A stretch of DNA of 58,338 nucleotides from Spongiibacteraceae bacterium. GTDB lineage: Bacteria; Pseudomonadota; Gammaproteobacteria; Pseudomonadales; Dasaniaceae. Made by a program: the position numbers and the translations under genes. Location: assembly GCA_028280715.1 (NCBI GenBank), contig JANQLG010000028.1, positions 1-58,338 on the forward strand, read 5' to 3'. The notes below the pieces were generated by a model. It was given only the letters and a program-made list of their open reading frames with translations. It ran no database searches and was not told the origin of the DNA. Shown one piece after another: positions 1-58,338 of this stretch (the first letter of the stretch is position 1; each line of letters starts with the position of its first letter).

Positions 1-30
1 CGTAAAAGGGTGCTAAATGCCGCCGTTTAA
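1..30 (+). CDS. 3' end of an integron cassette gene (partial)
   Basis: The window opens inside a reading frame that ends at a TAA at 28-30, with the final residues RKRVLNAAV. The stop lies inside the start of the following attC site, as in the other cassettes here. Only nine residues are visible, so no function can be given. The frame choice rests on the stop position alone. Confidence 0.4.
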   Translation, partial: RKRVLNAAV

Positions 31-100
31 CAAATCAATCAATGACGCCTCTGGCTGGACCTCCGCACTGTGTGCTGCGGCCCATTATTGAGGCGTTAAA
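25..100 (+). other. integron attC recombination site 1
   Basis: The site begins with a TTTAAC core (R'') and ends with GGCGTTAAA (R'), the two inversely related attC core boxes. The arms between them are imperfectly complementary, and a central CCGCA/TGCGG stem lies near 63-80. Length is about 76 nt, within the normal range. The next gene starts 8 nt further on, as expected for a cassette. Confidence 0.75.
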
Positions 101-107
101 TACATAA

Positions 108-623
108 ATGAATATCACGAAAATACTAATAACTTTCTACATTTCCCTTGCCTTAATCTCATGCAGAGAATATGAAATATATACCTTCAAAGAGGTAAGT
201 ATTCCAACTAACCAAGGAATGATAGAGTTTGAGATAACACCATCAAGACAGCTTGCCGGTGAGAAAAAGGCAATTGAAGCGAATCCTTACTCGCTACTAT
301 TCAAATATCATTCCACCGCCGCATTCGATAGTTTCACAATATCTGAGATATCCATTGGTGATTTAAAATTTAAACCTGTTCCTAGCCTTTCTTCGTCAAC
401 TGAGCCAACCGGATTTACAAAACACTCGGAGCATTGGGCTATTGCTTCTCTTACAAGCCAGCTTCAGGATATAGAGTTAAAGCACCAAGAATACAAAATT
501 GCATTTAAGCTCACTTTAATAACCAATGAGCAATCAATATCTGAATCCTTTTCAGTCAAGGTCAAACCAGAGTTCAGGAAAGAGCATAAAAATGATAGTG
601 TTCAAGCAGCAATGGGCATTTAA
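108..623 (+). CDS. cassette-encoded putative lipoprotein, unknown function
   Basis: This 171-aa protein has a hydrophobic N-terminus ending in a lipobox (LALISC, Cys19), so it is probably exported and lipidated. The mature part is polar with predicted beta-strand character and no motif I recognise. The ATG at 108 follows attC 1 closely and the stop at 621-623 lies inside attC 2, so the gene fills one integron cassette. No strong ribosome binding site is visible, which is common in cassettes, and expression may rely on read-through or an internal promoter. It is AT-rich relative to the core genes further on. Function unknown. Confidence 0.75.
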   Translation: MNITKILITFYISLALISCREYEIYTFKEVSIPTNQGMIEFEITPSRQLAGEKKAIEANPYSLLFKYHSTAAFDSFTISEISIGDLKFKPVPSLSSSTEPTGFTKHSEHWAIASLTSQLQDIELKHQEYKIAFKLTLITNEQSISESFSVKVKPEFRKEHKNDSVQAAMGI

Positions 624-686
624 CAAGTTTAGGCAATGGACACAAAAAGCCTGCGGCTTTTTGGTCCGCTGCTTTTGGCGTTATGA
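619..686 (+). other. integron attC recombination site 2
   Basis: R'' TTTAACA at 619-625 pairs with the R' box GGCGTTATG near 678-686. The interior is a strong palindrome: AAAAAGCC and GGCTTTTT surround a short loop, flanked by GGAC/GTCC. This is a textbook attC of about 68 nt. Confidence 0.85.
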
Positions 687-698
687 ATCGGTGACTAT

Positions 699-1109
699 GT
701 GAGAAAGTACTTTTTTGGATTATCATTTTTACTTCTTGCACAAAGTGGTTTGTGTGCCAATTACTACGAAGTCACACCGCAAGAAATCAAGAAGCTGTGG
801 AGCAGTGTTTCTGAAGGAAAACATGTGTGGGAAGAACCTCTCTTCTCTAAAGTTATCTTCGGTGGAGTTTCTTACTGGCTTGCAAAGCCAGCCTTAAAAG
901 GTGTTTACCCAGCAATGTGGAAAAGGTGGGCCGTAGAAGAGAAAGAAGGAGCCCATGTAAAAATGGAGGGGTGGTACGCGGGAGATGAAAACACATTCTT
1001 AAAATTTTTCAGTGCAGACTTATCGCCTGGTGATGTGCCCGTAAAAAAGATTCATAACAAATCGCTCAACATACCGGACACCCAAACCTCTGGTTTGGGC
1101 GCCCGTTAG
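699..1109 (+). CDS. cassette-encoded small exported protein, unknown function
   Basis: This 136-aa protein has a clear Sec signal peptide (MRKYFFGLSFLLLAQSGLCA, cleavage near residue 20). The start is GTG at 699, because the nearby ATG at 697 runs straight into a stop. The mature domain is short, rich in Trp and Lys, with no recognised motif. The last 18 or so residues are encoded by the attC itself, so the natural stop lies inside the recombination site. The gene occupies one cassette between attC 2 and attC 3. Function unknown. Confidence 0.7.
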   Translation: MRKYFFGLSFLLLAQSGLCANYYEVTPQEIKKLWSSVSEGKHVWEEPLFSKVIFGGVSYWLAKPALKGVYPAMWKRWAVEEKEGAHVKMEGWYAGDENTFLKFFSADLSPGDVPVKKIHNKSLNIPDTQTSGLGAR

Positions 1110-1122
1110 CTCGGCGTTATGT
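1053..1122 (+). other. integron attC recombination site 3
   Basis: R'' CATAACAA at 1053-1060 and R' GGCGTTATG ending at 1121 bound a site with an internal palindrome CCCAAACC/GGTTTGGG (about 1080-1099). It overlaps the 3' end of the preceding reading frame. Length is about 70 nt. Confidence 0.85.
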
Positions 1123-1130
1123 GTCACACT

Positions 1131-1340
1131 CTATGAGTACAACTCATTAACATCGACTTTCAATGCATCGGCAAGTAAAGCCACTTCTTCATCAGTCACT
1201 CGCCTTACTTGAGATTCAATTTTAGCCAGAGTGCTCCGGCTAATATCCCAGCCAAGTACATTGCAGCGCGCGGCAAGGTCTTCCTGAGTCAATGCCTGTA
1301 ATTCTCGAATTTGTCGCACTTTGGGTCCGATTAGATTCAT
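1131..1340 (-). CDS. XRE-family HTH regulator in a cassette
   Basis: This 69-aa protein is essentially one Cro/C1-type helix-turn-helix domain: IRELQALTQEDLAARCNV (about residues 11-28) fits helices 1-3, with RSTLAKIESQVR as the recognition helix. It is encoded against the cassette direction and diverges from the gene at 1416. The 75-bp space between them carries two palindromes with the same GCTCCG half-site, so the protein probably represses its own promoter and its neighbour's. The whole divergent unit lies between attC 3 and attC 4 and is therefore mobile as one cassette. An antitoxin-like role is possible, but the partner is not a recognised toxin. Confidence 0.85.
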   Translation of the reverse strand: MNLIGPKVRQIRELQALTQEDLAARCNVLGWDISRSTLAKIESQVRRVTDEEVALLADALKVDVNELYS

Positions 1341-1346
1341 TGGTGT

Positions 1347-1411
1347 GCTCCGTTAACGGAGCTTGATTCTGACAGGAACAAGTGCGAGAATTGCTCCGAA
1401 TTCGGAGCAAT
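1347..1411. promoter_or_regulatory. divergent promoter with two palindromic operators
   Basis: Two palindromes share the same arms: GCTCCGTTAACGGAGC at 1347-1362 and TTGCTCCGAATTCGGAGCAA at 1391-1410. They flank a candidate rightward promoter, TTGATT (1363-1368), a 17-bp spacer, and GAGAAT (1386-1391). The second palindrome covers the expected transcription start. The first lies just before the XRE start codon. This arrangement fits autoregulation by the XRE protein encoded at 1131-1340. Seen directly: the palindromes and spacing. Inferred: which protein binds. Confidence 0.7.
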
Positions 1412-1415
1412 AGCT

Positions 1416-1682
1416 ATGACACATACAAAATCTACAGAATCATTGTCGGGTGAGTTGGTAAACTTTTACGATCAATTCGTTGAGTTTCACCAAGATTGTT
1501 CTTTTCTCTGTGAGGTATTTTCCAGATTGGCTGGCGTCGAAGATCAACTAGATCCAAGTACTGTTGCAGGCATTAGTCGTTTTTCTTATTCGGTTAAGGA
1601 TCAGGCACAATTGCTTAAACTAGAATTGAAGCGTATCCAAGAAAGGGCATATACTGAACGAACTTCGATTAACAACACATAA
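1416..1682 (+). CDS. cassette-encoded small protein, partner of XRE regulator, unknown function
   Basis: This 88-aa soluble protein is mostly helical, with two Cys (28 and 32) in the motif CSFLC and a Lys/Leu-rich C-terminal helix. I recognise no family. It starts 5 nt after the second operator palindrome, and no clear ribosome binding site is visible, so it may be translated from a near-leaderless transcript. Its stop lies in attC 4. Divergent pairing with the XRE gene suggests it is the controlled partner. A toxin role is only a possibility. Confidence 0.65.
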   Translation: MTHTKSTESLSGELVNFYDQFVEFHQDCSFLCEVFSRLAGVEDQLDPSTVAGISRFSYSVKDQAQLLKLELKRIQERAYTERTSINNT

Positions 1683-1751
1683 CAAAAACATTAAAGGCGT
1701 ACTACATGCTGGACGTCTGCTGCGCAGACGCCCTTTATGTTGGCGTTATGC
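1678..1751 (+). other. integron attC recombination site 4
   Basis: R'' CATAACAA at 1678-1685 and R' TTGGCGTTATG ending at 1750 bound a strongly palindromic interior: ACATTAAAGGC on the left is matched by GCCCTTTATGT on the right, with GGACGTCTGC/GCAGACG at the centre. Length is about 74 nt. Confidence 0.87.
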
Positions 1752-1782
1752 GAGAAATCATGTACCGAGATGAGTACGTTTT

Positions 1783-1968
1783 ATGAAATTACTAAAGTAT
1801 TTTGCTGGTTCTTTGATAATCAGTTTTGGATTGTTGATTGTGTTGTTACTCATAGTGAGAGCTGTTGGCATAGAGATGCCACATGAATTTTCACGTTACA
1901 TGCTTTTAATATGGGCTTCTTTGGCTGTCATTCTCTTACCCCTAGCAAAAAAAATTGTCAGAGTATGA
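1783..1968 (+). CDS. cassette-encoded small membrane protein, unknown function
   Basis: This 61-aa protein has two predicted membrane helices (about residues 6-27 and 38-55) and a basic C-terminus (KKIVRV), so both ends probably face the cytoplasm. It lies between attC 4 and a degenerate attC at 2004. No conserved motif is seen. Short two-helix proteins are common in integron arrays and sometimes act in stress or phage defence, but nothing here supports a specific role. Confidence 0.6.
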   Translation: MKLLKYFAGSLIISFGLLIVLLLIVRAVGIEMPHEFSRYMLLIWASLAVILLPLAKKIVRV

Positions 1969-2003
1969 ATAACACTAGAAAGATTAGTATTGCAATAAAA
2001 GCA

Positions 2004-2062
2004 CATAACAAGCTTAGGCACCGGCCAGCCATAGCTGCGTAGTGCTAAAAGCGCTGTTTCTC
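2004..2062 (+). other. degenerate attC site at the array edge
   Basis: A good R'' box (CATAACAAGC) is followed by GCTTAGGCAC, which pairs imperfectly with GTGCTAAAAGC near 2042-2052. The expected GGCGTTA R' box is replaced by GCGCTGTTT. This looks like a decayed final attC, probably the end of the cassette array. Confidence 0.5.
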
Positions 2063-2077
2063 ATTGAAATTATAGTA

Positions 2078-2347
2078 ATGAAAAATAAATCTCTCACTGA
2101 TCTTAAAAATATTGGAAAAACTGTCGCTTCGAAATTGCATGAGCTTGGCATTACAAATGAAACTGAGCTCAAAAAGATAGGCTCTGCTAAAGCTTATCGG
2201 TGGCTGTCTGAAAAAAATCCTAATAAGCGACTTCCCGTTTGTTATTATCTGTATTCCCTGGAAGGCGCCATTCAAAACAGACATTGGGATGATTTTTCAG
2301 AAGAAGAGAAGGCAAAGCTGAGACTGGCTGCAGGTTTGCCTAGGTGA
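2078..2347 (+). CDS. TfoX/Sxy C-terminal domain protein
   Basis: The 89-aa product begins MKNKSLTDLKNIGKTVA and matches the TfoX C-terminal domain: a helix-hairpin-helix-like start (LKNIGKTVASKLHELGI), then VCYYLYSLEGAIQNRHW and a FSEEEKAKLRL tail. The N-terminal TfoX domain is absent. An upstream in-frame start at 2042 would add 12 residues with no family match, so I prefer the ATG at 2078. In Vibrio and Haemophilus, full-length TfoX/Sxy proteins promote natural competence. A stand-alone C-terminal domain has no settled function. It sits at the end of the cassette array and may once have been a cassette. Confidence 0.8.
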   Translation: MKNKSLTDLKNIGKTVASKLHELGITNETELKKIGSAKAYRWLSEKNPNKRLPVCYYLYSLEGAIQNRHWDDFSEEEKAKLRLAAGLPR

Positions 2348-2662
2348 AACACTAAGAAAATAGTGTGCGCTGCCATGATCCCGAACTGATATTTCCTTTA
2401 ATAACTGTGGTAAGGAAATGCAACAATAAAAACATCTAACCGGCATTACGTTTAGTTCATCACCTCTGTGCATATTCTGGCAGAGGGTGTATGATTTTTA
2501 CTGAAGAATAATAATGTAACCATCTATGATTATTATCAAGACTTCACGGCTGTTACATGTCATCGAAAATGTGTCTCTTAATGGTGTTGTCAGCGACTTG
2601 GCATGGGTGAGTCTACGTCTATCCAATCTATAACTTATTGAATATAAAAAGGGAAAATTATT
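2348..2662. other. 315-nt non-coding gap with three small hairpins
   Basis: No gene is supported here. Three inverted repeats are visible: ACACTA/TAGTGT at 2349-2366 just after the TfoX_C stop, TTTCCTT/AAGGAAA at 2392-2418, and CCTCTG/CAGAGG at 2463-2486. None has a proper U-tract, so none is a confident terminator. The segment forms the border between the cassette array and the serine hydrolase gene. An AAAAGGGAAAA stretch just before 2663 serves as its ribosome binding site. Confidence 0.4.
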
Positions 2663-3934
2663 ATGAAAAAAGCCCTTCGTTTAATTTCAGCCTTTGTTAT
2701 TGCTTCTACGTTTTCAGGTGCTTTGTTAGCACAGGATTTATTGCGCTTTTCTCCAGAATGGGTGGGGTTGTCGCCGGAGCGACTGGAGCGTCTGGAGAAT
2801 ATGCTAGATCAGTATGTAGAGGATGAACGCCATGCGGGTTATGTGATCCGCATTCTGCGTGATGGTCGCGAGGTTTATCATCATGCTGACGGTATGCGCA
2901 ACATTGAAGAACAACTGCCGATGGAAAAGGATACTATTTTTCGTATTGCCTCGATGACCAAGGCTGTGGTCAGTACCGGGGTAATGATTCTGCAGGAGCA
3001 GGGCAAGCTGGATATCAATGATCCTCTTAGTGAATATTTTCCCGAGTGGGGAAATGCCACGGTGGCGGTGGCTAAAGAAGAGGGTGGTTATGATGTCGAG
3101 CCAGTGGCAACACCTATTACATTGCGCCATTTGTTAACTCATACTGCGGGCATTGGCTATGGCAATGGCCCGGCGACAGAAGCCTGGAAGGCGGCGGGGA
3201 TTAACGGTTGGTATTTTGCCAGCAATGAGGAACCTATTGGCGAGACGGTCGCGCGTATGGCGGCATTGCCTATTGATGCTCAACCTGGAACAAAATATGT
3301 TTATGGCTACAGCACTGATATTTTGGGTGCAGTGATTGAGAAAGCCAGTGGTCAGGATCTAAGCACTTTCCTTCAGCTGGAAATTTTTGAACCCTTATCG
3401 ATGCGCGATACCTATTTCTATTTACCGGAAGATAAACATGAGCGCTTGGCAGTCGTCTATCGGCCTAAAGAGGGCGGCGGTATTGAGCCGGTGCCGGGTA
3501 GAGATGGAATGAGAAGTCAGGGGCGTTATACCGATGGCCCACAGGTAAGTTTCTCGGGCGGGGCGGGTTTGTTGTCTACTGCTCGTGATTATTCGCGTTT
3601 CCTGCAGATGACGCTAAATGGCGGTAAGTTAAATGACGCACGTATTCTCTCCCGTAAATCGATAGAGCTGATGACGGTGAACCATATTGATGGTATTGAA
3701 TTTCGTCCCGGGCGTGGCTTTGGTCTCGGTTACTGGGTGGTGACGGATTTGGGTGAGCGTGCGTTGATAGGTAGTGATGGCGAGTACGGGTGGGGTGGCG
3801 CCTATCATACAACTTACTGGGCAGATAAGGATGAAAAGCTGGTTGTTGTTTATATGACGCAATTATTGCCTTCTGGCGGCATCGATGATTACAAGAAGCT
3901 ACGCAACGGTGTTTATCAAGCGATAGATGATTAG
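2663..3934 (+). CDS. serine hydrolase of the beta-lactamase/EstB family
   Basis: This 423-aa protein has a Sec signal peptide (residues 1-23, ending ALLAQD) and a class C beta-lactamase fold. The nucleophile motif S-x-x-K is SMTK at residues 97-100. A Tyr-Ser pair at 215-216 (YGYS) fills the Y-x-N position, in the EstB-like form Y-S. GGAGLLSTARDY (near 300) and a late GWGG motif, in the place of K-T-G, are typical of esterase-like members. It is therefore more likely a periplasmic esterase or peptidase than a true beta-lactamase. It stands alone between the integron edge and the chemoreceptor gene. The substrate cannot be predicted. Confidence 0.88.
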   Translation: MKKALRLISAFVIASTFSGALLAQDLLRFSPEWVGLSPERLERLENMLDQYVEDERHAGYVIRILRDGREVYHHADGMRNIEEQLPMEKDTIFRIASMTKAVVSTGVMILQEQGKLDINDPLSEYFPEWGNATVAVAKEEGGYDVEPVATPITLRHLLTHTAGIGYGNGPATEAWKAAGINGWYFASNEEPIGETVARMAALPIDAQPGTKYVYGYSTDILGAVIEKASGQDLSTFLQLEIFEPLSMRDTYFYLPEDKHERLAVVYRPKEGGGIEPVPGRDGMRSQGRYTDGPQVSFSGGAGLLSTARDYSRFLQMTLNGGKLNDARILSRKSIELMTVNHIDGIEFRPGRGFGLGYWVVTDLGERALIGSDGEYGWGGAYHTTYWADKDEKLVVVYMTQLLPSGGIDDYKKLRNGVYQAIDD

Positions 3935-3954
3935 TTAAGTGCGACTAACGGATT

Positions 3955-4045
3955 AAAATGGCTGCGATGAAACACAGCAAACCGATGATGAACCCTCTGT
4001 GTTTTAACGTATTCAGGTGTAATGCTTATCGCAGCCATTGTTTTA
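3955..4045 (+). other. nested stem-loop element between two genes
   Basis: A perfect 12-bp outer stem, AATGGCTGCGAT at 3957-3968 and ATCGCAGCCATT at 4028-4039, encloses an inner 8-bp stem, AAACACAG at 3970-3977 and CTGTGTTT at 3997-4004. TTGTTTTATT follows. It could be an elaborate terminator for the serine hydrolase gene, a REP-like extragenic repeat or a small structured RNA. Confidence 0.5.
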
Positions 4046-4178
4046 TTAGCACATGATTCTTTGTGCTCTCAATTTTCCATGATGAAGATTCAGTGATCAG
4101 CTCACCTTCAACTATACTTATGCCTTGTGCTAAGCAATACAGTAAATAATCAAAATAGCTAGTCTCGAAGGAGCCCCT

Positions 4179-5267
4179 ATGTTTGTTTCATCCAAGGTGT
4201 TAAAGGCCAGTGAGGCCAAAAATATTGAACTGGAGGCGGAGTGTCAACGGTTAAGGGATGAGTTGGAAGCTTGTCAGACTGAATTGGCTCTGCAGGAAAG
4301 TGAGCAGGATGTTGAAGGTACCCCTGATATTGGTGTGATGCGATCAGCGATTGACGGCTTTAGCTCACTGGAACCTATCGGCGAAAGAGTTGCCCAGATG
4401 GCAAATCATATGCTGGGTGAGAGAGATAAAATTCTCGATTCAACGGCGATTTATGACCAGTCTTCCACCAATATGCGATCCTTAGTCACGGGCTTAAGTG
4501 ATGTCAGTGGTGAAGTCATGGCTACCCATGAGGGCATCACCAAGTTAAAGGGCGCAACAGAAGAGATTTCAAAATTTATTGGCATTATCAATAATATTTC
4601 CGAGCAAACTAATTTATTGGCGTTAAATGCGGCCATTGAAGCGGCCAGGGCCGGTGAACAAGGGCGTGGGTTTGCAGTGGTAGCCGATGAAGTAAGAACG
4701 TTGGCTCAGCGTGCCGGTGAAGCCAGTGCAGAAATCACTAACCTGGTGGGTGAAATTGATAAGAGTACTGAAGAGGCCAATGCCAATATTTCAGAAACAC
4801 TAGAGAGTTGCCAATCGATGGGCGATAAAGCCAAAGAGGCAACTGAAAGCCTGGATCGGTTAATTGAACATTCTCAGTCAATGCACCAAACAATTACCGA
4901 AGAAGCAATGACCAGTTTTTTAGAAACCGTCAAGGTGGATCTCATGGTGTGGAAGCAAAATATTTATCATCGTTGGTTAAATCAACAGGTAGGTGATAGT
5001 GATGTAGCCACTCATCGCGAATCCCGTTTAGGTAAATGGTACTACGAGGGTAATGGCGCCGAAAATTATAAGCATTTGCATAGCTTTACAAAATTAGAAC
5101 GCCCTCATGTCAGTGTTCATGAAAATGGTTTGGCAGCTTTGGAAAAACTTAGAGCGGATGATCTTGATGGCTCTGTAGCTGCTCTTGCGGCGATGGAAGA
5201 CGCCAGCAATCAGACCATCCATTATCTTGGGCAGATGGCTGATGAAATCGATAAGAGCAACGGTTGA
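4179..5267 (+). CDS. cytoplasmic methyl-accepting chemotaxis protein with CZB domain
   Basis: This 362-aa protein has no membrane segment. A coiled-coil start (about 10-45) leads into an MCP signalling hairpin whose tip is [20 protein letters not shown] (139-158), followed by [15 protein letters not shown]. The C-terminal CZB domain spans about 250-345 ([11 protein letters not shown] at 283-293). CZB domains normally bind zinc through three His and one Cys. Here H310 and H314 are present, but the position three before W258 is Leu255 and the usual Cys before RLGKW is Ser282. The start has a good ribosome binding site (AAGGAG). The layout resembles TlpD-type soluble receptors for oxidants or zinc. 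No other chemotaxis gene is adjacent. Confidence 0.9.
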
Positions 5268-5375
5268 TAGGTTGATCAGCTTTAAGCAGGATCGAATTTA
5301 TTCTGCGCGAGAGGTTGTAGCTTTTATTTGTTTGATTAATCAGGCTTCACCATTCAATTTAAGAATCTCCTGAAT

Positions 5376-5414
5376 CTGTATTTCTATGAGTGATGTTTAC
5401 TCTTAGAAATACAG
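5376..5414 (+). other. 11-bp hairpin in a 379-nt intergenic region
   Basis: CTGTATTTCTA at 5376-5386 is exactly complementary to TAGAAATACAG at 5404-5414, and AGT/ACT adds a few inner pairs. No T-tract follows, so it is not a standard terminator. The rest of 5268-5646 is AT-rich and non-coding. A second palindrome, CGTATTGAATACG, lies at 5503-5515 ahead of the binding-protein gene. Confidence 0.45.
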
Positions 5415-5646
5415 AGCATTAACTGCGCTAAAAACGGTTAATGTCTGGTTATAAACCCCACTTTCTTTCCTGTTATATTCTCTTTTGAAGTAGACACTTA
5501 TACGTATTGAATACGGGTATTATTTTCGTGTTTCATAACTTGTGTAGTATGCGTCGCTGTAAGTGGTTGGTGAGATAATCACTGAAAGCCATAACCTATT
5601 GATTACACTAAAAAATCAAGTCATTAAATACAAAAAGGAAGATTGT

Positions 5647-6471
5647 ATGAATGTTCCGTTTGTATTAATTAAGTTGTTGGCTCCAAAGCCTTGTACTTTA
5701 TTATTTCTTTTGCTGATGATACCTCTGGATGCTGCTGCTCAGGTAAATCATCAGGACAGCCACATTGTGCCTGTCGTACCTGATCATATTCGTCATACTT
5801 TTTTTACTGAGGAGTTGTCTGAAGAAAGAATGAGAATTGATCTGCTAAAAATTGAGTTAGCCAAATTAATTGCACAAGGCTTAGGTATCGAGCTAGTTAA
5901 TGATATCTGTTCTTTTAAACGTTGCATGGCGGATCTTTTCAGCGGACAAAGTGATTTAATACTTTTTCCTTCGGTGAGTACATTCCGTAGTGAATATCTA
6001 GATTTTTTAAATGTCATTAAATTTGATCAGTCTCCCCTATTGTTCTTTATACGAAAAGGAGAAGAGCAACGCTTAACAAAGTTTTCTGATTTGTATAATT
6101 TAAATATTGGCATGATATCGGGATATTTTTATGCCGAAGTGTTTAATGACGATAAGAACATTGTTAAACATGAAGTCGCTAAACCGGAGTATCTGCCAGA
6201 GTTACTACTGTCAAATCGTATAGATGCGTTTATTGCCTATTGGTGGCCTACAGCTAAACAATATCCGGACATTGTTATCGCACCATTTCGAATCAATATT
6301 GGTGATATTGCTGTAGTCGGTCTTAGCAAGGCTTCTCCCAATTATGCTTATCTTAAAGAGCATTTGCCTGGCGTTCTTAATGACATACTAATGGAAGGGC
6401 ATCTGGAAAGATTGTGTCGGGAGTTGGATGCACCTTGTACTCCGGAGGCATTGGCCTATCGGCCTGATTAA
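5647..6471 (+). CDS. periplasmic solute-binding protein, family 3-like (paralogue A)
   Basis: The 274-aa product has a signal peptide (about 1-29, ending LDAAAQ) and a bilobal family 3 (SBP_bac_3) pattern: a region near CSFKRCMADLFSGQSDLILF for lobe 1, FSDLYNLNIGMISGYFY for the hinge, and ELLLSNRIDAFIAYWW for the return to lobe 1. The two Cys in CSFKRC are kept in the paralogue. A longer frame from 5563 is open, but the ATG at 5647 follows AAAAAGGAAG and directly begins the signal peptide. No permease or ATPase is adjacent. It may feed a remote transporter or signal to a sensor. Confidence 0.82.
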   Translation: MNVPFVLIKLLAPKPCTLLFLLLMIPLDAAAQVNHQDSHIVPVVPDHIRHTFFTEELSEERMRIDLLKIELAKLIAQGLGIELVNDICSFKRCMADLFSGQSDLILFPSVSTFRSEYLDFLNVIKFDQSPLLFFIRKGEEQRLTKFSDLYNLNIGMISGYFYAEVFNDDKNIVKHEVAKPEYLPELLLSNRIDAFIAYWWPTAKQYPDIVIAPFRINIGDIAVVGLSKASPNYAYLKEHLPGVLNDILMEGHLERLCRELDAPCTPEALAYRPD

Positions 6472-6478
6472 TCAGGCC
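6461..6478. repeat. 18-bp perfect palindrome over the stop codon, with a second palindrome nearby
   Basis: GGCCTGATTAATCAGGCC covers the last codons and stop of the preceding gene. Sixteen bases further on, GTATTCAATCGAATAC at 6493-6508 is another inverted repeat, similar to CGTATTGAATACG at 5503-5515 ahead of the first paralogue. Roles in termination or regulator binding are both possible. Confidence 0.45.
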
Positions 6479-6745
6479 TGAGATACATTTTTGTATTCAA
6501 TCGAATACGGAATACTGTGTCATATTCGACAGGTCGCCATAGTTGGTTATTCTATAAGCCTTTTTTATCTGAGTGATGGCTGGAGTTAAAGTTGATAGCT
6601 TGCCAAAATTTCACTCGCCACTATTCTTTAAACTTATAGTCATTCGTGATTTATATGATATGACGTTTACCTTTGTGTTTTACAATGAGAGCTCGCTGAA
6701 TAAGTCGATTAACGCTAAAGCATATAAAGGGAGATTTTGTTATAA

Positions 6746-7576
6746 GTGAATATTGTATTGTCACCTAAAATGTCACCTAAGATGTTATCTTTCAAATATC
6801 ATCTATCGTTTGTTTTGGCGATGTTGATATCTTTACCTGTTTTCGCTCAAGAAAATCGTCAAAGTAATCTGGCTGTCAGCTCAGTTCCCGATGTAATCCA
6901 TCATACATTTTTAGTTAACGAGCGGATTGAAAAGAGGATGAGAGTTGATCTGCTAAAAATTGAATTGGCAAAATTGGTCGCGCAACGGTTAGGTGTTAAT
7001 CCTGTTAACCATGCTTGTCCTTTTAAACGTTGTATGGCGGATCTTTATAGTGGGCAGGGTGACTTAATATTTTTTCCTTCAGTCAGTGATGCTCGAAAAG
7101 AATATTTAACTTTTTTCAATGTGATAACTTTTCAGCAATCTTCTTTATCATTTGTAGTAAGAAAAGGAGAAGAGGAGCATTTGAAAAATCTTTCAGACCT
7201 GCGCGATTTAACTGTTGGTGTAGTATCTGGATATTATTATGCGGCAGAATTTAGTGAAGATAATGAAATCGCTAAACATGAAGTGAGTACTGAGCAACAG
7301 TTACCTGAGTTATTACTATCAAATCAAATTGACGCCTTTGTTGTCTATAAGTGGTTGCAACATGAGGAGTACCCAGAAATCACTGAGGCCCCCTTTCAGC
7401 TTCCCGTTGGCGACATTGCCTTTGCCGGTATTAGCAAAGCTTCTCCTCATTACTTATATTTCAATGAGCGCCTGCCAGATATTCTCAATAACCTAATAAT
7501 GGAAGGACATTTGAAAAGGCTTTGTCTGGAGTTGCGCGCAAACTGTTTTCCAGAAATGTTAGATTATCGTCCCTAG
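6746..7576 (+). CDS. periplasmic solute-binding protein, family 3-like (paralogue B)
   Basis: This 276-aa protein is a close paralogue of the preceding one. Shared blocks include RMRVDLLKIELAKLVAQ, CPFKRCMADL, LPELLLSNQIDAF, NLIMEGHLKRLC and the two C-terminal Cys. The signal peptide ends near LPVFAQ. The start is taken as GTG at 6746 behind AAAGGGAGA. In-frame ATGs at 6770 and 6782 are possible, and a 12-nt tandem repeat (TCACCTAARATG) encodes the SPKM SPKM segment there. The pair arose by tandem duplication. No transporter subunits are nearby, so the ligand is unknown. Confidence 0.82.
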   Translation: MNIVLSPKMSPKMLSFKYHLSFVLAMLISLPVFAQENRQSNLAVSSVPDVIHHTFLVNERIEKRMRVDLLKIELAKLVAQRLGVNPVNHACPFKRCMADLYSGQGDLIFFPSVSDARKEYLTFFNVITFQQSSLSFVVRKGEEEHLKNLSDLRDLTVGVVSGYYYAAEFSEDNEIAKHEVSTEQQLPELLLSNQIDAFVVYKWLQHEEYPEITEAPFQLPVGDIAFAGISKASPHYLYFNERLPDILNNLIMEGHLKRLCLELRANCFPEMLDYRP

Positions 7577-7660
7577 CAATATCCTTAGTAATAAATGTGA
7601 TACAGATTTTTTTGAATTGCTACATTTCTAGGCTACGTTTCCAGCTACGCAAGAAAATAG

Positions 7661-8857
7661 TTATTCATCTCGCAACGCTTCTATCGGATCTAGTCTTGAC
7701 GCATTCCAGGCTGGAGTAATACCGGCAATCAAACCAATCACCATTGATAACAACCAAGCCATCAACAGATAAAAGGGATTCAATGCCAATGGTAATGAAG
7801 GTGCTAGCAATGCTAACAGAAGAACTAAAACGATAACTAATGCAATGCCGAGCAGGCCGCCGCTACCGGCGAGTACCATGGCTTCACCTAAGAACAAAAT
7901 TAACGTTTGCTGGCGAGTACAGCCTAATGCGCATAACAAACCAATTTCCGGTTTGCGTTCCCGCAGGGCGATAGTCATGATGGTAAGAATGCCCACTGCA
8001 CCGACAAACAGGGAAATGCCGCCGAGAGCTGCCACGGCCAGTGTTAGCAACGCTAATATACTATCGAGGCTGGCTAGCATATCTTCCTGAGTAAACAGCG
8101 TGAAATCTTCCGCTCGATGTCTGGTCTCTAATCGCTGACTAATGCGTTTGCTCATTTCTTTAGAGGTTGTCGATTCGCTAAAGACAATATCTATTTCCAT
8201 AACACCTTCGCGATCAAACATCTGCAGTGCTCGTCCCACCGGGATATACACTACATCGTCCAGATCAAAGCCTAGAAATTGGCCTTTACGTTCCATCACG
8301 CCAATGACCCGATAGCGCATGCCGCCTACCCGTATCATCTGCCCCAAAGCGCTAATGTTAGGAAATATTTCATTTTTCAATTTGTACCCAAGTACTGCAT
8401 AAGCCCTGGGGGATAATGGATCATCAGGCGGTAGGAAACGTCCCTGGGCGACATTAAACTTCCAGGCTTTTGCTGCTTCATGGCTAACTCCGAGAATGTC
8501 ACAATCCCGGGCAAGATCTCCGGCTTCCACCTCGCCTGCACCACTGACTACTGATACCACTGATTCCACATGGGGAAGGCTGCGCAAACTTTCAGCGTCT
8601 TCAACGGTCAATGGTTTAACTGTCCGCAGCATACCGGCCATACCTTGAGTAGTGACTTTGCCAGGGCTAACGGCAATGATGCGAGTGCCGAATTGCGAAA
8701 AGCTGCTCATCATATACTGACGTACACCTTCACCAATGGATGTCAGCATGGCGACGGCAGCAATACCAATGGCGATACCAAGCGTTGTCAATAAGCTGCG
8801 CTGGCGCTGACCGAGCACCGCTTTGAACACCCAATTAATAGTATCGATAATCGTCAT
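7661..8857 (-). CDS. ABC transporter permease, MacB/FtsX family (second permease)
   Basis: This 398-aa inner-membrane protein has one N-terminal membrane helix (about 20-40), a large periplasmic MacB-type domain and three C-terminal helices with the FtsX signature (near 270-385, including EIGLLCALGCTRQQ and LDPIEALRDE at the end). It starts 4 bp inside the end of the upstream permease gene, so the two are translationally coupled. It ends the operon adaptor - ATPase - permease - permease read from 11923 to 7661. Such systems export peptides, lipids or drugs through a tripartite pump. The substrate is not evident. Confidence 0.9.
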   Translation of the reverse strand: MTIIDTINWVFKAVLGQRQRSLLTTLGIAIGIAAVAMLTSIGEGVRQYMMSSFSQFGTRIIAVSPGKVTTQGMAGMLRTVKPLTVEDAESLRSLPHVESVVSVVSGAGEVEAGDLARDCDILGVSHEAAKAWKFNVAQGRFLPPDDPLSPRAYAVLGYKLKNEIFPNISALGQMIRVGGMRYRVIGVMERKGQFLGFDLDDVVYIPVGRALQMFDREGVMEIDIVFSESTTSKEMSKRISQRLETRHRAEDFTLFTQEDMLASLDSILALLTLAVAALGGISLFVGAVGILTIMTIALRERKPEIGLLCALGCTRQQTLILFLGEAMVLAGSGGLLGIALVIVLVLLLALLAPSLPLALNPFYLLMAWLLSMVIGLIAGITPAWNASRLDPIEALRDE

Positions 8858-10068
8858 TTGTGTTTCTGCAACGCGGTTACTGGTTGCAGCTCGCTGGCTC
8901 GTTTAGCCGGCAGCCAGGAAAATACCAGGCCAGTTAATAATGCTACTGCTATTGCAATTAACGTTGCCCAAGGCGGGGTTTGGAAGGGAACATTGGGTAT
9001 CAATTCGCGGCCTACTGTTACTAGCAACCAGCCGCTCAGCCAGCCAACGCCGGTGCCAACAGCAACGGTGATAATTGACTCCAGTAAAAATAATCGTTGT
9101 ACATCATCAGCACTGGCGCCAAGCGCCTTTAATAATCCAATCTCCTCAGTGCGCTGGCTAACATTAATCAACATCACATTCATGATCAGTACGCCGGCTA
9201 CTAGCAAGCTGATACCGGCGATGGCGGCGACACCCAGGGTGAGTACAACAAAGATATCATCAAAAGTGGCCAGCATCGCATCCGGGCTGATTACCGTGAT
9301 GTCCTCTTCGCCTTGATGTAAATCCGTCATTACTTCGATAATGCGTTGTTTGACTGAGTCTATGTCAAAGCCGGGTTTGACACTGACTAACAGTCTAAAT
9401 ATGCCGGGGGTATCAAATAATTTCTCTGCCGATGCTACTGAAATAATAATGGCGTCGCTGAGGTTCATGCCCATGGCATCACCGCGGCCTGCTAATACCC
9501 CAACGATGCGACAACGGTAATCGCCAATACGCAGTTTAATCCCAGTGGCAGATATCGAACCTAGCAACTCATCTTTTACTGTTTCACCAATGAGGCACTC
9601 ATTGCTATCTCGACGAAAATCATCGGTTTTAATATTTCGGCCCGAGGCCAGACGCAAACTCCTTAATGATACAAAGGCTTCAGTAGTGCCGAGCACCATA
9701 ACTTCTCTCGCTCTGGCATCATAGGAAACTTCTGCACTGCCAACGATCAGTGGTGCCAATTGATCTATAGAGGACAATCGTCTGCCGAGATTGTGAGTAT
9801 CATCCAGGGTAAGATCTCTCGGCGCTTCGCCCATTATCGGCGGTAGGCCACCGGTAGTTTCTTTTTTGCCGGGCAGCACTACTAGGATGTCTTTACCAAG
9901 AAAAGCGAATTCACCTAACACATATTGTCTAGCGCCTTCTCCTAAGGCGGTTAATACCACAACAGAGGCTACACCAATAGAAATGGCCAGCAGCACCATG
10001 ATGCTGCGGAAGCGATGTCTGAGAATAGCTTGCCAGCAGAAAAACACTTGGTCAGCAATATTCACCAC
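8854..10068 (-). CDS. ABC transporter permease, MacB/FtsX family (first permease)
   Basis: This 404-aa protein has the same topology as its neighbour: an N-terminal helix (IMVLLAISIGVASVVVLTAL), a periplasmic core, then three helices with TEEIGLLKALGASADDV and a terminal ELQPVTALQ. The two permeases are related but clearly diverged, suggesting a heterodimer instead of the usual MacB homodimer. It overlaps the next gene by 4 bp and follows the ATPase by 21 bp. Confidence 0.9.
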   Translation of the reverse strand: MVNIADQVFFCWQAILRHRFRSIMVLLAISIGVASVVVLTALGEGARQYVLGEFAFLGKDILVVLPGKKETTGGLPPIMGEAPRDLTLDDTHNLGRRLSSIDQLAPLIVGSAEVSYDARAREVMVLGTTEAFVSLRSLRLASGRNIKTDDFRRDSNECLIGETVKDELLGSISATGIKLRIGDYRCRIVGVLAGRGDAMGMNLSDAIIISVASAEKLFDTPGIFRLLVSVKPGFDIDSVKQRIIEVMTDLHQGEEDITVISPDAMLATFDDIFVVLTLGVAAIAGISLLVAGVLIMNVMLINVSQRTEEIGLLKALGASADDVQRLFLLESIITVAVGTGVGWLSGWLLVTVGRELIPNVPFQTPPWATLIAIAVALLTGLVFSWLPAKRASELQPVTALQKHK

Positions 10069-10089
10069 AATTAACCTGTTAGCTGTTGA

Positions 10090-10791
10090 TTACGTTGATA
10101 GTTCAACTTCGCGATCGATAATATCTTCATCGACTGTACCATCTAACATTTTGATGCGCCGCGGCGCTCTGGCGCCCAATACGGCATCGTGAGTCACCAT
10201 CAATAAAGTAATGCCGTCCCGGTTTAATTCTTCAATTAATTCCATGACTTCAATGCCTGAATGACTATCCAGATTGCCAGTTGGTTCATCGGCCAATAAT
10301 ATCGAAGGGCGACGAACAATGGCGCGCGCCAAGGCTACTCGTTGCCGTTGGCCCCCGGATAGCTGATTGGGTAAGTGATGTGCACGATCTTCAATACCCA
10401 GTCGTTGCATTGCCTGACTCGACAAACGGTGCCGCTCACCATTGCTAATCCCTGCCAACATCATCGGTAGTTCGATGTTTTCTCTGGCGGTCAATCGGGG
10501 AACGAGATGGTAAGCTTGAAACACAAAGCCAATATATTCGCTGCGCATTGCGGCTCGTTGGTTATCAGTCAATTGATTGGTATCAGTGTCGGACAAGCCG
10601 TAGTAACCACTGTCAGGCCGATCCAGCAAGCCGAGCATATTAAGTAGGGTTGATTTGCCGGAGCCGGATGGCCCCATTACGGAAAGGTATTCACCGGCAT
10701 TGATGGTCAGGTTAACGTGATTGAGTGCCTGTACGCTGCTTTCGCCCAGATAAAAGGTTTTGCAGACATCGCGTAGTTCAATCATCATCAA
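10090..10791 (-). CDS. ABC transporter ATPase, MacB/LolD type
   Basis: This 233-aa nucleotide-binding subunit has Walker [10 protein letters not shown] (residues 40-48), Q-loop [10 protein letters not shown], signature LSGGQRQR (144-151), Walker [13 protein letters not shown] and an H-loop in VTHD. The domain is not fused to a permease, unlike E. coli MacB. The start overlaps the adaptor stop by 14 bp. Three Met codons open the frame (MMMIEL), so the exact start could shift by one or two codons. Confidence 0.93.
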
Positions 10792-11923
10792 TCACCGCGG
10801 GAACACCCTCAGCAATGCCAGGCTGATCCGGGTTGCGAACCACTTTATCGCCTTGTGCCAGCCCGTTAGTGACTTCGGTAAAAGTCCAGTCACCGATGCC
10901 CGTTTCGATGGTCTGTTGAGTTAATGTGCTGTCCTCAGTAGAGAATAGCCACACTTTGTTATCTGCCAAAATGACTTCTGTGGGTAAGCGCAATGTTTGT
11001 GGTTTGCTATTGAGGATGACAGTGATATCGGCACTGTAACCAACTAACAGTTCAACTTGTTCGGGAAAATCCAGCAGTTGTACATCCACGTCGACGGTTC
11101 TGGCTTGCTTGGCTAAATCCACCACATAGGGTGCGATGCGAATCACTTCACCACTGAATTCCATATCGCGAAAGGCATCCAGTGTTATTCTGGCAGGCAT
11201 ACCATTTCTGAGTTCGCTGGCATCCACTTCATCAATCGGTGCCGTGACATAGAGACAGGAATAATCAATCAGATCAACTGCTGGTGGTGTGGCCACACCG
11301 GGAGGAGACGGCGTGACATATTCACCGACTTCGCCATTAATTTCAGCGACAATGCCAGCAAAAGGCGCGCGTAACTGTGTGCGTTCAAGTAGCGCCTGTT
11401 GTAATTCAAGGCGTGCTTCGGCAACACCTTGCTGATTTTCGGCGGCATCGCATAAACGCTGTTGCGATTCAGCTGCAGATTGCGTGTTATCGACGTCTTC
11501 TTCAGAAGCTAATGACCTTTCTGCCAACTTGGCAATGCGTTTGGCTTCCCTAGATTTAAGTCCGGCCAAGACACAGGCTGACTCGGCGTCATGTTGTACT
11601 GCTTGAAAATGCTCCTGGGCCTGGGCTAATTCGGCCTGGCGATCACGGTTCCACAATTCTAACAATAATTGCCCCTGCTCAACGCGATCGCCTTCATCCA
11701 CCAGTAAACGATCGACAACTCCTCCTAGAGGCATGGAGAGTTTGGATCGTCGACAGGCTTTGATAGTACCGGCGCGGGTATTGCTAACAGTTGCTTCTAC
11801 GGGGCCGATGCTCACCTCGCTCACTAATACGTCGACAGGTTGTTGCTGAAATCGTTGATAGAAAACAGCAATGCCAATACCCACAATGATTAGTAGGGTG
11901 ATGAAAAAGCGTTTTGCTGTCAT
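10778..11923 (-). CDS. periplasmic adaptor (HlyD/MFP) of the ABC exporter
   Basis: This 381-aa protein is anchored by an N-terminal helix (about 5-22, FFITLLIIVGIGIAVF). A biotinyl-lipoyl-like half (GGVVDRLLVDEGDRVEQGQ), an alpha-hairpin rich in Ala/Glu (about 90-180), the second lipoyl half (RAPFAGIVAEINGEVGEYV) and beta-barrel domains follow. It is the first gene of the four-gene operon and would bridge the permeases to an outer-membrane channel, perhaps the TolC encoded at 27892-29310. A GGGGAGATC ribosome binding site precedes the start. Confidence 0.9.
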   Translation of the reverse strand: MTAKRFFITLLIIVGIGIAVFYQRFQQQPVDVLVSEVSIGPVEATVSNTRAGTIKACRRSKLSMPLGGVVDRLLVDEGDRVEQGQLLLELWNRDRQAELAQAQEHFQAVQHDAESACVLAGLKSREAKRIAKLAERSLASEEDVDNTQSAAESQQRLCDAAENQQGVAEARLELQQALLERTQLRAPFAGIVAEINGEVGEYVTPSPPGVATPPAVDLIDYSCLYVTAPIDEVDASELRNGMPARITLDAFRDMEFSGEVIRIAPYVVDLAKQARTVDVDVQLLDFPEQVELLVGYSADITVILNSKPQTLRLPTEVILADNKVWLFSTEDSTLTQQTIETGIGDWTFTEVTNGLAQGDKVVRNPDQPGIAEGVPAVIDDD

Positions 11924-12152
11924 GTGATCTCCCCGCAGAATGTTGTAGATAATAGTGAGTTAGCGAATTAGCATAAAGCAAAACTGGATAGAAACAGCCC
12001 GAATATATCAATAAATAGCCGACTTTATAACAGCTAAATGATGCCGTTTTACTCATCATGTGTCTGAGTAACTTAAGCAATAGCCGAAGTGATAGAACTG
12101 TGTTGCCACAGTAAAGAAATTGAGTCGTAAGTTAGAAAGACGGAATGGTTAT

Positions 12153-12596
12153 TCAATGAGTGACTGATACAAGTACACCGGCCATTACCAATGCTGCTCC
12201 AAGCAATTTGCGAGTATTTAGCGGGTCACTGGGGACTTTAAATAATTGAAAATGGCTGACTAGCATCGCCATAATGATCTGGCCGGCAATAATAAGAATA
12301 AAAAGTTGTCGTGCTCCCAAAATCGGCATTAAGTAAGTCATCCCGAAGATCATCAGTGCACTCATAATACCGGAGAGAAATAGATAAGGCGGAATCGTGC
12401 TGACTTTTTTCATGGTGTCAAAGGGCACGAATATCGCCAATAAAAGCACAGTGGTTAGCAAGCCAATCATGTAGAACACAATATTAGCGGCTATAGCGGA
12501 GTCCAGATGTTTTGAAATCTGTCCATTCATTGGCATGTAAATGGCAACAATAGCTCCAAGTGCGATTGCCATCGCCATATAAGCAAATGTTTGCAT
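12153..12596 (-). CDS. YdcZ-type (DUF606) small DMT-superfamily transporter
   Basis: This 147-aa membrane protein has five hydrophobic helices and the family features GxxxxxxxxxNGQISKHLDS near the start and GxxLVMAGV near the end. DUF606/YdcZ proteins are half-size members of the drug/metabolite superfamily and often work as dimers. It stands alone on the minus strand behind the exporter operon, with no regulator close by. The substrate is unknown. Confidence 0.85.
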   Translation of the reverse strand: MQTFAYMAMAIALGAIVAIYMPMNGQISKHLDSAIAANIVFYMIGLLTTVLLLAIFVPFDTMKKVSTIPPYLFLSGIMSALMIFGMTYLMPILGARQLFILIIAGQIIMAMLVSHFQLFKVPSDPLNTRKLLGAALVMAGVLVSVTH

Positions 12597-12668
12597 GATT
12601 AATACCTAAATAATTACTTAGGTATGGATAATGGAGCAGTTAACTATTGTTGTCATCTGTTTCATTAT

Positions 12669-13397
12669 TTAACGAGGGATTGGGAAATATTTTTTATATT
12701 CGTGAGATAAACATTCGAGATAATTGCTCTGCTTAGGTGATAGCCATGAATATAATTGGAAAGGAATGGGTGGTATGGTTTTGACGATATAAACGTTATC
12801 AAGGTTGTAGTTATCGATAAGGTCTGCCGATACTTTCTCTCCCCAAATTGCATAATCGGCACGGCTGGAATTCACCATCATAAGTGCTGCGCTAATACTG
12901 TCTGATTCAACATCCTTGTCAGAATTAAGCAAATATTGGCTAGCCTTTTCTAATACTTCAGGACTATTGCCCCAAGCACCTTTGACAATAACACCACTGT
13001 ATTGCTTAAGTTCGGTAATGTCGTTGATAGTGATACTGCGGTTAGCATAAACCACTAGTTGATCGGCAAAAGAGGGTGTGGGGATCTTTAGCATATCGGG
13101 TGTAAGTGGGGGCACAGTACTGGGCCGAAAAAAATCTACGTCCAAGTCGCCTTTACTGAGAGACGAGAAAGCCCTTTTTTCTGACATGAAAACCATATTG
13201 GGTTTTATGCCGCAAGCGATATAGGGGCGTTTAAAGCTTTCCTCAAGCTGTTGAGAACCGTCAGCTGTTTCTTCGTTGAATCCACGAGGGGTATAACCCC
13301 GATAAATATTGAAAGTTTCAGCCTCGGAATGAGTGCTGTTGGCGCTGGTTTGTGTGCTGACAACAATAAGAAAAAAACAAGTAGTTATTTTTATCAT
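12669..13397 (-). CDS. periplasmic solute-binding-like protein, family 3-type
   Basis: The 242-aa product starts at the ATG at 13397 with a signal peptide (MIKITTCFFLIVVSTQTSA). A longer open frame reaches 13613, but the extra 72 residues look non-coding. The mature domain has a family 3-like layout: NIYRGYTPRGFNEE, FSSLSKGDLDVDFFRPS, INDITELKQYSGVIVKGAWG and NSSRADYAIWGEKV. It is distantly similar in layout to the pair at 5647-7576. No transport genes adjoin it. The ligand is unknown. Confidence 0.7.
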   Translation of the reverse strand: MIKITTCFFLIVVSTQTSANSTHSEAETFNIYRGYTPRGFNEETADGSQQLEESFKRPYIACGIKPNMVFMSEKRAFSSLSKGDLDVDFFRPSTVPPLTPDMLKIPTPSFADQLVVYANRSITINDITELKQYSGVIVKGAWGNSPEVLEKASQYLLNSDKDVESDSISAALMMVNSSRADYAIWGEKVSADLIDNYNLDNVYIVKTIPPIPFQLYSWLSPKQSNYLECLSHEYKKYFPIPR

Positions 13398-13711
13398 GGG
13401 TGTGTTTCTCTGCCATATAGCAAGCCGTATAAAAGCCCACAGCCTATTTGACCTATGATAGTTTATGTGAAGATGATCACAAAGCTTTAGCGGTGGCCAG
13501 CTAGACGAACCTGCAGAAAAATCTGACAAAACGTGATCCACTTCAATATTTGTGTCATTTTGAAATGATGAGTAAGCGCTGTAATAAAAAGCTTGCATAA
13601 CATCACCCCGCAAACATATGATTCACTTCCAAGTGCGCAATATGCGGCAGTTTCGATAATTATTTAATTTTGACTATACTTTCGCATAAGACAGGGGAGA
13701 AATGTTCTGCG

Positions 13712-14179
13712 ATGACCACTTGGAATTATCGCGTAATCAGGAAGACTTGCGCTGACACCCGAGAAGTCACCTACCAAATCCACGAAGTCTATTATCAGGC
13801 CGACGGCAGCATCGACTGCTGGAATCACGTTGCTGTAGAACCCCTGGGCACTTCAGAGCCCGCCCTGCGTAATGATATTCAGTCCTTTCTAAGAGCCTTT
13901 CGCCTGCCAGTTTTGGAAGAACATTACATCAATGGCAAAGCAAAATTATTGGCGGAAAGACCGATGAAGGTTGATGAAGATTTACATGCGGATTATGTCA
14001 ACAAAACAACACGTGCTGCCGGTTATTTAAACCAAATTTTGGGAAATCACTTATTGCTTAAAAACGAGCCCAATCTGCGACGAGCCTATAATAAAGTCGA
14101 CCAGGCTTTAGCTGAGCTGCATGCTATTCTTGAAAACAGTGAGAGTAACGAGAGTAGTGAAAGCAAGGAGTGCGTTTAA
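13712..14179 (+). CDS. conserved hypothetical protein
   Basis: This 155-aa soluble protein begins MTTWNYRVIRKTCADTREV. I choose the ATG at 13712, because an upstream TTG at 13670 adds 14 unconvincing residues. GGGGAG at about 13692-13697 is a little far upstream. The N-terminal half looks like a small beta domain (YQIHEVYYQADGSIDCW) and the C-terminal half is helical, ending in a Ser/Glu-rich tail. I know no function for it. It is followed after 22 nt by the DUF502 gene and is probably co-transcribed with it. Confidence 0.7.
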   Translation: MTTWNYRVIRKTCADTREVTYQIHEVYYQADGSIDCWNHVAVEPLGTSEPALRNDIQSFLRAFRLPVLEEHYINGKAKLLAERPMKVDEDLHADYVNKTTRAAGYLNQILGNHLLLKNEPNLRRAYNKVDQALAELHAILENSESNESSESKECV

Positions 14180-14201
14180 TTCTCGGTCGTGACTTTACTG
14201 C

Positions 14202-14831
14202 ATGAAACGTCTCAATAGCTTTATTAAAACCTCCGTTATCGGGGGATTGTTAATCATTTCTCCTCTGGTGATTCTGTTTATTGCCTTTCGCTGGGCATTT
14301 CGACAGATTGCCGATTTGATTCAGCCGCTTGCAGATCCCATCGCAAAAAATATCAGTGCACCGGATATTGCCATTGATTTGTTGGTGATTTTCTTGATTT
14401 TGTTAGGTTGTTTTGTGGTCGGTAATATCGCCACTACTACAACCGGCCAATGGTTGCACCGTCGTTTTGACCATGTCATGGCAAAGTTAGCGCCGGGCTA
14501 TAATCTGGTCAGAGATATTGTGCAGCAGTTGTTTGGCAACAGTGAAGATTCTGCTTTCAAAAAAGGCGATGTCGCCAGAGCCAGGTTATTCGGTGCCGAT
14601 GTGCCAACAGAGGTCACTTGCCTGGTCACCAGTTACCATAAAAATGGCTGGTATACGGTATTTGTGCCAACGGGTCCCAACCCCACATCAGGGATGATTT
14701 ACCATCTGCCAGCTGATCAGGTGGAACTTTTACCCCAGATTAAAGTCGATGAAGCATTCCGCACGATTATTGCCTGTGGTGCAGGCAGTGGTGAAATTTT
14801 TGAGCGAGCCAGGATTGGCAAAACTGATTAA
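14202..14831 (+). CDS. DUF502 family membrane protein
   Basis: This 209-aa protein has two membrane helices (about 10-30 and 58-80) and a C-terminal soluble domain with the DUF502 pattern: WLHRRFDHVMAKLAPGYNLV, ETCLV-type strand near residue 143, FVPTGPNPTSGMIYHLP and FRTIIACGAGS. DUF502 proteins are widespread inner-membrane proteins without an established biochemical role. Neighbours are a hypothetical protein and a membrane glutaredoxin. Confidence 0.88.
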   Translation: MKRLNSFIKTSVIGGLLIISPLVILFIAFRWAFRQIADLIQPLADPIAKNISAPDIAIDLLVIFLILLGCFVVGNIATTTTGQWLHRRFDHVMAKLAPGYNLVRDIVQQLFGNSEDSAFKKGDVARARLFGADVPTEVTCLVTSYHKNGWYTVFVPTGPNPTSGMIYHLPADQVELLPQIKVDEAFRTIIACGAGSGEIFERARIGKTD

Positions 14832-14872
14832 GTGGTAAATGCTCATAGCAGTTTTGTGTGATCAGTTAATGT

Positions 14873-15277
14873 ATGAATGCAAAATCTCCCCGTAACGCAG
14901 AGAGTAGTAAAGCGCTGCTAAGTCGATTTTATCCCGTATTGACTTTTATCGTCGTTGTGTTGGTGGTCAGCAACTGGTGGCGAATTGACCTATTGATAAA
15001 TCCCATTGATGCCGAAGGCATTCCCCCTGACAGTGTGGTGTTGTACTCCACTAGTTGGTGTCCCTATTGCCGCAAGGCCAGGCAGTTTCTACAGCAGGCC
15101 AACATTCCTTTTACCGAATACGATGTGGAAGAGTCGCCACGGGCCTATCAGCAATACATGAAAATCAGTGGCAAAGGCGTGCCGGTGATAACAGTCGGTA
15201 AACAAGTGATTCAAGGTTATGATCACAGAGTGATTCGTTCGGCGTTGTCCCAGTACGTCGAGCTACATAGCCAATAA
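14873..15277 (+). CDS. membrane-anchored glutaredoxin-like protein
   Basis: This 134-aa protein has an N-terminal membrane segment (about 20-38, VLTFIVVVLVVSNWW) followed by a glutaredoxin fold. The redox motif is WCPYC (near residue 64) and the cis-Pro loop is GKGVPVITV (about 100-108), then GYD. The strict CPYC dithiol site suggests thiol-disulphide exchange. The domain could face either side of the membrane. GshA, which makes glutathione, is encoded about 6 kb away. Confidence 0.88.
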   Translation: MNAKSPRNAESSKALLSRFYPVLTFIVVVLVVSNWWRIDLLINPIDAEGIPPDSVVLYSTSWCPYCRKARQFLQQANIPFTEYDVEESPRAYQQYMKISGKGVPVITVGKQVIQGYDHRVIRSALSQYVELHSQ

Positions 15278-15420
15278 TTTCATTGCTAAATTGTGATCCA
15301 TCTCTTCAATGGGCAACAATGTGGCTTGTGCTTATTGCACACTCGGCCAGTTGCCACTATGTTTAAATAAACTTGTTGTATTTCCACAACTTAGAATACC
15401 TCTGAGTAATACTATCTACC

Positions 15421-15621
15421 ATGGCCTATCAATGTAAGGATTGTAGCTATACCTGCAAGGGAACCTTTCCTGAGGGGCGTTGCCCGGCTTGTGGCTCCTA
15501 TCGTATAGGGATTAAGGGCTTGGGTGCTAAAGAGGAAAAAGCACGGAAAAATAGTATTTGGCTAGCGGTAACAGTGTCGCTTTGGCTGATTCTGGCTTGG
15601 CTGATTTATCAAAAACTGTAA
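15421..15621 (+). CDS. small zinc-ribbon membrane protein
   Basis: This 66-aa protein has two CxxC pairs (C5/C8 and C21/C24) that form a rubredoxin-like zinc ribbon (YQCKDC and RCPACG), a basic linker, and one C-terminal membrane helix (about 46-64). It starts only 8 nt before the DUF1631 gene region begins downstream of its stop, so they probably share a transcript. The precise role is unknown. Confidence 0.75.
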   Translation: MAYQCKDCSYTCKGTFPEGRCPACGSYRIGIKGLGAKEEKARKNSIWLAVTVSLWLILAWLIYQKL

Positions 15622-15628
15622 CTTCAGA

Positions 15629-17446
15629 ATGACAGCAGACGACGACATTTTATTGGATATCAATTCCATACTGGCGAGTGTTTGGCCCCAGTGCCATCAC
15701 TTATTAGTAAGCAGTTACCCACTGCCTGAAACCGAGTCGGTGGGTGACATGATTGAGCCAGAAGATACGGCTCAACGACTTGTCCAGATTGACTGTGATT
15801 CTGACCAGAGCCTGACGACTAAACTGAATGCTCAACTTGACTCCTCTGAAGTATTGAGTGCCGAGAGTTTCGCCATTCTCAAGTTCATTGATCAACTCTT
15901 TGATAATTACTTGGCAAACAATAAATTGCATTCAAGTATCAAAACGCTGCTTTTGCCTTTTCGAAAACACTGTGCGTTAAGCTTGTTGCACCGTCGCTGG
16001 CCCTGGCTTGATGAGCATAATCCCATGCAGCATCTTGATTTACTCGCGGTCAATGTTGCCGGTTGGCAACCGGAGCTGGGCAGAGCAGCTGAACGTTTTT
16101 TAGAAGGATTGAAGCCGTTAGTGATTGCGTTGGCGTCGTCAGCCGATGAAACACAAATGAAGCACTGCCGGGTACAACTTGAAACCTTTTTCGAGAAGGA
16201 ACAGCAGCGGATTAAAAAACTCGAGCAGCGTTTACGTGATGCCGAGGTTGGCGCACTGCATGCTAAACATGCACAACAACTCAGCGCACGCACGCTTAAT
16301 CAGCAAATGGCAGGAAAAAAGTTACCTGCGTCAATCAGTGCGTTTTTGCAGGGGCCATGGCGAGAGTCGATGCGTCTGATTATTCTTTCCAAAGGCAAAG
16401 CCAGTCAAGATTGGCGGCGTATACTACGGTTGACGGAAACATTGATATGGAGCTTTCAGCCAATAGATGCGGATGATGATGAGAAAAGACAGCATGTCTA
16501 TCAATCGATTTCAGAAATTTCCGAAGAGTTTCATGAAGTGGCTGTAGGTTTACATCATACCGGCCGGCTGGATGAACAGTTGGCGGTGATTGAGAAAGAA
16601 CATCTTAATATTTTGCGCGGTAAGTCTTTAGAGTATGCGCCGTTTCAATTAATTGAAAATACTGATCCTTTAGTTAATGCACAGGTTTCGGTCAGTTCCG
16701 GTTTGATCAAACAGGTGTCCAACCTGTCGGAAGGGCAGTGGTTTGTTTTGCAAAGTGAAGAGTCTGCTATTCGTATCAAACTGGCGGTAAAAATTGATCA
16801 GGCTCAGCAGTTATTACTCACCAACTTTTTGGGAATCAAAGTCAAACAGTACAGCTATGAAGAATTTGCCTATATGCTATCTTCAAAAATTGTCAGACCT
16901 ATTCCTCCTCGTGATGCATTGAGAGTGACTGGTGAGAAAATGCTTGCGACATTAATTGAACGTAATCAAGAGCAAAAAGAGCGAGCCATTAGTGAGCGAG
17001 CTATAGAGGAAGAGATTCTAAGACAACAGGCAATTGCCAGAGAGGAGGCCAGAAAAAAAGCGCTGAAAGAAGCCGAAGCGGTTAAAGCGGCGAAGCTGGC
17101 AACAAAGAAACAGGAGGAACAACAACAGGCTGCAGAACAACAACAGTTATTAAAACAGCAGAAAGAGAAGGATATCGAGAGGCTGATGGCGGCGCTGAAG
17201 CCAGGAGGTAAAGTAGCCTTTCGATCTCAAGAGGATTACGAACAACATCGCCTGGCGGCTATTTTGCAAACTACCGGTGAATATGTGTTTGTGAATCGCG
17301 AGGGAATCAAAAAACATGTTGTAAGCAAAGAGCAACTGATAGAAATGTTACTGAATGACTCTGCTAAAATTCTGGATCAGGGAACAGATTTCGATAGTAC
17401 ATTGGAACAGGTTGTTAATAGTCTTCGAGCAAGGAAAAAGTTATGA
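15629..17446 (+). CDS. DUF1631 family protein
   Basis: This 605-aa cytoplasmic protein has the DUF1631 pattern in its first half (LHSSIKTLLLPFRKHCALSLL and a following NPMQHLDLLAVNVAGW). A long Glu/Lys/Gln/Ala-rich coiled coil runs from about 445 to 515, and a compact C-terminal part contains a beta-rich segment typical of effector domains. DUF1631 proteins are sometimes annotated as thymidine phosphorylase without good reason. The downstream PilZ gene overlaps by 4 bp (ATGA), so the two are co-translated, and a c-di-GMP link is likely but unproven. Confidence 0.8.
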   Translation: MTADDDILLDINSILASVWPQCHHLLVSSYPLPETESVGDMIEPEDTAQRLVQIDCDSDQSLTTKLNAQLDSSEVLSAESFAILKFIDQLFDNYLANNKLHSSIKTLLLPFRKHCALSLLHRRWPWLDEHNPMQHLDLLAVNVAGWQPELGRAAERFLEGLKPLVIALASSADETQMKHCRVQLETFFEKEQQRIKKLEQRLRDAEVGALHAKHAQQLSARTLNQQMAGKKLPASISAFLQGPWRESMRLIILSKGKASQDWRRILRLTETLIWSFQPIDADDDEKRQHVYQSISEISEEFHEVAVGLHHTGRLDEQLAVIEKEHLNILRGKSLEYAPFQLIENTDPLVNAQVSVSSGLIKQVSNLSEGQWFVLQSEESAIRIKLAVKIDQAQQLLLTNFLGIKVKQYSYEEFAYMLSSKIVRPIPPRDALRVTGEKMLATLIERNQEQKERAISERAIEEEILRQQAIAREEARKKALKEAEAVKAAKLATKKQEEQQQAAEQQQLLKQQKEKDIERLMAALKPGGKVAFRSQEDYEQHRLAAILQTTGEYVFVNREGIKKHVVSKEQLIEMLLNDSAKILDQGTDFDSTLEQVVNSLRARKKL

Positions 17447-17820
17447 GCCCCGGGAAAGAAAGACGTAGTGAGTTAAGGCTCAATGAGAACGCAACAGTGT
17501 TTATCGAAGTGTGTTCTGCTGATTATGATCAAAGCTCACCGGCTAATGTCATCATCTGTAACAGCCTTGATATTTCTGCCAATGGTATACAGGTGCAGAT
17601 GGACCAGGAAGTGGCTGTCGGCAGTATTTTACGTATCTGTGCTGAGTTGGATAGTGATGACGATACTCTCTATCTGGTGGGCGAGGTCAAGTGGGTTAAA
17701 TTCCATGAAGATCAATATCATATTGGCTTTGAACTTTACGATGCAGAGAATACCGATATCAGTGGCTGGAAAAGCATTATCGCCAGTCGTTTGAATGCCT
17801 CTGATACCAAGTTGGGTTGA
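17443..17820 (+). CDS. PilZ domain protein
   Basis: This 125-aa protein is a single PilZ domain. The N-terminal arginine motif is RRSELRLNE (residues 7-15, R-x-x-x-R) and the second motif is DISANGIQV, fitting D-x-S-x-x-G. Both c-di-GMP contact motifs are therefore intact. The gene overlaps the DUF1631 stop by 4 bp, so the proteins are probably made together and may interact. Confidence 0.9.
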   Translation: MSPGKERRSELRLNENATVFIEVCSADYDQSSPANVIICNSLDISANGIQVQMDQEVAVGSILRICAELDSDDDTLYLVGEVKWVKFHEDQYHIGFELYDAENTDISGWKSIIASRLNASDTKLG

Positions 17821-18021
17821 GCCGGTTCTCTTGCCTGTAACTTCTTATCTATAACTTTAGGTAAAGATGTCTCTAGTGTTTAGCTTTTAAGCTGCAATCA
17901 GCAAGCAAGATTGATACTGCGTGGTGATACGGCTACACATCAAGTTTGTTCTGCGTTACTCTATCTGCGTCAATATGAAAAAAAATAACAAACCAAACCG
18001 GAACCTGCCGGGGGAGGGATC

Positions 18022-19338
18022 ATGAAATTCACTTCGGTCTTCAAGACGCTATTACTCAGTTCTATCTATTTGGTAGTTCCCAACGCCTTAGCCGATGGTC
18101 ATGAGTCGGATAGCCAGGAAATGTCGCGCGGCGAGTACCTTGCTCGGGCCGGTAACTGTGTTGCCTGTCATACCATTGAAGATGGCAAGCCTTATGCCGG
18201 CGGTCTGAAAATGGCAGTGCCTATGTTGGGTGCGATTTATACCACCAATATTACGCCTGATCCTGAAACCGGTATTGGCAATTACACCTATGAGGATTTT
18301 GATGTGGCAATGCGTTTAGGCGTTGCCAAGCAGGGCTATAATCTGTACCCGGCTATGCCATACCCTTCCTATGCAAAAATTAATGAAGAGGATATGCGCG
18401 CCCTTTACGACTACTTCATGAACGAAGTGGAGCCTGTTAATCAACCCAACCTGGAAAACGAGATTCCCTGGCCACTTAATATGCGTTGGCCACTGGCGGT
18501 TTGGAATATGCTGTTTCTTGATGACGAAACCTACGTCGCCAAACCCGATCAGAGTGACGCCTGGAATCAGGGTGCTTATTTAGTGCAGGGCCTGGGTCAT
18601 TGTGGCGCCTGTCACACCCCTCGCGGATTGATGTTCCAGGAAGCGGGAATGGATGAAACCAGCGCTGATTTTCTTTCAGGTGCGGTGTTGGATCATTGGT
18701 CAGCTTCAAGTCTCAACGGTGATATCAATTCTGGCTTAGGTCGCTGGACTGAAGATGAAGTGTTTGAATACCTGAAAACCGGTAAAAACATGCATACTAC
18801 TGCATTCGGTACCATGGTAGAGGTTATCAATAACAGTACTCAATATATGACGGATGAAGATCTGCGTGGCATGGCAGTGTATCTGAAGTCGCTACCGGCT
18901 GTGCGTGAAAAAGATGCTATTCCCTATGAATACGATGACACTACCGCACAGCAACTGGCTAACTATGACTTTAGTGCCAGAGGTGCTGATACCTACTATG
19001 AGTATTGTGTGTGGTGTCATATGGCAGATGGCGGTGGTATGAACAAGTATCAACCCTCTCTTGCGGGTAACCCCGCGGTGTTAGATCCGGCATCGGATTC
19101 GATTATCAATTTGATTCTAAATGGTTCGTTGCGGGTGGTTATTGGCGGTGAGCCAGAAAACTACGATATGCCACATTACCGCGTATTACTTAATGACCAG
19201 GAAGTTGCCGATGTATCGACATTTATCCGCAATAGCTGGGGTAATAAAGCTTCTGCTGTGACACCACAGCAAGTATCGACTATTCGATATGCAACAGATC
19301 CAACCCACCACGATATCGTGGTGTTACGGATGAAATAA
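18022..19338 (+). CDS. triheme cytochrome c, alcohol/gluconate dehydrogenase subunit type
   Basis: This 438-aa protein has a signal peptide (about 1-25, ending NALADG) and three class I haem sites: CVACH (residues 47-51), CGACH (near 197) and CVWCH (near 330). The spacing and motifs such as YTTNITPDPETGIGNYT fit the cytochrome subunit of membrane-bound alcohol or gluconate dehydrogenases. It would pass electrons from a periplasmic dehydrogenase to quinone. No catalytic subunit is encoded next to it, so it is an orphan here. A GGGGGAGGG ribosome binding site precedes the ATG, and a strong terminator follows. Confidence 0.92.
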   Translation: MKFTSVFKTLLLSSIYLVVPNALADGHESDSQEMSRGEYLARAGNCVACHTIEDGKPYAGGLKMAVPMLGAIYTTNITPDPETGIGNYTYEDFDVAMRLGVAKQGYNLYPAMPYPSYAKINEEDMRALYDYFMNEVEPVNQPNLENEIPWPLNMRWPLAVWNMLFLDDETYVAKPDQSDAWNQGAYLVQGLGHCGACHTPRGLMFQEAGMDETSADFLSGAVLDHWSASSLNGDINSGLGRWTEDEVFEYLKTGKNMHTTAFGTMVEVINNSTQYMTDEDLRGMAVYLKSLPAVREKDAIPYEYDDTTAQQLANYDFSARGADTYYEYCVWCHMADGGGMNKYQPSLAGNPAVLDPASDSIINLILNGSLRVVIGGEPENYDMPHYRVLLNDQEVADVSTFIRNSWGNKASAVTPQQVSTIRYATDPTHHDIVVLRMK

Positions 19339-19372
19339 GGTTGCCATAACTTTCTAGCACTAGCCTGGATTT

Positions 19373-19410
19373 AAAAAGGCCCGATTGGATTCAATCGGGC
19401 CTTTTTATTT
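19373..19410. terminator. bidirectional rho-independent terminator
   Basis: AAAAAGGCCCGATTG and CAATCGGGCCTTTTT form a 15-bp stem with a 4-nt loop, followed by T-rich sequence on both strands. It separates the convergent cytochrome and pilU genes. Confidence 0.92.
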
Positions 19411-19421
19411 AACCAACCGTT

Positions 19422-20597
19422 TTAATCTTCGCGGATAGCCATAAAGGGGTTGTCCGGTTTCTGCTCGGGTTCTTCGGGTTTATCCTGCGGTATTTCTTCC
19501 AGACTCAAACCTATGTTTGATGAATTGGTGGGCTTACCCTCATCACTGAGTTTGATTTTGAGACGCAGATTATTGGCTGAGTCAGCATTTCTTGTCGCTT
19601 CATCCAGACTGATCTTGCCCTCTTGATAAAGTTTAAATAGAGCTGTGTCGAAGGTCTGCATGCCCAGGTTTTCTGATTTCTCCATAATCTCTTTGATTTC
19701 ATCCAGGTCGCCCCTGAGAATTTTCTCCTTAATGGTGGAGGTGCCAAGCAATATTTCCACCGCTGCGACGCGTTTACCATCCAGGGTGGGAATTAATCGC
19801 TGCGAAACGATGGCTTGAATGTTAGAGGAGAGATCCATCAATAATTGTGGCCGACGCTCTTCGGGGAAAAAATTAATGATTCGATCCAGTGCCTGATTAG
19901 CATTATTGGCATGTAAGGTGGAGATCGCCAGATGACCGGTTTCGGCAAAGGCCAGACAGTGTTCCATGGTATCCCGGTCGCGTATTTCGCCGATCAAAAT
20001 AACATCCGGCGCCTGTCGCAAGGTGTTTTTCAATGCGTTATGAAAGTTGCGGGTGTCGACCCCGACTTCACGTTGATTGATCACGGATTTTTTATGCCGA
20101 TGCACAAACTCTACCGGGTCTTCAATGGTAATGATATGGCCCGCGCTGGTGCTATTGCGATGATCGATCAGTGCGGCTAAAGAGGTGGATTTACCAGAAC
20201 CGGTGGCGCCGACAAACAGTACCAGACCACGTTTACGGGTGATCACGTCTTTTAATATGTGAGGCAATTGCAGGGAATCAAACTGTGGGATCTCGGTTTT
20301 GATATTGCGGGCAACAATGGATATCTCATTGCGCTGCTTAAAAATATTAACGCGAAAGCGGCCAACCCCTGGAATAGAGCAGGCCAGGTTCATTTCTAGT
20401 TCTTCTTCGAATTCCTGCTGCTGTTTGGCATCCATTAATTCGTAAGCGATCTCTTTGATTCGCCCTGGAAGTAAGCCGGTTTTTTCCAGTGGTTTTAATG
20501 CCCCCTGAAATTTAGCGCAGGGCGGGGCGCCAGTGCTGAGATAAAGGTCAGAGCCATCCTTGGAGGCCAGTATTTTCAAATAATCTTCAAAGTCCAT
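19422..20597 (-). CDS. pilU: type IV pilus retraction ATPase PilU
   Basis: This 391-aa PilT/PilU-family ATPase has a PAS-like N-domain and a RecA core with Walker A GATGSGKST (near 135), an Asp box (IEDPVEF), Walker B (DVILIGEIRDRDTM) and the His box (GHLAISTLHANNA). The C-terminal half contains EILLGT and a long acidic Pro/Glu-rich tail, typical of PilU and not PilT. PilU cooperates with PilT in retracting type IV pili. PilT, usually adjacent in Pseudomonas, is not in this window. The DUF924 gene lies 28 bp upstream on the same strand. Confidence 0.9.
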   Translation of the reverse strand: MDFEDYLKILASKDGSDLYLSTGAPPCAKFQGALKPLEKTGLLPGRIKEIAYELMDAKQQQEFEEELEMNLACSIPGVGRFRVNIFKQRNEISIVARNIKTEIPQFDSLQLPHILKDVITRKRGLVLFVGATGSGKSTSLAALIDHRNSTSAGHIITIEDPVEFVHRHKKSVINQREVGVDTRNFHNALKNTLRQAPDVILIGEIRDRDTMEHCLAFAETGHLAISTLHANNANQALDRIINFFPEERRPQLLMDLSSNIQAIVSQRLIPTLDGKRVAAVEILLGTSTIKEKILRGDLDEIKEIMEKSENLGMQTFDTALFKLYQEGKISLDEATRNADSANNLRLKIKLSDEGKPTNSSNIGLSLEEIPQDKPEEPEQKPDNPFMAIRED

Positions 20598-20625
20598 AAC
20601 ATCCTCATGGTATTGCGTAAATCAA

Positions 20626-21249
20626 TTATTGGCCAAAGCTGCTGCCACCATTATTTAAGTAGTTGAGCTCGTGTTCCGTATTTTCTCTGCCTAATACCGC
20701 GTTGCGATAGGGAAAGCGTCCATAGGCCTCAATAATATTTTTATGCTGGATAGCGAAATCCAGATTGCCTTCTATGCAGCGTTTGCCTTCAGCTGGCACT
20801 GCCTGTAACAGTGTCTCGAATAGAGCGATGCACCGTTCCTGGTCATCCAGGCTTTCTGAATGCATGAAGGGCATATACAAAAAGGTATGTTGAATACTGG
20901 TTAGTTTTTGCTCGACACTCATGGCCAATGCATCGTTGACAATTTGTCGTGCCAGCTCATCACCAGAAAAGGCCTTGGCGGAGTTGCGGTAGATATTGCG
21001 AGTAAATTGATCCAGTAGCAGCACCAGGGCTAAGGTGCCTTCGGGGGTGACGCACCAGTTATCAAGCTCTCTTGCTAGTGCCCGCTCCACCCAGTCACCA
21101 AAACGCTGTTGAATGTCGTTATCAACCGTTTCGTCGCCCAGATACCAGATCTTTTGCTGTGATTTAATGTCAAAACCATCTCCGATATCAGCAAACCAGT
21201 AGTCAAGAATGGCTGTTATAGCGGATTGTTCAGTAAAGCAAATGGACAT
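20626..21249 (-). CDS. DUF924 family protein
   Basis: This 207-aa soluble helical protein matches DUF924: ILDYWFADIG near the N-terminus, LALVLLLDQFTRNIYRNSAKAF in the middle, FLYMPFMHSE, and FPYRNAVLGRENTEHELNYL near the end. The family is predicted to adopt a TPR-like helical fold and has no settled function. It is read in the same direction as pilU, 28 nt before it, so the two could share a transcript. Confidence 0.9.
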   Translation of the reverse strand: MSICFTEQSAITAILDYWFADIGDGFDIKSQQKIWYLGDETVDNDIQQRFGDWVERALARELDNWCVTPEGTLALVLLLDQFTRNIYRNSAKAFSGDELARQIVNDALAMSVEQKLTSIQHTFLYMPFMHSESLDDQERCIALFETLLQAVPAEGKRCIEGNLDFAIQHKNIIEAYGRFPYRNAVLGRENTEHELNYLNNGGSSFGQ

Positions 21250-21478
21250 AGGTTGTCTCAGAGCTGGGTTTCAGTGTCGGGAAAGTAGAATGTTCTAATC
21301 TTTACCTTAGACTATGACAAAAGAAACCTCAGCATGTTAAATGTTAGTTGTTGGTGTTTTGATTCATCGGTATAGAGCGCCGTGGATAAAAACCGTTGTA
21401 TAAAAACCATCACAACCTTTACACTCCCTGATCGTCCGGTTCAGCTGGAAAGTGAATGTTCTGACCGAGGAGATTATT

Positions 21479-23062
21479 TTGCCAGAGCAATTACATGAGC
21501 GCTTGCAGCTGCTCAAAGAAGGGGGTAGTTACCAACTTCTGACAGATATTCAACGTGGTATAGAAAAGGAAAGTCTGCGTATTACGCCTACTGGTAAATT
21601 GGCGCAAACGTCTCATCCAGTGAGTTTGGGGTCCCCCCTAACCCACCCACATATCACCACTGATTTCTCCGAAGCGTTATTGGAATTTATCACGCCTGTT
21701 TCTGACAGTATTGAACACTCATTGGAATGGTTGGATAGAATCCATCGCTATGTTTATTCCCAGCTGAACGATGAGGAGCTGTGGGTGACCAGCATGCCCT
21801 GTTTGCTGGAGGGTGATGACAATATTCCTGTGGCGCAGTACGGCCATTCTAATGTGGCCAGAATGAAAACCGTATATCGCAAAGGCCTGGGGCATCGCTA
21901 CGGTCGTTTGATGCAAACCATTTCAGGCATTCATTATAATTTTTCTGTGCCGGACTCACTGTGGCCCTTACTGCAACAACAGGATGGTGATAACGATTCA
22001 TTACAGAATTACAAGACCAAGGCTTACTTTGGCTTGATCAGAAATTTCCGCCGTTACTCCTGGTTGTTGATTTATTTATTTGGTGCGTCGCCTGCCATAT
22101 GCAAAAGTTTTCTCAATGGTCGCACTGTTGATTACCTGGAGCCTATGGATTACGGCACGATGCATCTGCCCTACGGGACTTCGCTGCGCATGGGAGATTT
22201 AGGCTATCAAAGTAATGCTCAGGCCAGCCTGAAAGTTTGTTACAACGGCCTCGATAGCTATATCGAAACTCTCCGACAGGCCATAACCAACGCTCATCCA
22301 GCCTACGAAAAAATAGGCATGGAGGTAGATGGAGACTACCGACAGTTATCAACATCACTGCTGCAGATAGAAAATGAATTCTATAGCCCGATCAGGCCAA
22401 AACGTGTGACTGAATCGGGAGAAATACCACTGGGAGCGCTCAAAGACAGAGGGGTCGAATATATTGAAGTACGCTGTATTGATGTAAACCCCTTTCTCCC
22501 ATTGGGTATTGATGCTGAGCAAATTCGTTTTATTGATAGCTTTTTACTGTTCTGTTTGTTTAACGAAAGCCCATTATGTGATGAAGAAGATTACCGCCTA
22601 ATGGATGAAAATTTAAAAGCGGTGGTCAATTGTGGTCGCAATCCTGAACTTCATTTACAGACAGTTACTGGTAGTTGTAGCTTGAAAGATTGGGCTGACA
22701 GTCTAATGGATCGTATTGAATCAATTGCCCTGCAATTGGATCAGGCTAATGGCGGTGAAGGGTATCAAAGGGCCTGCTATCAACAGCGTCAGAAAATTAA
22801 TGATGCTGCACTAACACCTTCAGCTAAGGTGTTAACATGCCTGCACGAGCAATCTTCACCCTTTTTCCGTTTTGCTATGGATCAGGCACAACAACTTGGA
22901 GAATCCTTTCGCCAGCGCCCACTACCGTCGGCAGATCAGTTGTATTTTGAGGAGCTGGCTAAGCAGTCATTGTTGCGGCAACAGCAAATTGAGCAAGAGG
23001 ATGTGCTGAGCTTTGAAGATTATCTCAGTCAGTATTATCGTCAGTATCAGGAGCTGTTGTAG
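21479..23062 (+). CDS. gshA: glutamate-cysteine ligase
   Basis: The protein catalyses the first step of glutathione synthesis, ATP-dependent joining of glutamate and cysteine. Family blocks include GIEKESLRI, PLTHPHITTDFSEALLEFITP, SGIHYNFSVP, FGASPAICKSF, YGTSLRMGDLGY and RGVEYIEVRCIDVNPFLP. I place the start at TTG 21479, because GAGGAG lies 6 nt upstream and the resulting length (527 aa) fits the Pseudomonas enzyme. A GTG at 21452 would add nine residues without a good ribosome binding site. It is monocistronic or leads into acpH 31 nt later. Confidence 0.93.
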   Translation: MPEQLHERLQLLKEGGSYQLLTDIQRGIEKESLRITPTGKLAQTSHPVSLGSPLTHPHITTDFSEALLEFITPVSDSIEHSLEWLDRIHRYVYSQLNDEELWVTSMPCLLEGDDNIPVAQYGHSNVARMKTVYRKGLGHRYGRLMQTISGIHYNFSVPDSLWPLLQQQDGDNDSLQNYKTKAYFGLIRNFRRYSWLLIYLFGASPAICKSFLNGRTVDYLEPMDYGTMHLPYGTSLRMGDLGYQSNAQASLKVCYNGLDSYIETLRQAITNAHPAYEKIGMEVDGDYRQLSTSLLQIENEFYSPIRPKRVTESGEIPLGALKDRGVEYIEVRCIDVNPFLPLGIDAEQIRFIDSFLLFCLFNESPLCDEEDYRLMDENLKAVVNCGRNPELHLQTVTGSCSLKDWADSLMDRIESIALQLDQANGGEGYQRACYQQRQKINDAALTPSAKVLTCLHEQSSPFFRFAMDQAQQLGESFRQRPLPSADQLYFEELAKQSLLRQQQIEQEDVLSFEDYLSQYYRQYQELL

Positions 23063-23093
23063 CTTTTTTTCTCGTGTTTAGAGTTGCCCGCAA

Positions 23094-23684
23094 TTGAATT
23101 ATCTGGCGCATTTTCATCTCAGCTATGGTGACCCGGATTTACAATTGGGGGCATTGTTAGGTGATTTTATTAAGGGGCCTCTCACCGGCAAGTATCCGCA
23201 GGCGATTGAGCAGGGCATTATCTTGCATCGGAAAATTGATGCTTACACGGATCGCCACCAGTCATTGCAACAATTACATCGCCAATTCCAGCCACAGTTC
23301 AGGCGTTTCGCTGGCATCATGACGGATGTTGTGTTCGATCATTTGCTGGCACTGCATTGGCAACAATTTCACCATCAGTCTTTGGCGCAGTTCAGTGCTG
23401 AGGTTTATCAGTTGTTATCCGATGATCATGATATGCCGGCTGCCGCCAGACGCCAGGCGGATGTGTTGATTAATTATGATGTATTTGCCAAATATCAGCA
23501 TTGGGGTGCGGTTGAGGGCACGCTGTTGCGTATTAGCCAGCGGATGAAACGAGATAATCCGTTAACTATAGCGACTGAGGAATTAGAGCAGCATTTCACT
23601 CAGGTGGAACAAGTATTCTTACGATTTTATCCCGAGCTACAGCAAGAGACTGATAAAGTGCGTAGCAGATTGTCTTCGTTGTAA
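23094..23684 (+). CDS. acpH: acyl carrier protein phosphodiesterase
   Basis: This 196-aa protein is of the AcpH/DUF479 family: MNYLAHFHLS, GDPDLQLGALLGDFIKG, ILHRKIDAYTDRH and MTDVVFDHLLALHW. The enzyme removes 4'-phosphopantetheine from ACP, using His and Asp metal ligands of an HD-like site. The start codon is TTG, and the family-typical MNYLAH N-terminus fixes it. It follows gshA by 31 nt. Confidence 0.88.
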   Translation: MNYLAHFHLSYGDPDLQLGALLGDFIKGPLTGKYPQAIEQGIILHRKIDAYTDRHQSLQQLHRQFQPQFRRFAGIMTDVVFDHLLALHWQQFHHQSLAQFSAEVYQLLSDDHDMPAAARRQADVLINYDVFAKYQHWGAVEGTLLRISQRMKRDNPLTIATEELEQHFTQVEQVFLRFYPELQQETDKVRSRLSSL

Positions 23685-23703
23685 CTGTTTACTTTCGCTA
23701 ACA

Positions 23704-24132
23704 TCAATGGCTTTGCACGACAAAGGAATTAAACAACAGATCGAGAACGTGTTCCTTACCCTCTTCTGTGATCAGTACTTCACGGATAGCTTCCAGTACG
23801 TTTTGTCGCAGCAACTCACGGCCTTCCATGGAAGACAAATCTTCGTCACTGGCCTTGCTCAGCGTCATCACAATGGTGTGGCGGATATAGGGCATATGGT
23901 GACGAATAGCGCCCTGTCCCTCCATGCCGCCGGCTACGCGTAAGGAGATTTCGGTTTTTAAATATCTCAGGCGACCAACGCCGCCATAATTGACGGTAAA
24001 AGGTGGTTTCAGGTCAATATAGTTGCTGGCGACGGGAGCGTCTTCTTCAACCTCTTCTTCATCTTGAGCTAACACTGGGGCAACCAGCAGGCCGCTGAGC
24101 AGTATTACGCCAAGAGTTTGTAACCACTTCAT
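23704..24132 (-). CDS. FliL-like exported protein
   Basis: The 142-aa product starts at the ATG at 24132 behind TTGGAGT, which gives a clean signal peptide (MKWLQTLGVILLSGLLVAPVLAQ). An acidic linker (EEEVEEDAP) precedes a FliL-type domain: DLKPPFTVNYGGVGRLRYLKTEISLRV, IRHTIVMTLS, GRELLRQNVLEAIREVL. No flagellar genes lie near. FliL paralogues outside flagellar loci are known in Pseudomonas and related genera. The stop converges with acpH. Confidence 0.82.
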   Translation of the reverse strand: MKWLQTLGVILLSGLLVAPVLAQDEEEVEEDAPVASNYIDLKPPFTVNYGGVGRLRYLKTEISLRVAGGMEGQGAIRHHMPYIRHTIVMTLSKASDEDLSSMEGRELLRQNVLEAIREVLITEEGKEHVLDLLFNSFVVQSH

Positions 24133-24290
24133 GAAAATACTCCAACAAATAGGGGAACCATCTAATCTACTGATTATCAGTGTAGCAGTAGCCATGTAAA
24201 CATCCCATAGAATGCTATGATCGGCGGTTTGTGGCTTGTGTCAAACACGGCTTTGTCCTACTGTATCGGCCGTATTACCAGGAGCTGTAA

Positions 24291-24776
24291 ATGATTTTAC
24301 CCAATTCGCGAATTACCAGTCTTATCATCTTACTAAGCGTGATCGGATTGTTGGCCTACGCGCTATACACCCAGTACTTTTTATACTTAGAACCCTGTCC
24401 CCTTTGCATGACGCAGCGCGGGTTTTATATTCTGATCGGTATATTCGCGTTGTTGATGATGGTTCACAGCCGAGCCCAGAAAGTGTATTCGTCGCTAGCC
24501 GTGTTAAGTGCATTGGGTGGGGTGGCTACGGCGGGGCGCCAGGTTTGGTTGCAGCATTTACCGCCAGAACAAGTGCCGGCCTGTGGTCCCAGCCTGGAAT
24601 TCATGTTACAGACTTTCCCCCTGGGTGAAACTCTGAAAGCACTGATTACTGGTGACGGTAACTGTGCTGAAGTTGTGTGGACTTTTCTGGGTTTCAGTAT
24701 GGGAGAGTGGTCGTTATTTTGTTTTATCGGTTATGTCGTGGTGTGTGGCTGGCAACTGTTGAGAAAGCCTGACTAA
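24291..24776 (+). CDS. dsbB: disulfide bond formation protein B
   Basis: This 161-aa inner-membrane protein has four helices and the two essential Cys pairs: C36/C39 in EPCPLC and C98 with C125 in PACGPSLEF and GNCAEVVW. DsbB reoxidises periplasmic DsbA and passes electrons to quinone. GQ-type R48-like arginine follows in TQRGFY. It precedes the lrgAB pair by 21 nt and lies close to rsd, as dsbH does near algQ in Pseudomonas. Confidence 0.93.
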   Translation: MILPNSRITSLIILLSVIGLLAYALYTQYFLYLEPCPLCMTQRGFYILIGIFALLMMVHSRAQKVYSSLAVLSALGGVATAGRQVWLQHLPPEQVPACGPSLEFMLQTFPLGETLKALITGDGNCAEVVWTFLGFSMGEWSLFCFIGYVVVCGWQLLRKPD

Positions 24777-24797
24777 TTTTCAAATACTGGAGTTTTC

Positions 24798-25145
24798 ATG
24801 TCCTTACTGAATGGAATACTGGTTCTGTTAGTGTTTCAGTGTTTTGGCGAAGCAATTAAGGCCTATTTCGATTTACGTTTGCCTGGGCCAGTGCTTGGCA
24901 TGTTTTTACTGTTTATTGCGCTTTGTCTATTTCAAAAGGTGCCTGATGCCGTGGCAAAAAGCAGCCAAACGCTCATCCCGTTACTGGCAATAATGTTTTT
25001 GCCTGCGGCTGCCGGCCTGTTTTTCCTGGGCGCACAATTTAATGATCAGTGGTTGGCGATTATCGGTGCAGTAGTTTTGGGGTCGTTTTTATCTTTATTC
25101 TTTAATGGCCTGGTCATGAAGTGGCTCAGCGCCAAAACCAAGTAA
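24798..25145 (+). CDS. lrgA: CidA/LrgA family holin-like protein
   Basis: This 115-aa protein has four membrane helices and the family motif LRLPGPVLGMFLLF (about 26-40). LrgA/CidA proteins are holin-like and act with LrgB in control of murein hydrolase activity or in small organic acid transport. It is 31 nt upstream of the lrgB gene. Confidence 0.9.
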   Translation: MSLLNGILVLLVFQCFGEAIKAYFDLRLPGPVLGMFLLFIALCLFQKVPDAVAKSSQTLIPLLAIMFLPAAAGLFFLGAQFNDQWLAIIGAVVLGSFLSLFFNGLVMKWLSAKTK

Positions 25146-25176
25146 TTATTTTTTATCGCTGAATTAAATCGTACTC

Positions 25177-25935
25177 ATGTCCAATTCCATTGTTGATTCG
25201 TTAACGCGCTCTGCCGACCAGCTGATGAATCCAGTCTGGTATCAGGGCCTGGTTGATAGCCCGCTGTTTTTATTAACCATCTCGTTAGCCTGTTTTCAGT
25301 TAGCCAATGTGGTTTATCGCCGCTTGGGAACTTTTCCGCTATTGCACCCAACTGTATTTGGCGCGGTACTGGTTGCACTGTTGTTATTGCAGCTGGATAT
25401 CCCTTATCAGGATTATTATCAGGCTAATGAATTGCTGATGTTTTGGCTGGGACCAGCGACAGTTGCCCTGGCAGTTCCTCTTTATCAGCAATTACATTTA
25501 ATTCGTCGCATGGCGTTGCCAATTCTGGTGACAGTCTCGAGTGGTGCTATTTTTGCTGCGGTGTCTGCGGTGCTGATTGCTTATCTCCTCGGTGCCAGCG
25601 AAGTTACCATGTTGTCATTGGCGCCTAAATCGGTAACGACACCAATCGCCATTAGTTTAGCTGACGAAATTGGTGGTCTAAGCACATTGGCTGCGGGGGT
25701 GGTGGCTTTAACAGCCGTTGTTGGGATCAGTGTGGCGCCTTTTATTTTTAAATGGCTGAACATCAAAGAGCCAGAAATCTGGGGTTTTTGTCTCGGAGTG
25801 ACGGCACACGGTATGGGTACGGCGCGGGCTTTTGAGATGAATACAACCGCGGGCGCTTTTTCCAGTTTGGCTATGTGCTTAACGGGAGGTTTGAGCGCCG
25901 TGTTGATTCCAATTGCGGTATCGATGCTTGTATAA
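25177..25935 (+). CDS. lrgB: CidB/LrgB family membrane protein
   Basis: This 252-aa protein has seven or more hydrophobic helices and the LrgB signature LAPKSVTTPIAISLADEIGG (about 148-167), followed by GVTAHGMGTARAFEM. It forms an operon with lrgA. The pair is preceded by dsbB with a short gap, so all three may share a transcript. The 234-nt space after it is AT-rich with no gene. Confidence 0.92.
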   Translation: MSNSIVDSLTRSADQLMNPVWYQGLVDSPLFLLTISLACFQLANVVYRRLGTFPLLHPTVFGAVLVALLLLQLDIPYQDYYQANELLMFWLGPATVALAVPLYQQLHLIRRMALPILVTVSSGAIFAAVSAVLIAYLLGASEVTMLSLAPKSVTTPIAISLADEIGGLSTLAAGVVALTAVVGISVAPFIFKWLNIKEPEIWGFCLGVTAHGMGTARAFEMNTTAGAFSSLAMCLTGGLSAVLIPIAVSMLV

Positions 25936-26169
25936 CCTGTTCATTCGGGATATTGATATATTTTTAAATAATTTTTTCAATAATTTCTTGGGCTTACGCC
26001 TTGCTCTTAAAGTAAAGCTAAATTATATTGCAATTGTACTTAGTCACTTCGTAGGTGGATGACTTATTCCTTTATTGATATCTTGAGGTTTAATGTCATT
26101 ACAGTAGTGATGGCAGAAGATACAGAGCTATTGATAAAACATTGATAGAACAATAAAAGGGCTTTCACG

Positions 26170-26634
26170 ATGCTGGATCAATGCACGATAGAAGAACGTT
26201 GGCAAGGTGTAAATGAAATAGTTCGCCGCTGGTTGCAAGAACGTCAATCTGTGATTGTTCAGTTCTGTGCTTTAACCGGTGTTCACGAATTCACTCCAAA
26301 GGCTGAACGTTCGCAACTGCGCTTACAAAAGTTTTGTCAGTTGCTGACGGATTATATTTCAGCCGGTCATTTCGAAGTTTACTATGAACTGATTCGCGAA
26401 GCAGAAGCCTTTGAAGATGGCAGCGCTGATATTGCGACATCATTGATTCCATCGATAACTGATACGACAGAAACCGTATTGCAATTCAGTGATCGATATG
26501 CCGATTCAGAAAAACATCGCGACAGCTTATCGAAAGATCTTTCAAAATTAGGTGAGGTATTAGCGGCGCGCTTTGAATTGGAAGATCAATTAATTGATGT
26601 GATGCACGAAGCACATCGAGAACAAGTGGCCTGA
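26170..26634 (+). CDS. rsd: Rsd/AlgQ family anti-sigma70 regulator
   Basis: This 154-aa helical protein matches Rsd/AlgQ: ERWQGVNEIVRRWLQERQSVIVQFCAL near the start, KFCQLLTDYISAGHFEVYYEL in the middle and LSKLGEVLAARFELEDQLIDVMHEAH near the end. Rsd binds the housekeeping sigma factor and shifts transcription towards alternative sigma factors. Its nearness to dsbB matches the algQ neighbourhood in Pseudomonas. A GGG-rich sequence (AAAAGGGC) lies ahead of the ATG. Confidence 0.88.
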   Translation: MLDQCTIEERWQGVNEIVRRWLQERQSVIVQFCALTGVHEFTPKAERSQLRLQKFCQLLTDYISAGHFEVYYELIREAEAFEDGSADIATSLIPSITDTTETVLQFSDRYADSEKHRDSLSKDLSKLGEVLAARFELEDQLIDVMHEAHREQVA

Positions 26635-26787
26635 TTAATTTCTTTTTGATCAAAGCCGGTCAAAATATTTTCCGGCTTCAAGTTTCATCTCAATGCTTGG
26701 CGATTTGTCAGCATTTATCTATAACATTATTAACTCGGCAATAATACGATTGACGAGTTAATGTGGTGCGGGATTTATCACCATTGG

Positions 26788-26831
26788 TTTGTTAGTAGTT
26801 TGTTAGTGGTTTATTAGTAGCTTAATAGTAA
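26788..26831 (+). repeat. four imperfect 11-nt tandem repeats
   Basis: Consecutive units TTTGTTAGTAG, TTTGTTAGTGG, TTTATTAGTAG and CTTAATAGTAA lie 21 bp before the WD40 lipoprotein gene. A period of 11 bp places each unit on the same DNA face, which could suit cooperative protein binding. It may equally be slippage-generated. Confidence 0.7.
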
Positions 26832-26851
26832 CGAATCATCAGTTTGTTGCC

Positions 26852-27856
26852 ATGCTGAATAATCAATCTTCATATTCAAAGTTATCTTTTTGCTTCGCAT
26901 TGACTGCCAGCTTATTTCTCAGTGGTTGCGATCTCTCCAATAGTCCTGATGAAAGTTGGGAAGTGGCGGTTAAGGGAACCTACAGTGCAGCATTATCGAA
27001 GGATGGTAAGTTAGGCGTAATCGGTTCGATTACTCACGGTGGCAGCTTATGGGAATCGACCAAGGGCGAACGCAAATTTGACTGGAATCATCGTCAGGGT
27101 GAAGACACCAATATTATTGCCAGTGGTTTCTCTCCCGAAGGTGATTTTGCGTTAACGGCTAACCATCAGACTATGGTGCTATGGGATACTCTCACCGGAG
27201 ACGCGATTACTTTCTGGGCTGCGCCTAATGAAGTGTTATCGGTAGATCTCACACCTAATGGCAACTATGCATTTTTAGGCTTAGGTGATTACACGGCGGT
27301 GTTATTTGATGTAAAACGTGGCGGTGTGCAGCGTCGATTTACTCACCAGGACAGAGTCCGCAGTGTGGCACTTAGCGACAGTGGTGAGTTGGCTGTCACA
27401 GGATCAGAAGATCAAACCGCAAAGCTTTGGAATGTCAACACAGGTGAAGAGTTATTTAGCTGGCAGCATGAAGATGAAGTAGTGACCGTTGCCATTTCCC
27501 CTTTAGGCGGCAAAGCACTAACGGTCGGTAAATATGACAAAGCTGTGATTTGGAATACGCGTACAGGTAAAGCGATTGACGAGTTGCCACTAATAGCCAC
27601 CGCAGTTAAGCGAGGCCAGGCATTTACCAGCGCGGTATTTTCTGAAAATGGCAAATTACTGTTAACCGGAGATTCAGATCGGTTAGTACAATTGTGGGAT
27701 GTGGAAAAATTTGTTGAGGTTGCACGCTGGACAGTACCCAAACGCGATCCCTGGAAGCCAACGAGTGCTTCAATTGCTGCGGTAAGCTTTACTAATCGAC
27801 AAGATAGCTATGTTGCTATCGCGTCCAATGGTTTTATTCATCGTCTAAAACGCTGA
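26852..27856 (+). CDS. WD40-repeat lipoprotein
   Basis: This 334-aa protein has a signal peptide ending in a lipobox (FLSGC, Cys near 26) and then about six WD40-type blades (for example VALSDSGELAVTGSEDQTAKLWNVNTGE and SENGKLLLTGDSDRLVQLWDV split across 150-290). It is predicted to form a beta-propeller attached to a membrane, used for protein contacts. No partner is obvious from the neighbours. A strong terminator follows. Confidence 0.9.
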   Translation: MLNNQSSYSKLSFCFALTASLFLSGCDLSNSPDESWEVAVKGTYSAALSKDGKLGVIGSITHGGSLWESTKGERKFDWNHRQGEDTNIIASGFSPEGDFALTANHQTMVLWDTLTGDAITFWAAPNEVLSVDLTPNGNYAFLGLGDYTAVLFDVKRGGVQRRFTHQDRVRSVALSDSGELAVTGSEDQTAKLWNVNTGEELFSWQHEDEVVTVAISPLGGKALTVGKYDKAVIWNTRTGKAIDELPLIATAVKRGQAFTSAVFSENGKLLLTGDSDRLVQLWDVEKFVEVARWTVPKRDPWKPTSASIAAVSFTNRQDSYVAIASNGFIHRLKR

Positions 27857-27862
27857 AATATT

Positions 27863-27890
27863 AAAAAGGGGGCTTAAAGCCCCCTTTTTA
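27863..27890. terminator. bidirectional rho-independent terminator
   Basis: AAAAAGGGGGC and GCCCCCTTTTT form a GC-rich stem around a TTAAA loop. T-tracts lie on both strands. It separates the convergent WD40 and tolC genes. Confidence 0.93.
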
Positions 27891-27891
27891 A

Positions 27892-29310
27892 TTAATTTCT
27901 CAGGTATTCCTGATACTGATTCGCTGTTGGCGAATCCGGCTGTACCATCCATTTGTGAATTTCATAAATATCCTGCGGCGTTAATGTGCCAGCGGCCTGT
28001 TTAAGACTCAACATATTAATTACATAGTCATAACGCGAATTTGAGTAGTCACGTATTGATGAAAACAAATTGCGTTGTGCTTGTAGTACATCAACAATAT
28101 TTCTTGTGCCTACCTCATAGCCGGCTTGTGTTGCGTCAAGGGCGCTACTGGTAGAAACAATCGCCTGCTGACGGGCTTTCACGCGTTGTACATCAGTGGA
28201 AACTGTGATGTGGGAAGCACGAACTGTTTGGACAACATTACGCTGTGTTTCAATTTTTCGTTGTTGAGATGTGTTGTATTGCTCGTAGGCCTGACGTCGT
28301 GAAGCACTAATTTGTCCACCTGAATAAATCGGTACATTTAAGCGAATACCAAAATTGTAACCCTCGGACTGGCTTTCGAAAGGTGCGTTTGGGTCTGTTA
28401 TAGTGGGATCTGCTCGATTATTAAAATTGTTACCGTCTTGGTCTGTATCTCTATAGTTATAGAAGCCAGTAATAGTTGGTGCATGCTGCATTTTTTTAGA
28501 TGTAGCATTTCGACGAGCAGCTTCAGCACCGTAAAGCGCGGCTTTTAGAGAGTTGTTGTGTTTGAGAGCAAAGTTCACCCATTCATCGCGTGCTATAGGG
28601 TCAGGATTAATAACAGGAAAATCTTTATTAAGTAGCCAAAGGTTATTGTGTTCTTGCCCCGTTAATACTCCTAATGCTTCATAGGATGTCCCTAAATTTC
28701 CTTCGTCAGTCAGACGCTGAACTACAGTGGCATCGTAAACAGCCCTAGCTTCATGAACATCTGTTATGGCTATTAAGCCTACATCAAAGCGTTGCTGAGT
28801 TTGTTCTAATTGACGTTTTGTGGCACGTTCTTCAGCCTTTGCCGCTTCCAGATTATCCTGGGTGCGAAGTACATTAAAGTAAGCTTCAGCAACACGAACA
28901 ATTAAATTTTGCTGGTCGGCAGCTAACTGTGCTTCTGCTTGTTTTGTGACTTCTTTACCCTGTCTAAAGTTAAACCAGGCTGATAAATCGAATAGAGTTT
29001 GGGTTAATGAAAGACTGAGGGTAGTACTATCGGATTCAGAGTCGACATCTCTTGGTACTGAGATCGTGCTATTGGAAAATTCTTCACTATCACTTTCCGA
29101 GTATTCAGCAGATGCGGAGATCTGTGGCAATAAAGTGGAGAATGATAATTTTTCAGTTTCCAGGTTCGTACGGTAAGTCGCTTCAGCCGCTTTCAAGGTC
29201 GCATCGTTTTTCAATGCCAATTCATAGATATCAACCAGCGTATCTGCCTGCGCTAGGGTAGAAGCACAGACGGCCACTGCTAGAGAAATTGGTCGTAAAA
29301 GTGATTTCAT
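27892..29310 (-). CDS. tolC: outer membrane efflux channel TolC
   Basis: This 472-aa protein has a signal peptide (about 1-22, ending TLAQA) and two OEP repeats of long helices with beta-strand insertions. TolC-type marks include LVDIYELALKNDATLKAAE near the start, LSLTQTLFDLSAWFNFRQG, LNVPIYSGGQISASRRQA and EVGTRNIVDVLQAQRNLF. It is the outer-membrane exit duct for type I secretion and for RND and ABC tripartite pumps. Both an ABC pump (7661-11923) and an RND pair (34820-39117) occur in this window. The order with DUF1249, cpdA, yqiA and parE is as in enterics. Confidence 0.92.
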   Translation of the reverse strand: MKSLLRPISLAVAVCASTLAQADTLVDIYELALKNDATLKAAEATYRTNLETEKLSFSTLLPQISASAEYSESDSEEFSNSTISVPRDVDSESDSTTLSLSLTQTLFDLSAWFNFRQGKEVTKQAEAQLAADQQNLIVRVAEAYFNVLRTQDNLEAAKAEERATKRQLEQTQQRFDVGLIAITDVHEARAVYDATVVQRLTDEGNLGTSYEALGVLTGQEHNNLWLLNKDFPVINPDPIARDEWVNFALKHNNSLKAALYGAEAARRNATSKKMQHAPTITGFYNYRDTDQDGNNFNNRADPTITDPNAPFESQSEGYNFGIRLNVPIYSGGQISASRRQAYEQYNTSQQRKIETQRNVVQTVRASHITVSTDVQRVKARQQAIVSTSSALDATQAGYEVGTRNIVDVLQAQRNLFSSIRDYSNSRYDYVINMLSLKQAAGTLTPQDIYEIHKWMVQPDSPTANQYQEYLRN

Positions 29311-29626
29311 GGGTAATCCCTTTATCGTTATTACAGCGATTATTTGCTTGACGCACTGGTCTTGAAATAATGGTGGTCAATAGTAACAAAGTGTTTGCTA
29401 ATTCCATAACTAAGATAAGGCCTTGCCAGTTAATTTTCGTTAAGGGAAATAGAGTGGGGTGAAAACTGCTAAACTTGTTAATCAAAACCAAGAAAGTTGA
29501 TTAATAAATCCTTAAGATAGTTACAGCACAGTAGTTTAAAGGCATGGTTAAGGCCATGTAAGTGTCAGGTTATATAAATGTCCGAATTTGAACTGCCCGG
29601 ATTTTGATTTGTATCGGAGTTATCAA

Positions 29627-30082
29627 TTGAGGAAGAAGTATTCTATCGATTTGGCAAAGGATCAGGCCGAGTGTGAGGCCAATTACGCTCGTCTGATGCA
29701 GTTGTTGCCAGATATTGATGATGTAGATAAGCGAGAATTCGGTGTCCATCAACCTGGTGGGGCGCACTTGCGGTTGCAAATTGTGATTCGCGAGCGTTGT
29801 AAATACACCACTATGCTGGATATCAGTCAGGGTCCATCCAGTTTAGAAGGCCTGGCACTACCTATTCCCTGTTTTTCCCTGCGTGTTTACCATGATGCCC
29901 GTATGGCTGAGGTGGTTTCTTTCGATCAGCATCGGCAATTACTACCGCGTTACGAGTACCCCAATAAAAATATGTATCAATGTGACGAGAAGTCGCAGCT
30001 AAATGCATTTCTGGGTGAATGGCTCAGTCACTGCCTGCAATTTGGCCATGCTCTGGATGATGTGAGCCCTGCTTTAGGCTGA
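29627..30082 (+). CDS. DUF1249 family protein (YqiB-like)
   Basis: The 151-aa product matches DUF1249: DLAKDQAECEANYARLMQLLPD, LRLQIVIRERCKYTTMLDI and LRVYHDARMAEVVSF, ending with a short helix. I place the start at TTG 29627 because CGGAGT lies about 7 nt upstream and family members begin close to this point. An upstream TTG at 29588 is possible. The family is widespread next to cpdA and tolC and has no known biochemical function. Confidence 0.87.
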   Translation: MRKKYSIDLAKDQAECEANYARLMQLLPDIDDVDKREFGVHQPGGAHLRLQIVIRERCKYTTMLDISQGPSSLEGLALPIPCFSLRVYHDARMAEVVSFDQHRQLLPRYEYPNKNMYQCDEKSQLNAFLGEWLSHCLQFGHALDDVSPALG

Positions 30083-30223
30083 TAATTGAGAAAACACGTT
30101 TTTTGTTATTTTTAATAGGCAATTGTTACTGGATTTTGATGGTATTTGGTTTTTAATGGAGATAACCGGTCAGTAAGTAGTCAATAACAGATTGGCCGTT
30201 TTTTTAGTTCAAGGATTTTAGAC

Positions 30224-31030
30224 TTGCAGATATCTCTTAAACATTCGACCGTTCGCATTGTACAAATCACCGACTCCCATCTTGGCGAAAAGCCGGGTGA
30301 TGGTTTGTTGGGTATGGATACCGGTGAAAGCCTCCAGCACGTCATCAATCTGGTTAAAAGTGAACGCCCACAGGTCGATTTACTGCTGGCTACTGGGGAT
30401 ATCGCCAACAGTGGCAGAATTGAATCCTATAAACGTTTTGCCCAAATGACGGGTGGAATTGCCGATCACGCACTGTGGTTGCCGGGCAATCACGATTTGG
30501 TCGAGCCAATGCGGGCGGCAATTGATGGTGGAACCCATATGGATGCCGTTGCCGATGTCAGCAATTGGCGCATCATTATGGTTAATTCCAAGATTCCCGG
30601 CGAAGTAGGTGGTGCTATTGCAGAGGCTGAATTAACTTTTTTGCGAGAGCAGCTGCAGAACAGTCGAGCTGAACATGTAATGGTGTGTTTGCACCACCAT
30701 CCGATTAATATTGATTGTGAATGGCTGGATGAGCAAAGAGTCAGTAATGCCGATGCCTTTTTCTCTGTGCTCGCTGAGTTTGATACTGTGCGCGCTGTTT
30801 TATGGGGGCATATTCATCAGCAGATTGATCAGTGGCGTGGCGATGTTAAATTGATGTCGACACCATCAACCTGTATTCAATTCGCTCCCCTCCAACCCAG
30901 TTTCAAGCTTGACCGATTGAATCCCGGCTACCGCTGGTTGGAATTACACATTGATGGATCTATTAGCACGAGTGTTTCTCGTATTGATGAGACCTTTGAT
31001 ATCGATTACGACTACACCGGCGGCTATTAA
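30224..31030 (+). CDS. cpdA: 3',5'-cyclic AMP phosphodiesterase
   Basis: This 268-aa class III phosphodiesterase is a calcineurin-like metallo-enzyme. Metal motifs are D-x-H (TDSHLGE), GD (ATGDIANSG), GNHD (LPGNHDL), then HHHP (CLHHHPI) and GHxH (WGHIHQQ). It hydrolyses cAMP. The start is TTG at 30224 behind AAGGAT. A class III adenylate cyclase is encoded at 53737, so both ends of a cAMP circuit are in the window. Confidence 0.93.
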   Translation: MQISLKHSTVRIVQITDSHLGEKPGDGLLGMDTGESLQHVINLVKSERPQVDLLLATGDIANSGRIESYKRFAQMTGGIADHALWLPGNHDLVEPMRAAIDGGTHMDAVADVSNWRIIMVNSKIPGEVGGAIAEAELTFLREQLQNSRAEHVMVCLHHHPINIDCEWLDEQRVSNADAFFSVLAEFDTVRAVLWGHIHQQIDQWRGDVKLMSTPSTCIQFAPLQPSFKLDRLNPGYRWLELHIDGSISTSVSRIDETFDIDYDYTGGY

Positions 31031-31115
31031 TTGCACAGTGGTTTTTTCTCAATTTCTGTTAGCTGATAATCCCTAAAAACGGTATGCTTGCGGCTTTGTT
31101 TTATCCTGTTCGCGT

Positions 31116-31694
31116 ATGTCAGCACTATTGGTCTATATTCACGGTTTCCAAAGTTCGCCCTTGTCTGCCAAGGCGCAGGAAACTCGTTGCTATGTAGAAA
31201 ACACAGGGCTGGATGTTGAAGTCGCTGTGCCGGCATTGTCCGATTATCCGGGCGAAAGTTACTGGCAGCTGCAGCAATTGGTACATGATAATCTGCAACG
31301 ACAGATCGCATTGATTGGTAGCTCGCTGGGTGGTTTTATGGCGACTGCTCTGGCAGAAGAATTTGGTTTAAAAGCGGTTCTTGTTAATCCCAGTGTTCAT
31401 CCCTACCGTCTGATTGATACCCATTATGGTGAAAATACTAACCCTTACACCGGCAAAATATTTTATTTGGATGAAGGGCATGCGCAGGAGCTTCATCGAT
31501 TAAAGGTTGATGGGTTCAGTCGCTCGGAGAATTTACTGGTGATGCTGCAAAAGGGTGATGAAACACTGGATTATCGTGAAGCAGCTGAACATTATTGCAG
31601 TTGTCAGCAAATGGTAGAAGAAGGCGGTGATCATCGCTTTCAGGGCTTTGATAAACATTTACCCGCTATCATGAAATTTTTAGAATTGTCGTAA
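31116..31694 (+). CDS. yqiA: YqiA-type esterase
   Basis: This 192-aa alpha/beta-hydrolase has the nucleophile elbow GSSLGG (about 68-73), YIHGFQSSP at the oxyanion-hole strand and a late GGDHRF segment providing the catalytic His. It matches YqiA, a small thioesterase/esterase encoded between cpdA and parE in many gammaproteobacteria. The native substrate is unknown. Confidence 0.92.
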   Translation: MSALLVYIHGFQSSPLSAKAQETRCYVENTGLDVEVAVPALSDYPGESYWQLQQLVHDNLQRQIALIGSSLGGFMATALAEEFGLKAVLVNPSVHPYRLIDTHYGENTNPYTGKIFYLDEGHAQELHRLKVDGFSRSENLLVMLQKGDETLDYREAAEHYCSCQQMVEEGGDHRFQGFDKHLPAIMKFLELS

Positions 31695-31740
31695 CAGCAA
31701 ATCATTTATCAAAACGTTAGATTGAATTAATAAGAGCAGA

Positions 31741-33624
31741 ATGTCGAACTATAACGCTGAATCTATAGAAGTCTTAACCGGGCTTGACCCAGTGCGCAAA
31801 CGTCCCGGTATGTACACAGATACCACTCGTCCTAACCATCTGGCTCAGGAGGTGATCGACAATAGCGTTGATGAAGCACTGGCAAACTTTGCTAAACAAA
31901 TAGAAGTTATCATTCATAAAGACGGCTCATTGACTTGTACCGACGATGGTCGCGGTATGCCTGTTGATCTTCATCCCGAGCAGAAAAAACCAGGCGTCGA
32001 AGTTATCCTTACTACGTTGCACGCGGGCGGTAAATTCAACAGCGATAATTATCAATTCTCCGGTGGTTTGCATGGCGTGGGGGTGTCGGTGGTCAATGCG
32101 TTGTCCAAGACCTTGGAAGTCACTATTCGTCGCGATGGCAACGTCTACCAAATGAATTTCAAAGATGGTGAAAAGGCTAGCGATTTAAACATTATTGATA
32201 ACTGTGGCAAGCGTAATACGGGTACCAGTATTCGATTTTTACCAGACGCCAACTATTTCGATTCGGCAAAATTTTCTATCCCGCGTATGAAACATGTGCT
32301 GAGGGCAAAGGCAGTTTTGTGTCCGGGTTTGAAAGTGTTGTTTACTGATGAAGCCAGCGGCGAAAAAGAAGAGTGGTATTACGAGGATGGCCTGAAGGAT
32401 TATATCCTGGCCAGTACTCAGGGCTGGGAAACCCTACCTGCAGAGCCCTTTATCGGCAGCTTCGCCGGCTCTAATGAAGGTGTTGATTGGGCGGTGCAAT
32501 GGTTGCCAGAGGGCGGTGAGTTGATCAATGAGTCCTACGTCAATTTGATTCCAACAGCTCAAGGTGGCACACACGTAAACGGATTACGGACAGGATTATT
32601 AGAGGCATTAAGAGAGTTTTGTGAGTTCAGAAATCTGTTACCTCGTGGTATTAAACTATCACCCGATGATATCTGGGATAAATGCAGTTACGTGTTGTCA
32701 TCAAAGCTGGAAGATCCACAATTCTCAGGTCAGACCAAAGAGCGATTAAGTTCTCGTGAGGCGGCTGCTTTTGTTTCTGGCGTGGCTAAAGATGCCTTTA
32801 GTTTATGGTTAAACCAACACACGGAAGATGCGGAAAAACTGGCAGACATGTGTATCTCCAATGCACAGTCGCGATTGAAAAAATCGAAAAAGGTTGCGCG
32901 TAAAAAAGTCACCAGTGGTCCGGCTTTGCCGGGTAAATTGGCCGACTGTGCCGGTGATGAAGCCGAACGTGGTGAATTATTTTTGGTAGAGGGTGATTCT
33001 GCCGGTGGTTCAGCCAAGCAGGCGCGAGATCGTCAATTTCAAGCTATCTTGCCGTTGCGTGGAAAAATTCTTAATACCTGGGAGGTAGATTCACAGGAAA
33101 TTTTAGCTTCGCAGGAAGTGCATGATATCTCTGTTGCCATCGGCGTTGATCCCGGTTCCGATAATCTTGATGGATTGCGTTATCACAAAATTTGTATCCT
33201 GGCCGATGCGGATTCCGATGGCCTGCATATCGCTACACTAATCTGTGCCTTGTTTGTTCGTCACTTCAAGCCTTTAGTTCAACAGGGTCACGTATATGTC
33301 GCCATGCCACCGCTTTATCGTATTGATGTCGGTAAAGATGTTTATTATGCGTTGGACGATGCAGAAAAGCAGGGAATACTCGATCGCATCGAAGCGGAAA
33401 AGAAAAAAGGCAAAGTCGGTGTGCAGCGCTTTAAAGGGCTCGGTGAAATGAATCCTATGCAGCTTAGAGAAACTGTTATGAATGGTGACACCCGGCGACT
33501 GGTTCGTCTGGTAATGGATCATGGTGATGATACCAGTCAGGTGATGGATATGTTGCTGGCAAAAAAACGTGCAGCAGATCGAAAGGTTTGGTTAGAAGCT
33601 AAAGGTGATTTGGCAGAGGTTTAA
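31741..33624 (+). CDS. parE: DNA topoisomerase IV subunit B
   Basis: This 627-aa protein has the GHKL ATPase (EVIDNSVDEAL, DDGRGMP, GGLHGVGVSVVNALS), a transducer domain and the TOPRIM domain (EGDSAGGSA, DADSDGLHI). Length and sequence fit ParE and not GyrB. With ParC it decatenates daughter chromosomes. ParC, often just downstream, is not found here. A deaminase/membrane-protein pair on the opposite strand follows instead. Confidence 0.96.
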   Translation: MSNYNAESIEVLTGLDPVRKRPGMYTDTTRPNHLAQEVIDNSVDEALANFAKQIEVIIHKDGSLTCTDDGRGMPVDLHPEQKKPGVEVILTTLHAGGKFNSDNYQFSGGLHGVGVSVVNALSKTLEVTIRRDGNVYQMNFKDGEKASDLNIIDNCGKRNTGTSIRFLPDANYFDSAKFSIPRMKHVLRAKAVLCPGLKVLFTDEASGEKEEWYYEDGLKDYILASTQGWETLPAEPFIGSFAGSNEGVDWAVQWLPEGGELINESYVNLIPTAQGGTHVNGLRTGLLEALREFCEFRNLLPRGIKLSPDDIWDKCSYVLSSKLEDPQFSGQTKERLSSREAAAFVSGVAKDAFSLWLNQHTEDAEKLADMCISNAQSRLKKSKKVARKKVTSGPALPGKLADCAGDEAERGELFLVEGDSAGGSAKQARDRQFQAILPLRGKILNTWEVDSQEILASQEVHDISVAIGVDPGSDNLDGLRYHKICILADADSDGLHIATLICALFVRHFKPLVQQGHVYVAMPPLYRIDVGKDVYYALDDAEKQGILDRIEAEKKKGKVGVQRFKGLGEMNPMQLRETVMNGDTRRLVRLVMDHGDDTSQVMDMLLAKKRAADRKVWLEAKGDLAEV

Positions 33625-33640
33625 AGTATATGCTTTGCCT

Positions 33641-34126
33641 CTATAAATAATGCAGCATTTGTATTTTTTGTATGATATGAATTGCTAAATATAAGAATAA
33701 ACAAGCTACTGAAAAAGTTGATAAATACCAAGCAGTTCTGTAGATGATAGTTCTTTGTCTTCTTACCATTAATAACGTTAGCCCATGTTGATCCAGATTA
33801 TTAAAGTCTTCGGTTTTTGACCAATGCACCCAAACAACTAATAACAATAAAAAACAGGAAATGAGTACAGAGGAAATGCCTGTATAGAGCAGAAATATGA
33901 GTGCTGTTAAGTCATCTGTGTCAATAATAAATAATGCAAACACAGCAATGATGATCGAGTTGAAGGTTAATAGTGCTGAAAATTTATCATCTAAAATCGT
34001 AAGGCAATTGTAGAGATGATTGAACACATCTTTGTGTTGTTCATCAGATTTCATTTTAGATAATGCAGCTAGGTGGTTGGTTAAGCCAATTTTCCCCTTT
34101 GGCAGATCAGTTTTTAGTTTAAACAC
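33641..34126 (-). CDS. small membrane protein, resembles Pycsar effector-type (PycTM-like) proteins
   Basis: The 161-aa product has an N-terminal soluble helix, then three hydrophobic segments (about 57-75, 80-105 and 135-155). Ahead of the first helix lies a D-x-K-x-x-x-L stretch (LDDKFSALLTFNS), the pattern I associate with DUF5706/PycTM-type membrane effectors. That match is from memory and not searched. I take the start as GTG 34126, since GGGAGG lies 4 nt upstream inside the deaminase gene. The two genes overlap by 8 bp and are translationally coupled. A longer open frame begins with TTG at 34150. Confidence 0.65.
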   Translation of the reverse strand: MFKLKTDLPKGKIGLTNHLAALSKMKSDEQHKDVFNHLYNCLTILDDKFSALLTFNSIIIAVFALFIIDTDDLTALIFLLYTGISSVLISCFLLLLVVWVHWSKTEDFNNLDQHGLTLLMVRRQRTIIYRTAWYLSTFSVACLFLYLAIHIIQKIQMLHYL

Positions 34127-34574
34127 GTTCCCTCCCGGCAATATCTTCAAACCACAGTTCAGGCTTTTCTTTAATAAATTTTTCCATTAAAGCAATGCAG
34201 TCAGCATCGTTGAGTAACTCGACTTCAACCCCATGTTCTTTTAAGAAAGGGATGTTGCCTTCAAAATTTTTATTTTCTCCGATAACAACGCGTTTTATAC
34301 CAAATTGAATAATAGTGCCCGAGCACATCATGCAGGGAGATAGAGTAGTGTAGAGAGTGGTATTGTTGTAGTGTGAGCGTCTGCCGGCATTTCGAATACA
34401 ATCCATTTCACCGTGTGCTATGGGATCCGATTGTTGAACGCGTTGGTTATAGCCACGACCAATGATTTTGTTGTTTTCATTATCAACCAGGATCGATCCA
34501 ACCGGTACGCCACCTGAGTCGTGACTTTTTTGTGCTTCAGCTAAAGCTTGCTGCATATATATTTTGTCATTCAT
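34119..34574 (-). CDS. cytosine/nucleoside deaminase (yeast cytosine deaminase-like)
   Basis: This 151-aa zinc enzyme of the CMP/dCMP deaminase fold has the motifs H-x-E (AHGEMD, His54, Glu56) and P-C-x-x-C (SPCMMC, Cys81 and Cys84). Strands such as TTLYTTLSPCMMCSGTII and the end KPELWFEDIAG closely recall yeast cytosine deaminase more than bacterial tRNA adenosine deaminase TadA. The reaction would be cytosine to uracil (or a related base). It is the first gene of a two-gene operon with the membrane protein. No salvage genes are nearby. Confidence 0.85.
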   Translation of the reverse strand: MNDKIYMQQALAEAQKSHDSGGVPVGSILVDNENNKIIGRGYNQRVQQSDPIAHGEMDCIRNAGRRSHYNNTTLYTTLSPCMMCSGTIIQFGIKRVVIGENKNFEGNIPFLKEHGVEVELLNDADCIALMEKFIKEKPELWFEDIAGRERV

Positions 34575-34819
34575 TTTTTAACCGAGTTATTACTTTTTTT
34601 AATGTGAAGTACCGTATTTAATTACTTTAACCCTAGGATTTGTTTGGCCATCAACACCAATGAATAGTGTACCACCGTCAGCGTTTAAAAAACCCGCCAC
34701 CGTTTTTAAGATGATAAGAAGTCTCGCTTAATATGGCTATTCAGGTTATCTTTAACACTCACTGCGCCTGTGCCGTAGACGCCACCTTTTCAATTTTATG
34801 TTGCTTGTAGGAGGAACCT

Positions 34820-35965
34820 TTGGCAATCCGATCTCTGATACTGATTCTTGGCTTTTCATTTCTAACGCTGGCTTGTTCTGAAGCAACGCCTCCCTCAATG
34901 CCTACCATAGAAGTTGTGGTGACACCTGCGGCTATGCTGCCCTATCAACCTCGAGGTAGCTTTGTAGGTCGTCTTGAGGCTCAGGAAAATGTCAGTATCC
35001 AAGCAAGAGTCAGTGGTTATTTAATCCAACGTACATTTAAAGATGGGCAAATAGTCAATAAGGGCGACGAGCTGTATGTGATTGATCCTGCTCCCTTTGA
35101 GGCCAGTTTGGCAGAGGCAGAAGCAGAGGTTGATAGGGTAGAAGCTCGAGTGGCGGTAGCCGGTCGCAATTATGCGCGAGGAAAACAACTGGTAGAAAGT
35201 GGCACCATTTCGGCCTCACAAATGGATGAATTAGAGGGCACTGATCTGGAAGCTAAAGCGGCATTAAAGGCAGCGACTGCAACACGTGATAACGCCAAAA
35301 TTAACCTCAGTTACAGCAGAATTGTTGCACCTATCGATGGCCAGATTGGGCGTAGCAGCTTTAATGTTGGCGATTTAGTAAGCCCTGAGTCAGGGGTATT
35401 GACGACACTGGTTAATACCAATGCCATGCAGGCTGTCTTCTCGATTGATGAAAAACTGCTATTAGAAGTACGCAATCGCCGCCTTAATGAAAGTTTGCCC
35501 AATCCGACAGAGCAGGTAGAGGTATTAATCGAATTATCCGATGGCACACTTTACCCGCATAAGGGGCATGTAGATTTTCTAGATAACCGCGTTAATGAAG
35601 GCACGGGAACTATTGAGATAAGAGCCACGATACCTAACCCGGATAATCTTTTAGGGCATGGTCAGTATGTCAGGGTTGTCGTGCAGGAAATCGCTGTCAA
35701 TGATGTGTTAATGGTGCCGCAGGCGACTATACAGTCCGATCAAGTAGGTGATTATGTGTTGACAGTTAATGATGAAAATAAAGTGCAACGAAAAAACGTT
35801 GAACTAGGCGACAGAGTAGAGCAATACATAATCATCTCGCAAGGGCTGGAGACCGGAGAAAACGTTATTTTGCAGGGCTTACAAAAAGTCAAAGTCGGTC
35901 AGACCGTTAATGTTAAACAACTGAATAATAATCCTGCATCAGTGAATGACTCGCCACAGGCCTAG
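34820..35965 (+). CDS. RND efflux periplasmic adaptor, lipoprotein
   Basis: This 381-aa MFP protein has a lipobox (LTLAC, Cys19), a lipoyl domain split around a hairpin ([20 protein letters not shown] and [20 protein letters not shown]) and a beta-barrel and membrane-proximal domain. AcrA-like features are clear. The start is TTG at 34820, with AGGAGG five bases upstream. It is followed after 11 nt by the RND pump gene. No local TetR repressor is seen. The divergent 245-nt region upstream shows no obvious operator. Confidence 0.92.
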
Positions 35966-35976
35966 GGAAGGTTAGC

Positions 35977-38900
35977 ATGTTCAGTGCATTTTTTATTGAT
36001 CGACCAAAGTTTGCTTTGGTGATTTCAATTGTCCTGACATTGATGGGGGCGCTTGCGATTAATTTGCTGCCTATAGCTGAATATCCACAGGTGGCACCTC
36101 CTCAGGTCACGGTTGCTGCCAATTATCCCGGAGCTTCTGCGGAGGTTGTAGAGCAAACCATAGGTGGGCCGTTAGAGGAAGTTATTAATGGTGTTGAAGG
36201 CATGATATATATGTCTTCAAGGAGCGCTAACGATGGCAGCTATTCATTAAATATTACCTTTGAGCTGGGGCAGGATATTGATGCGGCGCTAAGTCGGGTA
36301 CAAAACCTGGCTAAGTTAGCCGAGCCCAAGCTGCCGCAGGAAGTCAGAAATCAGGGTATGAGTATCGATAAAGTCTCACCTGATATTTTGATGATCGTCA
36401 GTTTTTTCTCACCAGATGAGTCGCTGGATTACGCTTTTCTTTCCAATTACGTCAAAATCAATATTCAAAACCGTTTAAAGCGAATTCAAGGCGTTGCGCA
36501 GGCGACTATTCTTGGTGCTGCTGATTATTCCATGAGGCTGTGGTTAGACCCGAGTCGAATGAGTCATTTAGGTGTCGCTGTTAACGATATTTTATCTGCA
36601 TTGCAGGAACAAAATGTTCAGGTTGCTGCAGGAAAAATCGGCGCTCCTCCCTTCGAAGGAAATTTACAAACACAATATACGCTGCAGACCAAAGGCCGAC
36701 TGTCAGAGCCAGAAGAATTTGAAGAGATTATTATTCGCTCAGGGCAGGATGGTGCAGCCATTTATTTGAGAGATGTTGCCACCGTTGAGTTGGGGCAGGT
36801 GGATTACAGTGTAGTTGGCGAATTTAATAATAACCCTTCGGCTAATGTCGCATTGTATTTAGTACCGAATGCCAATGCATTGACAACGGGTGAAGAAATC
36901 AAGCGTGTGTTGGCAGAAATGTCTGACCAGTTTCCGCAGGGCCTGACCTATGAAGTGGGCTATGACACGACCCGGTATGTTAATGTGGCGATCAATCAGG
37001 TTGTTGTGAGTTTATTGCAGGCAGTGGGATTAGTGATTCTGATTACCTTTGTATTTCTTGGTAATTTAAGAATGACGTTAATTCCGGCCATAGCGATTCC
37101 CGTTTCATTGATTGCCAGCTTTGCTGTGTTATTAGCGATGGGCATGTCGATTAATACGATCACCTTGTTTGGGTTGGTATTGGCGATTGGTATCGTAGTG
37201 GATGACGCCATTTTGGTTATCGAAAATGTTGATCGACATTTGCGGAGTGATAGCGCGCTGACAGTAAAGGAAGCGACACGAATTACGATGCGAGAAGTGT
37301 CAGGGCCAATTTTGTCAACAACACTGGTATTGCTGGCGGTATTTATTCCGGTAGCTTTGTTGCCAGGCATTACAGGACAAATGTATCGGCAATTTTCAGT
37401 GACGATTTGTGTCGCTGTCTGCTTTTCGTCTTTAAACGCATTGACGTTAAGTCCGGCCCTGGCTTCTTTAATTCTTAAGGGTGGAGAAAAAGAAGATCGG
37501 GCTTGGTATCGCACGTTTAATACGGGTTTTGACAAAATACGAAAAAATTATGATCGAGGTGTCAGTTGGATTGTCAGGCGTACGGCAATTGTAACCATCA
37601 CATTTGTTGGTGTTGTCGTGGCAACAGGTATTGGTTTTATTTCCGCGCCGACTGGTTTTGTTCCGCCCGAGGATAAGGGGGCGTTGTTAATTAATGTGCA
37701 GTTACCTGATGCCGCTTCACTACAGCGCGCTGAAGAAACGGTCGATAAAGTCGCAGAGTTGGTTAAAAGTATAGAAGGCGTTGAGAGCGTGACTGCTATT
37801 ACAGGCTTTAGTATTTTAACTGGGGCTGCACAAAGCAATGCCGGAACGTTGTTTGCGGTATTGGATCACTGGGATGATCGCCCTGGTTTACAGAATAGTG
37901 TTTTTGCCATTACAAGAAAAATCAATGGTATGGCCTATATCAATATTCCAGAGGCACAAGTCTATGCTATGTCACCGCCAGCTGTTCCGGGTATGGGTGT
38001 GGCAGGTGGGCTGGAAATGATTCTGGAAGATACCTTATCCCGTTCACATAAAGAATTAGCGGCAGTAATGAATGACTTTATTGTTGAAGCCAATAATCGT
38101 CCGGAATTGACTGGTGTCTTCACTTCTTTCCGCGCCAATGTGCCGCAATATTTTGTAGATGTCGATCGCCAAAAAGCTAAAGACTTAGGCGTTTCCCTAA
38201 ACGATTTGTTTCTAACTTTGCAAGCCAATCTGGGATCGCTTTATATCAATGATTTTAATAAATTTGGTCAAACCTATCGTGTGATGATGCAGGCAGAATC
38301 TTCCTATCGTTCAGATTTAAATGACCTTTCCAGTTTGTTTGTCCGTTCTGCCAATGGAGAGATGATTCCTATTTCAACACTGGTTAGCACACAGCCAATT
38401 TTAGGCCCTGAAGTTGCAGAGCGTTATAACATGTATCGCTCTGCACTGATTCGTGGCAACCCCAACAGTGGTTATAGCAGTGGTGATGCTATCGCTACTA
38501 TGGATGAGTTGGCAGATAGTATTTTGCCAGACGGTTATCAAACAGAATGGACAGGTATGACATTTCAGGAAATTGAGGCAGGGAGTCAGGCCATTTATGC
38601 CTTTGCAATTGCCTTTATTTTTATTTATCTGTTTTTGGTTGCTCAATATGAAAGTTGGTCAATTCCTTTAACGATTATCATGGTGGCGCCTATCGCCATT
38701 TTGGGTGCAATAACTACTATTCATTTACTGAGTTTTCTACAGCTTAACCTCTATGCGCAAATTGGCATTGTATTATTGATTGGTATGGCCGCGAAGAATG
38801 CGATTTTAATCGTTGAATTTGCTCGACAAAAAAGAGAACAGGAAAACGCATCAATAATAGAGGCTGCCAGTAGTGCCGCCTCGCTTCGTTTTCGTGCAGT

Positions 38901-39117
38901 CAACATGACGGCAATGAGTTTCATATTAGGTATTCTGCCATTGGTATTTGCCAGCGGAGCAGGAATGTTCAGCCAAATGTCTCTTGGTTTGACAGTGCTT
39001 AGTGGCATGTTGGCAGTATTGCTAATCGGTACTTTTTTAATTCCAGGTTTTTATGTGTTGATCCAGAGCAACAGAGAGTCATTAAAGGCAAAACTGGGAA
39101 TTAACGCGGATGAATAA
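35977..39117 (+). CDS. RND efflux pump, HAE1 (AcrB) type
   Basis: This 1046-aa inner-membrane proton antiporter has twelve predicted helices. The start [20 protein letters not shown] is the family's usual N-terminus. The helix 4 motif [14 protein letters not shown] carries the paired Asp that relay protons, and [14 protein letters not shown] is the helix 10 Lys motif. It pairs with the adaptor upstream and probably uses the TolC encoded 6 kb away. The substrate range cannot be read from the sequence. Confidence 0.96.
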
Positions 39118-39135
39118 ATAGTTATTTATCTTTCT

Positions 39136-39157
39136 AAAAAAGGCCCCTCGCGGGGCC
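39136..39157 (-). terminator. rho-independent terminator for the globin operon
   Basis: On the minus strand, GGCCCC-GCGA-GGGGCC is followed by six T, 36 nt after the globin stop. On the plus strand there is no T-tract after the stem, so it serves mainly the leftward operon. Confidence 0.85.
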
Positions 39158-39193
39158 AGTCACTTGGACAAAAGGTTCTGGATAGAGGGTTAT

Positions 39194-39610
39194 TTAAGCA
39201 ACTTCTTCGTATGCTGCCTTGGTCATCGTGCTGGCGAGAATACCGTAAGCAGCTGCCCAGGCAGCTTTAACCTCTTCAGTGAATGCTTCACCTAAACCCA
39301 TTTCAAGCGTTTTCAGTAAAGCGGCACCAACTGTATCGTAGTGGCTCGCTTCAACGCCATAATCCACATGACGTACAGCCAGCTTTTCGACAACAGGGAC
39401 TAATTGGTCTAGACGATCTAATAAACGTACGGCAGCAGTAATCATTTCCATGAGTTTTTTACCTTGCTCAACCATATCGCCTTTGAATAAATTTTTAAGT
39501 GTAGGATCGGCTTCAAACAGATTGCCGTAAAAAAGTGCAGCAGCATCATCGGCGATGGGTTCTACTTTTGCCCAACTGCTTTTGCAGAGTTGTATTTGTT
39601 CAGGGGTCAT
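39194..39610 (-). CDS. single-domain globin
   Basis: This 138-aa protein is a full globin fold like Vitreoscilla haemoglobin: MTPEQIQLCKSSWAKVEPIAD, LFYGNLFEADP (Tyr at the B10 region) and VRHVDYGVEASHY with proximal His81. It lacks the reductase domain of flavohaemoglobins. It closes the five-gene electron-transfer operon read from 44061. Related single-domain globins bind oxygen or detoxify nitric oxide when supplied with electrons by a partner reductase. Here the NirB-like flavoprotein at 42043 is a possible donor, but they may lie on different sides of the membrane. Confidence 0.92.
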   Translation of the reverse strand: MTPEQIQLCKSSWAKVEPIADDAAALFYGNLFEADPTLKNLFKGDMVEQGKKLMEMITAAVRLLDRLDQLVPVVEKLAVRHVDYGVEASHYDTVGAALLKTLEMGLGEAFTEEVKAAWAAAYGILASTMTKAAYEEVA

Positions 39611-39658
39611 TGTTTTTGCTCCATTAAAATAAAATAAAATTTCTTTCTATTAACGCAA

Positions 39659-40003
39659 TTACTCCAGAGCTGAGAGCATAAACTCTATAATCAATTGCAA
39701 ATCGTCATCAGTCAGTTCGGTATTGCCACCTTTGGCTGGCATTAGGCCAAAGCCTTCACTGGCGTGTTGAACTAAAGTTGTTATATCTTGAGATGCTCTT
39801 GGTGCCCACATTTTTTGATTGCCAAGGATTGGTGCGCCATTAATACCTTGAGCGTGGCAGACTTTGCAGTTCTTTGTGTAAAGCTCTTCACCTTTGCTGG
39901 CTGCTTGTGTGGAGCTACTGCTAGCCGTTGCCTGTTCTGATGGTTGTTCACTGCAAGCAGTGAACAACATCATTACAATGATTGGTAGCAATAAGCGTGT
40001 CAT
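39659..40003 (-). CDS. monohaem cytochrome c lipoprotein
   Basis: This 114-aa protein has a lipobox (MLFTAC, Cys16) and one class I haem site, CKVCH (near 46-50), with a distal Met likely in GLMPAKGG (near 87). It is a small periplasmic electron carrier tethered to a membrane. It stands fourth in the operon, 48 bp before the globin gene and 32 bp after the Tll0287-like gene. Confidence 0.9.
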   Translation of the reverse strand: MTRLLLPIIVMMLFTACSEQPSEQATASSSSTQAASKGEELYTKNCKVCHAQGINGAPILGNQKMWAPRASQDITTLVQHASEGFGLMPAKGGNTELTDDDLQLIIEFMLSALE

Positions 40004-40035
40004 TGTTTATCCTCGAAAGCTTTGATTATTTTCCC

Positions 40036-40614
40036 TTAAAGAGAAAGAGGAACGCGGATAACAACACCGCCCATCACTTCACCCAATACGAAGTCAGTAC
40101 GAGGCGTATCCTTATGCTCGTTGTGACATTTAGTGCAAGCCTCTGATACAGCAACATCAGGATAAACTGCAGTGAAATAAGTCGCGTCGCCCAATGTTTC
40201 TTCACCGTAAAAATTTTCACCGGGATTTGCAGCAATATATTCTAGGCCCTCTTTTTCCATCGGTGTTTTGGGTGCGTTTTGTTTGTTGATAGGCCAAATA
40301 GATTGTAGAGAATAGGTAAACTCGTCAGTTATTTCTGCTACAGCTTCTGAGCCTGCGCGAAACATTTGTGCAGGCAATAATGTTCCATTAGGAATATCTT
40401 GCCAGTGTTCATCCGGTTTTATTGCGCCGACGCCATTGGGCCCTAATCGTTGTACGACCAGTTTCGTATAGTTGGCTCTATCTGCATTCATTACTGCAAA
40501 TAAAGAATCCGTATAAAGTTTTGGTTCGATACCCGTTGATACAGGCTCCTGATTACATGCAGAAAGCGCTAATAATGATCCCAATACTGCAGTAGCTTGT
40601 ATTACCTTTTTCAT
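40036..40614 (-). CDS. Tll0287-like (DUF3365) haem lipoprotein
   Basis: This 192-aa protein has a lipobox (ALSAC, Cys20) and a single C-terminal c-type haem motif CTKCH (near 157-161) in the context of the Tll0287/DUF3365 fold: IAANPGENFYGEETLGDATYFTAVYPDVAVSEAC broken over 128-157. Proteins of this fold often act as haem sensor or redox domains in the periplasm. It lies between the eleven-haem cytochrome and the monohaem cytochrome in the operon. Confidence 0.87.
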   Translation of the reverse strand: MKKVIQATAVLGSLLALSACNQEPVSTGIEPKLYTDSLFAVMNADRANYTKLVVQRLGPNGVGAIKPDEHWQDIPNGTLLPAQMFRAGSEAVAEITDEFTYSLQSIWPINKQNAPKTPMEKEGLEYIAANPGENFYGEETLGDATYFTAVYPDVAVSEACTKCHNEHKDTPRTDFVLGEVMGGVVIRVPLSL

Positions 40615-40654
40615 GTGTTACCCCTCGCAACAAGTCTATAAAATTAAAATCTAA

Positions 40655-42031
40655 CTATTTATCAACTTCGCGTTTTAAAGCCCAATCTATCGAAGGAATA
40701 TGCTTCGATAGTTTTCCTGAGAAATTATTTTTGATTAGCGTTTCGTCTGCTAATGCATCAATGGAAAATTCCAAGCTATGACATTGCATGCAAACGGGCC
40801 TAATCATTTTCTCGTTTGGCCGTAAATAAAAATTTTGATTATGTTCAACGCGAACATTTATTTCTCTTTCAGAATTCCCTTCTTTATTATTTTTGTTAAC
40901 AATTTTTATGCCAGTGTTTTGATCTGCCACTCTAGGAAGGTGACAAGTGGCACATGAAACGGCATTTTCGGGGTCAATATCGCCTAAACTAGCGGATTGC
41001 CACAGTTTTCCATGTGGAGAATTTTTAAATGCAAGACTGTGTTCATCGTTATGGCATGTTAAGCAAGCCTCAGTTGCAGCAAATTGTGTATTGAATTCGT
41101 GCGCTGCATGGCAACTGTTGCACCCGTGCTGTGCGTTAAGTGAGCTGTGTTTGAAGTCCATAGGCGAATCCATGGGGCGAACAGCGGGGAGTTGTGTTTC
41201 GAGTTTGGGCGATAAACGCATGCCATGTTTACTGGCAAGAAAGCCTTCAGCTTCCTGTTGGTGACATTGTTGGCACTGTTGTAGTGCAGGCCTTTCTATC
41301 CACTCGGAATTATTTTCTGTTGTGTGGCAGCCGCTGCAACTGACACCTGCTTGTGCATGAGAGGTTGCCGACCAGTGCTGGGTAATTTCCGGATGTGATA
41401 CAGAATATTGTTGATCGATGCTCTCATTTTTTATCACAGGGTTTTGTGCTTTGCTTAATGCTGCATTACTAGGCGCACTAATGCGTGCGATGTCATCCAG
41501 CCAGGGTTTATTGGCATGCTGCACCAGAAAGCTTTCATACAATGCACGATTGTCATGAAAGTTATGACAGCCTGCACTGGCACAACTATCGAAAGCTAGA
41601 TCTTTATGGCTTTCGCGCTCATCACTAATTTCCTTGTGACAGTGGTAACAGTAGTCATCTGGCAAGGTCACACCCATGGCATGTGTTTGTTCTTCCTGGT
41701 GTTCGGTATGACAACTGATGCAATAACGTGCATCGATAATTTCTAATCGATATGCCTCTCTGGGGTCAGTGAATTTTTTCTTGGGATGTGAATCGTGCGC
41801 TTGTTCTAACTCCTCTGCATGACAATTCACACAGGCATTTTGTATTACTTCCTCACCGCCAAAAGCTTCTGTATGACAACTACTACAGGCCAGCTCAATT
41901 TGATAATGACCATGGCTGGTTTCTCCGATTAATAGTTGAGATTTATCCTCTTTAATCAATAAGGTGTAGGCAAAGTAACTGCCAATAGCTAAGGTCAAAA
42001 AAATCCAAAGCGACCAGGTAATTTTTTTCAT
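40655..42031 (-). CDS. eleven-haem membrane-anchored cytochrome c
   Basis: This 458-aa protein is anchored by an N-terminal helix (about 5-24). I count ten CXXCH sites (CSSCH, CVNCH, CISCH, CYHCH, CSGCH, CQQCH, CNSCH, CLTCH, CATCH, CMQCH) and one CX4CH (CASAGCH, fifth in order). Numerous other His can serve as distal ligands. Haems are grouped in pairs, as in cytochrome c3-type and NrfA/OTR-like wires. The gene starts 11 bp after the flavoprotein gene, so the two are probably co-translated. It could carry electrons across the periplasm or be catalytic. I cannot assign it to a described enzyme. Confidence 0.9.
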   Translation of the reverse strand: MKKITWSLWIFLTLAIGSYFAYTLLIKEDKSQLLIGETSHGHYQIELACSSCHTEAFGGEEVIQNACVNCHAEELEQAHDSHPKKKFTDPREAYRLEIIDARYCISCHTEHQEEQTHAMGVTLPDDYCYHCHKEISDERESHKDLAFDSCASAGCHNFHDNRALYESFLVQHANKPWLDDIARISAPSNAALSKAQNPVIKNESIDQQYSVSHPEITQHWSATSHAQAGVSCSGCHTTENNSEWIERPALQQCQQCHQQEAEGFLASKHGMRLSPKLETQLPAVRPMDSPMDFKHSSLNAQHGCNSCHAAHEFNTQFAATEACLTCHNDEHSLAFKNSPHGKLWQSASLGDIDPENAVSCATCHLPRVADQNTGIKIVNKNNKEGNSEREINVRVEHNQNFYLRPNEKMIRPVCMQCHSLEFSIDALADETLIKNNFSGKLSKHIPSIDWALKREVDK

Positions 42032-42042
42032 GCGTTACCAGC

Positions 42043-44061
42043 CTAAAAATAATAAACAGTCGTGATATGGGCAATCAGCAAAATAGGCAAGGGCCAGCTA
42101 ACCAGCAGATGCAGCCAGGCTAATCCCTTGCGCACACTTTGGCTTTGTGCTGGTTTTAGATGGTGACTCATTGCAACCGACATGCCTGCAATAGCACCCA
42201 GACCAATAACTAATAAGAAATTAATCATCAGGTATTGATTGAGATTGCTGCCCAAATGAAAACCGGTATGGATAATAAGTATGGAAACACATAGCAAACC
42301 CAATACGATGTGGAAAATGCGCCAAAAGGCGAACTCCCCGAGCCGGGCACTATTGATGCGCTTACGTATTGACATCAGTAGACCAATTGCAGATAAGCCG
42401 AGCAGGGTGAAACCCGATACCTGCTTCCAGAATTTGTCGTTCCAGTATTGCTGCAGTGGTGCATTTTCCTGAACGGTGTCGGGAATGACAAAACCGGGAA
42501 TAAAATAAATAAGTGCAGCAACAGCGAGGGCGACCAGGCTGGACATTAAAACCAGTGGCCAGGCCTTCTCTTTCTCTGGTGGCCCTTGATAACCAGTTAA
42601 TTGTTGCAGCAGTGGTTTACAGGAGCCGCATACGGTGCCGGCACCAGTCGCTTCAGATAATGCTTCACGTGTAGTGCAGCCATTTTCAATCGCTTCAACT
42701 AATGTTCCCTGACAGACGCTATTGCACTGACAGACAATCGCTGCCTTGGGCCATAAGTTGACATCATTAGAAGCATCATTGAGCCATAGTTTGCCTTTGG
42801 TTCGAAACCACCAAAGTTGCCACGGCATAACACGACGATTTTGTTGTAACAGTTCCTGAATTCTTGGCAGTTCGGGCCAGTCGCCAATGCCTAACATGCC
42901 GACCAGGCGGCCACGTCTGATGACCAGTTTGCGATAAATGCCATCGGCACGATAAATCATTTCACGTTCAGATCCATAACGGGGAAAGTCGGTGATCTCT
43001 CCCTGGCTGACAACGTGTTCACCTACCACTTTTAATCGCGATTGTTGTTGTGAGCCCGCGTAATGGGATTGCCCGCCGGTAATCACATCGGCAACTATGG
43101 CTGCCTGTTCTAGCCCTGGAGCTACCAGGCCATAGGTTTGTCCGTTAAATTCACAGCATTCACCGATAGCAAAAATATTCTCATCTGAGGTTTTAAGTTG
43201 ATCGTTGACAACAATACCTTTGCCAATTTTCAGTTTTGCTTCTCGCGCTAATTCGCTGTTAGTGGTGATGCCGGTACAAAACAGTACCGTATCACAGGCA
43301 ATTTTTTCGCCTGCTCGAGTCGTAATTGCTTCAACACGGTTCATGCCATGTACGACACGAACGCCTGAACTCAACATAACGTTTATATCAAGCGCTTGTA
43401 ATTTTTCCAGCAGTTGTGACGATGCTTCGTCGTCAAGCTGGCGATTCATGAGTCGATCACTCTGCTGTATCAGAGTGACTTTTGTATTTAGTCGTTGTAA
43501 TGCGCGAGCCGCTTCAATACCCAACAGTCCGCCGCCAACAACGACAATATGTTTAGAGCTTGATAAGCGCGCATACAGCGCATCGGTATCTTTTAAATTA
43601 CGAAAGGTGTAAACCCCTGTTTGTTCTATGCCGGGAATATTGGGCACGAAGGGTCTTGAGCCGGTGGCGATAACCAGTCGTTCGAAATAATAATTTCGGT
43701 CCAGTGTATCGGTTATCTGTCTGGATTCAGGTGAAATTTGTTTAATTGCGCAAATAACAAATTGAAAATTCGGATACTTTGTTACGTCCGGCATATCTAA
43801 TGCAATGTCATTGCGATCGACATCACCTGCCAGTACTGATGAAAGTTGTACCCGGTTATAGGGTGCGTAGGGTTCGTTACCAAATAGGGTGATATTGGCA
43901 TCGGGTTGGCGAGCTAACATTTCGTGTACAAAACGCATGCCAGTAGGGCCGCTGCCGATCACGACGATACGTGGATAGTTATCGGTATTAACTAAGGGAA
44001 TGGTAGAGGGTTGTTGTTCACTGCTCGCTTGAATGTCAGTGTTAGCTGCTGTGGTCGACAT
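42043..44061 (-). CDS. NirB-like FAD/[2Fe-2S] oxidoreductase fused to a membrane domain
   Basis: This 672-aa protein has two Rossmann motifs, VIGSGPTGMRFV (about 34-45) for FAD and VVVGGGLLGIEAA (173-185) for NAD(P)H, and a BFD-type [2Fe-2S] module with C444, C446, C478 and C481. This half resembles the N-terminal part of assimilatory nitrite reductase NirB. The sirohaem domain is missing. Instead residues 500-672 form about five membrane helices with His584, His598, His602, His651 and His665, which could bind b-type haem. It is first in the operon. I infer NAD(P)H to FAD to [2Fe-2S] to haem b to the periplasmic cytochrome. Confidence 0.9.
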   Translation of the reverse strand: MSTTAANTDIQASSEQQPSTIPLVNTDNYPRIVVIGSGPTGMRFVHEMLARQPDANITLFGNEPYAPYNRVQLSSVLAGDVDRNDIALDMPDVTKYPNFQFVICAIKQISPESRQITDTLDRNYYFERLVIATGSRPFVPNIPGIEQTGVYTFRNLKDTDALYARLSSSKHIVVVGGGLLGIEAARALQRLNTKVTLIQQSDRLMNRQLDDEASSQLLEKLQALDINVMLSSGVRVVHGMNRVEAITTRAGEKIACDTVLFCTGITTNSELAREAKLKIGKGIVVNDQLKTSDENIFAIGECCEFNGQTYGLVAPGLEQAAIVADVITGGQSHYAGSQQQSRLKVVGEHVVSQGEITDFPRYGSEREMIYRADGIYRKLVIRRGRLVGMLGIGDWPELPRIQELLQQNRRVMPWQLWWFRTKGKLWLNDASNDVNLWPKAAIVCQCNSVCQGTLVEAIENGCTTREALSEATGAGTVCGSCKPLLQQLTGYQGPPEKEKAWPLVLMSSLVALAVAALIYFIPGFVIPDTVQENAPLQQYWNDKFWKQVSGFTLLGLSAIGLLMSIRKRINSARLGEFAFWRIFHIVLGLLCVSILIIHTGFHLGSNLNQYLMINFLLVIGLGAIAGMSVAMSHHLKPAQSQSVRKGLAWLHLLVSWPLPILLIAHITTVYYF

Positions 44062-44103
44062 CCAGTATGCTCCTGATCAGGGGCTATTGATATGTTGAGT
44101 TGA

Positions 44104-44142
44104 GAAAAAAAGGGTTAAGCCGCATAAAGCAGCCTAACCCTT
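44104..44142 (-). terminator. rho-independent terminator after the porin gene
   Basis: On the minus strand AAGGGTTA and TAACCCTT pair around inner GGCTGC/GCGGC-like pairs, and seven T follow. It lies 28 nt after the porin stop, separating the nrt-porin unit from the flavoprotein operon. Confidence 0.8.
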
Positions 44143-44169
44143 GAAAAAGGGTGGCTTTAGACTAATTGC

Positions 44170-45363
44170 TTAGTACTTGGCGCCTACCCATACCCACAGG
44201 ATCTCTTTGTCACTGCCGAAGTCATCAGCGGAATAGTCAGCGTATTTAATACCGCCGCTGTAATTTTTAGTGAAGGCTTTTGTCGCTTGAAAATTAAATT
44301 CATCACCGTAATCTAAGCTGCCTTCGTCCGACTCATACTCGTGATAAACAGCTAGCAGATTTACGCCACCGAATTTTTTGGTAGAAAGAGTGATATAGGT
44401 GTCGTCTATACCGTTACCGCCAGCAATTGTGCCGAACAGTGAACCGCCTAGGAAAACATCAGCCCAGCCCTGAAATTTATGTACAGTTGCTAAAGGCGTT
44501 TGAAAGTTTTCTATGCCGTCATCGGAGCCCAGTACTTCGTTAGTGATTTTTGCTGTGAAGCCAGCTGCAGAAACGCCTAATTCAACCAGACTGTAGTCTG
44601 TATCAACATCGGCAGTTTCGTTGTCCTGTGTAGCAAACTCTAATGCATACAGAAATTTCACATCTTCACCGGTTGAGCCAGTGAAACTTACACCGTAAGT
44701 ATCAGTTGCATCAAAGCCACCTTCTTGTGAAAGCGAATAGCCGTAACCGACTAACTTACCGAAAGGTGTTTTATAGGAAATATTCAGTAATGTATGGTCT
44801 GGAGAGTCGACATCGTCAAACGTAGGAGAATTGATACGGTTAACTTTGTAAATATATGAAAGGTCAACTGACAGATCTTTCATTGGTGTAAGTGTTAAAC
44901 GTGCCGCATCAAAGGTTTGCCAATCTTGGCGCCAGCCGACATGACCAACATGTCTGTGACCATCATAAGTTAAAATCTGACGTCCGACCTTGGCAGTAAG
45001 CATGTCATTTTTGTATTGGATGAATGCTTGGTCAACTTCAGTGTTCTCAGTTTCAGGTATCAAGCCATTCTCATCATCAATACCTAGCACGTCACGTACA
45101 TCTTCAACCGCTACAGTAGCTGAAAAACCTTCATAGGAACCAGTGGTATAACTGAGTAGCGTACGCATTGTCAGGCTGTCACTATCATTGTCGCCAAGTT
45201 CTACATCTTCGTAGCGAATATGAATGTCTAAACTGGCTTTTCCTGCAGTAATGGCATCAGTGATCGCATCGGCTAATACCGTTTGTGAAAATAGTGTGCT
45301 AAGTGCGATAGCTGAGGTACCGACAATGCCGGCCATCAGTGATTTGTGTTTGTTTGAGTTCAT
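44170..45363 (-). CDS. outer membrane porin
   Basis: This 397-aa protein has a signal peptide (about 1-32, ending TVLADA) and alternating beta-strand pattern throughout, ending in an aromatic residue (VWVGAKY) as needed for BAM insertion. Acidic loops and strands such as AFIQYKNDMLTAKVGRQIL resemble alginate-export/OprD-like porins. It lies 71 nt downstream of nrtC on the same strand and is probably part of the nitrate uptake unit, letting anions through the outer membrane. The solute is inferred from context only. Confidence 0.88.
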   Translation of the reverse strand: MNSNKHKSLMAGIVGTSAIALSTLFSQTVLADAITDAITAGKASLDIHIRYEDVELGDNDSDSLTMRTLLSYTTGSYEGFSATVAVEDVRDVLGIDDENGLIPETENTEVDQAFIQYKNDMLTAKVGRQILTYDGHRHVGHVGWRQDWQTFDAARLTLTPMKDLSVDLSYIYKVNRINSPTFDDVDSPDHTLLNISYKTPFGKLVGYGYSLSQEGGFDATDTYGVSFTGSTGEDVKFLYALEFATQDNETADVDTDYSLVELGVSAAGFTAKITNEVLGSDDGIENFQTPLATVHKFQGWADVFLGGSLFGTIAGGNGIDDTYITLSTKKFGGVNLLAVYHEYESDEGSLDYGDEFNFQATKAFTKNYSGGIKYADYSADDFGSDKEILWVWVGAKY

Positions 45364-45433
45364 GAAGTAGCTCCTAAATGGTTTTCGTCATCAATGTTTT
45401 AACTAGTTAATACAATTATTATTCCCGATTTTA

Positions 45434-46294
45434 TTAGGCGGCTTTTTCCTGGCCGTCTTTGTTAGTTTTTTTTGCGGAACTGTCTGCTGTAATGTGCTCT
45501 ACTTTTCGTTGTTTTTCATACAAGAAGCGTAGAACTTCAGAACGAAGACGGTTGTATTCCACATCGTTGGCTAACTCCAAGCGACTACGAGGTCTTTCCA
45601 GTTTGATATCGAGGATTTCGCCGATAGTGGCAGCTGGTCCATTAGTCATCATGACAATACGATCGGATAATAAAACCGCTTCATCTACATCGTGAGTAAT
45701 CATAATGACGGTGTTGTTCAGTTCCGCTTGAATTTCCATCAGCGAGTCCTGCATGTGGGCGCGGGTAAGGGCATCCAAAGCGCCAAAGGGTTCATCCATT
45801 AACAAGACGTCGGGCTGCATGGCCAGAGCTCTGGCAATACCGACACGTTGCTTCATACCTCCCGATATTTCATCGGGGCGTTTGTGCATGGCGTGATCCA
45901 TATGCACTAGTTTCAAATTATGTTCTATCCATTCCTTGGTTTCTCTCTTGCTTTTTGATTTACCAAAAACTTGTTTAACGGCTAATTCAACATTTTCATA
46001 GGCGGTTAGCCAGGGCAAAAGCGAGTGATTCTGAAACACAACGGCACGTTCCGGGCCGGGTTCAGTCACTTCCTTATCATTCAAGATAACACCGCCGCGA
46101 GTGGCTTGATACAAGCCGGCAACGATATTAAGTACGGTCGATTTACCGCAGCCTGAGTGTCCAATCAGTGAAACAAATTCGCCTTTGCTGATTTGTAAAT
46201 CTACACCCTTTAGTGCAGTAAAGGAGCCCTTCGGAGTTGGAAACTCCATATCTACTTGGCTGATGTTTAATAATACGCTCATAGTGTTCTCCAA
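45434..46294 (-). CDS. nrtC: nitrate-type ABC transporter ATPase
   Basis: This 286-aa protein has Walker A GHSGCGKST, Q-loop FQNHSLLPW, signature ISGGMKQRVGIARAL, Walker B VLLMDEPFGALD and H-loop ITHDVDEA. These match NrtD/NrtC/SsuB-type ATPases. It lacks the extra solute-binding-like domain of cyanobacterial NrtC, so a NrtD name would also fit. It is 15 bp downstream of the permease gene. Confidence 0.9.
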   Translation of the reverse strand: MENTMSVLLNISQVDMEFPTPKGSFTALKGVDLQISKGEFVSLIGHSGCGKSTVLNIVAGLYQATRGGVILNDKEVTEPGPERAVVFQNHSLLPWLTAYENVELAVKQVFGKSKSKRETKEWIEHNLKLVHMDHAMHKRPDEISGGMKQRVGIARALAMQPDVLLMDEPFGALDALTRAHMQDSLMEIQAELNNTVIMITHDVDEAVLLSDRIVMMTNGPAATIGEILDIKLERPRSRLELANDVEYNRLRSEVLRFLYEKQRKVEHITADSSAKKTNKDGQEKAA

Positions 46295-46309
46295 AATTTC
46301 TGTTGACGA

Positions 46310-47308
46310 CTAGCGGGATGCTGAGGATTTATCCCAGGAGGCCCAGCGTTGAACTTGCAACATAGTGCGATCAAGCAGGAAGCCTATGAAGCCGATGACA
46401 ACGACGGCAGCCATGATACGACTCAGAGATTCAGAACTGCCATTTTGGAATTCATCCCAGACAAATTTTCCCAGCCCGGGATTTTGCGCCAGCATTTCAG
46501 CTGCGATAAGCACCATCCAGGCAACGCCAAGTGATAAGCGCATGCCGGTAAAAATTGCAGGTACTGATGCGGGTAAAACAATTTTTTGTACGTGTTTTAG
46601 TGCCGGCAAGCGAATAACGCGGCTTACGTTGACTAAATCGTTATCTATAGAAGCAACGCCAACAGAAGTGTTAATGACCATTGGCCAGATGCAGCATAGT
46701 GTAACCGTTATTAGCGAATTTAAAAAAGACTTGGCTACCATTGGATCAGGTGATACATACAGAGCACTGACAACCATGGTTACCAATGGCAGCCAAGCTA
46801 GCGGAGACACTGGTCTAAAAATTTGGATAATTGGATTAACTGCAGTGTTTAATGTTTTGCTTAAACCGATGGCAATACCCAGTGGGATTGCAAGAAATGC
46901 TGCGAGGAAAAACCCGCTCATTACAGTCAATAAGCTGGTAAATATTTGATCGAGAAAAGTTTCTTTACCGGTATATTTTCTGATTCTGGGTTCGTAAGTT
47001 GGGTCTTGTGCAACGCGCTTGGCATTGCGTTCTTCTTGCCTTTCGTAAAAAGCCGCAGCCTTTTCCCTTTCGGCAATATGCTCGTTATAAAGTGAACCAA
47101 ACTGCTCATAAACAGCGGCAGGCCCAGGAAATTTTCCGAGAGAGGTATCGATGTTTTGTGCTGCTGTTCCCCATAATAAAAGGAACACAGCAATACCCAT
47201 CATGGGAATTCCGATCAATTGCAAAGCATTATTTAAAATGTTTTGTCCTTGCGATGGCGCAGCAGTTGAGCTAAACAACTTGCCTACCGATGTGATTACT
47301 GTATTCAT
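46310..47308 (-). CDS. nrtB: nitrate-type ABC transporter permease
   Basis: This 332-aa protein has a BPD_transp_1 domain with about six helices and a long, charged insert (about 80-120) between the first helix and the core. The EAA-like loop is near VSRVIRLPALKHVQKIVLPASVPAIFTGM (split at 228-256). Marks such as FRPVSPLAWLPL are typical of the NrtB/TauC group. It follows nrtA by 47 nt, where a stem-loop lies at the nrtA stop. Confidence 0.91.
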   Translation of the reverse strand: MNTVITSVGKLFSSTAAPSQGQNILNNALQLIGIPMMGIAVFLLLWGTAAQNIDTSLGKFPGPAAVYEQFGSLYNEHIAEREKAAAFYERQEERNAKRVAQDPTYEPRIRKYTGKETFLDQIFTSLLTVMSGFFLAAFLAIPLGIAIGLSKTLNTAVNPIIQIFRPVSPLAWLPLVTMVVSALYVSPDPMVAKSFLNSLITVTLCCIWPMVINTSVGVASIDNDLVNVSRVIRLPALKHVQKIVLPASVPAIFTGMRLSLGVAWMVLIAAEMLAQNPGLGKFVWDEFQNGSSESLSRIMAAVVVIGFIGFLLDRTMLQVQRWASWDKSSASR

Positions 47309-47346
47309 GATTTATCCTGTGAGTATTGTCATGTTGGCTCTGAGTA

Positions 47347-47369
47347 GAGACGCGCTTAGAGCACGTCTC
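47347..47369 (-). other. stem-loop at the nrtA stop codon
   Basis: On the minus strand GAGACGTGC and GCGCGTCTC form a stem with one mismatch around a TCTAA loop that contains the nrtA stop. No T-tract follows in the reading direction. Such hairpins between binding-protein and permease genes often protect the upstream mRNA and raise the binding protein level. That role is inference. Confidence 0.5.
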
Positions 47370-48762
47370 CTTTTTTCAGGCCAATATTGAAGCTATTGAT
47401 GTAGTCGTTTGGCTTGGTGCCGTCATAAACGATGTCATCAATAAATTCTTTTTGTGGTGGTTTAAAGCCTGTTTCTGTTTCGAAGTCAGGAAAGTCTTTA
47501 GCATCCATTAAGCCTTCATCGATTAAAGACTGGGCGGCTTTTGAGTAGATGTCTGGGCGGTAAACTTTCTTCGCCATGTCGACATACCAGCTGTCAGGTT
47601 TGGTTTCGCTGATTTGGCCCCAGCGGCGCATTTGTGTCAGGTACCAAATTGCATCGGAGTAGTAAGGGTAAGTAGCGTTGTAACGGAAGAATACGTTAAA
47701 GTCAGGCACTTCACGCTTGTCACCTTTTTCATATTCAAAGGTGCCAGTCATGCTGTTAGCAATAACATCGTAGTCTGCACCGACATAGTTTGATTGTGAA
47801 AGAATTTTCACAGCTGCAGGACGGTTGGCGTTATTGTTTTCATCTAACCATTTAGCTGCACGAATTAGCGCACGTGTTAGACGAATGGTTGTGTTAGGAT
47901 ATTTTTCTGCAAATTCTGCAGTAATGCCGAATACTTTTTCTGGGTTGTTCTTCCAGATTTCATAATCAGTAATAACTGGAACACCAATACCTTTAAATAC
48001 TGCCTGCTGGTTCCATGGTTCACCTACACAGTAACCGTAGATAGTACCGGCTTCCAATGTGGCTGGCATTTGCGGTGGTGGTGTAACAGATAACAATGCA
48101 TCTGCATCAATCTGACCGGATGTATCACCTTTGTGTGGTGCGTAGTAGCCAGGGTGAATGCCACCAGCAGCTAACCAGTAACGCAACTCGTAGTTGTGAG
48201 TTGATACCGGGAAAACCATACCCATGTTAAAAGGCTTGCCGTCGGCCTGGTATTTTTCAACAACAGGTTTTAAGGCATCAGCTTTGATGGGGTGAACAGG
48301 GCGACCATCATCCATTTTCGGAATATTGGGTTTCATCTGTTCCCAAATTTCGTTAGATACGGTGATGCCGTTGCCATTTAAATCCATTGAGAACGGCGTA
48401 ATGATGTGTGCTTGTGTACCAAAACCCATAGTGGCTGCAATGGGTTGGCCCGCTAGCATGTGAGCGCCGTCCAGACTGCCATCGATCACGCCATTCAATA
48501 AAACTTTCCAGTTAGCTTGTGCTTCGATAGTGACGTAAAGGCCTTCATCCTCGAAGTAGCCGTTTTCATAGGCAATAGCGATAGGGGCCATATCAGTTAA
48601 TTTGATAAAGCCAAATTTTAATTCTTCCTTTTCAGGCCAACCTAATTCCTCTGCTAGCGTCTGGTTACCGGCGAAGGCCAAACCGACACTGGCTACACAG
48701 GCGGCTATCTTGGCGATTCCGTTTTTCTTGAATCGCTTCAGAGATGATCCGAGATGTTTCAT
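47356..48762 (-). CDS. nrtA: nitrate-type ABC transporter substrate-binding protein
   Basis: The 468-aa product is of the NrtA/CmpA/TauA group: [49 protein letters not shown] and [19 protein letters not shown] set the start at the ATG at 48762 with GGAG eight bases upstream. A frame from 48807 has no ribosome binding site. The N-terminus is a basic stretch and a signal peptide ([24 protein letters not shown] near 30-45 of the longer frame). A sigma-54 promoter lies 103 bp upstream. Nitrate is the likeliest ligand, but nitrite, cyanate or bicarbonate relatives exist. Confidence 0.9.
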
Positions 48763-48864
48763 GCGTTTCTCCAGCTGGTGTGTTAATACGGTTATATTTT
48801 TTTTCATAACGATTAAATTGAGGTTTAAATTAATTCGTTACGAGTTTCTTTTCGTAACAGTTTT

Positions 48865-48880
48865 TGCAACCGCTGTGCCA
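48865..48880 (-). promoter_or_regulatory. sigma-54 (-24/-12) promoter of nrtABC
   Basis: Read on the minus strand the sequence is TTGGCACAGCGGTTGCA: TGGCAC, five bases, TTGCA, with GG and GC exactly ten bases apart. It points to nrtA, with the expected start of transcription near 48853 and a 5' leader of about 90 nt. In enterics and pseudomonads, nitrate assimilation is nitrogen-regulated through sigma-54 and NtrC. The window has no rpoN or ntrC gene. Confidence 0.85.
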
Positions 48881-49015
48881 AAAGTAAAAATTGAGAAAAA
48901 AGTATGGTTTTTGGCGATTCTTGTTTTATTGAAGTGCATAAAATGCAACCGATGTTTTTTTGTGGTGCGGGAATATAGGGTAAAAGCTGACTTGTACTGT
49001 AGGTGGGTGTTTCAA

Positions 49016-49087
49016 TGGTGCGCAGCTGCACTATTGTGTTTCACCGCGCAACTGATACAAAAAGACTCAATTGAGTGCAGTGGTGCA
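49016..49087. promoter_or_regulatory. candidate upstream activator sites for sigma-54
   Basis: TGCACTATTGTGTTTCA at 49027-49043 resembles the NtrC site of glnA. GGTGCGCAGCTGCAC at 49018-49031 and GTGCAGTGGTGCA at 49075-49087 repeat the same GTGC/GCAC words. They lie about 165-235 bp upstream of the sigma-54 start, a usual enhancer distance. The match is imperfect. Confidence 0.4.
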
Positions 49088-49199
49088 GCAATGATGCAAA
49101 ATGGCGCAGAAAATATAGGGTAACAGTTAGCTAATTAGATGCTACATGTAGCAGTGAGATGAGAAGTGTTAATCGATATAGAAATGCCGGTGCTGCAAA

Positions 49200-50060
49200 T
49201 TACCTCAGCAACTCATTGAAAAACATGTTATCGATTTGCTGGATGCAGTATCCCAGTGCTTGCCAGCGGCTATTAATAATATCTGTGGCGATATTAAATA
49301 GATGGTTGCCGTTAATATTGATATCGGGCGTGTCTAATATTTGGATTTGGATACTCAGCAGCAAGCGGTGTAACGGTTTGTTGTGTTGCTGGATTGAATC
49401 TCTAATCGGTTGCAGACTGAAGGGTGTTTCCAGTTCTTCAAAGGATTGCAGTAATAGTTGTTGTCTTTCGGGAATTTCTTTCAATAAAAAAGCAATCCGG
49501 GCATGCGACTCCTGTCCACAGGCTTTGACGATTGCCGCGTTAGTGCTGAGGCCCCTCAGTTTAGCCAGGTGTTCGATATTATCGAATAAGCCATCGATCA
49601 ATATTGGCAAAAAGCTGGTGGTGATTTTTGGTGTTGGGTCACTGGCTAAAAAATCCTGCATACACTTACGGATCAGACGTTTCAGTTCATCAACCAGATG
49701 ACCGTGAAATTCAAAGTTATGCATGATCTGGTCTTGTTTCCAGCCAATTAAAATCGTATCCCAATTGGTGACCAGACTGTCGATTATGTCTTGCCTGAGT
49801 GGAATCAGGTGGTCGCTATTTTGGTTTTTGATCAGGTAAATAAGCCGTGGAATATCCAGCTGCAATTGGCTGATGCGCTCCATAAAGGAATAATCACCGC
49901 CTAAAAAGGCCATTGTCGCACCGCGATGCTGCTGTACGGCCCGGGTTAATTGACAGAGCAGCTTTATAGTTACCAGGTAGTAGTGTTGTTGGTAGAAAGC
50001 TGGATCTTCTGCTTCTAAGTGGTGAGTGTTTGCATCAATGTTGGGCACGGCAATGATCAT
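49200..50060 (-). CDS. soluble NIT-like nitrate-sensing domain protein
   Basis: This 286-aa helical protein has no signal peptide, membrane segment or output domain. Two NIT-type signatures are seen: RAVQQHRGATMAFLGGD (about 40-56) and a repeat-like LRGLSTNAAIVKACG (about 168-182), with a final helical bundle. NIT domains bind nitrate or nitrite in NasR and in sensor kinases. Here the domain stands alone just upstream of nrtABC on the same strand, suggesting a diffusible sensor or partner. The family call is from pattern recognition. Confidence 0.7.
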   Translation of the reverse strand: MIIAVPNIDANTHHLEAEDPAFYQQHYYLVTIKLLCQLTRAVQQHRGATMAFLGGDYSFMERISQLQLDIPRLIYLIKNQNSDHLIPLRQDIIDSLVTNWDTILIGWKQDQIMHNFEFHGHLVDELKRLIRKCMQDFLASDPTPKITTSFLPILIDGLFDNIEHLAKLRGLSTNAAIVKACGQESHARIAFLLKEIPERQQLLLQSFEELETPFSLQPIRDSIQQHNKPLHRLLLSIQIQILDTPDININGNHLFNIATDIINSRWQALGYCIQQIDNMFFNELLR

Positions 50061-50208
50061 GTTTGTCTATTGGGCTCTAATTGGTCTTTACAAATCGTAA
50101 TTTTTGCATGTGTTACTTAATGGTTATCTAGGTTAGCAAATCACAGGCCAAAATAATCGGTTAATTGTTGCGGCTTAATGGCATTGCCGAGTTAGCAGCT
50201 GTTTACGT

Positions 50209-51441
50209 TTAATTCTGGCTCCTGGATTTGTGCAGGATTTTCCCAGTAATGATTTTCTCAGCAATGAAAGCCCCGATGGGAAAGGCTGAGGTGGCTGCCG
50301 GTGATGGTGCATTACAGACATGCAAACTGCGAGGGCTTTCGGCAAATAGAAAATCGTGAATCAGCTCGCCTTTGGCGGTAACCGCCTGTGCACGAATACC
50401 TGCAGGATAAGGTTTAAGGTCGGCCAATGTCAGCTGTGGACAGTATTTTCTAACTTGCTGTAAATAGCCGGGTTTATACCAACTGTTGGCTATCTCGGTC
50501 AGGCCGGCTCTGCCGTGTTGCTTGAGCAGTTTCCAAAAGCCGGGAAAGCACAGCATCTGCCAGCTATCCAGCAAATCCAGGTTGATGTGGTTATATCCCT
50601 CGCGTTTCCAGCCCACTACTGCATTGGGGCCGACGGTGATCTTGTCATCAATCATGGGAGTGAGATGGACTCCGAGAAAGGGAAGTGCTGGGTCAGGTAT
50701 CGGATAAATCAGATGCTTAACCAGGTTTTTGCGGCTTTCCGGCAGCTGGTAGTACTCTCCCCGGAAAGGAATAATGGCAAAATCGGTAGTTAATCCCATC
50801 ATATGAGCTACCCGGTCAGCCATCAGTCCGGCACAGGCAATTAAATAGTTGCCTGTAAAAGCCCCTTTGCTGGTCTCTATAGTGATTGCTTTTGTCCCCT
50901 CAGAAACGCCAAGTAGTTCGGTATCAGTCGATAGCGTTACCTTGGAGCCTTGGATAAGTTCTGCCAGCTTAGCCGCTATTTGCTGAAAACTGACGATGGC
51001 GCTGCTTGCTACCCATAAGGCGCCTAGTCCCTCTATGTTGGGTTCTTTTTCGCTTAATTGTTGTTTATTCAATTCGCTCACCGCAACGCCCATTTGCTGG
51101 CAGCGTTGCTTGAGTGCTTGCATGCGTTCAAGTTCCAGGCTGCTGGTGGCAACCAATAATTTTCCCGGTTGCTGGTAGGGAATATGATGCTGCTGGCAGA
51201 ATGCGAGGGTGGCTTTTGCACCGCGTTGGCAGAAGTCTGCTTTCAAGCTGCCCGGTTGGTAGTACACCCCGGCATGGATAACGCCACTGTTATGCGAGGT
51301 TTGGTGTTGGGCGATCTGTGATTCTTTTTCCACTACCAGAATAGAGCTGTCTGGCAGTTGTTGCCGTAATTGCCACGCAGTAGAGAGGCCTATGATACCT
51401 GCGCCGATCACGATGAAGTCGTAATGTGAGTTGGGGTTCAC
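50209..51441 (-). CDS. lhgO: L-2-hydroxyglutarate oxidase/dehydrogenase
   Basis: This 410-aa flavoprotein of the DAO family has the FAD motif VIGAGIIGLSTAWQL (about 11-25) and LhgO blocks: HNSGVIHAGVYYQPGSLKA, PFRGEYYQLP, LIYPIPDPALPFLGVHLT, VGPNAVVGWKREGY, PAGIRAQAV and CNAPSPAATSAFPIG. The enzyme oxidises L-2-hydroxyglutarate to 2-oxoglutarate and passes electrons to quinone. No csiD or gab genes adjoin, so it probably serves metabolite repair. Confidence 0.94.
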   Translation of the reverse strand: MNPNSHYDFIVIGAGIIGLSTAWQLRQQLPDSSILVVEKESQIAQHQTSHNSGVIHAGVYYQPGSLKADFCQRGAKATLAFCQQHHIPYQQPGKLLVATSSLELERMQALKQRCQQMGVAVSELNKQQLSEKEPNIEGLGALWVASSAIVSFQQIAAKLAELIQGSKVTLSTDTELLGVSEGTKAITIETSKGAFTGNYLIACAGLMADRVAHMMGLTTDFAIIPFRGEYYQLPESRKNLVKHLIYPIPDPALPFLGVHLTPMIDDKITVGPNAVVGWKREGYNHINLDLLDSWQMLCFPGFWKLLKQHGRAGLTEIANSWYKPGYLQQVRKYCPQLTLADLKPYPAGIRAQAVTAKGELIHDFLFAESPRSLHVCNAPSPAATSAFPIGAFIAEKIITGKILHKSRSQN

Positions 51442-51722
51442 TCTTTATCTTGTCCAGTTAAACCGGTTAGGTATTTTCCACAATATCGAAAAACCACCGG
51501 TTCAGTAAGATGGTGACTTCCCGCGCGGTTTTAGTTTATTCTCGCTAACAGCAAATCCTTCTATCCAAATAACTTCTGTGTATAGAAATTTTTCTGGCGC
51601 TACAGACTTAGTTAGATATACTGTAAACATATCAATAAAGCTGTTGGCCAGGAAGGGCGGGAAAAGCAATAACGCAATGTGACAAGGATGCTTTTTAACA
51701 TGACGATACGGGGAGAATTGTT

Positions 51723-51803
51723 ATGGTTAAAGGCACAATATTGCCTCAACTGATGACGTTGGTTTTTGGTTTAATACTCTTGGCTTATCTTTCTCAAATA
51801 TAA
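51723..51803 (+). CDS. 26-residue single-span membrane peptide
   Basis: A short frame starts ATG at 51723 and ends TAA at 51801-51803. It encodes MVKGTILPQLMTLVFG then LILLAYLSQI, one likely membrane helix. GGGGAG lies at 51710-51715, a spacing of seven bases, which is among the best ribosome binding sites in the window. It stands alone in a 700-nt region between lhgO and ribE that otherwise has no gene. Function is unknown. A chance frame remains possible because it is so short. Confidence 0.45.
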   Translation: MVKGTILPQLMTLVFGLILLAYLSQI

Positions 51804-51929
51804 ATACGGTGCGGGAGCTTTATACAGGCTCTCATGTTGGTGCCCCTCTAATTGATGCCTATCCAATTAATGTGTCGTTGTATAAGAACGTCGCTGGCCG
51901 CTTTGACGCAGATTTTTGCGCTCTCTAAA

Positions 51930-51976
51930 AACTTTTTATAGCGGAACTTTTTTATAACCGAACCTTTTTATGGCAG
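51930..51976 (+). repeat. three 15-16-nt imperfect tandem repeats
   Basis: Units AACTTTTTATAGCGG, AACTTTTTTATAACCG and AACCTTTTTATGGCAG follow directly on one another, about 170 bp upstream of ribE. The rest of 51804-52144 shows nothing coding, and I saw no FMN riboswitch. Confidence 0.65.
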
Positions 51977-52144
51977 AACATGGCTAACTAGCATTGATAC
52001 CGCCTCAGGTTTAACATCATCTTTGTAGTACCGTATTTTGTTTGAAAGCGTTAGTTATTTTTCTGTACCAGGTGTTTGCTTTTCTATACTCGTCCATGTA
52101 GTTTCCCTTTTTGCCTTCTTGAACCATTGAGCACTGAAATAAGT

Positions 52145-52780
52145 ATGTATACCGGTATCGTACAGGGCGCATTTGCCATTCAAACCTTAGAAAAAAAATC
52201 GGGACTGCACAGTTTGTCACTGGATTTACCTAAGGACTTACGTGAAGACTTAAGCATTGGTGCCAGCGTTGGGATTGATGGCGTATGTTTAACGGTGACG
52301 GCGATTGAAGGTGAGCGCGTCGGTTTTGATGTGATGCAACAAACTCTGTCAGTGACAACGCTTGGTGCATTCAATACGGGTGATCGAGTGAATGTCGAAC
52401 GTTCTGCCAAGCAGGGTGTTGAGATTGGCGGTCATATCATTTCTGGTCATATTGATGGCTGTGCAGAAATTGTTGCCATCGAAGAGCCTGAAAATAATCG
52501 CTTTGTTACCTATCAGGTTTCCCCAAAGTTAATGCGTTATATTTTCAACAAAGGATTTATTGGCGTTAATGGCTGTAGCCTTACTGTAGCCAATATTAAT
52601 CGCGATAACAGTCAGTTTACGGTTTGTTTTATCCCGGAAACGCTGCGTGTTACTACACACGGTGAAAAGCAAGTAGGTGACAAGGTTAATATTGAAGTCG
52701 ACAGGCAAACACAAACTATCGTCGATACGGTAGAAAATTTTCTTACTGCCAATCCTGATTTATTACGGCCACAGTCTTAA
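52145..52780 (+). CDS. ribE: riboflavin synthase, alpha subunit
   Basis: This 211-aa protein consists of two lumazine-binding repeats. MYTGIVQGAFAI is the standard N-terminus, so I choose the ATG at 52145 over the frame from 52076. Repeat one has GVCLTVTAIEG and the repeat joint has GGHIISGHIDG. Repeat two has GFIGVNGCSLTVANI and FIPETLRVTT. It dismutates two 6,7-dimethyl-8-ribityllumazine molecules to riboflavin. Unusually it is not next to ribD, ribBA or ribH here. Confidence 0.94.
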   Translation: MYTGIVQGAFAIQTLEKKSGLHSLSLDLPKDLREDLSIGASVGIDGVCLTVTAIEGERVGFDVMQQTLSVTTLGAFNTGDRVNVERSAKQGVEIGGHIISGHIDGCAEIVAIEEPENNRFVTYQVSPKLMRYIFNKGFIGVNGCSLTVANINRDNSQFTVCFIPETLRVTTHGEKQVGDKVNIEVDRQTQTIVDTVENFLTANPDLLRPQS

Positions 52781-52891
52781 TCATTACTAATGACATAAAC
52801 TTTTATAAGAGTCTTGGTGATCGATTTGTCAAAACATGCCGATAGCAATTATGCAGCGTGCGCAGTACTATAGCGTTTAATCCACAATTGA

Positions 52892-53608
52892 ATGACAGTG
52901 CTAGTAAATGTGATCGACTTTGACAAAAACAGAGAGCAGCGATTACGCAAACAACTGGAAGAGTTACATAGCCAAGAGGCAGTACTGAGTTACTATCAAC
53001 TGCAGGGTTTTTTGTTTTCTATTGCCTGCTCACCTGAGCAAATCAGACCCTCCGAATGGTTCGATCTGATTTGGTTAAGCGATGATCCCCAATTCGATGA
53101 TGAGAAGGATGCCCGTGATTTTTTTCGTACGGTAGTCGCTCTTTCCGAACACATTGCCGACATGGCGCGTCAACGTCGGTTCCTTCCCTTTAGTGCCAGT
53201 TACTCCGAGCGTTGGTTGTCTGAATTATCCGAGTGGTGTGATGGTATGTTGATTGGTCATCAATACCTTGAAGATCTTTGGCTGATCACATTGGATGATT
53301 TGGATGATCAGACCTTTATTGAAGAAGTCGATGCGGCGCTGGGACTTGCCTCAACCTTTTATGAAATGGCCTCGGATAAACAGCTGAGTTTTGATGAGGA
53401 GCTCGCACTTACTGACGATCATTTGCCCGACGCCTACGAGTTGTTTTGGAAGGTGCTTGGCACTTACGCCACGATAGGCCGGATTTGGGCAGAAAATACC
53501 TGGGAAATGGATTCCGAACAGCTCTTCCTGGCGCTGGAGTCTGTGCCTAAGGATGAATTATGTCCCTGTGGCAGCGGCCTGATATTCGCAAAATGCTGTC
53601 TGCACTAA
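52892..53608 (+). CDS. YecA/UPF0149 family protein with SEC-C motif
   Basis: This 238-aa protein contains the UPF0149/YecA helical domain (YYQLQGFLFSIACSPEQIRPSEWF, YLEDLWL and a late IGRIWAEN) and ends in a SEC-C-type zinc motif, CPCGSGLIFAKCCLH, with the Cys-Cys...Cys-His ligands. In E. coli YecA binds ribosomes and nascent chains. The exact function of this homologue is uncertain. Confidence 0.87.
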   Translation: MTVLVNVIDFDKNREQRLRKQLEELHSQEAVLSYYQLQGFLFSIACSPEQIRPSEWFDLIWLSDDPQFDDEKDARDFFRTVVALSEHIADMARQRRFLPFSASYSERWLSELSEWCDGMLIGHQYLEDLWLITLDDLDDQTFIEEVDAALGLASTFYEMASDKQLSFDEELALTDDHLPDAYELFWKVLGTYATIGRIWAENTWEMDSEQLFLALESVPKDELCPCGSGLIFAKCCLH

Positions 53609-53736
53609 TCTGTATCAAGTCATAGGTTTGCAACACCAAAAGTGGTATAAATAAGCATCATTTGTTTAAGCAGCACATCTCCTGTCATGGAAGAGGCCGG
53701 TTGGTAGTTGTGCACATTGACAGGGATGGACTGAAT

Positions 53737-54828
53737 ATGGCAATTAAAACCAAGAATTTCAAAGAGTTAGCTGAAAAAATCTGCAGCGAAACAGAAGCAT
53801 TGCTGCCTACCCAATTCGAGCGCACCGCGGCAAGAAAAGTATTGCTGGATAAAGTGGAATCACTGTTGAAAGAAAGTGATTTTATCGATTCCACGCCAGA
53901 GTCTCGCCGGGTGACTATCCTCCTGTCTGACATCCGTGGATTTACCGCACTGGCTGAAACCTACTCCGCCAAGACAGTTGTGGATTTATTAAATCGTTAC
54001 TTCTCGATTATGTCCGAAGTGATTGTTAAGTACGGCGGCACAATCGATAAGTTGATGGGTGATTCGATTATGGTGCTGTTCGGTGCGCCGCGCAGTGATC
54101 GCAGCGACGTTGAGCGGGCTATTGCCTGCGCTGTTGAAATGCAGCAGGCGATGTCAGATTTTAATCAGCAAAATGATCACCTGGGTTTGCCGGAAATGTT
54201 CATGGGGATTGGCGTCAATACCGGTGAAGTGATGGCGGGTCCTATCGGCTCTGACCATCATCGTGAATATACTGTGATCGGTGATGAAGTGAATCTGGCC
54301 TCACGCATTGAGGCCCAGAGTTTGAGAGGGCAAATCCTGATTAGTGAGAATACCTACGAGCTGGCAATGCCTTATGTTTTAGTGGGCGACCCTAACAGGG
54401 TGCAGGTCAAGGGTAAAAAAGAAGCGGTTAATTTGTACGAGCTGTTGGGTACCACCAAGCCGCGTGCGATGACGGTTCCGAGACGAGAAATTCGTAAGAG
54501 CCCGCGTGTTAATGTCAATATGCCTTGTTACTTTCAACGTTTGGATGGAAAAAATGTGCTGCCTGAGCACTATAAGGCACAGGTGATTGATATTGGCTAT
54601 AACGGTCTGCAAATGGTTAGCCCGATTGCATTGGAAACCTTTGCAGAAATTAAAATGCAGGTTTCTCTGCAATTGCTTGGCAGTGCTACTACCGATATTT
54701 ATGCCCGGGTTGTCACCGCTGAAATGACTGATGGCAAAGTTGTCTGTAGCCTGGAGTTCTCTGGTATCGACATGGCCGGGCAGCAAACCATCAAGCAGTT
54801 TGTCGACAGCCAGGTAGTACTTGCTTAA
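53737..54828 (+). CDS. class III adenylate cyclase fused to a PilZ domain
   Basis: The 363-aa cytoplasmic protein carries a CHD cyclase domain (about 55-225) and a C-terminal PilZ domain (about 250-355). Catalytic features look intact: metal Asp in LSDIRGFT (Asp65) and MGDSIMVLFG (Asp109), Lys in TIDKLMGD, the base-specifying Asp in IGDEVN (Asp183), and Asn186 and Arg190 in VNLASR. The PilZ part has RREIRKSPR and DIGYNGLQM. So c-di-GMP could control cAMP synthesis. I prefer the ATG at 53737. An open TTG start at 53662 is less likely. CpdA, at 30224, would degrade the product. Confidence 0.9.
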   Translation: MAIKTKNFKELAEKICSETEALLPTQFERTAARKVLLDKVESLLKESDFIDSTPESRRVTILLSDIRGFTALAETYSAKTVVDLLNRYFSIMSEVIVKYGGTIDKLMGDSIMVLFGAPRSDRSDVERAIACAVEMQQAMSDFNQQNDHLGLPEMFMGIGVNTGEVMAGPIGSDHHREYTVIGDEVNLASRIEAQSLRGQILISENTYELAMPYVLVGDPNRVQVKGKKEAVNLYELLGTTKPRAMTVPRREIRKSPRVNVNMPCYFQRLDGKNVLPEHYKAQVIDIGYNGLQMVSPIALETFAEIKMQVSLQLLGSATTDIYARVVTAEMTDGKVVCSLEFSGIDMAGQQTIKQFVDSQVVLA

Positions 54829-54894
54829 GTCATATCAACGACTGTTTTCTGGAAAGGGTTGAGTTCCGGCAGGGAACCAGTTACTTTTCGCCGT

Positions 54895-55101
54895 ATGGAA
54901 AACTCCGAAATACCTTCACTCAGCTCGCAGTTGTTAGCATTGCAAACCGAACATCGATCTCTCGACTTGGAGATTAGCCGCCTGGAATCCTACCCTTATA
55001 TCGATCAGCTGCAATTGCAACGTTTAAAGAGACAGAAGCTGCACCTCAAGCGAAATATTGAACGTATTAGAGCCCAGCTAATACCTGATCTCGACGCTTA
55101 G
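54895..55101 (+). CDS. YdcH-like DUF465 protein
   Basis: The 68-aa product has the DUF465 coiled-coil pattern: LLALQTEHRSLDLEISRLES, then LQRLKRQKLHLKRNIERI. The ATG at 54895 gives a compact protein but lacks a clear ribosome binding site. A TTG at 54859 would add 12 residues. The function of the family is unknown. It lies between two second-messenger proteins. Confidence 0.75.
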   Translation: MENSEIPSLSSQLLALQTEHRSLDLEISRLESYPYIDQLQLQRLKRQKLHLKRNIERIRAQLIPDLDA

Positions 55102-55189
55102 TTTTTTATGTAACGGCATATGTGGTCGCCTAAAAAAGATAAGACATTTGTCGCTATCAAACAAAATCTGTTGTAATACTAAACAGGGC

Positions 55190-55219
55190 TTTGTTAAATA
55201 AGATTTTGCTCAATAAGAC
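55190..55219 (+). repeat. two 15-nt tandem repeats
   Basis: TTTGTTAAATAAGAT and TTTGCTCAATAAGAC are adjacent, and a partial third unit (TTTGAGTGTG) follows. They lie about 50 bp upstream of the Hpt/HD-GYP gene. Confidence 0.55.
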
Positions 55220-55270
55220 TTTGAGTGTGTCGATAACGTTAACTGCACCTTTAATAAAGATAACTTGCTG

Positions 55271-56410
55271 ATGGCTGCTATGGATATTTTCCGCTGTGAT
55301 GACCTTGATGCTGTGTTAGTGAATGAGTTGCTCGAGGATGTCAATGATCACTACGTACTGAGTGAAAGTGCACTGGTACGGTTGGATACCAGGCCGGAGG
55401 ATCAGGAGCTAATTAACTCATTGTTTCGTTCGGTGCACACTATCAAGGGCGATTTGGGTATCGTCGGCTTTTCACCTGGTATGCCGTTGTTGATCGCTGT
55501 TGAAGACCTGTTGGGCATGCTCCGCTCAGGTGAAATGGAGCACAGCCCGATTATCAGTGATTTGATACTACTGGTTTTGGATAGAGTAAGAGCCTATCTC
55601 GACAGCTTTCGAGAACGCGGTTATGTCGAATACGATCATGGCCAGGTACAAGAACTAGGCGCGATGCTAACGGCAGTCATGGAAGCGTCGAAGGATACAC
55701 GCATCGAACTTATCGCCGCTGTTATTCGACAGCTAGATCCAGATGTTGTTATTGAGCCTGGAGTCGAGCAACAAGCCGACCAAGTCACCGCCCCTTTTCT
55801 AACTGACTTTGGCTTAGAGGATGATCAGGATGTGGTTTTTTTTCGCTCCCTGATTACACCGGTGGAACAGCGTTCTCATTTTTGGTTGGGGCGCAATGAT
55901 AGAATTTTAAAAATGTCGTTGATATTGAATCAGCTGGCCGGTAATCGTGTAGATAAAAAACAATTGGCAATTGCAGTGTATGCCCATGATTTTGGTATGG
56001 CCTTTTTACCCTTTGAATTGCTCCACAAAGAAGAGGCACTATCCAATAATGAAATTTTATTATTGCGTTCTCATGTGCAAGCGGGCATTCAGCTATTGCA
56101 AAACAATGATAAATGGCAAGGAGCCAAGGAAATCGTTGCCCAGCATCATGAGGCCGCTAATGGTTCGGGCTATCCCAATGGTTTAAGGGAAAAAGAAATT
56201 TGTGATGGCGCAAAAATTTTAGCGATTGCCGATACCTTTGATGCCATGACCCATCAGCGTGCGTATTCGTCGGAACAGAAACGGCCAATAATACGCGCAG
56301 TGAAAGAAATTAATGATCATTCGGGCAAGCAACTGTGTCAGGAATGGGTAGATATATTTAACCAAGCTGTTCAGCCCGTGCTGCTGGCACACCGGGCCAG
56401 ACAGTTGTAA
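55271..56410 (+). CDS. Hpt domain plus degenerate HD-GYP protein
   Basis: The 379-aa protein has an N-terminal Hpt domain with the phosphorylatable His in SVHTIKGD (near 56) and a C-terminal HD-GYP domain (about 200-370). Compared with active c-di-GMP phosphodiesterases, the first GHS-type metal His is lost (LGRNDR), HDIGK is HDFGM, and HHExxDGxGYP is HHEAANGSGYP. The main HD and HHE residues remain. I take the ATG at 55271, with a TTG at 55265 possible. It looks like a phosphorelay-controlled receptor or weakened enzyme. No cognate kinase is nearby. Confidence 0.85.
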   Translation: MAAMDIFRCDDLDAVLVNELLEDVNDHYVLSESALVRLDTRPEDQELINSLFRSVHTIKGDLGIVGFSPGMPLLIAVEDLLGMLRSGEMEHSPIISDLILLVLDRVRAYLDSFRERGYVEYDHGQVQELGAMLTAVMEASKDTRIELIAAVIRQLDPDVVIEPGVEQQADQVTAPFLTDFGLEDDQDVVFFRSLITPVEQRSHFWLGRNDRILKMSLILNQLAGNRVDKKQLAIAVYAHDFGMAFLPFELLHKEEALSNNEILLLRSHVQAGIQLLQNNDKWQGAKEIVAQHHEAANGSGYPNGLREKEICDGAKILAIADTFDAMTHQRAYSSEQKRPIIRAVKEINDHSGKQLCQEWVDIFNQAVQPVLLAHRARQL

Positions 56411-56435
56411 AAAAAATATACAAAGTGGGTGGATT

Positions 56436-56996
56436 ATGAAAATTATTTCCCGAGTATTAGTGCTTCTTTTGATTGCGGGTCTGGTGGCCTGTAACGCACC
56501 CGGCAACACTAAAAGTGAACGCCGCAACCATATCAATTCCATGCAGCGAGAAGTGCTCGCCGATTTGTATAAATTAAAACCTGATTCCAAAGATGAAATA
56601 GCCAGTGCGCCCGGTTATGCGGTATTTAGTAATGTCAGCTTGAAAGTGATATTTGCCGGTGTCGGCAATGGTTTTGGTGTGGTGGTCGATAACAGCAATG
56701 GCAGCAAAACCTATATGAAAATGGGCGAGGTTGGTGTTGGTTTAGGAGTGGGCGTTAAAGATTTTCGCGCCGTGTTTATCTTTCAAAGCCGCGAAGTGAT
56801 GAATCGCTTTATCGAACAGGGCTGGGCCTTTGGTGGCGAAGCCGATGCTGCTGCTAAGGCCGAAGAAAAAGGCGCGGCTGTCGGTGGTGAAGTGTTAGCG
56901 GATGATATTAAAGTCTACCAATTAACCGAAAGCGGTTTGGCGCTGCAGGCAATGATTACCGGCACCAAATATTGGAAAGATTCTGAATTAAATTAG
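56436..56996 (+). CDS. SYLF/YSC84 domain lipoprotein
   Basis: This 186-aa protein has a lipobox (LVAC, Cys19) and a SYLF-type domain: SAPGYAVFSNVSLKVIFAGVG, FGVVVDNSNGSKTYMKMGEVG, GLGVGVKDFRAVFIF and WAFGGEADAAAKAEEKG. SYLF domains bind lipids. A ribosome binding site AAGTGGGTGG lies shortly before. Role in the envelope unknown. Confidence 0.9.
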   Translation: MKIISRVLVLLLIAGLVACNAPGNTKSERRNHINSMQREVLADLYKLKPDSKDEIASAPGYAVFSNVSLKVIFAGVGNGFGVVVDNSNGSKTYMKMGEVGVGLGVGVKDFRAVFIFQSREVMNRFIEQGWAFGGEADAAAKAEEKGAAVGGEVLADDIKVYQLTESGLALQAMITGTKYWKDSELN

Positions 56997-57025
56997 CCGC
57001 GGAGTTAAATTAACTTCGATACACT

Positions 57026-57076
57026 ATAAAATTCGATATAAAAACTCGAAACAAAAATTCGAGCATAAAAATTGAA
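57026..57076 (+). repeat. four 12-13-nt imperfect tandem repeats
   Basis: ATAAAATTCGAT, ATAAAAACTCGAA, ACAAAAATTCGAG and CATAAAAATTGAA run in tandem and end 8 nt before the flavin reductase-like gene. They occupy the place where its ribosome binding site would be, and no classical one is visible. Confidence 0.65.
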
Positions 57077-57084
57077 CTCAATGT

Positions 57085-57696
57085 ATGTATATTGATTTAA
57101 CAGAGCTATCTACCAGCAAAGTCTACTTCACTTTAATTCAAACGATTATCCCGCGTCCGGTAGCGTGGGTGTTGTCAGATAATGGCAATGACAGCTATAA
57201 CCTGGCGCCATTTTCCTATTTTAATGCAGTGTCCAGTGACCCTCCTTTAATTATGTTATCCGTGGGCAAAAAGCCCGATGGCACACTAAAGGATACCCGC
57301 CACAATATTATTGAACGCGACCATTTCGTGGTACATATCGCGCACAGACAGCAAGTGGAAATGGTGACGGAAACTGCGAGAGGGTTATCGCACGGTGATT
57401 CTGAATTAAACAATGTTGATCTGAAAACCGTTGCTTTTGACGATTTTACCTTACCAAGAATCGAACAATGCCGAGTAGCACTGGCCTGCCATCGTTATCG
57501 CGTGGAGGACATCACGCCCAAGCAGGCCATGATTTTAGGTGAAGTAAAAGCTATTTACCTGGATGATGCTATGACGCAACAGGATGATAAAGGTCGTCTG
57601 AAAATTGATGCGAAAAAAATAGATCCGATTGCTCGTTTAGGTGGTGATGAATACGCGCTCTTTGGCGATGTTGTTGCCATACCAATTCCTCGTTAA
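57085..57696 (+). CDS. flavin reductase-like FMN-binding protein
   Basis: This 203-aa protein belongs to the flavin reductase-like split-barrel family: IPRPVAWVLSDNGNDSYNLAPFSYFNAVSSDPPLI across residues 23-57, then GTLKDTRHNIIERDHFVVHI and HCHRYR-type segment near 133. Such proteins bind FMN and may reduce flavins or act as oxidoreductases. No partner monooxygenase lies nearby. It is the last ordinary gene before the second cassette region. Confidence 0.88.
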   Translation: MYIDLTELSTSKVYFTLIQTIIPRPVAWVLSDNGNDSYNLAPFSYFNAVSSDPPLIMLSVGKKPDGTLKDTRHNIIERDHFVVHIAHRQQVEMVTETARGLSHGDSELNNVDLKTVAFDDFTLPRIEQCRVALACHRYRVEDITPKQAMILGEVKAIYLDDAMTQQDDKGRLKIDAKKIDPIARLGGDEYALFGDVVAIPIPR

Positions 57697-57769
57697 GGTC
57701 TGTGCGGAGATATATGTCAACCTGACGCATTTCTCCATCAGGGATGCTGTGGAAAATTAAGGAAAATGT

Positions 57770-57880
57770 ATGCGAATCAAAAAGATAAACTTAAAAACTA
57801 ATAGATTGGCTTTGGGGATATATCTCACTTTGTCCTGTTTAAACAAGACAATTTGTCGTCTATTTAACTGTTATGTGTAG
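57770..57880 (+). other. cassette junction region with a short reading frame
   Basis: A cassette-type crossover sequence, GTTATGTG, lies at 57869-57876 and matches the one after attC 3. Just before it are the palindrome GTCCTGTTTAAACAAGAC (57832-57849) and a small GAC/GTC stem, perhaps a decayed attC or a secondary integration site. A 36-codon frame (57770-57880, ATG behind AAGGAAA) has a lipobox-like LTLSC and ends just after the junction. It may be a remnant. Confidence 0.4.
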
Positions 57881-57889
57881 AAAAGAAAA

Positions 57890-58237
57890 ATGAGCACTCT
57901 ATTTGGAATCATAGTAATACTTATTGCCTCGGCAACACCGAGCCTGTTTCCTGTAGGCATATTGTGGCCACTGTCTATTGCTGCAGTTCTTAGCTTCATA
58001 TGTGGTGTTTCTGGAAAGTTCTCCACATTAAAATTTAGTGTTGGTGTAGTGGTAGGTTTTTGTGTTTGGGTATTAATAAATTTTTCATCTTGGGCTCAGC
58101 TAAGTGTAATTCTGGCTGCTTTACAAATTGCACCTACGTTCGTAGCAATATTGGTGTTTGCAATCGGTTTCTTTTTTAGTCCTGTGCATACACATAACAA
58201 GGCACGCAACCCGACGGCTACGCCGCCGGTTCGCTAG
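57890..58237 (+). CDS. cassette-encoded small membrane protein, unknown function
   Basis: This 115-aa protein has four hydrophobic helices (about 3-20, 24-42, 48-66 and 76-100). The last 12 or so residues (NKARNPTATPPVR) are encoded by the attC, so the stop lies in the site. The AAAAGAAAA before the ATG is a weak ribosome binding site. It fills one complete cassette from 57869 to 58240. No family is recognised. Confidence 0.75.
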   Translation: MSTLFGIIVILIASATPSLFPVGILWPLSIAAVLSFICGVSGKFSTLKFSVGVVVGFCVWVLINFSSWAQLSVILAALQIAPTFVAILVFAIGFFFSPVHTHNKARNPTATPPVR

Positions 58238-58246
58238 GCGTTATAT
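58193..58246 (+). other. integron attC recombination site 5
   Basis: R'' CATAACAA at 58193-58200 and R' AGGCGTTATA ending at 58245 bound a compact 54-nt site with GGCACGCAACCCG/CGGTTCGCTAGGC arms and a central GGCTACGCC stem. It is a shorter class than those at the left end. Confidence 0.88.
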
Positions 58247-58267
58247 TTTTTGATGTGAATAAGTACC

Positions 58268-58338
58268 ATGAAAGTCTCTGAAGCAGGAAATACGATCATA
58301 CCCGCTTATTACGCTCTCATAGAAAAAGGGTATCAAGT
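58268..58338 (+). CDS. start of a further cassette gene (partial)
   Basis: An ATG at 58268 opens a frame to the window edge, beginning MKVSEAGNTIIPAYYALIEK. It lies 28 nt after the crossover point of attC 5, as expected for the next cassette. The protein is cut off and not identifiable. Confidence 0.6.
   Translation, partial: MKVSEAGNTIIPAYYALIEKGYQ

Follow-up and report, generated by a model that had tools for sequence, protein, structure and literature searches.

The window, i.e., the whole stretch of DNA analysed (58,338 nucleotides of contig JANQLG010000028.1, Spongiibacteraceae bacterium assembly GCA_028280715.1), contains a block of five co-directional genes on the minus strand, separated by gaps of 11, 40, 32, and 48 bp, as described in an earlier note on this DNA. 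The block comprises the Pfam families Pyr_redox_2, Rubredoxin_C, and Fer2_BFD, a multihaem cytochrome, PF11845, Cytochrome_CBB3, and Globin. Its genes and flanking features are the following:

44061-42043, minus strand: nirBm, flavoprotein with a membrane domain, 672 aa
42031-40655, minus strand: mhc, multihaem cytochrome, 458 aa
40614-40036, minus strand: tll, Tll0287-like lipoprotein, 192 aa
40003-39659, minus strand: cytc, cytochrome c, 114 aa
39610-39194, minus strand: glb, globin, 138 aa
44170-45363, minus strand: porin (Opr/alginate-export-like), upstream neighbour of nirBm (PF13372, E 5.4e-9)
45434-46294, minus strand: nrtC-type nitrate ABC transporter ATPase (TIGR01184, 353.2 bits, over the cut-off of 291.8)
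46310-47308, minus strand: nrtB-type permease (TIGR01183, 167.1 bits, under the cut-off of 209.05)
47356-48807, minus strand: nrtA-type substrate-binding protein (NMT1_2, E 3.2e-96)
44110-44142, minus strand: terminator-like hairpin in the porin/nirBm gap, candidate leader control (14 pairs, 7 GC, T tail)
39142-39157, minus strand: terminator-like hairpin 3' of the globin gene (6 GC pairs, T6 tail)

The block does not lie directly after the nitrate uptake genes, as had been claimed, since the porin gene and the 14-bp hairpin separate nrtC from nirBm. Similarly, the NIT protein proposed at 50060-49200 could not be retained, its match to PF08376 being restricted to profile positions 1-21 (E 0.15; 12.9 bits versus a cut-off of 24.9). 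The hairpin at 44142-44110 displayed a fold z-score of -3.10 and was equalled in stability by 2 of 200 shuffled sequences. A scan of the region retrieved 17 terminator-like sites, versus 12.6 in shuffles (sd 3.4), indicating that only this long hairpin is exceptional. Given the second hairpin, after the globin gene, the five genes may form one bounded unit.

Conservation was assessed in two samples that are both biased towards the window, namely at least 26 relatives picked by a nirBm match covering the membrane half, and 80 named loci, which are the best 80 of 406 candidate mhc loci retrieved upon scanning 84,980 species genomes. Both samples overlap in 11 loci, and L161 shares an identical mhc with L162. 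Extraction from the 80 loci yielded 70 nirBm, 76 mhc, and 78 tll proteins; the tree covered 76 of these loci plus the window, the structure alignments comprised 65 rows for mhc (A3) and 54 rows for tll (A5), and the distance correlation was calculated without L116, L139, L173, and L179. Among the matches listed, nirBm was followed by mhc and then tll, with order and strand kept, in all 26 same-order relatives with a full-length nirBm, and the three genes occurred together in 78 of the 80 named loci. The median gaps were 11 bp between nirBm and mhc (65 loci) and 46.5 bp between mhc and tll (76 loci), L116, in which the nirBm frame ends early, being left out of the counts. Hence, the scattering in relatives that the earlier note had considered was not encountered, and this architecture is well supported and not rare. 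The conserved core is a unit of three genes (nirBm, mhc, and tll) instead of the five proposed, with the globin gene and cytc being optional. The core goes with nitrate-using, mostly marine bacteria, its carriers including genera with cultured members, such as Alcanivorax, Marinobacter, and Spongiibacter. The porin gene was found in the loci of 8 of the 26 relatives, the same 8 that carry nrtABC. Further shared neighbours, read by eye in the 80 loci, belonged to families present in at most 7 loci and, by position, were mostly tied to single lineages. In the neighbour counts of the 26 relatives, the rows for NirB and nasS represented cross-matches to nirBm and nrtA and were not used. Leader terminators were rejected as a general trait, as perfect hairpins occurred 5' of nirBm in 4 of 66 loci (1 of 66 upon shuffling; 4 of 76 for an internal control), and the leader hairpin was strong in L157 and L176 only among the 66 loci scanned.

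The first core gene, nirBm, encodes a NasB/NirB-like protein with FAD/NAD(P)H and BFD [2Fe-2S] modules (Pyr_redox_2, E 1.4e-60; Fer2_BFD, E 3e-10) and a C-terminal four-histidine b-haem membrane domain. Residues H584, H598, H651, and H665, as well as C444, C446, C478, and C481, were invariant in 54 of 54 aligned sequences, and H-X13-H occurred twice in the membrane half of 69 of the 70 extracted proteins. The membrane half matched DUF4405 under the cut-off (E 0.0024). Although FAD, NAD, and BFD [2Fe-2S] modules are shared with NirB/NasB-type flavoproteins, nirBm lacks the sirohaem domain (no NIR_SIR family among 14 Pfam matches) and possesses the C-terminal two-b-haem membrane domain. Neither nirBm nor the core could thus be identified as a NirB nitrite reductase, the TIGR02374 score being 369.5 bits versus a cut-off of 578.35, over profile positions 1-470 of 794. 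NADPH oxidases, ferric reductases, and MsrQ flavocytochromes use a cytoplasmic reductant and membrane b-haems for outward electron transfer. The nirBm system resembles these flavocytochromes in all three respects, but differs by its NirB/rubredoxin-reductase-type flavin module, its extra [2Fe-2S] cluster, and its multihaem partner.

The second core gene, mhc, encodes an 11-haem cytochrome c with an N-terminal membrane anchor. The eleven haems claimed before were confirmed as ten CXXCH motifs and one CX4CH motif, and ten motifs plus CX4CHN.H were kept in all 76 relatives extracted from the 80 loci. The alignment contained 11 proximal histidines and 11-12 further conserved ones, which is enough for every haem to be bis-His. 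The predicted structure (pLDDT 75.4) was poor over much of residues 37-162, and this partly low-confidence model yielded only four matches in the PDB, all of the HAO family (E 1.0e-3 to 5.1e-3; TM 0.24-0.31). Profile comparison gave 27 weak multihaem matches, including those to NrfA and octahaem nitrite reductases (E ~1e-8 to 1e-7), which span short stretches. The likeness to the HAO/NrfA/octahaem family consists of these structural and short profile matches, whereas mhc differs by its 11 haems, the availability of histidines for all of them, and the low TM-scores. A DmsE/MtrA-type decahaem identity was rejected (TIGR03508, 44.7 bits versus a cut-off of 192.2). Also, mhc as a donor to NrfA was ruled out, as none of the 27 core genomes, the window's own included, gave a PF02335 match, whether judged by E 1e-20 or by the cut-off, with a positive E. 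coli control.

The third core gene, tll, encodes a Tll0287-like (sCache_heme) monohaem lipoprotein with a CXXCH motif (PF11845, E 4e-18; 66.7 bits versus a cut-off of 24.1), of which C159, C162, and H163 were invariant in 54 of 54 aligned sequences. A lipobox was recognisable in 69 of 78 proteins, never with Asp at position +2. Sequence searches of the PDB with tll gave nothing useful. The predicted fold (pLDDT 90.6) matched Tll0287 (PDB 5b82; Foldseek E 5.2e-5, probability 1.00, TM 0.47/0.54) and PDB 3b42 best, the PF11845 domain and the CXXCH motif being held in common with this family. Unlike Tll0287, tll is a lipoprotein associated with an 11-haem/NADH module and lacks the axial cysteine; indeed, none of the 78 extracted proteins had a cysteine beyond residue 30 outside CXXCH, which excludes tll from the Cys/His redox subclass of stand-alone sCache_heme proteins. 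Consequently, the sixth haem site may be open to NO. According to a preprint (PMC12889525), an sCache_heme protein without the axial cysteine binds NO, and tight binding was found for one with membrane helices and a HAMP domain. A stand-alone protein bound NO weakly, was judged a redox protein, and gained no tight binding upon removal of its axial cysteine (PMC12889525); this weak binding counts against a role of the core in NO or nitrite handling. The HAMP-containing protein could suggest that tll acts as a sensor with regulatory output, the haem wire merely setting its redox or NO state. Such a role is highly improbable, as tll stands alone, as a lipoprotein lacking any signalling domain, redox roles are assigned to stand-alone forms (PMC12889525), and an 11-haem donor would be unusual for a sensor.

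Downstream of the core, cytc encodes a monohaem cytochrome c lipoprotein (Cytochrome_CBB3, E 5e-15), found in 50 of the 80 named loci and in 16 of the 26 relatives, 15 of these in place. The glb gene encodes a single-domain globin without export signal (PF00042, E 2.3e-18; closest solved chains 3s1i and 3ubc), with Tyr28, Phe42, Gln49, and His81 read from the sequence. Lacking a signal peptide, the globin should be cytoplasmic, so that a conduit ending in it, as envisaged before, is unlikely judging from the sequence. A globin-type gene occurred within 1 kb after tll in 64 of the 80 loci. The globin position was occupied by a single-domain globin in 37 of the 80 loci and by a truncated haemoglobin in 29, never by both, the latter being accompanied by a [2Fe-2S]/FAD reductase in 26 of 29 cases; both classes were missing from 14 of the 80 and 8 of the 26 loci, which counts against NO or nitrite handling. 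Well-supported tree branches force at least four swaps of globin class at this position. With two distantly related classes having replaced each other at one operon position, the role of small bacterial globins beside nitrate genes becomes directly testable in the genera with cultured carriers. Concerning the association of reductase and truncated haemoglobin, three of four supported independent pairs agreed, too few for significance. Flavohaemoglobin Hmp, absent from the window's own genome, was over the cut-off in 6 of 27 core genomes versus 79 of 266 others (Fisher, p 0.51, kinship ignored); core genomes are thus not poorer in Hmp, which counts against NO or nitrite handling, and the globin as an Hmp replacement was rejected.

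The earlier note reported no known nitrate or nitrite reductase, which holds for the window (no molybdenum nitrate reductase and no second NirB) but not for the genome, as contig C12 carries a NasA-like reductase together with its fused DmsB-DmsC-like partner, and contig C21 carries NirBD adjoining a NarK-type transporter. NirB was present in all 27 core genomes (cut or split in G017, G059, and G152) and, at E 1e-150, in 26 of these versus 152 of 266 others (kinship ignored). A NasA-like reductase occurred in 26 of the 27, the remaining one (G011) having the NasA partner. This indicates that the core goes with nitrate assimilation, in the window's genome too, as the earlier note had supposed. 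The core was not always accompanied by nrtABC or NIT-type genes, a point that the note had proposed to check, nrtABC being nearby in 8 of the 26 and 16 of the 80 loci only, and a strict tie was rejected. Furthermore, a nitrate-linked gene lay within 10 kb on either side in only 26 of the 80 loci, many of which are contig fragments; this counts against NO or nitrite handling. In G006 and G049, NasA, its partner, nirB, nrtABC, the porin gene, and the core are co-directional within about 17 kb. L164 contains nrtBC-nirB-Rieske-nasA-core-globin as one run, and L155 has nasT just upstream of core and globin.

A globin in a unit behind nrtABC recalls the single-domain haemoglobin of Bjgb/Flp-type nitrate-assimilation loci. 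In Bradyrhizobium japonicum, the nrtABC/narK-bjgb-flp-nasC system detoxifies NO made during nitrate assimilation (PMC4724949). Both systems share the nitrate-assimilation context, a single-domain haemoglobin, and an NAD(P)H flavoprotein, and NasT-type genes occur near some core relatives. Flp is described as typical of cytoplasmic oxidoreductases, and the sections consulted mention neither a membrane domain with b-haems nor an 11-haem cytochrome or a Tll0287 protein (PMC4724949); in the window, NasA is outside the operon.

This context raises the alternative that the core is an electron branch of assimilatory nitrate reductase, in which nirBm would act like NasB, NasC, or Flp towards NasA, while the membrane and multihaem parts would draw on, or balance against, the quinol/periplasmic pool. 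Indeed, the soluble half of nirBm is 41-46% identical to stand-alone flavoproteins of relatives (open frames of 460-525 aa), L173 keeps just the membrane half, the core adjoins NasA in L164 and L173, the core-bearing contigs of G006 and G049 have NasA upstream, and core genomes carry the DmsB-DmsC-like NasA partner more often than others (16 of 27 versus 36 of 266, kinship ignored). However, this partner was not found in 11 of the 27 core genomes, of which G088 has the matching NasA truncated at the end of a contig and the others have a different NasA type or, in the case of G084, a NasA away from nirB. Moreover, none of the 26 relatives carried NasA in its 20-kb locus, an enzyme in the cytoplasm would not require 11 periplasmic haems for its reduction, and electrons moving inwards to NAD(P) would have to run uphill. 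This role is therefore quite unlikely.

In agreement with the earlier note, no description of a system with this composition was found in the literature searched, and the parts expected of a conduit from NAD(P)H to the periplasm were retrieved, namely a FAD/NAD module, BFD cysteines, two H-X13-H pairs, an anchored 11-haem protein, and lipoprotein haems. Bacteria are generally thought to pass NADH electrons to periplasmic haems via quinones; a distinct path would exist if one NirB-derived protein, linked to an 11-haem partner, both oxidised NADH and spanned the membrane with b-haems. The chance is about even that nirBm-mhc-tll represents an electron-export module of nitrate assimilators that handles NO or nitrite, with a cytoplasmic globin clearing NO. 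First, the cytoplasmic half of nirBm, carrying the FAD and BFD motifs, would oxidise NAD(P)H via FAD and pass electrons to the [2Fe-2S] cluster. Secondly, two b-haems, held by the H-X13-H pairs, would take them across the membrane. Thirdly, the anchored mhc may carry them into the periplasm along its eleven haems, and, fourthly, they would reach the haem of tll, with cytc joining where present. The three core proteins may form a putative physical complex. Lastly, and as the weakest step, the purpose would be the handling of NO or nitrite from nitrate assimilation, this electron acceptor being an inference. The company of nitrate-assimilation genes suggests that carriers possess a dedicated means of coping with such by-products; the absence of an identified catalytic haem in the core counts against it. 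Inside the cell, NO would be removed by the globin or by the truncated haemoglobin and its reductase, and the haem wire would reduce or buffer N-oxides outside.

Alternatively, the core may send NADH electrons to a periplasmic acceptor other than N-oxides, such as ferric or cupric ions or the cytochrome-c pool, in a ferric-reductase or MsrQ/NOX-like manner, for example to win iron for the iron-rich nitrate and nitrite reductases. The combination of a cytoplasmic flavin module with a two-haem membrane domain resembles ferric reductases, and of five membrane halves tried, three touched DUF4405 (E 0.0015-0.0047) and that of L173 Ferric_reduct (E 0.073), all under the cut-off. In addition, the tll lipobox without Asp at +2 fits the outer membrane, and the 14 loci without globin accord with such an acceptor. 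This is nevertheless unlikely, given the frequency of globin-type genes after tll and the presence of NirB in all core genomes; among neighbour families in at least 5 of the 80 loci, only a TonB-receptor-like protein (7 loci, varying places) could suggest metal uptake.

Within the NO/nitrite-handling role, the core could even constitute a new class of quinone-independent, NADH-driven periplasmic NO/nitrite reductase, in which a flavocytochrome b derived from NirB and a HAO-like wire of 11 haems feed the sCache_heme lipoprotein as catalyst. This is unlikely; if true, it would, together with the exchangeable cytoplasmic globin, protect nitrate assimilators against NO on either side of the membrane.

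The genes nirBm, mhc and tll form a real and widely conserved three-gene redox module (the core), with accessory globins, in nitrate-assimilating bacteria. At 39194-44061 (minus strand), the five genes and intergenic gaps reported in the earlier note were confirmed, and domain searches assigned to them a NirB/NasB-like protein combining FAD/NAD and BFD [2Fe-2S] modules with a C-terminal membrane part (nirBm), a multihaem cytochrome (mhc), a Tll0287-like protein (tll), a monohaem cytochrome (cytc), and a globin. Upstream on the same strand lie nrtABC-type genes and a porin gene. Two terminator-like hairpins flank the block:

44142-44110: terminator-like hairpin between porin and nirBm (fold z -3.10; equally stable shuffles 2/200)
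39157-39142: terminator-like hairpin after the globin gene (terminator scan)

Because of these flanking hairpins, the five genes may constitute one transcription unit with leader control. Shorter terminator-like sites carry little weight, as the scan of the region returned 17 sites versus 12.6 (sd 3.4) in shuffles. Perfect 17-bp hairpins with T-rich tails end 19 and 29 bases before the nirBm start codon in loci L157 and L176, respectively, where leader control is possible. The protein encoded at 49200-50060, previously read as NIT, gave no confident family match; in L047, L048, and L059, a relative of it is encoded close to the core. The region 34820-39117 (plus strand), convergent with the five-gene unit, reads by eye as a two-gene RND-type efflux pump.

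The conserved unit comprises three genes and not the five proposed earlier. A nirBm search over 293 genomes of the same order yielded at least 26 other genomes with a listed match covering the membrane half, and in 26/26 relatives mhc and tll follow nirBm in the same order and on the same strand, the scattering that the earlier note had considered being absent from them. With an mhc profile, 406 relatives were retrieved at E 1e-3 from 84,980 species genomes, and the analysis kept the best 80; at 50 bits or more, nirBm accompanied 79 of these 80 loci, tll 79, and both 78, L174 having no tll before the contig end. In the other exception, L173 (a Bryobacterales bin; 9466-9984), nirBm is reduced to its membrane half of 173 aa, which immediately precedes mhc and tll and sits behind NasA- and NarK-like genes. 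According to record titles, most carriers are Gammaproteobacteria from the sea; a few bins bear the names Burkholderiales, Gallionellaceae, Nitrospirota, Bryobacterales, and Poribacteria, although such labels may be mistaken. Among 398 genomes sampled evenly across the phylum, 3 contained mhc at E 1e-60, own genome counted. Distances correlated at 0.81 between nirBm and mhc (62 loci), 0.57 between mhc and tll, and 0.53 between nirBm and tll. Soluble nirBm relatives of 458-519 aa (41-45% identity), which lack the membrane half and come with neither mhc nor tll, were found in L060 (9297-10856), L061 (9278-10654), and L064 (8925-10316); judged by gene lengths and one common neighbour, those of L060 and L061 occupy the site of the core in L042-L045. 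The full nit-nrtABC-porin-core-cytc-globin order recurs in L059 (G152, same genus; 9051-12459), with nirBm in three frames and mhc in two; these broken frames are likely assembly errors, since NirB of G152 is split too.

The earlier statement that nitrate and nitrite reductases are lacking holds within the window (no molybdenum nitrate reductase, no canonical NirB) and fails genome-wide, a NasA-like reductase and NirB being present. Contig C21 of the same genome encodes NirB, NirD, and a NarK-type transporter, each above cut-off, and contig C12 carries the following pair:

L070:5489-9642 (contig C12): NasA-like gene (727 aa) and fused DmsB-DmsC-like partner (624 aa)

Given this partner, which occurs in 52/293 genomes of the order, the reductase is apparently quinol-linked. 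Its assignment as NasA is by kinship and its nitrate substrate is putative, the protein scoring 514.5 bits with NF047855 (cut-off 1100) and 595.8 bits with the formate dehydrogenase model TIGR01591, whose cut-off is 666.25; homologues adjoin nirB in G134, G152, and G166. All 27 core genomes contain NirB and 26 a NasA-like reductase, the remaining one (G011) having the DmsB-DmsC-like partner. At E 1e-150, NirB was found in 26/27 core genomes versus 152/266 others (Fisher test without kinship correction, p 1.7e-5). A co-directional stretch of approximately 17 kb in G006 and G049 holds the core together with porin, nrtABC, nirB, the NasA-like gene, and the partner of the latter; L164 combines nrtBC, genes for NirB-like, Rieske, and NasA-like proteins, the core, and a globin gene in a single run; and in L155 nasT lies directly upstream of core and globin, followed by nrt genes and, further on, genes read as Nap-type with 4Fe-4S matches. 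However, 54 of the 80 loci (best 80 of 406) show no nitrate-linked gene in the flanking sequence covered (up to 10 kb per side), and NasA is absent from the 20-kb loci of all 26 same-order relatives, both counting against the link. The transporter genes nrtABC, for which the earlier note proposed a test of constant company, lie near the core in 8/26 same-order relatives and 16/80 of the best 80 of 406 loci, and NasT-like genes in 6/26 and 15/80, respectively. The rival reading that the core is an electron branch of NasA seems improbable.

As to the wire itself, the BFD cysteines (444, 446, 478, 481) and membrane histidines (584, 598, 651, 665) of nirBm are invariant in 54/54 aligned sequences, and a double H-X13-H pattern occurs in 69/70. 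Two b-haems across a membrane are usually held by a pair of helices, each bearing two histidines at a spacing of 14 residues. Matches of the membrane half were all below threshold, to DUF4405 (E 0.0015-0.0047) in three of five sequences tried. All 76 mhc sequences possess 10 CXXCH motifs and one CX4CHN.H, with 11 proximal and 11-12 other conserved histidines, which would allow bis-His ligation of every haem; a catalytic haem is therefore disfavoured, though possible. For the mhc model (pLDDT 75.4, much of residues 37-162 poor), the PDB search returned no more than four structures, each from the hydroxylamine-oxidoreductase family (E 1.0e-3 to 5.1e-3), with low TM-scores from this partly poor model. 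Flow from NADH outward would be downhill and aided by the membrane potential; reverse flow would be neither. A metal or cytochrome-c reductase is unlikely, albeit less so than a NasA branch. A different set is the undecahaem Uet complex of PMC10734462, whose described partners are a porin and triheme cytochromes.

The best reading, held tentatively at just under even chances, is that nirBm-mhc-tll would drive NADH-dependent electron export for NO or nitrite handling, these being candidate acceptors, with the cytoplasmic globin as its inner arm. NrfA, one simple partner, was removed by the lack of matches in 27/27 core genomes. The closest described relative is narK-bjgb-flp-nasC of Bradyrhizobium (PMC4724949), a NasS-NasT-controlled operon whose single-domain haemoglobin and flavoprotein counter NO from assimilatory nitrate reductase; it backs the globin role and not the haem-wire role. 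No system of the same composition was found in open-licence PubMed Central papers, judged by their titles, opening lines of abstracts, or individual passages, which is weak evidence of absence; nirBm-mhc-tll is apparently undescribed, its components being of known kinds and its novelty their combination.

The tll model (pLDDT 90.6) best matched Tll0287 (5b82) and GSU0935 (3b42). A 2026 preprint (PMC12889525) shows the family to be a Cache domain that carries haem. Its stand-alone member, ligated by Cys/His, has weak affinity for NO and resembles a redox protein, and a HAMP-linked member without axial Cys binds NO tightly. As 0/78 tll sequences contain a cysteine beyond residue 30 other than those of CXXCH, yet tll stands alone, it is in-between: its ligation resembles the NO-binding form and its architecture the redox form. 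NO reactivity of tll is only predicted, since in the same preprint the stand-alone protein still released NO fast after Cys to Ala replacement.

Among the best 80 of 406 loci, a single-domain globin is present in 37 and a truncated haemoglobin in 29 (PF01152 membership verified in L035); none has both and 14 have neither, two of the latter having fewer than 70 contig bases after tll and L174 lacking tll itself; the 26 same-order relatives gave 13, 5, 0, and 8, respectively. All 66 globin-type genes share the strand of the core; 64 begin less than 1 kb after tll, and those of L165 and L169 lie upstream. A [2Fe-2S]/FAD/NAD reductase accompanies 26/29 truncated haemoglobins versus 0/51 other loci (kinship ignored). 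On the mhc tree, globin classes need seven changes, at least four forced by well-supported branches (shuffled labels average 22). That two distant classes have replaced each other repeatedly at this position points to NO or O2 binding as what counts there. The window globin has no export signal and retains Tyr28, Phe42, Gln49, and His81, the residue set of NO-dioxygenase globins; its closest solved relatives, 3s1i and 3ubc, originate from Methylacidiphilum. Replacement of Hmp by the globin set was unsupported, Hmp being not significantly rarer in core genomes (6/27 versus 79/266). In three of the eight globin-less same-order relatives (L056, L057, L058), a hemerythrin-domain protein (PF01814 verified in L056, 7900-8517) is encoded approximately 1.4-1.8 kb upstream of the core. 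Finally, contig C48 of the own genome (L063:9226-11409) encodes a globin domain 60% identical to the window globin; read by eye, it is fused to PAS and chemoreceptor modules, and che-type genes adjoin it.
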